A program made the translations under genes and the position numbers. DNA of 37,906 bases from a virus: positions 1-37,906 of IMG/VR virus record IMGVR_UViG_3300021963_004741; one strand, given 5' to 3'. Shown in pieces: positions 1 to 37,906 of the stretch. The notes under the pieces are model-generated. The model made no database searches, was not told where the DNA came from, and worked only from the letters and a program-made list of their open reading frames with translations. Numbering within the stretch: the first letter of the stretch is position 1; each line of letters starts with the position of its first letter.

Positions 1-606
1 ACCCACACCATTTGGTGTAGAAAGAATAATAGCAGAACCACCCGTTGATAGAGTTGATTGTGCTGATAACCAAATTTCATCGATATCTCTAATGAATGCC
101 GCCTCATCCACAACTAATAGTGATAAGGCTTCAGAACGTCCTGCATCTGGAGAAGATGCGATTGCTTTTACTTGCGAACCATTCTTTAATTTAAGTGATA
201 GTTTGTTATCTTCAGCCGCAGCCGTTCCACCATCTCTTAACCATATAGGTAATAAATCGTGCATAACCCTAACCTTTTCTACAAGGTTTTTAGCTACCGT
301 AACTTTTGTTGCAATAACCAACGCATTGAAATCCTGATTGAATATCATTTTCCAAAGAATGAATCCAGCCGATAGAGTTGATAACCCTAATTGACGAGAT
401 TTAAGGATAATATTAAATCGGTTTTCTTTAAAGTCCGTTAAACAATCCTCCTGGAAAGGATAAAGGTGAAAGGGAATTTTCCCCCTCACCGGATGTTGAA
501 TAACACAATACTTTTTCATAAAGTAAATGGGGTCAGCCGCACATTTACGATACTCTTCAGCAATTATTTCTTTTAGACTTTTCGTTGGTTTCCCTTGAAC
601 TGCCAT
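1..606 (-). CDS. terL: Large terminase subunit (packaging ATPase), N-terminal part, runs off the window
   Basis: This is the DNA-packaging motor ATPase. The gene starts with ATG at 606 and runs off the left edge, leaving 202 codons, so the nuclease domain is not visible. The ATPase core can be read directly: a deviant Walker A, KSRQLGLST, at residues 69-77, a Walker B, LLVVDEAAF, with D167-E168, and a motif III STPNG at 196-200. Walker A lacks the usual Lys before Ser/Thr. A Lys at its first position (K69) may substitute, as is known for lambda-type terminases. The gene begins one base after the stop of the upstream membrane-protein gene, so the two are probably co-transcribed. The overall pattern resembles T4 gp17-like terminases of myoviruses. 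Confidence 0.9.
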   Translation of the reverse strand, partial: MAVQGKPTKSLKEIIAEEYRKCAADPIYFMKKYCVIQHPVRGKIPFHLYPFQEDCLTDFKENRFNIILKSRQLGLSTLSAGFILWKMIFNQDFNALVIATKVTVAKNLVEKVRVMHDLLPIWLRDGGTAAAEDNKLSLKLKNGSQVKAIASSPDAGRSEALSLLVVDEAAFIRDIDEIWLSAQSTLSTGGSAIILSTPNGVG

Positions 607-607
607 A

Positions 608-1255
608 TTATTTTCTTAAACGGATTTTCCAATAAACACCGCCATTGATGTAAGGAGTCAATCCACCATTTGTACCATCTACTACTCTATTAGCAACACC
701 AATACCTAAATTAAATATTTTATCAGATTTTGTATTAAGTAATATTCCCATACCTACATGCGATACAACATCTTGTTTGTTAAATCCACCTTCAAATCCG
801 TAGAATACTTTTGTTTTAGGCAATTCTTTTACGATTGTAGTTTCTTTAATAGTTCTTTGCTTTACATTTGCATTAAATGTTCTACCCAATATTTTGTTTT
901 GTGAAATAGTGTCGGTTACTGCAATTGTTCCTAATGAATCAGGTAATACCAATACATCTTTGTATAATACTTTTGAATAATAATCTTTTAATATTGCGTT
1001 AGTATCTACATTTACAGGTACTTTAACTTCTTTTTCTACAATTGTTTCGTGATAGATATCTTCACCTTTTTTTGTTACTACTTTAGTTTTGATTACATCA
1101 ATTGTATCAATTTCGTGTTTGATAACTTCATAAGCCTTACCATTTACTCTAATAGTTTTTCCCGGCATAACCCCACCTGGGTTAAATAATTCCAATAATA
1201 CAATTGCTATTAATACTACAATTGCAATGTTCTTAATGTTTAAGAATTTTTTCAT
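608..1255 (-). CDS. Membrane-anchored phage protein of unknown function
   Basis: The protein has 215 residues. Residues 9-24 form one strongly hydrophobic segment after a short Lys-containing N-terminus, so it is probably an N-in signal anchor. The rest is soluble, rich in Val, Thr and Lys, with a beta-rich C-terminal half containing several Gly-rich stretches (GFEGGF, GMGILL, GGVYW) that look like an outer-membrane or jelly-roll type sheet. I do not recognise a family. It sits between the terminase gene (one base away) and a four-Cys protein gene (three bases away), so it belongs to the same transcript. A spanin or envelope role is possible but nothing in the sequence proves it. Confidence 0.6.
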   Translation of the reverse strand: MKKFLNIKNIAIVVLIAIVLLELFNPGGVMPGKTIRVNGKAYEVIKHEIDTIDVIKTKVVTKKGEDIYHETIVEKEVKVPVNVDTNAILKDYYSKVLYKDVLVLPDSLGTIAVTDTISQNKILGRTFNANVKQRTIKETTIVKELPKTKVFYGFEGGFNKQDVVSHVGMGILLNTKSDKIFNLGIGVANRVVDGTNGGLTPYINGGVYWKIRLRK

Positions 1256-1258
1256 AAT

Positions 1259-1927
1259 TTAGTTTTTTATTAATTCCGAATGATTTAATTCCCGTAACTT
1301 ATTTTCTAATAGTGAAATACGTTGAATTAATAATTCTATTGCCGTATATGCACCATCAATATCGTTTTTAATATCAGATTTTACTTTTTCAATATCAATA
1401 TCCCATTGCCATTTACTAATAGTTCCATCTTCATTAACCATTTCAACTTGTTGTTTTATACCATCCAATGCCTCTTCATATTGTGCTTTTAATTCTCTAA
1501 CTTGAGCCAATTTATTTAAAGATATTTTATAATCTTCATAAAAAGGCCAAGTTCCATCTGCTCTTAAAACACTTTCCTGCTTTGCCAAACAAGTTGCACA
1601 TAATCCTGTTTTAACAATTAATTTCTTATCAGCGGTACTATATTTTATAGTTTTACAATCTTCCGCTGAACAGGTTGTTATTTTTTGTAAGAATTCTCTA
1701 ACCTCATCCATTTTAGTGGAATTAATTCTAAATCCTTCTTTTTGTTCCCACTCTTTACCTTCGTTATCAACCCACTTTTCACCAACTTCTCTCTTCTTTT
1801 CGGCTTCTTTTTCATAACCAAATACATTCTGATTATCATCGGTTCTACCAAATACCGTATCTATAATTAGTTTACGAGATTTGTGAATGTGTTTGTTTTT
1901 TTCTTCAAAACTTTTTCTTTTTGCCAT
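1259..1927 (-). CDS. Four-cysteine putative zinc-binding protein with C-terminal coiled coil
   Basis: The 222-residue protein begins very basic (Lys/Arg-rich first 45 residues). In the middle it carries C86-x4-C91 and C110-x2-C113, spaced like a small zinc-binding finger. The last 35 residues (AIELLIQRISLLENKLREL) have heptad spacing of hydrophobic residues and should form a coiled coil. Its place two genes upstream of the large terminase makes a DNA-binding small terminase subunit conceivable, because those proteins often oligomerise through helices. The cysteine cluster is not typical of that family, so the product is left open. Only a short AT-rich gap separates it from the preceding large gene. 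Confidence 0.6.
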   Translation of the reverse strand: MAKRKSFEEKNKHIHKSRKLIIDTVFGRTDDNQNVFGYEKEAEKKREVGEKWVDNEGKEWEQKEGFRINSTKMDEVREFLQKITTCSAEDCKTIKYSTADKKLIVKTGLCATCLAKQESVLRADGTWPFYEDYKISLNKLAQVRELKAQYEEALDGIKQQVEMVNEDGTISKWQWDIDIEKVKSDIKNDIDGAYTAIELLIQRISLLENKLRELNHSELIKN

Positions 1928-1973
1928 AATTCTTTATTTAATAACCTTTGTATATATGTATATATATAATTTT
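1928..1973 (-). promoter_or_regulatory. AT-only gap with alternating TA run; possible late promoter or weak hairpin
   Basis: This 46-base gap separates the 1816-residue protein gene from the next gene. It contains alternating TA tracts on both sides of a central ATG/CAT and can pair weakly with itself. It lacks the TTTG/TAnnTTTG layout seen in other gaps. I cannot tell whether it is a promoter, a processing site or neither. Confidence 0.25.
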
Positions 1974-4900
1974 TTATTCGTAAAAAATACCTAATATCTG
2001 ATTTAATGGTGCGAATGTGCCTGTAAGTTTGTAAGTATTTCCTTTGTAAACAAACACAATACCTTCGTTTGGAACTATCTTATCTTTACCACCAATACTA
2101 GCTAATCTACTCAATTCCATTTTTAATTTAGCTATTTTAGATGGGTCACCACTTCCTCTAACTTTTTCTGCGGTTGATTTTAATCTATCCTTCATATTAC
2201 GAACTGCCGCATCTGGGTTTACAGTTAGAACTGAACCCATAAATGAAAGAACATCTGCCCCAACACCCAAAAATATTTCTTCAAATTGTCTAACATTATC
2301 TTTTTGTTGTTTTGCTACATTTACTTTATCGTGTTCAATTGCCCATTTTTGAGCATCTTTATCAGCAATTGTATTTAAACGGAATGATTTATCATAAAAT
2401 GCCCATCTTCTTACTAATGCTTCTTTTTCTAATTTTTGTAATTTAACACCACTCTTATTTACAAAATCTTCCCACCATGCTTGATGATATTCCGATACAC
2501 CATCCTTATCGGATAATTGGAACTGAAATTGTAGCTTTTGTAATTGAGTAAGGTACTTTGTTTGTTTTGAACTTAACTCCTCCTTTTTAGGTAGTTCTGT
2601 TACAGGTGGACCTTGTATTGTATACTTTGATTGAACATCAGCGTTTACTTGCTTAATCATCCCTGCTAACATCGTTGCTGCTCCCTGATTTGCACCAATA
2701 GCAACGCCCTTTTCATCATAACAAGTTGTATTATGGAATACTAACAATGCTTGTCCGTAAGGAATAACATTTACTGAAGTTGGCCATATTACTTCCAAAT
2801 TCATAAAACATTTACCTTCATCAAATATCTTTTTTCGTTGTGCTTCAGATAATGAACTAATTGCTGCAGATAAATCTCTCATAGCAAAGTTGTAAGCATC
2901 GGTTAATCCACCTCTACCTGCGAACTTTGATGCCACATCTTCTATACCCATTGCATTTGCTCCGGCATTTTGTAAATGTCCTTTATTACGAGCCGCAATT
3001 AATCTACCATTCTTCCAACTGATTGCTAATGCCTGTCCATCAGTTTTCTCTCTTGTCAATTCTAAATTACCCGTTAATGCTCCTTTGATAATCTTTTTTA
3101 AATCACCAAAAGTTAAATCCATATCATCAAACGGATGTGACATATGGCCATATGCACCACCTTCGGATAATATTTCTTTAGATTGAGTTACCGATTCATG
3201 CAATACTTTACCACCATTATTGTTAATAAAGTTTTCAATATCAGCTTCATTCTTTGCAATCTCTACATTATGATATTTTTGTTTTACTTTTTGTATTTCT
3301 TTTTCATCTTCATCGGATGGAATAATTAAAATCTTTTCAATTTTAATATTGGTAAGAACTACTTCATTCCAATCTGATTCATAATATAATGTGTTAGCAT
3401 TTGAATATCTATCCACAAATTCTTTTTTCTTACTCAACATAAACTTTTCAGCTGCTTCAAAATATTTCTTTATGAATTCAGCTTTTTCTGCATTTGAAAT
3501 TGTACCATCAAAATATTCTTTCTGATATTTTTCTTTGTATGGTTTTAATTCAGGTGCAAAATTATAAACTTGGTGCATTTCTCTATTTGGATTTCCAAAC
3601 ATAGCACCTGGTTCAATCCATCTTCTACCTTGCTTATCAGGGTATGTCCATAAATCGTGAATACTTTGTGCCAATACAGTTCCTGTCATTGATACAATTA
3701 CGCCACCCTTTGTCCACAATCCTTTACCTTGTGCAATTTTGCCAGTCTTTGTAGTTTTATTAAATGTAGAAATTGATTTTTTAGTTCCTTCTAATGCTGC
3801 TACTTTTGATAAATTATCAATATCTGTTACATGCAATGATTTTGCAACTATTGGGTCTACTAATTTTTTAACGATATTTAATGATAATGGAACTTCGCCA
3901 TGTAAACATTTATCAAACACTTCGGTTTCCCATTTAAGTGCTTCATTTATAGTTTCTTTAAACGCAGATGATTTGATTTTATGCCAACCACCGCCTGGCA
4001 TTCTGAATATTCTTGCAGGAATTCTGAATTCTGAACCTATTGGCAATTTACTTTGATATTTTTTATCAATGTGAATTACTTTAGTTAAAAATTCTTTTGT
4101 TTTGTTATCAGCTCCTAATAATTCTACTTCAATTTCAACAGGCTGTCCACCTATTTTAATTTTACCGGCAAATAATCCCTGTGTAAGTTCATTCACCAAT
4201 GTAGGAGATGATGTTTTAAAATCATCCTTTCTCATTACGGTTTTAGCAATAACTTTATTTGCCATCTTTACAAATGGAATATTGATATCACTTCTATCAT
4301 CTTTAACTACAATTTGATTGTATTTATCTAAAAATGATAAAAATTCCTTTTTGTGTCTTGCTAATCTTTTGAAGAACCCAGTCAATTCTGGTTCTGATAT
4401 TTCTTTGCCATTACGAGTATCATTTACTCTATCGAAAAAATGATTACTAAATTCTATATCAGCAGGTGATAATTCTCTATCGGCATATTTTTCAACACTA
4501 TTTAAATTGGATTGAGATAATTTTTCATTTAGATTTTTTTTTTCGTCTAAACCTAATTGGTCACCAACACTTGTAATATCTCTATATCCAAAATTTCTTA
4601 ATTCTCTTGCTACATCATTTCTATTTGCATTTGGATTTTTACAAACTGCTACTCCAATTTTCTTTCTACCAAATGAGGATGCTTTATCCCACATTTTCAT
4701 AATTGCTTTAAATCTCCAATCGTTTGAACCAACTTCATTTACATTTTCACCTCTTGGGATTCGGAATGTAGTTGCTTGTTTACCATTGATTGTTGGCATC
4801 CCATGGTCATCAGTTCCAATATCTTTAACAGTAACTCTTTTGTTTTTAAACTTACCCATTAAAACTTCATCACCTTTATCAACATCCACATTAACATCTT

Positions 4901-7424
4901 CGTTATATATTTGTTTGTTGATTCTACCATACTCTCTCATTAAAATTCCAGCAACTGAATGAGCTTGATTTTCTATTGGAGAACCATCTCTACCATCATT
5001 TACCGAATCTTTTATGAATCCCATTTCATCTTGCTTTCTATGAACCATTTCATGTGCGATTGTTCGTAGGATATCGGCAGTTAATCTTCCTTCAGTTGCA
5101 ACATATATTGTTTTATCGGTTGGATTGTATCCACCTAAAGATGATTTAATATTACCATATTCTTTTCCACCAACTAATGTTACATTTGGAGTTTCTTGTA
5201 ATTTTAATCTTTTAGTTGCAAATTCTACAAAGTGTTCTATATTTTGTTTTTTAGAATCAGATAAATCTTCTTTCATCAAATCCATAGCTGCATTTTTTGC
5301 ATCCGATTCTGGCTTATTCTTTTTATATGATTCAATAGATGCCAACATTTGTTCATCAGTCATCTTAAATGTTCCCATTCTTTCACCTATTTTTTTCATT
5401 AGGTTCATCATCATAGTTTGTGGATTTGGTTGTACCGAATCCATACTTTCTGCAATTCCACCCGTTACAATACTCAACAATGCACCACCGACACCTGCTT
5501 TACTTGCTCCTGCGCCTACAGATTCAAAGGCAACATGTTTAATCATATCTTTACCTAAATGTCCTGCAAAATATCCACCTCCCGATGTAAACGCATGGGT
5601 TGCACCATGCATTGCCGCATGTCCAACACTTTGTCCCGCGAATGCACTTACATTTGCAGTTGTACCAAGTCCTTTAGCTGCTAAAGCTCCTACTCCAGCT
5701 CCAGCAACTGCCATACTAGCACACATAACAGCGGCATCCATTGCTGTTCCTTTTATTCCTTTTAATTGTTCACTTCTTTCGTACCAAGACTTTTTTGCTA
5801 ATGCTAATTCTCTCGGAGATAAATCATCTCTGAATGCAGGTTCTTTTTGTGTTTTTGGTCTACCTCTCCAATCGGTTGCCTGTACTGGATTCCCATCTTC
5901 ATCATGCACATCATGTCCGTGATGGTCTTTTTTATAAACAGGCACCTCTTTCATTTTATCTCCCCATCCATCTTCAGCTGAACCACTTTTAGTGTAATCA
6001 GACCAGTGTACCTTTTTACCAGTTTCTTCATCTGTTATTGTACCCAATTTACCTGAAGTTGCTAATGAGTACATCCCCTTACCAAATTCTTTATATTGGT
6101 CTACTTTATGTGCAATTACATGTCCAACCGCTTTACCTACTTTATGTAGTTTATCACCAGTCCAATCATTTAATTTTTCATACCAACCCTTTCTCATTTC
6201 GGATTCAGGGTTGTTAGCTTCATCAGCTGCTTTCTTATCATCATCGGATAAATCAGCCATAGCATGATTTAATTTCTCCTTTACTTCAGCAGATTTCTTT
6301 TCATCAGAACTCATTTCTGCAGAAGATTTTAATTCTGCTCCACTTAATTTTTGTTCAGGAGGAGGCGCTTGTTTTCCAGCATCTTCTCCACTTTTTTTAT
6401 CTGCGGTTGGTTCTTCTTTCTTTTTATCTACTTTACCTTGAGCAGTTGCTCCTTTATTAACAGGTTGACCTGGTTGAGATGGTTTGGGTTCGTTAGCAGG
6501 TGCATCGCTTGGTCCTTTAGCCATATGCTTTTGCTTTTCAGCAGCTGCTTCAGCGGGAGTCAATGCTCTTAACTTACCATTTTCAGACTTATGAGTAGCA
6601 GGTTGTCCTTTATCTTTACCATAATATCCTCCACCTAAATGGACTAATCCCATCTTTTCTCCTTCAGATTCTTCTTTGAAATATGTTCGAGTAAATTCTT
6701 CAAACATTTCTTCCATTGCGGCCCTACCTATTAATTCTGAAATAGGGTCATACATATCTTCTTTATTATACCAATCCGGCTCATTTGAAGGATGTTCCGT
6801 TTCATGTCTTGTAGGATGTGGTTCTGGTCTTAATTTATCAGTTGGATTAGTATTTACCGATTCGTTTAATTTACCTGTTATCATTTTAAAAATTTCTTTA
6901 TCAAATTTTGGATATGCTTTTAAAAATCCCTTTTCTTTATCTTTACCATTTTTTCCTAACCAATTACGAACATCTGTTCCACTAATTGGATTTGATTCGG
7001 CTGGTACGGGATAAACATAACCAATTTCTTCATAACCATATCCAGCTTTACCATTATATGGTTTAAAATATTTACCTGCTAATCTATTTGCATCTTTCTC
7101 TCCAACTGCTGCAATATATTGAGTTGTTTTACCATCAAATTTAGAAAGTATCTCTTTTGGAGCATATGGATTACGAACTTGAACTATTTTGTCTGTTGGA
7201 ATACCAAACATTGTATTCATTATCTTAACCTTCTCATTAAAATTAAATGGTGATTTTGGACCAGAAGTGTCGTTGGACGTGCCAATATAAACATTGTTTT
7301 TACCAAATTTTTGACATAGTTTTAAATAAGATAAATAATGTCCTTTATGAAATGGTTGAAAACGACCGGAGTATACTACTACGGTCTTTGTTACTTTCGG
7401 CTTATCTACTTCGTTCAAATTCAT
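1974..7424 (-). CDS. 1816-residue multidomain virion-type protein: NMNAT-like domain, HExxH motif, ligase-like KxDG domain
   Basis: Residues 14-165 look like a nucleotidyltransferase of the NMNAT/cytidylyltransferase class: GRFQPFHKGH with HxGH at 26-29, and ISGTDVR at 147-153. Residues 200-420 are charged and low-complexity (Lys, Glu, Pro, Ala). Residues 560-665 are Gly/Ala-rich and hydrophobic, as in membrane-interacting ejected proteins. HEMVH at 791-795 is an HExxH zinc-peptidase-like motif. The C-terminal third carries KTDG at 1460-1463, a following RxxxKG segment, an acidic EVIWP segment, EGIVF at 1787-1791 and KLTG at 1799-1802. These match the order of motifs I, Ia/III, IV and V in DNA/RNA ligase nucleotidyltransferases. 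Phage proteins of this size near packaging genes are often structural or injected. Motifs are seen; the activities are inferred. The long stretches between domains are unassigned. Confidence 0.75.
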   Translation of the reverse strand: MNLNEVDKPKVTKTVVVYSGRFQPFHKGHYLSYLKLCQKFGKNNVYIGTSNDTSGPKSPFNFNEKVKIMNTMFGIPTDKIVQVRNPYAPKEILSKFDGKTTQYIAAVGEKDANRLAGKYFKPYNGKAGYGYEEIGYVYPVPAESNPISGTDVRNWLGKNGKDKEKGFLKAYPKFDKEIFKMITGKLNESVNTNPTDKLRPEPHPTRHETEHPSNEPDWYNKEDMYDPISELIGRAAMEEMFEEFTRTYFKEESEGEKMGLVHLGGGYYGKDKGQPATHKSENGKLRALTPAEAAAEKQKHMAKGPSDAPANEPKPSQPGQPVNKGATAQGKVDKKKEEPTADKKSGEDAGKQAPPPEQKLSGAELKSSAEMSSDEKKSAEVKEKLNHAMADLSDDDKKAADEANNPESEMRKGWYEKLNDWTGDKLHKVGKAVGHVIAHKVDQYKEFGKGMYSLATSGKLGTITDEETGKKVHWSDYTKSGSAEDGWGDKMKEVPVYKKDHHGHDVHDEDGNPVQATDWRGRPKTQKEPAFRDDLSPRELALAKKSWYERSEQLKGIKGTAMDAAVMCASMAVAGAGVGALAAKGLGTTANVSAFAGQSVGHAAMHGATHAFTSGGGYFAGHLGKDMIKHVAFESVGAGASKAGVGGALLSIVTGGIAESMDSVQPNPQTMMMNLMKKIGERMGTFKMTDEQMLASIESYKKNKPESDAKNAAMDLMKEDLSDSKKQNIEHFVEFATKRLKLQETPNVTLVGGKEYGNIKSSLGGYNPTDKTIYVATEGRLTADILRTIAHEMVHRKQDEMGFIKDSVNDGRDGSPIENQAHSVAGILMREYGRINKQIYNEDVNVDVDKGDEVLMGKFKNKRVTVKDIGTDDHGMPTINGKQATTFRIPRGENVNEVGSNDWRFKAIMKMWDKASSFGRKKIGVAVCKNPNANRNDVARELRNFGYRDITSVGDQLGLDEKKNLNEKLSQSNLNSVEKYADRELSPADIEFSNHFFDRVNDTRNGKEISEPELTGFFKRLARHKKEFLSFLDKYNQIVVKDDRSDINIPFVKMANKVIAKTVMRKDDFKTSSPTLVNELTQGLFAGKIKIGGQPVEIEVELLGADNKTKEFLTKVIHIDKKYQSKLPIGSEFRIPARIFRMPGGGWHKIKSSAFKETINEALKWETEVFDKCLHGEVPLSLNIVKKLVDPIVAKSLHVTDIDNLSKVAALEGTKKSISTFNKTTKTGKIAQGKGLWTKGGVIVSMTGTVLAQSIHDLWTYPDKQGRRWIEPGAMFGNPNREMHQVYNFAPELKPYKEKYQKEYFDGTISNAEKAEFIKKYFEAAEKFMLSKKKEFVDRYSNANTLYYESDWNEVVLTNIKIEKILIIPSDEDEKEIQKVKQKYHNVEIAKNEADIENFINNNGGKVLHESVTQSKEILSEGGAYGHMSHPFDDMDLTFGDLKKIIKGALTGNLELTREKTDGQALAISWKNGRLIAARNKGHLQNAGANAMGIEDVASKFAGRGGLTDAYNFAMRDLSAAISSLSEAQRKKIFDEGKCFMNLEVIWPTSVNVIPYGQALLVFHNTTCYDEKGVAIGANQGAATMLAGMIKQVNADVQSKYTIQGPPVTELPKKEELSSKQTKYLTQLQKLQFQFQLSDKDGVSEYHQAWWEDFVNKSGVKLQKLEKEALVRRWAFYDKSFRLNTIADKDAQKWAIEHDKVNVAKQQKDNVRQFEEIFLGVGADVLSFMGSVLTVNPDAAVRNMKDRLKSTAEKVRGSGDPSKIAKLKMELSRLASIGGKDKIVPNEGIVFVYKGNTYKLTGTFAPLNQILGIFYE

Positions 7425-7450
7425 ACATATAAATATTCCAAAGTTTAAGT

Positions 7451-7570
7451 TTAGAAGTTTTTATAAACAAATGGGTCTCTTTTTTTAAGTTCTTCCAATT
7501 TTTTCTTAATTCTTTTTTTCATTTTGTAACTATCGTACAAATTTTTCAGAAATTTAAATGGATTTATCAT
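7451..7570 (-). CDS. 39-residue basic small protein
   Basis: This short gene starts with ATG at 7570, inside an ATGA overlap with the stop of the preceding glycosyltransferase-like gene, so it is probably translated by coupling. The product is very basic: a Lys/Arg-rich central helix (KKRIKKKLEELKKRDPF) ends in an RDPFVYKN-type tail. The overlap and composition argue that it is real, and similar short basic proteins are common in T4-like marine phages. Function is unknown. It lies between the glycan island and the large multidomain virion-type gene. Confidence 0.65.
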   Translation of the reverse strand: MINPFKFLKNLYDSYKMKKRIKKKLEELKKRDPFVYKNF

Positions 7571-9003
7571 AATATTTCTATTTTTGGTTTACTAATTAAG
7601 TTTTCTTTGTTTGTTAATGCCAGAAAATGATTATGGTCTAATGATATTTTTTTACTACCAATATCATACATTAATTGTTTATTGTGTTTAATTCTGGGTA
7701 TTAATTCGTTTACAATATTTTTAAGTTCTTCTATTGAATAACTATTTAATCTTTTTATTTCATCAAAAATCATATTAAGTCTAATATTTGGGTCTTTTTG
7801 ACTATCATATGATTCATTTATAAATGGATGAAATGTTTTAAATCCCATTTGTTTTAAAAATTTCAAAGAATTGACAGGTCCTACCAATATAAATGGATGC
7901 CCATGTACAATTGGTTTCCAAATTTTTTCAGAAAGATATCCACTTTCTTCGTAAAATAAAGTTTCTGATACAATTGATATTAATGAATTTAAATATACTT
8001 CTTTATTTTCAAATCCATAACCCCACACATTATCTAAATTTGCATAATCTACTATTCTTGGTGATGTTGCTTTTATATAATTTATAAATTCATCGGATTC
8101 TTCTTTTCCCAATCTATTTAATAATTCATCCATTCCACCTTCTGTAAATAATGTAGCATCATAACTAATTAAATTATCTTCTATCAGATTTTCTTTCCAT
8201 AAGAAGTGTAATACATTAGCTCTATGCATCCGTATTCTTCTATTTAAATTATTAAATTTATATTTTTTATTTTCAAAATTAGAAACTTCATCCATTTCTA
8301 AAAAATTATATGTAGTTTGCTTTTGTTCTTCAGCCCAAAAACTATAATCATCTTGATTTAATTTTTTAAAATACTCTTCTGCTTTTGAATTTAATGACCA
8401 ACAAAAATGAATCAATTTTGGCATAGATGAACCCCAAATTGGTCTCATCATTCTTTCTAAATTAAAATCATTATGGCATATAATAATTTTATCAGGTGGT
8501 AAATTTAAAGAATTTAAACATTTATATAATTTTATTAATTGATATTTTGAAATATTACCATCAATTACATAATTAATAACCAATTTTCCTCCCCAATCTC
8601 TAATCTCTTCTAGTGTTTTCGATGGTATAAATTTTGAAAATGGAATATTATGAGAAGTTTTATTTAATCCTAAAAAATTTGCAATATCACCATATGGTTC
8701 TATTAAATAATACCAATCATAGCAATTACCACGCTCTCTTTCTCTTATAATACTATGAACAGAACGAGTTTCTATTCCAAAATAACCTGGTTTACCTTCT
8801 TCATCATTTAATTGTACATTAAATCTTGCATTAAAAACAGACCAAATGGCTTTATGCTTTTCATTAAAATAATTTTCAGATGAATCAAAATTCCAATCAG
8901 TATGATATGCAAAATCCAAATATCTTGGATTTAAACAATTTGGTACTTCATTATATGGAAATAATATATCATACCCAACTACTATTTTTTGTTTACTATA
9001 CAT
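7567..9003 (-). CDS. Putative glycosyltransferase with GT10 (fucosyltransferase)-like C-terminal region, paralogue b
   Basis: The 478-residue protein has an unassigned N-terminal half. The C-terminal region contains YLSEKIWKPIVHGHPFIL (SEK at about 358-360), then GFKTF, NESYD and a long helix. This arrangement resembles the donor-binding C-terminal half of GT10 fucosyltransferase-like proteins, in which a conserved SEK..(K)P....PF block binds the nucleotide sugar. The same block occurs in the gene at 14077-15411, so the two are paralogues. It follows the TPP E1 beta-like gene with an 8-base overlap and is followed by the 39-residue gene with an ATGA overlap. The sugar it uses cannot be read from sequence. 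Confidence 0.6.
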   Translation of the reverse strand: MYSKQKIVVGYDILFPYNEVPNCLNPRYLDFAYHTDWNFDSSENYFNEKHKAIWSVFNARFNVQLNDEEGKPGYFGIETRSVHSIIRERERGNCYDWYYLIEPYGDIANFLGLNKTSHNIPFSKFIPSKTLEEIRDWGGKLVINYVIDGNISKYQLIKLYKCLNSLNLPPDKIIICHNDFNLERMMRPIWGSSMPKLIHFCWSLNSKAEEYFKKLNQDDYSFWAEEQKQTTYNFLEMDEVSNFENKKYKFNNLNRRIRMHRANVLHFLWKENLIEDNLISYDATLFTEGGMDELLNRLGKEESDEFINYIKATSPRIVDYANLDNVWGYGFENKEVYLNSLISIVSETLFYEESGYLSEKIWKPIVHGHPFILVGPVNSLKFLKQMGFKTFHPFINESYDSQKDPNIRLNMIFDEIKRLNSYSIEELKNIVNELIPRIKHNKQLMYDIGSKKISLDHNHFLALTNKENLISKPKIEIL

Positions 9004-9535
9004 AATATAATTCAGGATATTCTACTAATAGATGTATTCCACCATTTTCGGTAGCGTATTTATAAGCTAAATCTATATCGGATGGAGTTTTTAAATCGTG
9101 AAATTCAATATTTTTACAAATTGATTTAAATTCATCAAAATAATTACCTTTGTGTTGATGACCAGGGTCAAGTGGTTTATCTGAACCCTTACCCAATCTA
9201 ATAATCATATTCATTCGTTTACCAGTCATTGTTTCAAATTTATCAACATGGTTTACCAATTGATTTGTTGCTGATATGATAAAATCCCATCTAGGATAAA
9301 ATGTAACTACTCTATTACCAGCCATTGCTAATCCTAAACTCATTCCCATTTGAGTTTCTTCCATAACGGGAACTTCAATCATTTTTTCCTTTAAAACACC
9401 ATCTAATGTAGTACTCATTGGATTTCCAGCATAAACTATTTGTTGTCCAATAAATATTGTATCATTTAACTTTGCTAATGTAGTCATTGCATTAGTTAAT
9501 GCATCTTTATATGGAGAATATTGCGGTGTACTCAT
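8996..9535 (-). CDS. TPP-dependent dehydrogenase/transketolase E1 beta-like subunit (pyrimidine-binding domain)
   Basis: The 179-residue protein matches only the pyrimidine-binding (PYR) domain of E1 beta. VPVMEETQMGMSLGLAMAG places the catalytic-type Glu at E59 or E60, and the DFIISATNQLVNH segment corresponds to the dF...a.dqi.n helix of E1 beta. The C-terminal transketolase domain normally present in E1 beta is missing, so the protein is about half the usual length. Its partner is probably the E1 alpha-like protein at 15383-16012, since active sites form between PYR and PP domains. The SGNH gene before it overlaps by ATGA, and the GT10-like gene after it overlaps by 8 bases. With sugar genes all round, a role in making a branched or keto sugar is more likely than central metabolism; that is inference. 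Confidence 0.75.
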   Translation of the reverse strand: MSTPQYSPYKDALTNAMTTLAKLNDTIFIGQQIVYAGNPMSTTLDGVLKEKMIEVPVMEETQMGMSLGLAMAGNRVVTFYPRWDFIISATNQLVNHVDKFETMTGKRMNMIIRLGKGSDKPLDPGHQHKGNYFDEFKSICKNIEFHDLKTPSDIDLAYKYATENGGIHLLVEYPELYYV

Positions 9536-10374
9536 AATATATTTTTTGTATTTTTAATATTTTCTATAATGCTATTTGCTATAATTTTATGACATTCTAA
9601 TGAAGAATGGTTATCATTTGGTGGAGTATTTCCAAAATATTTTTTATTTTTAGAAATTTCGAATTCACTTTCAAATTCCATCAAATCGATTATACTTTTA
9701 AAATTTAAATTGTTGTAATTTAATTTTATAAGTCTATTTGATAAAAATGTATCATTTGTTATGTGTGGGAAATATTCATTTGTCCAACATAATAATTTTG
9801 TTTTTATTTTAAATTTACTTTCATAAAATAATAATTTATTTTTAATATATGTGATATTTGAAATAATAAATGAATTATACCAATCATCAAATGATATATT
9901 TGATTTTTTTAACCATTTATAAAAAATATCAAAAGTAGCACTATCTGATGAATTGTATACACCATTTTCAAAAATTAATTCTTTATCATCATAAATTATT
10001 TTATATGGATTTCTCATAGATTGACTAGTTTGAAATATAATAAAATTAAAATCCATTGGTTTAAATTGTTCTGGGTATAAAAATCTATTGATATCTCCCT
10101 CACCTTTTAATCCTAATGTATTTTCTATAAATTCAATAGATTGATAATCAGTACCTCCATTATATTTTTTAACTACTTCAAATGTATTAAATTCATTTGC
10201 AACCAATCTTGCAAATCTAGTTGATTCCATATATTTTATTTGTGCAGGGGTTATATTTGATAAATTAAAATTATTAAATTTAATATCGGATAAATTTTTG
10301 TTATCTAAATCCGAATAGAAATATAACCCCTGTCCCCAAGTAAAGCTATCACCTGCAAATATAATACCACGCAT
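9532..10374 (-). CDS. SGNH/GDSL-like hydrolase or acyltransferase-like protein (copy 1)
   Basis: The 280-residue protein opens with a short strand followed by GDSFTWGQG (G8-D9-S10), the block I nucleophile motif of SGNH hydrolases. Near the C-terminus it has NDNHSS, with D254 and H256 as candidate acid and base. These enzymes remove or transfer acyl groups, often acetyl groups on sugars. There is no signal peptide, so it should act in the cytoplasm. It overlaps the E1 beta-like gene by ATGA. Three further SGNH-like proteins lie in the same island. The middle of the protein is Asn/Lys/Ile-rich and diverged, so the substrate cannot be guessed. Confidence 0.7.
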   Translation of the reverse strand: MRGIIFAGDSFTWGQGLYFYSDLDNKNLSDIKFNNFNLSNITPAQIKYMESTRFARLVANEFNTFEVVKKYNGGTDYQSIEFIENTLGLKGEGDINRFLYPEQFKPMDFNFIIFQTSQSMRNPYKIIYDDKELIFENGVYNSSDSATFDIFYKWLKKSNISFDDWYNSFIISNITYIKNKLLFYESKFKIKTKLLCWTNEYFPHITNDTFLSNRLIKLNYNNLNFKSIIDLMEFESEFEISKNKKYFGNTPPNDNHSSLECHKIIANSIIENIKNTKNIL

Positions 10375-10382
10375 AAATTTAA

Positions 10383-11375
10383 TTATGGTCTTGAATCAGG
10401 GTTATATAAATGTTTATTTGCTTTATACCACTCAATTGTTTCTTTCAAAGCTTCTTTTAAGTTTCTCTTTGGTTTCCAACCTAAATCATTAATCTTTTTA
10501 GAAGATAATAAACGGATAGGAATCATTGGTGCTTTATTATTTACATATTCAATTGGGTTTGTATTATTATCCAATTCTTTAATTGTTGCAAGCGTTTCGT
10601 TGACTGTAAATCCTTCACCATAACATACATTGAAAATATCATATGTATCGTTATTTTCTGCTACAAAAATAAAACCATCTGCCATATCTTCAACATGCAA
10701 TAAATCTCTTACTTCCGTACCATCACCCCAAACTGGGATTGGATTTAAACCATCTGCTACTTTACGGATGTTTGCCGGAGTAACATGGCACTTTTCAAAA
10801 TCAAATTTATCATTTGGTCCAAATGCGTTAGAAGGTCTAACAATCAAACATTGCATTGGTTCGTGAATCTGATTAGAAAAGAAATCACATAACATTTCAC
10901 CATATCTCTTCATACCACCAACTGCTTTATAGACAGGCAATAATGGAGTTGCATGAACATTTATATCTTCAGTACAAAATTCAGTTCCCATATCTGGGTA
11001 TGTTGTATTTGATGAAATAAATAAAAATTTACGAACTTTGTTTTTCCAACTTTGTTCCATTAGATTCGCATTCATTTCCACATTTGGAGTAACATGTAAT
11101 AATGGATTAAATTTTGTATCCAATGCATTTGATGTATTAGCTGCACAATGAAATACTACATCAACATCTTTACTGATTAATTCACAAAATTCTGCTGTTT
11201 GTAAATCGCCTTTGATATGTTCTACTTCGGATGTACCTTCGAAATCGTTTCTCAAATCTCTACTAAATGATGTTGAACGAAGATTTCTATATCCTTTCTC
11301 ATATAGTAATCGTAATAAATGTGAACCAATAAATCCACTTGCCCCTGTAACTAAAATTTTGTCTGTTTTTTTCAT
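10383..11375 (-). CDS. NAD-dependent sugar epimerase/dehydratase, extended SDR (copy 1)
   Basis: The Rossmann glycine motif GASGFIG lies at residues 11-17 from the chosen ATG at 11375. An in-frame ATG at 11411 would add 12 residues but overlap the upstream gene by 35 bases; the later start puts the motif in the usual place and sits 2 bases past the upstream stop. RPSNAFGP and WGDGTEVRDLLHVEDMA are typical of NDP-sugar epimerases. At the YxxxK site the Lys (K156) is kept, but the residue four before it is Val rather than Tyr, so either the alignment differs or the chemistry is altered. It acts on an NDP-sugar of unknown identity. Confidence 0.8.
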   Translation of the reverse strand: MKKTDKILVTGASGFIGSHLLRLLYEKGYRNLRSTSFSRDLRNDFEGTSEVEHIKGDLQTAEFCELISKDVDVVFHCAANTSNALDTKFNPLLHVTPNVEMNANLMEQSWKNKVRKFLFISSNTTYPDMGTEFCTEDINVHATPLLPVYKAVGGMKRYGEMLCDFFSNQIHEPMQCLIVRPSNAFGPNDKFDFEKCHVTPANIRKVADGLNPIPVWGDGTEVRDLLHVEDMADGFIFVAENNDTYDIFNVCYGEGFTVNETLATIKELDNNTNPIEYVNNKAPMIPIRLLSSKKINDLGWKPKRNLKEALKETIEWYKANKHLYNPDSRP

Positions 11376-11376
11376 A

Positions 11377-11973
11377 TTATTGTTTTTTATGTATAAATGC
11401 ACATATTGCATATCGTTCTCCTTCGATTACTTTAGTAACCTCATGCTCAACTGAATTTTGAGTATAATCTATTATTACAACTCTACCATATTCGGGTATT
11501 ATTTTAATTTCATTTTTTAAAATTAAATTTCCACCATTTTGTTCATTATAATCCTTATTAAGATATATTAGTATGCCCGCAATTCTATTTAGGTCTTTAC
11601 CATCAATATGTGGTACTATAAAACACCCCTCATTATATAGTGTTATGGAATCTAAAATTTGAATATCTGTATTATCATAGTATTTTGAAAAAACACTTTT
11701 TAATAAATTTGAAACTTCGTTTGATTTATCGTATGTAGCGAACCATATTTGCGCTAAATTATCTTTGGTTAATATTTCATTTTTTACTTTATTTAAATTT
11801 GAAAAACTATCATATGGCACATAGTGGTCAGATTTAATATCATTATACGAAACTTTTAAAGTATGAAAGTTATCTTTAGATATTTTATCATAAATCAATG
11901 AAAGAAGATTTAATTCTTCTTCATTTGTTATATCAAATGATGCATATCCTTTTTCTAAAATTTCGTTTTTCAT
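11377..11973 (-). CDS. 2OG-Fe(II) oxygenase (prolyl-4-hydroxylase-like), island copy
   Basis: The protein has 198 residues. The iron-binding triad can be seen as H122-x-D124 (VPHIDG) and H177 (SVEHEV), with R187 placed to bind 2-oxoglutarate. The strand IAGILIYLNKDYNEQNGGNLIL is typical of the double-stranded beta helix. Family members hydroxylate proteins or small molecules. It is the first gene behind a strong promoter-like sequence at 11980-12011, so it probably leads an operon with the SDR, SGNH, E1 beta-like and GT10-like genes. A second oxygenase lies at 36994-37680. Confidence 0.8.
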   Translation of the reverse strand: MKNEILEKGYASFDITNEEELNLLSLIYDKISKDNFHTLKVSYNDIKSDHYVPYDSFSNLNKVKNEILTKDNLAQIWFATYDKSNEVSNLLKSVFSKYYDNTDIQILDSITLYNEGCFIVPHIDGKDLNRIAGILIYLNKDYNEQNGGNLILKNEIKIIPEYGRVVIIDYTQNSVEHEVTKVIEGERYAICAFIHKKQ

Positions 11974-11979
11974 AATTTA

Positions 11980-12011
11980 CAAAGATAAGAAAAATATTTC
12001 ATATTACCAAA
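11980..12011 (-). promoter_or_regulatory. Bacteroidetes-type promoter before the 2OG oxygenase operon
   Basis: On the minus strand TTTG (12008-12011) is followed by 20 bases and then TATCTTTG (11980-11987), a perfect match to the Bacteroidetes -33/-7 consensus. The TTTG abuts the stop codon of the SGNH gene at 12012. The ATG at 11973 lies only six bases after the -7 box, so the transcript would be leaderless or nearly so. Confidence 0.65.
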
Positions 12012-13103
12012 TTAAATTAAATTCCATTTAGAAATAACTTCTTTAATAAATTTATTATACATCCTAGCAGAAACATGTCCCAATGGATTTCGCCATTCTT
12101 CATAATTATCTATCATTTCTTGGATAGATTGAAAAGCTATTCCATTTTTAGATTGCTCCATAAACAATACATTATTATAACCATTTGGAATATTTTTATC
12201 ATCTATGTTAAAATTTCTAATAGCCCATTCTATTACACCACCATATCTATGTAAACCTTCTTCTTCGTAGAACCAAAATTTATCCCAATCTATCATTTCA
12301 AAATAATACTTTAAATATGGGTTATCGAAATACTTCATATCATCATTCCAAGTGTTTGGAATATATTTATTTACCAAAATTTCTTTTAACTGATTGTTGG
12401 ATGTATTTGAAGTTCTAAAATCAGGAAAACCACCGCCATTCAAACAATTTAATACATATGTATCCGAAAAATTATTGGCTATATTAAACATTTTATATTT
12501 TATACCATTTGATTTTAAATACATTTGCAATAGATTAATAGTTTCTAAAAAAACCAATAATCTTTCCTCATACGAATGTAAATGGCCTAAATATAATTCT
12601 GTAAATTTTTTCATTGGATTATTAATATGGTCCATACCAAATCCACCTGATAAAAAATAATATCCGTTTTCTCCTATTTCATTTTTCTCTTCTACAAAAT
12701 CATTGATATGGGCATAATCATCATTCCATCTTCTACGATGTTGCTCTAATTTTAATTTTGGATTTTCTAATTGCTTAGATGGTGATACAAAAAATGCATT
12801 TCTATAAAATGAAGACCATTGTACTATAACCGATATATCATCCGTAGATATACCTTGTTTTTTTAATTTTTCTATTTTATAAATTATAGTTCTAGCTATT
12901 ACCTGATTATCATTTGTAACATTTGCTACATTGATAACATTTATATCAGGATACATTATTTGAATTTGATGCGGATAATAATAAAATTCACGCTCCGAAT
13001 CAATATCTCTACCATCTTCGGATATAATATTATTATCCGTTACATCTATGTTAATTCTACCGGCTCTAGTAAATGAACATCCACATGTTACCAAATGCTT
13101 CAT
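12012..13103 (-). CDS. SGNH-like protein, large variant (copy 2)
   Basis: The 363-residue protein starts LVTCGCSFTRAG, an SGNH block I in which the usual GDS is GCS (G8-C9-S10). NVANVTNDNQ may serve as the block II/III region, and GHVSARMYNKFIKE near the C-terminus supplies a His in the expected place but without a D-x-H pair. It is longer than the other copies because of an Asn/Tyr-rich insertion in the middle. It may be a diverged acyl-hydrolase or acyltransferase. It overlaps the upstream SDR stop by one base (TAATG), and its own stop borders the promoter of the next operon. Confidence 0.55.
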   Translation of the reverse strand: MKHLVTCGCSFTRAGRINIDVTDNNIISEDGRDIDSEREFYYYPHQIQIMYPDINVINVANVTNDNQVIARTIIYKIEKLKKQGISTDDISVIVQWSSFYRNAFFVSPSKQLENPKLKLEQHRRRWNDDYAHINDFVEEKNEIGENGYYFLSGGFGMDHINNPMKKFTELYLGHLHSYEERLLVFLETINLLQMYLKSNGIKYKMFNIANNFSDTYVLNCLNGGGFPDFRTSNTSNNQLKEILVNKYIPNTWNDDMKYFDNPYLKYYFEMIDWDKFWFYEEEGLHRYGGVIEWAIRNFNIDDKNIPNGYNNVLFMEQSKNGIAFQSIQEMIDNYEEWRNPLGHVSARMYNKFIKEVISKWNLI

Positions 13104-14104
13104 TATAATCTACTTTTATATTCTAAAATTGATTTTGTTAATCCTTCCTTTAAAGATGTTTGTGGTAAAATTCCGTATTGTTTTTGTTTTTTAGAACCTA
13201 AACATCTGATTGGGTCTCCGTTTGTTTTTGTAGAATCCCAAACTATATTTTTAGTTTTACCTGTGATTTCAGTATAACATTCAACAATTGTTTCAATTGT
13301 ATCTTTGATTGATACTGCTTCTGCACATCCAAAGTTAATAATATCTCTAACTTCTTTCTTAACTACATCAATCGATGCTTGTGCCACATCATCACCAAAT
13401 ACAAAATCTCTTTTAGATGAACCATCACCCCAACAAACCATATCATCCCCTTCTACATTAAATAACTTCCAAATGTTAGAAGAGATTACAGTTGCATCTT
13501 GTGCAAAGTTATCGTTTGTTCCGTAGATGTTAGATGGTCTAATTACAGTCCAATTATCCCAACCATACTGAACTCTCAATGAATCCAAAGTAAGTTCTCC
13601 CATTCTCTTTGTCCAACCTGGATGCCAATCTAAACGAGATGGAGTTGATGCCCAAGTTTCTTCTTGTGACCAAATATCTTCTTCGTTCATTACATCCGCT
13701 GGCTTATAAACTCCAACCGATGAAAGATACACAAACCAATCAACTTTTGCATCAAACGATGCTTTAATCATATTGGTATTAAACATTAACATTGGAAATA
13801 AATAATCCGCAGGTTGTGTTGATGAACGAGCAGGTGAACCTTTAACTCCTGCAATATGTAATACAATATTAATATCATTCATTGTAAATAATTCTTCACA
13901 ATGTGATAAATAAGTTAAATCAGTTTTTACTAATGTCAATTTCCCTTGCGGATATTGTTTTTGTAAAAATTCTAAATTTTCACTAAATTTAAGGTCTACT
14001 GCATATACCTTATCAGCACCTTCTTCTAAACATTTTTTAACTGCTGGCAATCCTACTAATCCATTTGCCCCTGTAACTAAAATCTTTTTTCCTTTGAATT
14101 CCAT
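13103..14104 (-). CDS. NAD-dependent sugar epimerase/dehydratase, extended SDR (copy 2)
   Basis: The N-terminal GANGLVG motif (residues 12-18) and the later VIRPSNIYG and WGDGSSKRDFVFGDDVA segments mark an extended SDR acting on an NDP-sugar, in the same broad group as GDP-fucose synthase and UDP-glucose 4-epimerase. The catalytic YxxxK is again non-standard: HPGWTKRMGE keeps K166, but residue 162 is Pro instead of Tyr. The gene overlaps the end of the preceding GT10-like gene by 28 bases and shares one base with the following SGNH gene. It resembles SDR copy 1 more than SDR copy 3. Confidence 0.8.
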   Translation of the reverse strand: MEFKGKKILVTGANGLVGLPAVKKCLEEGADKVYAVDLKFSENLEFLQKQYPQGKLTLVKTDLTYLSHCEELFTMNDINIVLHIAGVKGSPARSSTQPADYLFPMLMFNTNMIKASFDAKVDWFVYLSSVGVYKPADVMNEEDIWSQEETWASTPSRLDWHPGWTKRMGELTLDSLRVQYGWDNWTVIRPSNIYGTNDNFAQDATVISSNIWKLFNVEGDDMVCWGDGSSKRDFVFGDDVAQASIDVVKKEVRDIINFGCAEAVSIKDTIETIVECYTEITGKTKNIVWDSTKTNGDPIRCLGSKKQKQYGILPQTSLKEGLTKSILEYKSRL

Positions 14105-15411
14105 ATTTTTTTTATTTTTTGTAAACTATTTTCAAATACATTATATTTTGTAAATGATAATAAATGATTCCTATTGTATATACATATATCTTTGCAAGAT
14201 AAAAATAACTCATTCATATCGTCAATTGACATTTTTGATAACCTCAATATTTCATCCGATGCTTTCTTAAATCGTTTATGCGAATCTTCTTCATCATCAT
14301 ATGATTCATCGATTATATGCGAAAATGTTTTGAATCCCAATCGTTTCAATTCAGCCAATTGACCATTTGATGCTAATATTATAAATGGTTGTAAATTGAT
14401 TATTGGATGGAATGTTTTTTCTGATATAAAAACTACATTGTTTGTAAATGTAGTTTCAGTTACGATATTGATTATCGTATCTTGGTAATTTTTTTTAAAA
14501 TAAGTCGTTGATGTTGGAAAACTTGACATAGTACTTTTATCTTTTAAAAATATTGTGTCAATTTCTATTGGTAATTTTGATGTAAATTTTGTATGTATAT
14601 CATCGTATGAATCAAAATCCGATTGACTCATACATTCAATAGCCTGCGTTTGTTCTTCTGGTAGATTTAAAAATGTAAAATATCCTAAATCCCATAGATT
14701 ATATTTTTCCAAAAGTAATCCCAAAGAATATCGGTGAGGTCTATTTACTTGCCTATTTAACGATAAAAAATGTTTTGTTTTTTTAAAATTAAAAACATCA
14801 TAATCAACTATTTCATTTTGATATTCAAATTCCCACCCTTCCACTACTTTGTTTTTTAAAAATGTTTTCAAAGATTTTGCTGAATTGGATAAGAAAAAAT
14901 GGTCAGATATATAATTTATCTTAGATGTATTTTTTATGTTATTTGCACTTGTTAATATAAAAAAATTAGATATATCAATATCATTTTCATTGCACATATT
15001 TTCAATAAAAATATTAAATGTAGTATCGTATAGTGGTTCTCCAAACCAATTAAATATTACAATTAATTTGCCTTCTTTTAATTTTAATAATGCTTCTTTT
15101 GAAATATTTTTAATAAAATTATCACCATAATATACAGGTGGAGTGTACGATTCGCATAAATACGCCAATACATCATCATTATTTATATCAGTAGTACTTA
15201 ATTTAGATGTTTCTACATATCCTCTATATACAGTTCCTAATAATTTTTCAGTATTTCTTTCCATTTCAAAATGATTCCAATGATAATCATCGGAACACTT
15301 TGAATTATAATTTGAAATTTCATCAATAGATAAATTATTTGGCAATATTCTACCAAATTTATCTACATTTTCAAAATAAAATTTAAAAGGCAATCCATTT
15401 TCCAGTTCCAT
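14077..15411 (-). CDS. Putative glycosyltransferase with GT10-like C-terminal region, paralogue a
   Basis: The 444-residue protein is a paralogue of the one at 7567-9003. Near the C-terminus it has FISEKTFHPIINLQPFIIL (SEK at 330-332), followed by GFKTF, DESYDDEEDSHKRF and a long helix, the same succession as in its paralogue. This suggests a GT10-like nucleotide-sugar-binding half, while the N-terminal half is unassigned. It follows the E1 alpha-like gene with a 29-base overlap and itself overlaps SDR copy 2 by 28 bases. These unusually long overlaps point to tight coupling. Confidence 0.6.
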   Translation of the reverse strand: MELENGLPFKFYFENVDKFGRILPNNLSIDEISNYNSKCSDDYHWNHFEMERNTEKLLGTVYRGYVETSKLSTTDINNDDVLAYLCESYTPPVYYGDNFIKNISKEALLKLKEGKLIVIFNWFGEPLYDTTFNIFIENMCNENDIDISNFFILTSANNIKNTSKINYISDHFFLSNSAKSLKTFLKNKVVEGWEFEYQNEIVDYDVFNFKKTKHFLSLNRQVNRPHRYSLGLLLEKYNLWDLGYFTFLNLPEEQTQAIECMSQSDFDSYDDIHTKFTSKLPIEIDTIFLKDKSTMSSFPTSTTYFKKNYQDTIINIVTETTFTNNVVFISEKTFHPIINLQPFIILASNGQLAELKRLGFKTFSHIIDESYDDEEDSHKRFKKASDEILRLSKMSIDDMNELFLSCKDICIYNRNHLLSFTKYNVFENSLQKIKKIWNSKEKRF

Positions 15412-16012
15412 AATGCGGAAATTTTGATTTATATTTATAATATATTACATCGGATGGTACTTCTCTTTTTTTATTCCAAGTTGCTTCCGTTGGTGTGTAG
15501 GTTGAAACATCATTATCTTCGACTACAAAATAAAGTGGTAAATCAAAGTTTCTTGCGTATTTATGAACCTCATAGAATATACCACTTTCAAAAGACATAT
15601 CTCCTATGAAACACCAAACTTTCTCATCACTTCCTTTTTCTTTTAATCCCATTGCTACACCTAATGCAATAGATAAAGTTCCACCTACAATCGCAGATGA
15701 GTAAAACTTTTCATCAAAATTACATAATGTTATAGATTTTCCTTTAAGAATTTCCTCCTCAATCCAAACAGGACACACTTCTTTTAATAAAGCATGATAG
15801 TGAGAACGCCATGTACTGAATACCCAATCATTTTTAGATATTCGTTTAAATATCTCAATTAATTGCTCTTCATTTCCATTTGATAAATGAATAGGTCCTC
15901 TAATTTTTGCATCTTCCCAATGCTTTACTATAAGATTTTCAAAATCAATTAATGTTTGAGCAGTTTGTTCAATATCTCTTACAATTGGATATTGATTTAA
16001 ATTTTCTATCAT
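15383..16012 (-). CDS. TPP-dependent dehydrogenase E1 alpha-like subunit (pyrophosphate-binding domain)
   Basis: The 209-residue protein shows the TPP-binding pattern GDMSFE...EDN: G137-D138 and, 27 residues after M139, N167. This is the GDG-x(24-27)-N motif with Met for the third Gly. WRSHYHALLKE and SAIVGGTLSIALGVAMGLK match conserved E1 alpha segments. It is shorter than ordinary E1 alpha (300 or more residues) but ends with a clean PHYGTGK-type tail, so it seems complete. The partner is probably the E1 beta-like protein about 6 kb downstream. The SGNH gene before it overlaps by ATGA. The substrate is unknown; a keto- or branched-sugar reaction is suggested only by the neighbourhood. Confidence 0.78.
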   Translation of the reverse strand: MIENLNQYPIVRDIEQTAQTLIDFENLIVKHWEDAKIRGPIHLSNGNEEQLIEIFKRISKNDWVFSTWRSHYHALLKEVCPVWIEEEILKGKSITLCNFDEKFYSSAIVGGTLSIALGVAMGLKEKGSDEKVWCFIGDMSFESGIFYEVHKYARNFDLPLYFVVEDNDVSTYTPTEATWNKKREVPSDVIYYKYKSKFPHYGTGKWIAF

Positions 16013-16767
16013 ATAACTTTTGTTTTTAAATTTTTTATTCTTTGATAAATTATATCTGCTACAACATTGTGTCCTTCCAATGAAAGATGTAAATCAGGAA
16101 CAGGACAATTTAGAACATCTATTAATCTTAATTTGTTTTTTTGTGCATATGAACCCAAATTATCACCATCAAATTTAATAAAATGTTCTGATTCTGCAAA
16201 TTGAGTATAATCACCATCGTATGATAACCATAGTGGATACACTCCTTTCCTTTTTAACCAAACAGTATATAATTCTATATTTTTTTCAATATTTCTTAAT
16301 GCAATATCTTCATTATATACAAATGATAGATAATTTTTATAATATTCATATAAATGCGAATATTCTTTTTTATTTTCAAATGGTGGTTCTGAAAAATTTA
16401 ATTTATTTAATTTTTTAAATTCTTTTGTATAATCGTAGTAAACATGTTGCCTGGAAAACATCGTAATCTGTCCAATGAATAATACATTATTAACTACATT
16501 TTTATTTTTAAAATAATTGTATGTTTTATCAAAAATTAAATCGTTTGATGACATAGATTCCGATAAGTTTATATAATCACATTTTAATAACTTAGCTAAA
16601 TAAGCTACATAATTATTATTTGCTTTATATTTTAATGGTAATTCATTTGGATATGAATAATCTACATCATCATTTATATTATTTAGGAATTTATAAATAT
16701 CAGGGTTATCTAAACCACCTCCTTCTGTAAAACTACATCCTACCGAAACTATTAAATCGTATTTCAT
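16009..16767 (-). CDS. SGNH/GDSL-like protein (copy 3)
   Basis: The 252-residue protein has block I VSVGCSFTEGGG with G10-C11-S12 and a C-terminal PDLHLSLEGH with D225-x-H227, the acid-base pair. It is a plausible complete SGNH hydrolase fold without a signal peptide. It overlaps both neighbours by ATGA: the SGNH copy 4 gene upstream and the E1 alpha-like gene downstream. Together with copy 4 it may act on acyl groups of the same glycan. Confidence 0.7.
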   Translation of the reverse strand: MKYDLIVSVGCSFTEGGGLDNPDIYKFLNNINDDVDYSYPNELPLKYKANNNYVAYLAKLLKCDYINLSESMSSNDLIFDKTYNYFKNKNVVNNVLFIGQITMFSRQHVYYDYTKEFKKLNKLNFSEPPFENKKEYSHLYEYYKNYLSFVYNEDIALRNIEKNIELYTVWLKRKGVYPLWLSYDGDYTQFAESEHFIKFDGDNLGSYAQKNKLRLIDVLNCPVPDLHLSLEGHNVVADIIYQRIKNLKTKVI

Positions 16768-17597
16768 AATATATTTTGTGGTTTAATTCTTTTATTTATA
16801 TTTAATTTTTTTAAAATAAAATTAGTAAACCAAATATGCCCATTTTTTGATAAATGAAAATCATATATAGATTTATTACTATCATCCCATATAGTTAATT
16901 GTAATTTACGAAATATTGTCAACCAACCATAATCAAATGTATCTATGCCAGTATGAATATCATCATGCAAAGATAACTCATACATATCAGAATAATCATC
17001 AAATATATTAAATAATAGAGGTTTTTTATTTGGAATTTTATCAGTCCTAATTGATTCCAAATTCCAAAAAATTACATTTTTTACAATATTCATTTGATGT
17101 AAATATTTAACTATGTTTACTAAATTTACAACATTTCTTCTATAATAGTATGTAGATGGTATCATATATTTCATAAAATCCTTACTAGCATTAAATTCCA
17201 TCTCACTTATGGAATTTCCATCATACAATTCGAAATCATCATATACCATATCATATGTTATATCATCCATTTCATTTAAATAGTAAATATATCCATCAGA
17301 TACTTCTTTCGTTTGTTTCTTTTTTAAATAAAATGGAAATTCGTATCTAGTTATTGTACTACTTTGTATTATAACAATATCATCTTTATTAAAATTAGCT
17401 AAATTTTCAATTATTCTGAATAAAATTTTTTCGTTTGGTATACCATTTTGACTAAAATCTTTTAATTCGTATTTTAATTCATTGGATAATAATTTTGTCC
17501 ATTTATATTCTTTATCCGCATTAGAATATTGTGGTATTTCACCATTCATACCATGACCGGCTGTAAATGAATCACCAAATGTCCAAATTTTAGGCAT
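16764..17597 (-). CDS. SGNH/GDSL-like protein (copy 4)
   Basis: The 277-residue protein starts IWTFGDSFTAGHG, a textbook SGNH block I (G8-D9-S10), and ends with YDFHLSKNGH carrying D246-x-H248. It is the copy closest to classical SGNH hydrolases. The start shares one base with the RmlC stop (TAATG), and the end overlaps copy 3 by ATGA. Likely roles are O-acyl removal or transfer on a sugar in the cytoplasm. The substrate is not evident. Confidence 0.72.
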   Translation of the reverse strand: MPKIWTFGDSFTAGHGMNGEIPQYSNADKEYKWTKLLSNELKYELKDFSQNGIPNEKILFRIIENLANFNKDDIVIIQSSTITRYEFPFYLKKKQTKEVSDGYIYYLNEMDDITYDMVYDDFELYDGNSISEMEFNASKDFMKYMIPSTYYYRRNVVNLVNIVKYLHQMNIVKNVIFWNLESIRTDKIPNKKPLLFNIFDDYSDMYELSLHDDIHTGIDTFDYGWLTIFRKLQLTIWDDSNKSIYDFHLSKNGHIWFTNFILKKLNINKRIKPQNIL

Positions 17598-18133
17598 TAT
17601 CTATCTCTTTTTTGTAAAATTGGATTATTTGTTGGCCATTCCATTTGATATTCAGGGTCATTCCACTTAACAACACCTTGCTCATCTGCATCTACATATT
17701 TTCCATCATAAAATAAATTATAATGAAACATACAATCGGTTAATGCGTAATGTCCATTAGCAAATCCAGGTGGAACTATTACTTGCTGTCTATTATGTTC
17801 TGAAAGTATAAACGATTCCCATTCACCATAAGTAGGAGAATCGTTTCTCATATCCAAAACCACTAAATAAATATCTCCTACTGCCGCTTGAACTAATTTC
17901 CAAGTTTTATTATCCCAATGCAATCCTCTTAAAACACCTTTATATGATTTAGAGAATCTACCATGTACTGTAATATTTAATGGTAGTTTCATCATAACTG
18001 GATGCTCTTCGGTATGTAATGTAGTAAATATTTCACCTCTATATTCTCTATAAATTGATGGTGTATATATTTCTACTTCGTTTCCAAAAGTTTTTGATGG
18101 AGTAACTTCAAACTCTTTCCAATTTGAACTCAT
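17597..18133 (-). CDS. rfbC: dTDP-4-dehydrorhamnose 3,5-epimerase-like protein
   Basis: The 178-residue cupin-type protein carries GVLRGLHW (R69, H72), the RmlC segment with the catalytic base, then VPPGFANGHYAL (120-131) and a WNDPE tail motif. Length and motif order fit RmlC, which epimerises C3 and C5 of dTDP-4-keto-6-deoxyglucose. RmlA, RmlB and RmlD are not in this window apart from possible SDR candidates, so the precursor may come from the host or from genes outside it. It lies two bases after the SDR copy 3 gene, which probably works in the same pathway. Confidence 0.85.
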   Translation of the reverse strand: MSSNWKEFEVTPSKTFGNEVEIYTPSIYREYRGEIFTTLHTEEHPVMMKLPLNITVHGRFSKSYKGVLRGLHWDNKTWKLVQAAVGDIYLVVLDMRNDSPTYGEWESFILSEHNRQQVIVPPGFANGHYALTDCMFHYNLFYDGKYVDADEQGVVKWNDPEYQMEWPTNNPILQKRDR

Positions 18134-18135
18134 AA

Positions 18136-19101
18136 TTAAAAATTTTGTGCATATCCTAATGGAAATCCGTTTCTAAATTCAGAACCCATTTTTGGAACTA
18201 CCATTTGATATCCCATAATAAGTTGATTAATACCTCTATCCAAATCCCATTCTGGCAACCACCCAGTCGCTTCTATTTTAGCGTTTGATACGATGTAATC
18301 TCTTTTATCAGGGTCCTCATAAAAATCGTTGTATGATACCGCAAAATCCTTTACATGCGATTGTATCTTTTCTAATAATTCTTGCTTTGAAAGATTTGCA
18401 GAACTCAATCCAACATTAAATATTTCTCCTCTATATTTTTCATAATTTTCCAACATAAAAAGAAATGCAGATGCCACATCTTCTATATGAATGAAATTTC
18501 TTTTGAAATTCTTTTCAAATACAACAATATATTTATCGGTAATTGCTTTATAAGTAAAATCATTTACCAATAAATCAGTTCTCATTCTAGGTGATACACC
18601 AAACACAGTTGCTAAACGAAATGTAATAGCTGATGTATTTGCTCTTAAAAAGTTTTCAGCATCGCATTTAGTCTGACCATAAACTGAAATTGGAGTGAGT
18701 GGAGATTCTTCCGTACATTCGGTTTGCCCTACACCAATTCCATAACCACTATTTGTATTTGGGTATAAAATCTTCTTATCTTTTGCAAATCTCACAATAT
18801 TAAAGATTTGGTCAAAGTTAATTTCTTTTGCTAATTTAGGGTCAGATGCACAAGCGGGAAATCCTACGATAGCAGCTAAAGGAATAATAACTTCTGCATC
18901 ATTACAAAGTTGTTCTAATAGTGTTACATTACGAACATCTCCATAGATAAATTTAAACTTTGAATTTGATGTATATTGTAACAACGATGTTTGATTAAAT
19001 AACAACTTATCTAATACCACAACTTCATGCCCTGCATTTAACATTTTCCCAACAATAACCGAACCCAAATATCCTGCTCCTCCTGTAATTAATATTTTCA
19101 T
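18136..19101 (-). CDS. NAD-dependent sugar epimerase/dehydratase, extended SDR with canonical active site (copy 3)
   Basis: The 321-residue protein has GGAGYLG at residues 7-13 for NAD binding and the standard YGQTK active site (Y141, K145), unlike the other two SDRs of the island. FRLATVFGVSPRMR and RNFIHIEDVA match NDP-hexose epimerase/dehydratase or reductase types. It lies two bases after the LamG-like gene and two before rfbC, so they are co-transcribed. It could be the 4-ketoreductase or 4-epimerase partner of RmlC; the sequence does not decide between these. Confidence 0.85.
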   Translation of the reverse strand: MKILITGGAGYLGSVIVGKMLNAGHEVVVLDKLLFNQTSLLQYTSNSKFKFIYGDVRNVTLLEQLCNDAEVIIPLAAIVGFPACASDPKLAKEINFDQIFNIVRFAKDKKILYPNTNSGYGIGVGQTECTEESPLTPISVYGQTKCDAENFLRANTSAITFRLATVFGVSPRMRTDLLVNDFTYKAITDKYIVVFEKNFKRNFIHIEDVASAFLFMLENYEKYRGEIFNVGLSSANLSKQELLEKIQSHVKDFAVSYNDFYEDPDKRDYIVSNAKIEATGWLPEWDLDRGINQLIMGYQMVVPKMGSEFRNGFPLGYAQNF

Positions 19102-19103
19102 AT

Positions 19104-19838
19104 TTATAATTTTTCTAAATCCTTACAAAATTTCATTAAGTGATTATTATTTCCAGTCATATCCCAAAATTTATAATCAGTTTCATTTTTAAAATCAAAA
19201 CAACACATTAATCCCAATTCATTTTTAGTTAAGCATCGGAATCCATATTTGTTTTCTTTTACAAGAGAATCTATATTTTTTCTAAAATCGTTCACAGCTG
19301 AACCATCTAATTTTTTATTAGAAACAATAAAGAAATCAGTATAACATTCTTGTGCCCAACTAAAATCTCCTTTTGTATCGGCTGCTCCAATAAAATAAGG
19401 TGCATTTACATAATCTCTTAATTTACCTGGAAGTGTTTCCGAATAAATTAATTCATCATCTACCCAAAATTCATATGTATGCGTTTCTCCATCCCAATTT
19501 AATGTAAACAAATGTGGTTCATTCCAAAATTGTTCATCCTTATAAAAAATTATTTTATCAGCATATTTTTCTTCATCATCTTCTACATACCAAAAATTCA
19601 ACATTACCATATCAGGCTTTCTGTAAACAATGCCGGTATGCAATCCTCTTCTCATAAAAATTCCAGCCATCTCATCTATTTGAGAATCATCTTCGCTTTT
19701 CTTCCAAGTTCCACTTATAGTCCAACTTGATTCATTCATTACATAAAAAGCAGATGTATCAATTATACCATAAGCGTTATGAGGCCACCATGGTAAATCT
19801 GCTAATATTAATGGTTCTTTGTGTTTTACTTTATACAT
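19104..19838 (-). CDS. LamG/concanavalin A-like lectin domain protein
   Basis: The 244-residue protein has alternating strands with Trp/Tyr-rich turns (SWTISGTWKK, HLFTLNWDGETHTYEFWVDDELIY, PYFIGAAD), the pattern of a laminin-G/concanavalin A-like jelly roll. A C-terminal segment, GLMCCFDFKNETDYKFWDMTGNNNHL, resembles the end of LamG-like folds. A related sheet is fused to the two GT7-like enzymes at 21241-24068. No catalytic residues are evident. The gene shares one base with the radical SAM stop (TAATG) and precedes SDR copy 3, so it may bind the glycan under construction. Cytoplasmic as judged by the lack of a signal peptide. Confidence 0.6.
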   Translation of the reverse strand: MYKVKHKEPLILADLPWWPHNAYGIIDTSAFYVMNESSWTISGTWKKSEDDSQIDEMAGIFMRRGLHTGIVYRKPDMVMLNFWYVEDDEEKYADKIIFYKDEQFWNEPHLFTLNWDGETHTYEFWVDDELIYSETLPGKLRDYVNAPYFIGAADTKGDFSWAQECYTDFFIVSNKKLDGSAVNDFRKNIDSLVKENKYGFRCLTKNELGLMCCFDFKNETDYKFWDMTGNNNHLMKFCKDLEKL

Positions 19839-21238
19839 TATAATTGTATTTCTTTTGTGAAATGATAAAATTCTTCTAATTCTGGAAATGTTTTACAAAA
19901 ATCAGTTCCTCTGCGTTTATCATGTTCGCTGAAGAATTTGTAAAAATTATATCTTGCTTTATGTAATTCTCCATTATCAATTGGCGATATTGACCAATCG
20001 TATGTTCTTTTTAATTTTTGAATTTCTAAATCAGAAAATCCTACATATCCTTTTGAATAATATGGAATACCATAATAAAATGCCAATTGAGCTTGGTCAA
20101 ATATATTTTGCTTAAATTGATGCGGTAATATTTGAACAGTTTGATGACGAGGATGTCTTAAATACGATGTATCCATTAATACCGGTGATAACCAATATCT
20201 ATCATCTCCAGCATATTCTCTTTTTAAATCATATATTCCTTTAATTAGTTTATCAAAACTAAATACTGATAACATATTATATGTTACCATAAAGGTAATG
20301 GTGATTCTAGGAACTTCTCTCAATATTCTATTTACATTATTCCAAAAACGATTAAATTCCAATCCATTACGAATATATTCAGCTTGCTCTCCCCAACCAT
20401 CACATGAAGTAAATAAAACAAATCCTTTTACTTTATCTTCTTCGGTAATTCTTTTTAATTTTTCAATTAATTTCGTAATTAATTCATCGGGTACACCTAA
20501 ATTTGTATTAATAGAAAAATCTAAATTCTTATTTGGATTTGGTTCATCAATAATATAATCTAATACTTTCCAAGTATCTCTACTCATCAAAGGTTCGCCA
20601 CCGGTAATTCTGAATGTGTGTAAATCTCTATATAAATCTGGCCACCACTTCCAAAATGCATCAACATATGGATTATATTCTCTTTGTGGAATTGGCATTT
20701 TTTGTTCAGCTGCCAAATGTTTTAAATCATTAAAATTATCTGTTGTATTATATCCACCATATTGTTGAATTTCTTCCATCCATTTTGTAGAAAATGTAGG
20801 AGAACAATATGAACATGCAAAATTACAAACATTTGAAAATGCGACTTCAACATAACGTGGGTTAAAATCATCTCTCCAATTTGAATTAATAATTTGGTCT
20901 GCTAAAGGCCAACTCCAATCTTCTGATGATTTAAAAACTCTATCCGAATATAAATCCGAATTATCCTCAACCCCCCAGCAATAATCACATTCTGTAGGTC
21001 TTGTACCTGTCATCATTTCTTTTCTTTTTTGTTTTTTAAAAAGAGTATTATGAAGTGCTGATGGATTTCGTTTGATTTCTTGTTCGGAAACTTTATGTGT
21101 ATTTGGGTGGTGGCAACTATGATTATGACCCGTATGTAAGTGGGTCGTAACTTGTGTCCATTTTGCCAAACACATACCAGGTCCTACATTATCCAATTTA
21201 TTCTTTACTTCTTCGTAAAGTGGTTTTTTATATGCCAT
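19838..21238 (-). CDS. Radical SAM enzyme with extra cysteine clusters
   Basis: The 466-residue protein carries the radical SAM iron-sulfur motif CNFACSYC (C138, C142, C145) and the SAM-binding RITGGEPL. Before the core there are further cysteines (GMCLAKW, SCHH, ECDYCW), suggesting an additional cluster or a zinc site of twitch/SPASM type placed N-terminally. The enzyme would use SAM to make a 5'-deoxyadenosyl radical. Families in sugar islands do epimerisation, dehydration or methylene transfer, and similar phage proteins are known without a function. It lies three bases after the GT7-LamG gene and overlaps the LamG-only gene by one base. Confidence 0.85.
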   Translation of the reverse strand: MAYKKPLYEEVKNKLDNVGPGMCLAKWTQVTTHLHTGHNHSCHHPNTHKVSEQEIKRNPSALHNTLFKKQKRKEMMTGTRPTECDYCWGVEDNSDLYSDRVFKSSEDWSWPLADQIINSNWRDDFNPRYVEVAFSNVCNFACSYCSPTFSTKWMEEIQQYGGYNTTDNFNDLKHLAAEQKMPIPQREYNPYVDAFWKWWPDLYRDLHTFRITGGEPLMSRDTWKVLDYIIDEPNPNKNLDFSINTNLGVPDELITKLIEKLKRITEEDKVKGFVLFTSCDGWGEQAEYIRNGLEFNRFWNNVNRILREVPRITITFMVTYNMLSVFSFDKLIKGIYDLKREYAGDDRYWLSPVLMDTSYLRHPRHQTVQILPHQFKQNIFDQAQLAFYYGIPYYSKGYVGFSDLEIQKLKRTYDWSISPIDNGELHKARYNFYKFFSEHDKRRGTDFCKTFPELEEFYHFTKEIQL

Positions 21239-21240
21239 AA

Positions 21241-22644
21241 CTATGCTTTAACGTTTATTAATTTGTGTTTATTATATATAGTATCTATTGATAATAATTC
21301 ATATTTCATTGAATTAATTCCATCCGATTTATAGTCTATTTTACCCTGTTGCATTTGAAGTATATATCTTCTTTCATTTTGAGCGGTAGTTTCACCTTTT
21401 GCCCATTTATCTATTCCACCAATTTTAATCAATCCTTCTGTTTGATGTGGTAAACATTTGAATTTACCATCTCGTCTATATGGTAATACTGTATGTGGAA
21501 TTTCAATTTTTTCCTTTACTACATCCACCATATCAAGTCCTTCGAATTCATTGTCAAAATCAAAATCTAATATAAGACTATCTTGTGGAATTTCTTTATG
21601 TAAATTTTTTACTTCCAATTGAGTTAAACATCTATTCCATAATTTTATATCAGAAATGTATCCTTTAAAAAACACTTCATTTGGAGATTTTGAATAACCA
21701 ATATTAAATGGCTCCATTCCATATCGTTTCAAAGATTCATCAAATGATAATGGGGATTGTGTACCAGTTCCTAATCTTGCATCACTTTCTCTACCATTTA
21801 AATAAAAGTGAATTTTTTTATTTTCAGCATCAACTGCCATTGTAATCCAACTCCATTGATTCTCATATCTTTTAATCCATTGATACAAATGCCCTTTCAT
21901 TCTATCCCAAAGTTGCATTGTATATGCTCTACTATTATTAAATGATACCCCCCAATCATATCCAGGTTTTCTGAATATTGGATATTCTATAAATTGCCTA
22001 TCCTCATCTCCAATTAACCAAATAGAAGCTTTATCTATTTGCTGGTCAGCTTTAACTAATACAGACAATGTATGTGAATTATTTAAGCAATCTTTTTGTT
22101 CTCTATTTGGTCTAACACTTACTTTTGAATCAATACCATTAAAATATCCAACAAATTTCTCTTCATTATAATCTAAATTAGTTTTTTCAGCGTATCCTTC
22201 CATTACACATCTCCAAAAAAGGTCATCATCTTCCATACCCCAATCCCAATAATCATTTGAATAACCATTAGTTTTTTCTACTTGTTCTTTTGAGAATATA
22301 ACTGCTCCTCCAAAGTATTCCTCATATTTTAGTTGATAATCGGATTGTGAGATACGAACTGCAATGTGTTGGGGATTATCATTAGGAAATGAATAATCAC
22401 AACTCTCATCTTCAGGAACCATATCTATATCATGCCAAACGATGTAATCGCATCCATCATCAAACGCATGTTTAGCTGCAATGTTTTTCATTAATCCTCT
22501 ATTGAATAATTTATCATCGCATTGATGTGCTAAATAGATTGTATGTTCAATTCCTCTATCTTCTAAAAATTTTGATACATGAGGAACAAACACTTTCATA
22601 TGTTCTTCTCTATTTCTATATGGAACACATACTCCTAATTTCAT
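21241..22644 (-). CDS. GT7-like glycosyltransferase fused to LamG-like domain (copy 1)
   Basis: Residues 1-165 follow the beta-1,4-galactosyltransferase (GT7) pattern: VPYRNR (7-12), FNR (47-49), DID (72-74, metal and donor binding), FGG (111-113) and WDWGMEDDD (133-141). The canonical WGWG is WDWG here. Residues from about 185 to 385 form a LamG/concanavalin-like module with FNGIDSK, SWITMAVDAENKKIHFYLNGR and FKGYISDIKLWNRCLT, which may hold the acceptor glycan. The final part, which includes a YRRDGKFKCL segment, is unassigned. Its start shares one base with the stop of its paralogue (TAATG), so the pair is a tandem duplication. Confidence 0.8.
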   Translation of the reverse strand: MKLGVCVPYRNREEHMKVFVPHVSKFLEDRGIEHTIYLAHQCDDKLFNRGLMKNIAAKHAFDDGCDYIVWHDIDMVPEDESCDYSFPNDNPQHIAVRISQSDYQLKYEEYFGGAVIFSKEQVEKTNGYSNDYWDWGMEDDDLFWRCVMEGYAEKTNLDYNEEKFVGYFNGIDSKVSVRPNREQKDCLNNSHTLSVLVKADQQIDKASIWLIGDEDRQFIEYPIFRKPGYDWGVSFNNSRAYTMQLWDRMKGHLYQWIKRYENQWSWITMAVDAENKKIHFYLNGRESDARLGTGTQSPLSFDESLKRYGMEPFNIGYSKSPNEVFFKGYISDIKLWNRCLTQLEVKNLHKEIPQDSLILDFDFDNEFEGLDMVDVVKEKIEIPHTVLPYRRDGKFKCLPHQTEGLIKIGGIDKWAKGETTAQNERRYILQMQQGKIDYKSDGINSMKYELLSIDTIYNKHKLINVKA

Positions 22645-24068
22645 TATATTCCTACGTTTATTGTTGTTATTTTATTATTTTTATAAATTCCATGCTCCAC
22701 AAATTCCAATGTAGATAATCCATCATTATTTAATAATGAATGATTTTTTGAAACTTCATTTATAAATCTTAATTGATTCCATCTCGTATTTTTATCTTTC
22801 CATTGACCATTTAAAAAACCATTTTCTTCGTGTTTTAATGACATAAATCGTGATTTGCGTCTTTTTGGAACTGAAACATTTGTATATGGTTTTATCTTTG
22901 AATCAACTACCTCACATGCTATTATTTCACCTTTATTTTTATTTTTAGATAAATCTATAAGTTTATAATCTCTGATATAATCAGCTTCATAATATGTTTT
23001 TAAAAATTCAGCTGATTTATATTCTCCAAAATTGTTATTAAGTAATTTAGAATCATTATTAACAATTTCCATTAATTCATTTTGCTCTAATATATTTTCA
23101 AAATATGCAAAATATTCTACATATCCTCTAAACCAATTGGGTATACCCGGTCTTTCTGGCTTACCAACTCCTATATAAAAATATGGTTCTTTTTTATACT
23201 TACTAAATAAAGTTTTAAATGGTTGCGTTTCTCCAACAAAATTCCCATCTTGATACATTTTTACTATTTTAGTTTTAGAATCAAATGTTATCGTTATATT
23301 TGTTTTATAATTTGGCTTTATATCCGTATTTAAATATATTGGAGTTAATTCCGCATTAAATCCACAAAAATTATATCTTCTAAAAGATGTATATGATATT
23401 GCAAAATCATATCCAGGAATACTAAATACCGTAAATTCATCCGATTCGCGTGTATGGTCTAATGTCAATTCATCAGGACAAAAACACATAGATATTGTAA
23501 AATCTTTATTGAAATTTATAACATTTTTAGATTTAATATATGAATCAATCCCATTAAATTTTAATAATTTATTATTTTTACCTAAATTTTTAAAACTGAT
23601 TGAATCCATTTCCATCTCATGTACCTTACATCTTAAAAATAAATCATCATCTTCAAATCCCCATCCCCAATATTTGTTAGAATATCCATCTATTGATTCA
23701 AAGTATTCAACCGGAAATAAAGTTACACCACCAAAGTATTCATCAAAAATTGTTCTTTTTGATTCATCTTCCAATGAAAAGTGAGTAGACATATGTAATG
23801 GTGCATATGAATAAGAGTAATCAACGGAAACGGGTAGCATATCAACATCGTGGAATACTACATAATCGCATTTATACTTTTTTGCATAAGTAAAACCAAT
23901 ATTAAGTAGCATTCCACGATTAAATAGTTTTGCATCATCTTGCTGAACAATTATAATCTCATAGTTTATACCTTTATCAGAAAGGTAATCTGTCATATGA
24001 GATTTAAATTTTTCTAAATGTTCGTACCTATTTCTATAAGGAACAATAATACCTAATTTATTCAGCAT
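22644..24068 (-). CDS. GT7-like glycosyltransferase fused to LamG-like domain (copy 2)
   Basis: The 474-residue paralogue has the same architecture. GT7 motifs are VPYRNR (9-14), FNR (49-51), DVD (74-76), FGG (112-114) and a canonical WGWGFEDDD (134-142). A LamG-like module follows, from FNGIDSYIKS to WFRGYVEYFAYFENIL (about 170-345). The tail repeats the PKRRKSRFMSL-type basic segment found in copy 1. GT7 enzymes move galactose or N-acetylhexosamine onto an acceptor sugar; the donor here is unknown. It overlaps the 72-residue gene before it by 11 bases. Confidence 0.8.
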   Translation of the reverse strand: MLNKLGIIVPYRNRYEHLEKFKSHMTDYLSDKGINYEIIIVQQDDAKLFNRGMLLNIGFTYAKKYKCDYVVFHDVDMLPVSVDYSYSYAPLHMSTHFSLEDESKRTIFDEYFGGVTLFPVEYFESIDGYSNKYWGWGFEDDDLFLRCKVHEMEMDSISFKNLGKNNKLLKFNGIDSYIKSKNVINFNKDFTISMCFCPDELTLDHTRESDEFTVFSIPGYDFAISYTSFRRYNFCGFNAELTPIYLNTDIKPNYKTNITITFDSKTKIVKMYQDGNFVGETQPFKTLFSKYKKEPYFYIGVGKPERPGIPNWFRGYVEYFAYFENILEQNELMEIVNNDSKLLNNNFGEYKSAEFLKTYYEADYIRDYKLIDLSKNKNKGEIIACEVVDSKIKPYTNVSVPKRRKSRFMSLKHEENGFLNGQWKDKNTRWNQLRFINEVSKNHSLLNNDGLSTLEFVEHGIYKNNKITTINVGI

Positions 24069-24276
24069 CTTTATCTTTCACAAATTTTTCGTGATATTCT
24101 GATAAGTACCATTGGATTCTATTACCCCATTCATCTTTGTCTATTTCTTCAAACCAAACAGTAAGTGCATCTAAAGAATTAGCAATTTTTTCCAATGCTT
24201 TAACTTTTTTTTGCTCTAATAATAATAATTCATTTTGACTTAAAGGTTCTTCTTGTTGTTTTTTTGATGTTGCCAT
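24058..24276 (-). CDS. 72-residue acidic helical small protein
   Basis: This small protein is Lys/Glu-rich at the start (MATSKKQQEEPLSQNE), followed by a helix (LLLLEQKKVKALEKIANSLDAL) and a Trp-containing segment (VWFEEIDKDEW, IQWYLSEYHEKF). I do not recognise a function. It heads the operon behind the promoter-like sequence at 24293-24324 and overlaps the GT7-LamG copy 2 gene by 11 bases, so it may be a partner or regulator of those enzymes. The clean coupling supports a real gene. Confidence 0.65.
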   Translation of the reverse strand: MATSKKQQEEPLSQNELLLLEQKKVKALEKIANSLDALTVWFEEIDKDEWGNRIQWYLSEYHEKFVKDKDAE

Positions 24277-24292
24277 AGTTATATTATTTTTA

Positions 24293-24324
24293 TAAAGATA
24301 GTATATTTTATTTACAATTCCAAA
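24293..24324 (-). promoter_or_regulatory. Bacteroidetes-type promoter before the 72-residue and GT7-LamG genes
   Basis: On the minus strand TTTG (24321-24324) abuts the upstream stop codon. Twenty bases later comes TATCTTTA (24293-24300), one base from the TAnnTTTG consensus. The ATG at 24276 lies 16 bases after the -7 box. Spacing and placement match those of the two other promoters in the window. Confidence 0.6.
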
Positions 24325-25167
24325 TTAAATAGTAATTATTTTTTGTAATAATTCATTCCATTTTGAATATTCTCCTTGACCAATATATTCCATATTAAAA
24401 TCAGCATTAGTAATATCAATTTCAAAATTATTTCTTCTAATAGCTTGATACATTTTTAAATATTCTGATGAATATGCATAATCCTTTCTAATATCAGCTA
24501 CTGCTTTAATTCTTTCTACACAAGTACTATCCCATTTAAAATGATGAACCTGTGTATTATATTTATCTATTGGTGCTATTAATTTATTTTCGCTTTGCGT
24601 TCCCCACAATACTTCACCATTTACTTTGGCATAATGTTGACCCGAAGTTATTTCCACATATCCTTTCATTACACATACTTTATTTGGACATGCACCACTT
24701 AATGGATATCTGAAAAATCCAGCTAATGGAAATTGTTCAAATATATTTTTATATGGTTGTATTTCAGGAAAACTACCAAATGTTCCTATTCTATCTAAAA
24801 ACCCACCTCTTACAATATCCCAACCATTTTCTTCACAATCTTCAATCATAAATGGTAATGGCATAGAATAAACATGCAATTCATCATCATCCGATACTAT
24901 CCACCAATCATCGGGATGTATTTGTTTGGTTTCATTATATAATTGAGTTACATATTCCCAATTAAATTTTTCTTTCTTTTCTACTCTAATTATTTTTGCT
25001 GTTGGGAAATTTCTAAGTATATCACCTACTTCTGATAATGTAGACATACCATCCCACTCATATACTACTACATACATTTCATCAACTATATGTTTGTAGT
25101 GATTCAACATATGCCAGAGAGTGTTTGTTCTACTTCCTGTCACTGTTACTAATCTTACTTTTTTCAT
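24325..25167 (-). CDS. Glycosyltransferase, GT-A fold (GT2/GT92-like)
   Basis: The 280-residue protein starts with a strand and turn (VRLVTVTGSRTNTLWHMLNHY) like GT2-type enzymes and carries WWIVSDDDELH with the metal-binding DDD at 93-95. A later HHFKWDS segment may supply the C-terminal His seen in GT-A enzymes, and FRYPLSGACPNKVCV may belong to the acceptor side. No membrane helix is present. It lies 12 bases after the methyltransferase gene and ends just before a promoter, so it closes the operon that starts upstream of the fibre or DWD-type genes. Confidence 0.72.
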   Translation of the reverse strand: MKKVRLVTVTGSRTNTLWHMLNHYKHIVDEMYVVVYEWDGMSTLSEVGDILRNFPTAKIIRVEKKEKFNWEYVTQLYNETKQIHPDDWWIVSDDDELHVYSMPLPFMIEDCEENGWDIVRGGFLDRIGTFGSFPEIQPYKNIFEQFPLAGFFRYPLSGACPNKVCVMKGYVEITSGQHYAKVNGEVLWGTQSENKLIAPIDKYNTQVHHFKWDSTCVERIKAVADIRKDYAYSSEYLKMYQAIRRNNFEIDITNADFNMEYIGQGEYSKWNELLQKIITI

Positions 25168-25179
25168 TTAACTTTTATT

Positions 25180-25944
25180 TTAACTCTTTCTTGTTAATAG
25201 TGTCAGTCCTGTCGAGGTTGGTCTTTTTGTTCCAAATATACGAAAATTTTTTAAATTTACCAAATTCCATTCAGTATTACTTTCTAATTCTTTTACAAAT
25301 CTCGCAGGTCCATCAAATGTAGCAAAATCTTTTTTAGCATTTTCAGTTACAATAAAGGTATCGTGATATATTTGGTCAGTATCGTGAATTGTTATGATAC
25401 TATTTTCAGACATTATAGTTGAATATAATTCGAAATCGTTTTTAACTCCTTCATATGAGTGGTCACCATCTATATGTAAGTAATCTATTTTAATATCCTG
25501 CCTAACAAAGTAATCATAAAATGCTCTCTCTGAAGTTTCTAATATAATTTGTGGACTGAAATGTTGTCTTAAAAATGAATTCTCATCAGTCCAATCAGTA
25601 AACCCACCAACTCCATTTGAAGCATCTACTATGATTGTAGTTCCTACATCACCCCACTCATTTGATGGATTTCCTTCGAATATTTTTTGATGCCATAAAT
25701 CTACTCTTGATTGAGTCATAAGGCGTGGAATAAATCCACCACCACTACCTATACATACGCATGTTTTTGCTCTAATGAATTGAATAAGTGAATATACCAT
25801 TAATCCATCACCCAAATGCAAATCGGTTGCTCCATGTGTCCAACGATAATTTATAGGAGTATGGATTAAATTACCATCTTCATCGATATTATGATTATTA
25901 GTTAAATAATCTTTAACTATATTAAGATTTATAAGACTTTGCAT
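25180..25944 (-). CDS. Class I SAM-dependent methyltransferase
   Basis: The SAM-binding segment CVCIGSGGGFIPRLM and the acidic YLHIDGDHSYEGVKNDFELYS, followed by SIITIHDTD, match the Methyltransf_24 type often found in polysaccharide clusters, where it methylates sugars. The chosen ATG at 25944 gives a 16-base overlap with the upstream GT4-like gene; an alternative TTG five codons earlier (25959) is less likely. About 254 residues. The acceptor may be a sugar or a protein; neither can be decided here. Confidence 0.8.
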   Translation of the reverse strand: MQSLINLNIVKDYLTNNHNIDEDGNLIHTPINYRWTHGATDLHLGDGLMVYSLIQFIRAKTCVCIGSGGGFIPRLMTQSRVDLWHQKIFEGNPSNEWGDVGTTIIVDASNGVGGFTDWTDENSFLRQHFSPQIILETSERAFYDYFVRQDIKIDYLHIDGDHSYEGVKNDFELYSTIMSENSIITIHDTDQIYHDTFIVTENAKKDFATFDGPARFVKELESNTEWNLVNLKNFRIFGTKRPTSTGLTLLTRKS

Positions 25945-26903
25945 ATTTCTGTAACCCAATTTTGTTTATTTGTAAATTTTTCCAATCCTTTTTTTAATCT
26001 ATCAAATTGCTTTTTATTTTTTTCAAATCCATCTTCCAATATTCTTAAATACTGATAATGGAATTGTTTTTTGTTCATTGCTCTATATCGATACTTTATA
26101 TCTCTCATCCAGTCCGAATGTATAATTGGTAATTTACCATTATCTATTGCATCAAATATAGCATATCCAAATGGTTCTTTAGTATAGCATCCGTGAAATA
26201 TTTTAAAATCTTTTTGAAAGAATTTGTTGTGAAATCGGTAATCAAACTCTATGAAATTATGAACATCATTGTTTATCTTACTACCCTCCAACATTCGTTT
26301 GTAATCATATTTGTTTGAGAATATGAAAGCAGGAATTGCATCTAAATAATGTGCATTCTTTCGTGTTTCACATCTTGCTGCATAACCAATCTTATTACTT
26401 ACTACATCTGTATATGGTTTATTATTCTTCCATTCATAGTAGTTTGGTATCGTAATTGTATTTGGAAAGTATGTATGTATCGTATCTTTTTCATAACCTA
26501 TCCATACAATATTTTTAGAATTATCCAAAATATCTTTTTGCCAATGCCAATCCAATCGTGTCATTAGATTTTCATACTCATCGTTTAATCCTAACATATC
26601 AGGTATAAACGCATGAACAAATGTTGTGTGAGTTTTGTGAAGATATTTTTTGATTATAGGATTTGGTTTGTAAGAATGATGTAAAAAAATTATCTTATCA
26701 CATTCATCTAATATCTTATCTATTTCTTCATCGTTTTGAAAAGTGTAGATTGCCCCTTCTTCTGGCAATAAAGGTCTACCATCAACTACAATTTTGTAAT
26801 CTTCTGTAACTAATGGTAAGATATTCTCTATAAAGTTATTACACCATATATCAGAACCTCCTACTATATTTTTTCCGTAACCCGTTGTTATGAATACTAT
26901 CAT
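25929..26903 (-). CDS. Glycosyltransferase, GT-B fold, GT4-like
   Basis: The 324-residue protein opens with IVFITTGYGKNIVGGSDIW, the Gly-rich loop of GT-B enzymes. The second Rossmann domain starts at NKIGYAARCETRKNAHYLDAI and contains KEPFGYAIFDAIDNGKLPII, the donor-binding E-x7-E-like region of GT4 enzymes in shortened form. A C-terminal helix closes the protein. It overlaps the DWD-type gene before it by four bases (ATGA) and the methyltransferase gene after it by 16 bases. Donor and acceptor are unknown. Confidence 0.78.
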   Translation of the reverse strand: MIVFITTGYGKNIVGGSDIWCNNFIENILPLVTEDYKIVVDGRPLLPEEGAIYTFQNDEEIDKILDECDKIIFLHHSYKPNPIIKKYLHKTHTTFVHAFIPDMLGLNDEYENLMTRLDWHWQKDILDNSKNIVWIGYEKDTIHTYFPNTITIPNYYEWKNNKPYTDVVSNKIGYAARCETRKNAHYLDAIPAFIFSNKYDYKRMLEGSKINNDVHNFIEFDYRFHNKFFQKDFKIFHGCYTKEPFGYAIFDAIDNGKLPIIHSDWMRDIKYRYRAMNKKQFHYQYLRILEDGFEKNKKQFDRLKKGLEKFTNKQNWVTEICKVL

Positions 26904-27616
26904 AAAGTTTTAAAATAAATATCAGTTGTTATCATTGATTCTACATATTCATTTATATTTGAATCATTTCTACCAAAACATATGGTTGGATGATAATTTT
27001 CTATATAATTATCCAATGAACAATTTGCCCATTTATAAATTGTAAATTCTTCTACCAATGTTTTAACATCATCATTTTTTGCGATTTGTAATAAATCCTT
27101 ACCAATTTGAGAATCCGATATATAAATAAATCCGGCATTTGGAATAATAAATTTAGATTCGACTTGCCAAGAATTATTATTTAAAAAATCATTTTTATGA
27201 TAATCAAAAGAATGTATATCTACATTATTTAAAGTAGATTCTACATCATATTCGTATATAGGTGCTAAAAATTCTTTTGTATTCATATAATTGAAAAATG
27301 AATCATCCAATTCTTTTTCTAAACAATAATCCCAATCTAAAAATAATATTTTAGAAAAGTTACTACATGCCTTATCGATTGCTATTAATTTATGAATAAA
27401 TTCATATAATATAGATGAATATTTAAAATTTAATTTATTTCTATCACATAGAATAGTATTATATCCCATAGAATCTAGTATCGATTTGTTATCGATTCCC
27501 CATACATACACAATCTCATTGTATTGTGGTGTTTGTGGTACAATTGATAAATCCATATCGCCCCAAACGGCTCTAATGAATTTAATATCTCGTGTATTTT
27601 GATTATTTGTAATCAT
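26900..27616 (-). CDS. Putative GT-A glycosyltransferase with DWD motif
   Basis: The 238-residue protein carries ILFLDWDYCLE with D94-W-D96, a DxD-type metal and nucleotide-sugar site flanked by a strand, and an NAGFIYISDS segment as often found in GT8/GT32-like enzymes. The last 40 residues include ENYHPTICFGRND with a possible C-terminal His. Family assignment is weak, but position next to other glycosyltransferases supports it. It is one base from the fibre gene's stop, so it is co-transcribed with the fibre, which makes the fibre a candidate acceptor. Confidence 0.55.
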   Translation of the reverse strand: MITNNQNTRDIKFIRAVWGDMDLSIVPQTPQYNEIVYVWGIDNKSILDSMGYNTILCDRNKLNFKYSSILYEFIHKLIAIDKACSNFSKILFLDWDYCLEKELDDSFFNYMNTKEFLAPIYEYDVESTLNNVDIHSFDYHKNDFLNNNSWQVESKFIIPNAGFIYISDSQIGKDLLQIAKNDDVKTLVEEFTIYKWANCSLDNYIENYHPTICFGRNDSNINEYVESMITTDIYFKTL

Positions 27617-27617
27617 A

Positions 27618-30600
27618 TTATTGGTTTTCTAATTCTAAAATTCTTTCTTCTAATTCTTCTATTTTTTTAAGAAGTTCTTTAATTGCAGCAGTATTAATTG
27701 GTATTATTGCGTTGTAATCTAATGAAAGTACATTATCATATTCTTCATTATTTCCAATATTATTAACTAAATATGGAAAATGTTGTTGAACTTCTTGTGC
27801 TATAAATCCAAATGAATCCTTTTGGTCAGTAAATGGTGCCAATTTATTATTCCAAATAAATGATTTTGGTTTTAATTTTTCTATTGCTAACAATGGAGAT
27901 TCTATATCTTTTATATTTGTTTTCAATCGTTCATCCGATGTTGCAATAAATGCAGATGCTTGAATCTCACCATTTACTCTCACGTTACCCAAAAAAGCTG
28001 CACTATACGCAGTACCACCCACACTTGCAACAGGCCCTACTTGTGCAAATCCACCGGCTGATGATGCTATCATACCATTTACACCAATCGAAGTTTTTTC
28101 TTCGGCAGATGTAACATCAACAGTACTTCCTGCACTTTGCATTCCATAATAATTCCAAGTAGCACTTACCGATACACCAAACACCCATGCATAATATACC
28201 GATGATAATGTTTTTGCTTGAACAACTTCTACATAATAACTTGAACCAACAGATAATCCCGAAAAGGCAACTGATGTAGTACCACCAGGTATATATGGAA
28301 ATGTGTATGATGTATTTGTACCGAGAATATCCAATCTACTATATACTCTAACTGTTTTTGTATCAATAAGAGTACCATCGCTGGTATATAATTTTACAGT
28401 AACTTCTTGTAGTGTAGTATTTTGAATACTTTTAAAATTACTTAAAGTAGTACTCCAAGATACATTACCAGATAATCCGGATTGAGTAGAACCCCCATAT
28501 GGTACGTTAACTATAATAGATGCTCCTTGTGCGGTGAAATTGGAAGAGTTTGCACTTTGAACTGTATATCCGGTCCAAGTTGTGGCATAATTATGTGTGT
28601 ATGGAGTCGTGCCACTACCATCGCTTGTTCCTGGTATACTAATAGTTGCAGAAGTACTATTCTTTGTTAAAGAATCTTTTGTAATTTTAATTTTTTCAGT
28701 ACCACCACTAGATAATGTTAAGTTTCCATCCGCATATAATATAGTTGCACCATTATTTGATGCGATATAGGCAGAACCAATTGACCAACCACCAACGCTA
28801 CCTCCCGTTTTTGCAGAACCATTATTTTGAAATCCACTATCATTGGTTAGTGATGAAATATTTGAACCAACTTTAAGCGTACCTGTAATTGTTACATCAC
28901 CTCCAATTGTTAAATTACTCCCATCCCAAGTAATTGATTTAGTACTACCATCTCCAATTGAAAATTTATATCCACCACTATAACCTAAAAAGAATCCCGT
29001 TCCCGTATTGTAATCACTTTGTCCGCCTCTAACATACCCACCACTACTCATAGCAATACCACCACTTCCAATAGTAATAGCGGCTTCGATACCAACTTTT
29101 GCTTGATTTTGAGGAGAATAGTTTTGAACATTTCCCAATCCAACATCATTACCCGTTAAACTAAATCCACTCAATGTTAATGATGTTGCGGTAATTGCTC
29201 CCGATATATTTGCGCCAGTTGCCGTTAGTACTCCAGCTGCTGAAACTCTAAATGGAGCAGAACCATATGTTGTATTTCCTAAATAGATTCCATTAGTATC
29301 AGCTTTAAAAATACTATTACCACTACCAATTGCAATAGTACCACCACTAATAGTACCACCACTAATAGTACCACCACTAATTGTAGCAGTTGATGTTATA
29401 TTACCACTAAATGTACCCGCATTTGCATTTATAGTACCAGCTACAGTCAAAGTAGTACCATCCCAAGTTAATTTATCTTTTAATGAAAATTTACCCGAAC
29501 TATCTAAATATACACCTGTGGTTGAATCATTATATGTACCATTCGCACCACTACCAATCCATATTTTTCGAGTGGATGTTCTTGCATCCAAATTTATTCT
29601 AGCAGCAGATGTATCACCAACTGTAAATAATTCTTTTATATATCCAACTTGTCCACCAATTGCGGGTGAATAAATAACAGTATCTCCTATAAATGAACCA
29701 CTAAATTGTCCGTTTGCTAATTGTTGAACTTTGGATAGAGATGATGAAAGAATTAATACATTTGAAGCACTTACCGATGAACTTAAAGTTGTAATAGATG
29801 AACTTACTGATGAACTTAGTGATGTAATACTACCACTAACACTACCACTTAAAGTTGTAATACTACCACTAGCGGATGAACTATATACAGTCATAGTTCC
29901 ACTAATAGATGATGAAACTGCCGTTAATTCAGCTGCTGATGCCGATGCTGATGCGCTTATGAATGTTAAAGTTCCACCAATATTATTATTACCACCGGTG
30001 AATAAAGCGGATTGTGTAACTGCTATTGGTACATAATTGTTATTTACATCATAAAATTCAAAATTAAATTTATATGTTTCATTACCAACTACCGTAGGCA
30101 TTGATGTTACGAATTCAATCTCCGATGGAGAAAATGCCGTATCTTGTGATAATTTTAAACTAACATTACCCAAATGCCATTCTCCTTGCGATTGTGAAAA
30201 ATATAAACTAGCAGTTGGTTCTGCTATTGGTAATGTAAATTGAATAGATTGGTCTTTTAAATTTTTAGTTGGAGTTATTCCATTTAAAGTACTAACCAAA
30301 TATTCACCATTATTAGAACCACTAATATAAATACCTAAATCACTCGAAGTAGATGCTGAATAAAATGCATCTAATCCCAATTCAAAAACATTACCATTTG
30401 TTAAATTCAATGAAGATGAATATTTAAAATAACCACTACCATTTAATTTAACGCCGTTATCAATTCTACTTGAAGTTAATTGTGTAGTTACTCCATCTGC
30501 AATCCATAATTTCTCTAAAGTTTCAGATGTAAATAAACCAGATTGACCTACAACACTTCCACTTAATTCATATGAAGTTAATAATTCTTTTGATTCAACT

Positions 30601-31340
30601 AAAATATCCTGTATTAAATCTGCATCTGAAATATCTCCCAATGAAGTTCTAAATACTTTTATTCTTTTCACATCACCTGCAAATGTATCTATTTGAGATA
30701 ATTTTATATTTGCAAATGATGAAACTATATTAGATTGTAATTTTACATCATTTACAATTGTATAAATTGGAGAAAGTGTTTCAGAAATACTAGCAACAGG
30801 TCGTTTATAAAAACGAATTTTAGTAGTATTTGGCAAAGATGGATTTACATTAATCGTTTTTTGCCACTTAACATTATATTGACCTTCCCATTCAGTTGGT
30901 ATAGGAGAAACTATGCCATTATTAATATAAGATGCTACCTCCCCTAATATTGTTATTGTAGCATTACCATACGCCGTTCCATCTAATACAACTCCATTTG
31001 AATCCGTTGTTTTATTTGGATATATGTGTACTGCTATTACTTTTGAAACACCCTCATAATATTCGGTAACAATATTTGCACCATCTACGGATGATGAAAC
31101 GATACCTTCACCTGGCTCATGGTAAATTATATCACCATTTGCATCTTTTATTTCTATTTTAATTAAAGTATCAGGTACTAAAAATTCAGAACCTTGTATT
31201 AGAAATGCGTTTTTTCCACCAGTAAATGTATCTGGCAGTTCACTTATTTTAAAATAAGTACTATTTGGATTGGTATCAGTTATAAATGTTTGATATCTTT
31301 CTAAATTTTCAGGAAATAAAGTTTTTCTTACTAGAGCCAT
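27618..31340 (-). CDS. Tail-fibre/tail-appendage protein with C-terminal S74 intramolecular chaperone
   Basis: The 1240-residue protein is a beta-rich, Ser/Thr/Gly-rich fibre. The N-terminal 450 residues are a mixed beta region starting MALVRKTLFPENLERYQ. Residues 480-534 contain five tandem 11-residue repeats of the SGSITTLSSSV type, expected to form a trimeric stalk. At about 651-667 there are three short SGGTI repeats. The C-terminus from 1134 on is a Peptidase_S74 endosialidase-type chaperone: TSDERLKTN with S1135-D1136 as the likely autocleavage pair, FGFIAQEVQ, and a final coiled coil (ELLKKIEELEERILELENQ). The chaperone drives trimer folding and is then cut off. It begins the island and is followed one base later by a glycosyltransferase gene. 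Confidence 0.88.
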   Translation of the reverse strand: MALVRKTLFPENLERYQTFITDTNPNSTYFKISELPDTFTGGKNAFLIQGSEFLVPDTLIKIEIKDANGDIIYHEPGEGIVSSSVDGANIVTEYYEGVSKVIAVHIYPNKTTDSNGVVLDGTAYGNATITILGEVASYINNGIVSPIPTEWEGQYNVKWQKTINVNPSLPNTTKIRFYKRPVASISETLSPIYTIVNDVKLQSNIVSSFANIKLSQIDTFAGDVKRIKVFRTSLGDISDADLIQDILVESKELLTSYELSGSVVGQSGLFTSETLEKLWIADGVTTQLTSSRIDNGVKLNGSGYFKYSSSLNLTNGNVFELGLDAFYSASTSSDLGIYISGSNNGEYLVSTLNGITPTKNLKDQSIQFTLPIAEPTASLYFSQSQGEWHLGNVSLKLSQDTAFSPSEIEFVTSMPTVVGNETYKFNFEFYDVNNNYVPIAVTQSALFTGGNNNIGGTLTFISASASASAAELTAVSSSISGTMTVYSSSASGSITTLSGSVSGSITSLSSSVSSSITTLSSSVSASNVLILSSSLSKVQQLANGQFSGSFIGDTVIYSPAIGGQVGYIKELFTVGDTSAARINLDARTSTRKIWIGSGANGTYNDSTTGVYLDSSGKFSLKDKLTWDGTTLTVAGTINANAGTFSGNITSTATISGGTISGGTISGGTIAIGSGNSIFKADTNGIYLGNTTYGSAPFRVSAAGVLTATGANISGAITATSLTLSGFSLTGNDVGLGNVQNYSPQNQAKVGIEAAITIGSGGIAMSSGGYVRGGQSDYNTGTGFFLGYSGGYKFSIGDGSTKSITWDGSNLTIGGDVTITGTLKVGSNISSLTNDSGFQNNGSAKTGGSVGGWSIGSAYIASNNGATILYADGNLTLSSGGTEKIKITKDSLTKNSTSATISIPGTSDGSGTTPYTHNYATTWTGYTVQSANSSNFTAQGASIIVNVPYGGSTQSGLSGNVSWSTTLSNFKSIQNTTLQEVTVKLYTSDGTLIDTKTVRVYSRLDILGTNTSYTFPYIPGGTTSVAFSGLSVGSSYYVEVVQAKTLSSVYYAWVFGVSVSATWNYYGMQSAGSTVDVTSAEEKTSIGVNGMIASSAGGFAQVGPVASVGGTAYSAAFLGNVRVNGEIQASAFIATSDERLKTNIKDIESPLLAIEKLKPKSFIWNNKLAPFTDQKDSFGFIAQEVQQHFPYLVNNIGNNEEYDNVLSLDYNAIIPINTAAIKELLKKIEELEERILELENQ
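29341..29385 (-). repeat. Three tandem 15-bp repeats in the fibre gene
   Basis: Three adjacent copies of a 15-base unit (CCACCACTAATAGTA on the plus strand; the third copy has one change) encode the repeated SGGTI peptide. Such in-frame repeats can gain or lose copies by slippage and change fibre length without a frameshift. Confidence 0.85.
29739..29903 (-). repeat. Five tandem 33-bp (11-residue) repeats in the fibre gene
   Basis: Five consecutive 11-residue units (SGTMTVYSSSA, SGSITTLSGSV, SGSITSLSSSV, SSSITTLSSSV, SASNVLILSSS) lie in frame. Hydrophobic residues fall at positions 4, 7 and 11, as in a hendecad coiled coil or triple beta stalk. The nucleotide copies are diverged but clearly homologous. 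Confidence 0.75.
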
Positions 31341-31443
31341 TTAATATCTTTTTTAAATAAATATCTTATAAAAAAATATTATCCCATATTTATATAAAGA
31401 AATCTAATGAATACTTTATTAAACTAAAGAAAACTAAAGAGTT
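31341..31443. promoter_or_regulatory. Divergent control region between the fibre gene and the RHH-like gene
   Basis: This 103-base AT-rich gap is the only divergent intergenic region in the window. On the minus strand it contains TATAAATA (31387-31394), a match to the T4 late promoter box about 45 bases before the fibre ATG. On the plus-strand side it ends in a tandem 10-bp repeat directly before the small gene. No TTTG/TAnnTTTG promoter is seen for the plus-strand gene. It is a good candidate for a switch between the two transcription directions. Confidence 0.45.
31421..31440 (+). repeat. Perfect tandem 10-bp repeat, possible operator
   Basis: Two adjacent copies of AAACTAAAGA lie three bases before the ATG of the RHH-like gene. 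A 10-bp period places both copies on the same face of the helix, as in operators bound by ribbon-helix-helix dimers of dimers. The GAG at its end may also give weak ribosome binding (AAAGAG). Autoregulation is inferred. Confidence 0.5.
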
Positions 31444-31623
31444 ATGAAATACGCTATGTTGCAAATAAAAAAAGAAACCCACGAACTTCTCAAAAATTAT
31501 TGCGAAGAACATGGGTTCAAAATGGGAAGTTTAGTAGAAAACTTAATTAAGAAACATGTTGGTGTTCCTAAACCTCAATCAGGTGTGTTGAAAGCTGACA
31601 AGGTTAGAAGTCAATCTTACTAA
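31444..31623 (+). CDS. 59-residue ribbon-helix-helix-like DNA-binding protein, only plus-strand gene
   Basis: The gene runs opposite to every other gene in the window. The product starts with a short strand, YAMLQIKKETHELL, then helix KNYCEEHG and a second helix SLVENLIKKHV, the pattern of MetJ/Arc-type ribbon-helix-helix proteins, followed by a basic tail (LKADKVRSQSY). The strand residues should enter the DNA major groove. It overlaps the 3' end of the SbcD-SbcC fusion gene by 20 bases, tail to tail. A tandem 10-bp repeat lies just upstream. It probably regulates its own promoter and perhaps the fibre operon; that is inference from layout. Confidence 0.7.
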   Translation: MKYAMLQIKKETHELLKNYCEEHGFKMGSLVENLIKKHVGVPKPQSGVLKADKVRSQSY

Positions 31624-34600
31624 ATCCATTTTCTTTTTTAATTTCTATCAATCCATCTACGATATCTCGCATAGCATCTAAGTGAGAAATCATCCAAATA
31701 AAATCGAATTGTGTTTTAAGATACTGCATCATCATAAATAGAGATGATAAATTATCACTATCCAATGTACCAAAACCTTCATCTATTACTAAGAAGTTTG
31801 GACGAGGTAAGTTACATACATTAATAAGTGCAACTCTAATAGCCAATCCACTTACAAATTTCTCCATACCACTACACATTTCCAATGGCCATTCTTGGTC
31901 ATCATAAACAATTTTGGCATTGATTGATTTACCATCCACTTCCATTACAATTCCAAAATCAACAACTTGTGAAAGGATATTATTTATTTCGTTTTCAATA
32001 ACTGGCAATGCTTTAGAAATTAATTCATAAGGGATACCATCTCTCTTAACTGCATCTAAATAATAGGTGTATAGGCGATTCTTTTCTTCTAATTCCTTAA
32101 CATCATTCATCTTACCTTTTATCCCCTCTATAAACGAAGATATGGAAGAAATAGAACCATTCACATTTGCTATATCTTTAGTTACTTTTTTGATTTCACC
32201 ATCAATCTCATCTTTGGTTCTTTTTAAACCAAATATCACTTCGTTAATTTGTACATTCTTCTTAATAGTTGCTTCATTATCGTGATATTTCTGAATATTA
32301 ACTTTAACCGATTCTAATTGGTGTTCTAATAATTCCTCTTTAGTATTTAATCCTTGCAATTCTGCTTCAGATTTTTCTTTAATAACAACTGCTTTACCAT
32401 ATTTAGCTCGTAACTCTAACATAGTATCATATTGAGATTTTGCATCTTCAAACATATCCATAACATTAGAAAATCCACTTAAATCATTTAATGCTTCATC
32501 TACATTAACCTCCAAATATTCTAAATCTTCTTTTGCTTTCATTGCATCCTTTACGAATACATTATCACAACAAAATTTACAATTAGGGTCATATTGATGC
32601 GAATCCAAATGTTTAATCTTTTCTTCCGCTGCTTCTAAAGTTTTTTTAGCAACATAGTAAATATTATTTGCTACATTAAAATCTTTTTCCGCTTGTACAT
32701 AATTTGAATTAGCTTCTTCAACATCAATATATTCGGTTTCCGAAAGATAGAATTTCTTTTTATCTTCCATAGATGCCGATATCTCACTAATAGTTTCGGT
32801 ATATTTTTCTATATTTTCAACTTTAGCTTTCTTTTCTGCAAGAATATGTAAAATATCTCTACCAATTGAATTTTGTTGTTTTGTTAAACTATCCAAATCC
32901 AAATTACCATCCATTGGAGTAAGTTCCGCACTTAATCCAACAATTCTATTATTTAAATCAGTAGAATCATCATTCAATCTACCTAATTCCTTTTCTAATT
33001 CTTTTAATTCAACTTTCTTATCTTTTAATTCAGTTGCTTTATCAGCCAATTCGGATGTAAAATCGGTTTTCTTAAAGTTTTTAATTAAAACGGATACTTC
33101 TTTAATATCTTCGGTTGCAGTTTCGTATAATTTATCGAATACATTCAATCCCATAAATTGTGCCAATAAATCTTTTCTTTCCGATTGGGATTTATCAATG
33201 AATAGGGCGTTATTACCTTGCAATGATAAAGCAGTTAATACAAAATCCTCATACTTACCAACATATTGTTCGATAATTTGATTTGTATCTCTTCTTTCCG
33301 TACCATTTAAAGATGTTTTCTCATCACCATCTTGTCTCCAAAATTGTACATCTACTTTAACATTCTTCCCTTTATTAATTGTCTTTGCTGTTCTTTCAAT
33401 ATGATAATCTAACCCATCTATTTGAAAGTGTAAGTGACAAACGAAATCCGATTTACGATTGTTTAGAATATTAGCTGCTTTATACGCTCTACTACTCTTA
33501 TCATATAAACAAAATGATACTGCATCAAATAGAGATGATTTACCTTGCGCATTTGGTGCAAATAATCCCATCAATCCACCTAACTTTGTGAAATCAATTT
33601 TGTTATTTTCTCCATAACTAAACATATTTGAAAACTCAAACTTAATTGGTTTCCATTGAATATTTCTTTGAACATCTTCATTTACAATTCTACTATTAAT
33701 ATCTCTATTGATTATTTGTAATTTATCTAAATCTTCTTTAGCTACAAAAGGCATCATTCTCTCAACATACTCATTGATAAGAGAGTTCTGATAATTGATA
33801 TCTGAAATATCTTCAAAGTCTAATTTGTTTAATCTATTACCTGTTTTTGATTTAGAAAGAGAATCGGTTCTGATAATTGTAAAATCCTCAACACCATATC
33901 TCATCTTAATTTCAGCCATTACTCTTTTAGTATCAGCTGAATCGGTATTAGATAAACGAACTCTCAAACGAGGTTTCTTTGGCATATCTGATACGATAGG
34001 AACTTTCCCATTATCAATATCCATAGTGTAATACCCATAATCGTTGTGAATATCAACTGCTTCGTAACTCATTGTATCCAAATCCCAAATAAGGAATCCA
34101 TGCTTATCCAAAGTTTCACCAAAGTTTTGTTGAACCAATGAACCGGCATAAACTACTTTACATCCTTTTGGAGAAATCATCTCTTGTCTTTTGTGGATAT
34201 CACCCAATAAGGCTAAATCATATCCATCGAACATTTCGGTTGTGAAATGACGAGAAGATACTACATATCCAATATCGGTTTGAGAATTATCAACTGGTCC
34301 GTGAAATAAAGCAATCTTTTTGTTTCCACTTAAAGTTTCTGCTTTAGGCCAATTCGTTTTATCATCAAATATACTGAATACACCAAAATCTATTCCACCG
34401 ATAGAGTAAACTTGCGTATCTCTCAAATATGTAAAGTTTGGTAGATTTAATGCCTCCACAATTGGAGTAAGTACATCCAATCTATCGGAGTTGTTCATAT
34501 TACAATCGTGATTACCTGTAATAAGGATTGTTTCACAATGTTTAGAACATTCCGTAAATAACCAACTTATCTCTCTAACTAATTCAGGAGATAATTCTAA

Positions 34601-34765
34601 TTTAGCATGAGCAATATCACCTGCTAAATAAATGATTGAATCTTCCGTTCCTCTTTGACGAATTTCTTCAAACATTTTTTCAAACACTTGTCTATACTCA
34701 TTGTGTCTTTTCACATTACGAATGTGTACATCGGCAATGTGGTAAATCTTTTTTAATTTACTCAT
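31604..34765 (-). CDS. SbcD-SbcC (Mre11-Rad50, T4 gp47-gp46-like) fusion nuclease
   Basis: One 1053-residue chain holds both subunits of the recombination nuclease. Residues 1-350 are an Mre11-type calcineurin-like phosphoesterase: D12-x-H14, GD at 49-50, GNHD at 84-87, then HGPVD and GDIH. Residues 370-1053 are Rad50-like: Walker A APNAQGKSS (K409), two long coiled-coil arms broken by a zinc hook CKFC (C729, C732), the ABC signature CSGMEKFVSGLA, and Walker B LVIDEGFGTLD (D995-E996). In T4 these are the separate proteins gp47 and gp46, which resect DNA ends for recombination-dependent replication. It follows the DruA-like gene by four bases. All key motifs seem intact. Confidence 0.93.
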   Translation of the reverse strand: MSKLKKIYHIADVHIRNVKRHNEYRQVFEKMFEEIRQRGTEDSIIYLAGDIAHAKLELSPELVREISWLFTECSKHCETILITGNHDCNMNNSDRLDVLTPIVEALNLPNFTYLRDTQVYSIGGIDFGVFSIFDDKTNWPKAETLSGNKKIALFHGPVDNSQTDIGYVVSSRHFTTEMFDGYDLALLGDIHKRQEMISPKGCKVVYAGSLVQQNFGETLDKHGFLIWDLDTMSYEAVDIHNDYGYYTMDIDNGKVPIVSDMPKKPRLRVRLSNTDSADTKRVMAEIKMRYGVEDFTIIRTDSLSKSKTGNRLNKLDFEDISDINYQNSLINEYVERMMPFVAKEDLDKLQIINRDINSRIVNEDVQRNIQWKPIKFEFSNMFSYGENNKIDFTKLGGLMGLFAPNAQGKSSLFDAVSFCLYDKSSRAYKAANILNNRKSDFVCHLHFQIDGLDYHIERTAKTINKGKNVKVDVQFWRQDGDEKTSLNGTERRDTNQIIEQYVGKYEDFVLTALSLQGNNALFIDKSQSERKDLLAQFMGLNVFDKLYETATEDIKEVSVLIKNFKKTDFTSELADKATELKDKKVELKELEKELGRLNDDSTDLNNRIVGLSAELTPMDGNLDLDSLTKQQNSIGRDILHILAEKKAKVENIEKYTETISEISASMEDKKKFYLSETEYIDVEEANSNYVQAEKDFNVANNIYYVAKKTLEAAEEKIKHLDSHQYDPNCKFCCDNVFVKDAMKAKEDLEYLEVNVDEALNDLSGFSNVMDMFEDAKSQYDTMLELRAKYGKAVVIKEKSEAELQGLNTKEELLEHQLESVKVNIQKYHDNEATIKKNVQINEVIFGLKRTKDEIDGEIKKVTKDIANVNGSISSISSFIEGIKGKMNDVKELEEKNRLYTYYLDAVKRDGIPYELISKALPVIENEINNILSQVVDFGIVMEVDGKSINAKIVYDDQEWPLEMCSGMEKFVSGLAIRVALINVCNLPRPNFLVIDEGFGTLDSDNLSSLFMMMQYLKTQFDFIWMISHLDAMRDIVDGLIEIKKENGFSKIDF

Positions 34766-34769
34766 AATA

Positions 34770-35360
34770 TTACTTACTTTTTTTATTTACTAAATCTTTA
34801 AATAAGATTATTTTTTGATTCTCACCAGTTGGTTTTACAAATAATTCTTTTAATTCTTCACCCGTATGCCATTTCATAGAAGATGATTTGTGTTTAGGCA
34901 ATCCAGCCGTTTTACCTATTATCTTCCAATTATCAGCCAAATAAACTGCGCCAGTATTTCCACCGGCAACAAATGTTATCATCCACTTCAATTCATCGCC
35001 ATACTTTTCTTTCCAAGCAATTGGTGCAAGTAACCTTAATTGTTTAAGAATTTGAGTACCTGCATTTGGTATTTTTTTAGTCATACAAAATCTCCAATTG
35101 TTACCTATCGAATTGAATATTCCTTTATATTCCTCTTTACTAACTTTCAATTCATTTAAGATATCTTTTGGTGGCGGATATACTGATGAACCAATTCCTA
35201 TCATACCGATTGGATATTGTGGAAAACTATTATCTTCATATATCAACCAATCTATTCTTCTACCAACCGATGCATTACTTGCTACATACGAATGGTGTTT
35301 TTCAATTATATTTTTAACAATAGTTTTTTGTTCTTTTGATTTTACTTGAACTAATATCAT
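34770..35360 (-). CDS. DruA/DUF4338-like protein
   Basis: The 196-residue protein shows a motif order that I recall from DUF4338, the domain of the Druantia defence protein DruA: HHSY and SVGRRIDWLI near the N-terminus (22-40), IGIGSS, GNNWRF (86-91), an Asn/Leu/Ala-rich helix with W-K-x-KYGDEL (116-124), MITFVAGGNTG (127-137) and YLADNWKIIGKTAG (140-153). DruA itself is longer and acts in host antiphage islands with a helicase. Here the gene is alone, in an operon with primase (ATGA overlap) and the SbcDC fusion. A DNA-related enzymatic role is likely. The family call rests on motif resemblance only; an acyltransferase such as Mom-like modification enzymes is an alternative. Confidence 0.5.
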   Translation of the reverse strand: MILVQVKSKEQKTIVKNIIEKHHSYVASNASVGRRIDWLIYEDNSFPQYPIGMIGIGSSVYPPPKDILNELKVSKEEYKGIFNSIGNNWRFCMTKKIPNAGTQILKQLRLLAPIAWKEKYGDELKWMITFVAGGNTGAVYLADNWKIIGKTAGLPKHKSSSMKWHTGEELKELFVKPTGENQKIILFKDLVNKKSK

Positions 35361-36298
35361 AAACTCATAATTTTGTTTAATAATAATTCTTCCGATGAAA
35401 ACTCTTTAGTTTTCTTTAGTTCTTCATAAAATTTATCGTATCCAATTTCAGATGCATCTTTATCCTTCATATACATCATCTTAACATTGATACCTTGCTT
35501 ACGAAAATATTCCGCCGCTTTAAGCGCTTCGTTAATTGCATCGTTATCCAATGAAATAATAATATCACTAACTCCACTCATAAAGATTTTCTCTACTAAT
35601 AATTTTGATGGAAACTTACCTAATAATGGAATTGCGTTTCTCTTAATTGTTATCGCATCGAATACACCCTCACATAATATAATTGGTTCATTCCAATTAA
35701 CTTGCGATTCTAAACAAATTACATTCTTACTGATTGGTGGGTTTTTGTATTTCATCTTCTCTTCTGGATAATACGAACGAGAAACAAAGTAGTTTAATTG
35801 TCCATCACAATTGTAGGATGGTATAATTACTCTTCTACTATATAAACCATCTTTACAATAACCTATGTTGTACTTAACAATTTCTTTTTGTGTGATTCCT
35901 CTTTCATTTAAATAATGAATAGCATGTTTATATTCAGGATTAAATCCTTTTGGCTCTTCTGCTAAACTAATAAATTCTTTTGGTAACTGAATGAATACTT
36001 TCGTACCTTCATCTTCGTTTTGAGGATTGTAATTGGAATCTCCATATATTTCTCTAATAATAGATATGGTCTTTCTATCAACATCCAATCTTTTTAATAG
36101 AGAAGTCAATTTTTTACCGCCACTATTACAAGTCCAGCAATGCCACTTTTGAGTTTCGGTATTGACTTGTAGTTTTTGTTTGTGATGATTGCAAAATGGA
36201 CAATAAAAGGCTAATTCATTACCCCTTAAATTGGAATAACTACCCAACGCATTAGAAAGCGTAGATATTACGATATTTTTGTCAGTACTTTTCAACAC
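35357..36298 (-). CDS. DnaG-type DNA primase (zinc finger and TOPRIM)
   Basis: With the start taken at GTG 36298, about 313 residues remain. An N-terminal CHC2 zinc finger, CPFCNHH...WHCWTC, lies near residues 33-57. The TOPRIM domain contains ILCEGVFDAIT (catalytic Glu at about 210) and SLDNDAI (Asp pair at about 251-253), which bind the metal for primer synthesis. An upstream TTG at 36316 would add six residues, but it overlaps the promoter's -7 box, so the later GTG is preferred. The protein lacks a long C-terminal helicase-interaction domain, as is common for phage primases. It starts an operon with the DruA-like and SbcDC fusion genes. Confidence 0.85.
   Translation of the reverse strand: MLKSTDKNIVISTLSNALGSYSNLRGNELAFYCPFCNHHKQKLQVNTETQKWHCWTCNSGGKKLTSLLKRLDVDRKTISIIREIYGDSNYNPQNEDEGTKVFIQLPKEFISLAEEPKGFNPEYKHAIHYLNERGITQKEIVKYNIGYCKDGLYSRRVIIPSYNCDGQLNYFVSRSYYPEEKMKYKNPPISKNVICLESQVNWNEPIILCEGVFDAITIKRNAIPLLGKFPSKLLVEKIFMSGVSDIIISLDNDAINEALKAAEYFRKQGINVKMMYMKDKDASEIGYDKFYEELKKTKEFSSEELLLNKIMSL
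35400..35421 (-). repeat. 22-bp block identical to the tandem repeat upstream of the RHH-like gene
   Basis: On the minus strand this block reads as two ACTAAAGA-containing copies and is identical over 22 bases to 31422-31443. It lies inside the primase coding region, where it encodes a Lys/Glu/Thr-rich segment near the C-terminus. It could be a second binding site for the RHH-like regulator or a chance match in low-complexity AT-rich DNA. Confidence 0.7.
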
Positions 36299-36302
36299 AA
36301 TC

Positions 36303-36334
36303 CAAAGATACGACAAATATTTTAATTTTCCAAA
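36303..36334 (-). promoter_or_regulatory. Bacteroidetes-type promoter before the primase operon
   Basis: On the minus strand TTTG (36331-36334) is followed by 20 bases and then TATCTTTG (36303-36310), a perfect consensus. It lies in the gap after the endonuclease I-like gene stop (36339). The GTG at 36298 begins four bases after the -7 box, so translation would start at or very near the transcript's 5' end. Confidence 0.65.
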
Positions 36335-36338
36335 TATT

Positions 36339-36743
36339 TTAGAACCAATCTTCCGGTATTACCTTATCGGCATACTTAAATCCGTTCTTATCGCACCAAT
36401 CTGCGTAAGTAGTTTTTGAGTTTTTACTTATTTTGTTCTTTGAATTGGAGAATACGAATCGTATATCCAAGTTGGGGTTTTGTTGTTTAACCAATAGATG
36501 CTTTTTTCTATCAGCTGCAAGGAATCTGCCTTTGGTTTCTACGAAAATACCATTAGGCAACTTAAAATCAGGATTGTAAGTATGTTGAGAAGCAGGTATA
36601 ATATAAGATACCTTTTCGGACTCATATTTAACCTCAATCCCTTTACTTTCGATTTGTATTGAAATATTTTCTTCAAGACCAGACTTAAATCCATATTTTC
36701 TAGCAACCCAAATGCTAGATTTTTTTGTAACTTTTTTAGCCAT
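36339..36743 (-). CDS. T7 endonuclease I-like Holliday junction resolvase
   Basis: The 134-residue protein has all four catalytic residues of phage endonuclease I in register: E24, D59 (YNPDFKLPNG), E69 and K71 (VETKGRF). They sit four residues later than in T7 endonuclease I (E20, D55, E65, K67). The following RFVFSNSKNKISKNSKTTYA and WCDKNGF segments also fit this family. The dimeric enzyme cuts four-way junctions and branched DNA, which suits debranching before packaging and recombination. It precedes the primase operon, with a promoter between them. Confidence 0.93.
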   Translation of the reverse strand: MAKKVTKKSSIWVARKYGFKSGLEENISIQIESKGIEVKYESEKVSYIIPASQHTYNPDFKLPNGIFVETKGRFLAADRKKHLLVKQQNPNLDIRFVFSNSKNKISKNSKTTYADWCDKNGFKYADKVIPEDWF

Positions 36744-36754
36744 TAATAATTTTT

Positions 36755-36970
36755 TTATTTACTCTTCATAGAATCGGAGTACTTAGGTGTTACTTTCAAT
36801 TCCCCACCTCTACCTGTTTTGAATTTAGTAGCTGTTAATACTTGCTCATCTACTTTTTTTAAATCATCCGTAGTGTAAGGAGTTTGAGATTTAACACCAG
36901 CTTCATGTGAAATTTTTTCAAGACCCAATGCTGATTGAGCTGCTTTGTATAATTCTAAAATCTTTGACAT
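36755..36970 (-). CDS. 71-residue small phage protein
   Basis: The protein is Lys/Ser/Thr-rich: MSKILELYKAAQSALGL, then PYTTDDLKK, FKTGRGGELKV and PKYSDSMKSK. It has no membrane segment and no known catalytic motif. Short proteins of this kind, with a Gly-rich centre and a basic tail, are common near structural genes of T4-like phages. It lies 11 bases before the endonuclease gene and 23 after the oxygenase gene. Function unknown. Confidence 0.65.
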   Translation of the reverse strand: MSKILELYKAAQSALGLEKISHEAGVKSQTPYTTDDLKKVDEQVLTATKFKTGRGGELKVTPKYSDSMKSK

Positions 36971-36993
36971 ATTTTCTATTTTACTTATAAATA

Positions 36994-37680
36994 TTAATTA
37001 TTTTCATTTAATTCAAAAAATGTTGTATGAGCAAATCTAACAAATCCATTTTTTACAGGATTTACACCATGATTTATATTACTGTGTGTAAATTCTAATA
37101 ATGAAAAATTTCCCAATACAGGCTTAACTTCATATTCATTTTTATTATTAGTAACTATTGTTAATTCACCACCACCATCTATATATTCCGTTTCAGGTGT
37201 TAAATATACAATTAATCCACATATACGACCTGGATTCAATCCATCTCTATGTGGGCATATCATATCACCATCTAAATACATAGTAAAATTACTATTATTT
37301 TTGAAATCAGTTATTTTATAATTATTAGCCGGATACATTCCGTTTACAATATCGAATGCAATATTTCTAAAATAATTATTTAATTGATTTGTAGCTGTAA
37401 ATTCATACCATCTTTGCCAAATATTTAAATTATTATCTTTAACAAATTGGTTTCTAGCTTCTACTTTATCCATAGAAATAGAATCTTCGTAATTTTTATC
37501 ACCTGGATAATATTGATATCTACATCTAATTGATTTTGTATTATTTTTAGCAAAATTTTGTAATGATTTTATATTATCATATAATTCAGATACATTATCT
37601 TCTTTTACAAAATCAAATATGTTTCCAACATAAACGCCTTCTTCTATAAAATCTTTCGGATGAATTGGGTTAGTATTCAT
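36994..37680 (-). CDS. 2OG-Fe(II) oxygenase, structural-region copy
   Basis: The 228-residue protein carries the iron triad H144-R-D146 (CPHRDG) and H204 (NINHGV), with R215 as the 2-oxoglutarate ligand. GLIVYLTPETEYIDGGGELTIV is the typical strand region. It is related in type to the oxygenase at 11377-11973 but diverged. Phages of this group often carry such genes; proposed roles are hydroxylation of proteins or of nucleobases, neither shown here. It follows the end of a probable virion gene by nine bases. Confidence 0.82.
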   Translation of the reverse strand: MNTNPIHPKDFIEEGVYVGNIFDFVKEDNVSELYDNIKSLQNFAKNNTKSIRCRYQYYPGDKNYEDSISMDKVEARNQFVKDNNLNIWQRWYEFTATNQLNNYFRNIAFDIVNGMYPANNYKITDFKNNSNFTMYLDGDMICPHRDGLNPGRICGLIVYLTPETEYIDGGGELTIVTNNKNEYEVKPVLGNFSLLEFTHSNINHGVNPVKNGFVRFAHTTFFELNENN

Positions 37681-37689
37681 AGTATTATT

Positions 37690-37905
37690 TTACAAATCAA
37701 ATCGTATAATAAAGTTGACAGGAATATCTGGTTCAGATTTTATTGGTTGTGGTAATTTAGCAACTGCTACTAACTCACAATCATCATCATATAAACCAAT
37801 TGTTGTTATAAATGGTGCAAGGAATGAACCGGTTGTATCAATAGAACCACTCATCTCCCAATGTTCAAATCCAGCTTTTTTATTTCCAATAGAACCACTA
37901 TATGT
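37690..37905 (-). CDS. C-terminal fragment of a probable virion protein, runs off the window
   Basis: Only the last 71 residues are visible. They include GFEHWEMSGSIDTTGSF, a strand run FITTIGLYDDDCELVAVAKL and a final VNFIIRFDL. The DDDCELVAVAKLPQPI-type ending (a turn with acidic residues, then a strand and a Lys-Leu-Pro tail) is familiar from structural proteins of T4-like marine phages, but the fragment is too short to name. It is complete at its stop codon (37690-37692) and open at the right edge. Confidence 0.55.
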   Translation of the reverse strand, partial: TYSGSIGNKKAGFEHWEMSGSIDTTGSFLAPFITTIGLYDDDCELVAVAKLPQPIKSEPDIPVNFIIRFDL

Positions 37906-37906
37906 G

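Follow-up and report, generated by a model that had tools for sequence, protein, structure and literature searches.

Several pairs of E1-α/β-type proteins act in keto-sugar pathways leading to antibiotic sugars (the αKADH2 systems AviB1/AviB2, Pau11/Pau12, EvdU5/EvdS3 and KbDH-α/β). Most of these pairs are proposed to add a two-carbon unit from pyruvate to a sugar ketone, and KbDH-α/β has been tested in vitro. Pau11 and Pau12 are full-length proteins (325 and 345 aa) of a dTDP-hexose pathway. The yersiniose synthase YerE of bacterial O-antigen biosynthesis is likewise a TPP carboligase whose substrate is an NDP-4-keto sugar, but it is a single protein of the decarboxylase superfamily, with a domain order different from that of the phage pair described here. 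The E1 components of PDH and BCKDH, as well as acetoin:DCPIP oxidoreductase, share with the phage pair the PP/PYR folds and the catalytic Glu and His residues. Proteins of the same family as the phage pair are found in cyanophages S-SM2 and P-TIM68 (PHROG_34187, "transketolase central region-containing protein"), where both halves form one chain of 400 aa. On the sugar side, the first two enzymes of the GDP-heptose pathway of C. jejuni (Cj1427-Cj1430-Cj1428) are homologous to two proteins of the present locus; Cj1427 is a GDP-heptose C4-dehydrogenase, and the paper on this pathway does not mention a thiamine enzyme or branching (PMC10680097). In the open-access literature searched, neither phage nor heptose clusters were found to have been described before as containing a thiamine enzyme.

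The window analysed comprised 37,906 nt of viral DNA (IMG/VR record IMGVR_UViG_3300021963_004741, positions 1 to 37,906), and all the open reading frames named in the original prediction were found where it had placed them, on the minus strand. The E1-α-like half (15383..16012) encodes a PP domain of 209 aa and the E1-β-like half (8996..9535) only a PYR domain, of 179 aa. Their predicted separation of about 6 kb was measured as 5,847 bases, a gap containing the genes for a glycosyltransferase (GTa, 14077..15411), a GDP-fucose-synthase-like SDR (SDR2, 13103..14104), an SGNH-like protein with a GCSFT motif (SGNH2, 12012..13103), a 2OG-Fe(II) oxygenase (11377..11973; PF13640, 1e-12), a second GDP-fucose-synthase-like SDR (SDR1, 10383..11411) and another protein with SGNH-like motifs (SGNH1, 9532..10374). 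A megablast search of phage genomes with the 14 kb block returned no matches. Compared with the αKADH2 pairs, the phage pair is short (209/179 aa), lacks the third domain, is split by 5.8 kb and probably belongs to a GDP-heptose context, a distinction drawn from descriptions of these systems rather than from sequence alignment.

The α half matched Pfam E1_dh (7e-14), and the β half matched Transket_pyr at 2e-4, under the curated cut-off. Both halves aligned to successive parts of the single-chain phage family PHROG_34187 (405 aa), at positions 2-200 for α (2e-53) and 237-401 for β (1.5e-19). The Mg-TPP motif GDx...N is present in the α half (G137-D138...N167, with N or D at position 167 in relatives), which also carries the near-invariant residues H42, R69, H73 and H200. 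The β half possesses the catalytic residues E59 and H128 and the invariant R82 and F85; E59 aligns with the catalytic Glu of E1-β and is kept in 95 of 96 relatives. Across about 95 distant relatives, the conserved catalytic positions were H42, R69, D138 and H200 in α, and E59, R82 and H128 in β. As judged from these alignments, both halves are real and domain-minimal, with intact cofactor-binding and catalytic residues. Since α lacks the PYR Glu and β lacks the PP motif, neither half should work alone.

The best sequence matches of both halves were the E1 components of PDH and BCKDH. These matches, together with the abundance of SGNH-like proteins in the clusters, are consistent with an α-keto-acid decarboxylase or dehydrogenase that would supply an acyl group or aldehyde for sugar decoration, for instance via the SGNH proteins, without forming a C-C bond on the sugar. 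However, the curated NCBIfam E1 score cut-offs were not reached (81.7 bits versus 394, and 36.7 versus 321), no E2 or E3 genes were found among the scanned genes of the window, and the C-terminal domain of E1-β, which carries E2 binding, is missing. As minimal loci such as L029 also have no SGNH gene between the halves, this explanation appears quite improbable.

The truncations noted in the original prediction, namely the loss of the C-terminal domain from the E1-β-like half and the shortness of the E1-α-like half, were borne out by the alignments and by fold comparison. The structure modelled was that of the fused relative from cyanophage S-SM2, which combines α and β in one chain (AF2; pLDDT 91.6, pTM 0.92). 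Its nearest full-length fold match was transketolase (residues 14-477; 353 residues aligned, rmsd 3.5, Z 21). The β half of this model superposed on E1-β 1-176 with an rmsd of 1.6 (Z 22.7) and stops where the third domain would begin. The fused relative is therefore confidently modelled as PP and PYR domains in the transketolase arrangement, without the third domain.

Both halves were found in 67 independent but related groups of viral loci, with α first in 64 of them and at least 5 kb between the halves in 46. Where a partner half had seemed absent, it was located 10-12 kb away, one per relative, and the relatives checked each had a single α and a single β. Related phages thus do not carry the two genes unlinked and singly: both are present, linked and once each, a pairing that recurs in dozens of independent relatives and hence goes beyond chance. 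In 37 cellular loci, the halves were adjacent genes in 27 cases and a fused gene in seven. Such adjacent or fused relatives occur in SAR11, cyanobacteria, candidate phyla and archaea.

The frequent separation of the halves could suggest that they are functionally separate or degenerate, a distance of 5-11 kb marking the loss of the joint enzyme. The mirror-tree test points the same way, as α/β co-divergence was weak (r = 0.39) and did not exceed that seen with the other core genes. Against this stand the strict 1:1 presence of the genes, the invariant residues on either side of the presumed active site and the absence of the PYR Glu from α and of the PP motif from β, which make such a loss very unlikely. 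The 1:1 linked pairs of the relatives and their adjacency or fusion in cells instead uphold the earlier proposal of a heteromeric TPP enzyme of minimal size that takes part in a sugar pathway, and on this comparative basis the two proteins very probably form such a heteromer. In the phylogenetic tree, the phage clade (support 100/96) was sister to the adjacent pairs of SAR11, which indicates that the separation was derived within the phage lineage. Three phages with adjacent genes were considered as a possible ancestral state, but all three nest inside the split clade, so that rejoining or loss is likelier than ancestral adjacency.

It had also been predicted that an SGNH-TPP-GT10 triad occurs twice as a repeated unit, with the halves of the TPP enzyme sorted between the copies. 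The gene order of the window fits this description: SGNH3 (16009..16767; SGNH-like motifs GCSFTEGGGL and DxHxSxxGH), E1-α and GTa on one side, and SGNH1, E1-β and GTb (7567..9003), of the same distant family as GTa, on the other. The gene junctions within the two triads do overlap, but by 4, 29, 4 and 8 bases rather than by a few bases throughout. Single triads were present in 9 (α) and 12 (β) of the 67 viral groups, while both triads co-occurred in only two. GTa and GTb share 40% identity restricted to 106 C-terminal residues, and SGNH1 and SGNH3 are similar over only 29 residues, a resemblance too limited for a recent duplication. In minimal loci, moreover, the halves have no SGNH or GT gene between them, and a duplicated triad acting as a functional unit is accordingly highly improbable. 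As for the assignment of the glycosyltransferases as GT10-like, the predicted fold is GT-B and the nearest structure was an α1,3-fucosyltransferase (GT10, 2nzx; Z 12.8), but this was tied with T4 β-glucosyltransferase (Z 12.2), none of the 42 family members had a Pfam match, GT10 included, and a PDB profile search with the family gave one weak, unrelated match only, so that membership in GT10 is not established. By gene content across the groups, the constant part is a sugar core (SDR3, RmlC-like, E1-α, SDR2, SDR1 and E1-β), and the GT, SGNH (including SGNH4, 16764..17597, motifs GDSFTAG and HLSKNGH) and oxygenase genes are variable cargo.

Two conserved partners of the pair, SDR3 (18136..19101) and the RmlC-like protein (17597..18133), had been overlooked in the original prediction. 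SDR3 was 53.5% identical over 301 aa to the C. jejuni Cj1427-type GDP-D-glycero-D-manno-heptose C4-dehydrogenase (6vo6; E 1e-104, the next best match being at 5e-22). The RmlC-like protein, whose best solved relatives include GDP-4-keto-heptose C3/C5-epimerases, scored 144 bits against these epimerases compared to 87 against true RmlC. Both genes were present together in 58 of the 67 viral groups, some absences falling at contig edges. Given this affinity of SDR3 to Cj1427 and of the RmlC-like protein to epimerases of GDP-4-keto-heptose, the substrate is probably a GDP-4-keto-heptose, and the TPP pair likely works in this context. The phage E1-type pair thus sits inside a keto-sugar nucleotide gene set, as in AviB1/AviB2-like systems. 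SDR1 and SDR2, the GDP-fucose-synthase-like candidates for the C4-reductase step of such a pathway, have no clear orthology to Cj1428, and the catalytic Tyr aligns to Gly in SDR1 and to Pro in SDR2; in loci L143 and L144, neither was in the fetched locus, where SDR3, RmlC-like, E1-α and E1-β remain.

Concerning the supply of the sugar, to which GmhA, HddA and HddC contribute, an HddA-like heptose kinase adjoined E1-α/β in 10 of the 27 adjacent cellular loci and was encoded elsewhere in five of nine large phage records, in keeping with a heptose pathway, but a GmhA-like SIS protein was found in only one of the nine. No nucleotidyltransferase supply genes (PF00483, PF12804) scored above the cut-off in the phages (NTP_transferase, 0 of 9 records). 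Judging by these gene searches, GDP-heptose supply in the phages appears incomplete. Instead of SDR3 and RmlC-like, the fused cyanophage and cyanobacterial relatives have as neighbours a Zn-alcohol dehydrogenase and heptose-activation genes of the PfkB/cytidylyltransferase kind, suggesting that the chemistry may vary across the family. These neighbours, annotated phosphoheptose isomerases among them, the HddA-type kinases beside E1-α/β in SAR11 and other cells, and the transketolase fold would all suit a heteromer that extends an aldose phosphate by a C2 unit, ketol or acyl; the unusual ketose phosphate so formed would then undergo isomerisation, phosphorylation and activation to become a heptose-type sugar. 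In the family of the window, however, the constant partners work on a nucleotide-activated 4-keto-heptose rather than on sugar phosphates, and a GHMP kinase is missing in four of the nine large records with the TPP pair; such a transketolase-like chain builder is unlikely here.

The preferred reading, carboligation onto the GDP-linked keto-heptose, builds on what comparison established (homology, an intact active site, 1:1 pairing, cellular adjacency or fusion, and core composition). SDR3 would oxidise GDP-D-glycero-D-manno-heptose at C4 and the RmlC-like protein would epimerise the resulting 4-ketone. The two genes would encode a single heteromeric TPP enzyme, independent of E2 and without the third domain, to which α contributes the PP and β the PYR domain and which is assembled in trans with its active site at the α-β interface. 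This enzyme would most likely decarboxylate an α-keto acid, e.g. pyruvate, and attach the carbon unit of the acyl anion to the keto-sugar, so that a heptose with a two-carbon branch at C4 would result. By analogy with the known carboligases, this C2 branching is put forward tentatively; the full length of the known E1-type branching enzymes speaks against it. The GTs of the cluster would then attach the branched heptose, the SGNH and oxygenase genes would decorate it, and its destination may be a glycan of the host surface or of the virion. The split arose in the phage lineage, the gap now being filled by cargo genes. We give the whole chain, from heteromeric TPP enzyme and GDP-heptose pathway to C2 branching and glycan use, a probability of roughly 0.4. 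Its most specific form is more doubtful: a phage two-gene TPP carboligase without the third domain, its active-site halves encoded 5-11 kb apart and meeting in trans, that would set a C2 branch at C4 of GDP-4-keto-heptose and so yield a branched surface sugar with nine carbons, of a kind hitherto undescribed.

If correct, these results would mean that widespread aquatic phages encode a minimal TPP enzyme consisting of just the PP and PYR domains, and they offer GDP-4-keto-heptose as a testable substrate. They would also indicate that, within an operon, cargo genes can come to separate both halves of a single active site without either being lost. Should the branching hold true, the C2-branching TPP chemistry so far known from yersiniose-type O-antigens and antibiotic sugars would reach phages and heptoses, and phages may build unusual sugars, perhaps remodelling the surface glycans of their hosts.

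All the open reading frames (ORFs) named by the original prediction were found on the minus strand of the window, an IMG/VR virus record of 37,906 bases, in the order SDR3 (18136-19101), RmlC-like (17597-18133), SGNH4, SGNH3, E1-alpha (15383-16012), glycosyltransferase GTa (14077-15411), SDR2 (13103-14104), SGNH2, 2OG-oxygenase, SDR1 (10383-11411), SGNH1, E1-beta (8996-9535) and glycosyltransferase GTb (7567-9003). An 1816-aa ORF (1974-7424), which often immediately follows E1-beta in relatives, had a cytidylyltransferase-like domain at its N-terminus (PF01467, 8e-6) and, close to the C-terminus, a KxDG nucleotidyltransferase/ligase-like stretch. At 21241-24068 lay a pair of GT7-like paralogues, glycosyltransferases that both carry a fused LamG/concanavalin-like domain; a radical SAM protein with a twitch domain (19838-21238) adjoined them.

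The split, minimal TPP enzyme proposed for E1-alpha and E1-beta is real and conserved, as indicated by homology, pairing in relatives and the fold of a fused relative. In Pfam, the alpha half matched E1_dh and the beta half, weakly, Transket_pyr, while the two aligned to different parts of one phage family (PHROG_34187, 405 aa); in the cyanophages S-SM2 and P-TIM68, the annotated relatives carry both halves in one chain. Where a partner seemed absent, it was found 10-12 kb off, one copy each, and the sole contig without alpha was a 16-kb fragment. The AlphaFold2 model of the fused S-SM2 relative (pLDDT 91.6, pTM 0.92) aligned with transketolase 14-477 (VIA-align; 353 residues placed, Z about 21, rmsd 3.5), and its PYR half with E1-beta 1-176 (VIA-align; Z 22.7, rmsd 1.6); both catalytic domains are present in this model and the third is absent. 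Among about 95 cellular and fused relatives, alpha H42, R69, D138 and H200 and beta E59, R82, F85 and H128 were near-invariant. Alpha H42 and beta E59 aligned to E1 active-site residues, whose roles we take to be those general in E1 enzymes; R82, invariant in the family, was missing from the classical E1-beta in that alignment. Neither subunit has a complete active site by itself.

The relatives recovered in a single scan of GTDB genomes came from SAR11, Cyanobacteria, candidate phyla and archaea. The halves were adjacent in 27 of the 37 cellular loci scored, frequently with a 1-4 base overlap; seven loci had them fused and three had another arrangement. In a maximum likelihood tree of the alpha half, the phage clade (100/96) and the SAR11 pairs (100/93) were sister groups; fused forms were placed elsewhere, and the three adjacent-gene phages were nested inside split-gene phages, so that separation of the halves in the phage lineage is derived. 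Co-divergence adds no support, as alpha and beta distances correlated only weakly (r = 0.39). In archaea and other lineages (L168, L174, L176, L181, L187-L189, L197, L204), the pair often lay beside B12-binding and SPASM radical SAM genes, suggesting more sugar C-C chemistry. A contig binned to a Pelagibacterales MAG (L165) carried the phage-type split cluster at 81% identity; it is probably a phage contig, and its binning is a weak hint to the host.

The 160 related viral loci fetched were gene-called and, after merging overlapping or near-identical loci, formed 86 groups; the 67 with both TPP halves in one locus are the basis of the locus counts. Alpha was ahead of beta in 64, with a median gap of 5.7 kb (at least 5 kb in 46). 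The original prediction had also read the locus as two SGNH-TPP half-glycosyltransferase triads, whose internal junctions overlap by 4, 29, 4 and 8 bases. This reading fails: SGNH-alpha-GT occurred in 9 of the 67 groups, SGNH-beta-GT in 12 and both together in only 2. Duplication of a triad with the TPP halves sorted between the copies fails on these counts and on low similarity, and a recent duplication is ruled out since GTa and GTb aligned over 106 residues (40% identity) and the SGNH pair over only 29. The glycosyltransferase family had no Pfam match; its predicted model (pLDDT 83.8) had a GT-B fold, with GT10 fucosyltransferase the top comparison, tied with T4 beta-glucosyltransferase. 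Core genes were present in most groups (SDR1 63, SDR2 63, SDR3 62, RmlC-like 61), and minimal loci consisted of SDR3-RmlC-E1a-SDR2-SDR1-E1b (L029, L106) or, smaller still, SDR3-RmlC-E1a-E1b (L143, L144). GT, SGNH, oxygenase and radical SAM genes are variable cargo inserted among them. In a 735-kb uncultured phage the halves were reversed, with a radical SAM gene between beta and alpha (L164:6397-8615). A 245-kb viral record encoded a 1090-aa outer-membrane beta-barrel protein (L286:8286-11558; OMP_b-brl_4, 1e-52) with a carboxypeptidase-regulatory-like domain, which looks Bacteroidota-type.

SDR3 matched PDB 6vo6 (53.5% identity over 301 residues, E 1e-104; next best 5e-22), labelled a putative sugar-nucleotide epimerase/dehydratase in the PDB search and identified here as Cj1427, the Campylobacter jejuni dehydrogenase that acts on C4 of GDP-D-glycero-D-manno-heptose (PMC10680097). 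The RmlC-like protein was nearest to GDP-4-keto-heptose epimerases (144 bits versus 87 for RmlC), a second, independent support for the pathway indicated by SDR3; the TPP enzyme thus probably sits in a GDP-heptose pathway. An HddA-like heptose kinase lay beside the TPP genes in 10 of the 27 adjacent cellular loci, and heptose-activation genes flanked fused relatives; both favour transketolase-like chain building by the pair, the main rival to the C2 carboligation proposed below. GHMP kinases occurred elsewhere in five of nine large phage records, and the one scored matched the HddA model best (335 bits, under the curated cut-off of 600). SDR1 and SDR2 resembled GDP-fucose synthase and kept the active-site Lys. 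Their ordinary C4 reduction is uncertain because the catalytic Tyr is replaced by Gly (SDR1) and Pro (SDR2), replacements conserved throughout the phage family; non-canonical chemistry or a non-catalytic role may apply.

YerE adds a C2 unit to CDP-4-keto-3,6-dideoxyglucose, for O-antigen. Two-component E1-type alphaKADH2 enzymes (AviB1/AviB2, Pau11/Pau12, EvdU5/EvdS3, KbDH-alpha/beta) are known or proposed to transfer C2 from pyruvate onto keto-sugars (PMC4425429, PMC10338323, PMC4753412, PMC12247030). Like these, the phage pair lies in a predicted keto-sugar-nucleotide gene set: the core enzymes would produce a nucleotide 4-ketose, and the smallest core ends in the TPP pair, SDR1 and SDR2 being absent from the fetched locus. 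From this analogy we infer, on well-motivated grounds, that the pair would catalyse C2 carboligation onto a GDP-4-keto-heptose. Within the E1-type alpha/beta TPP enzymes, it is apparently a variant not studied before.
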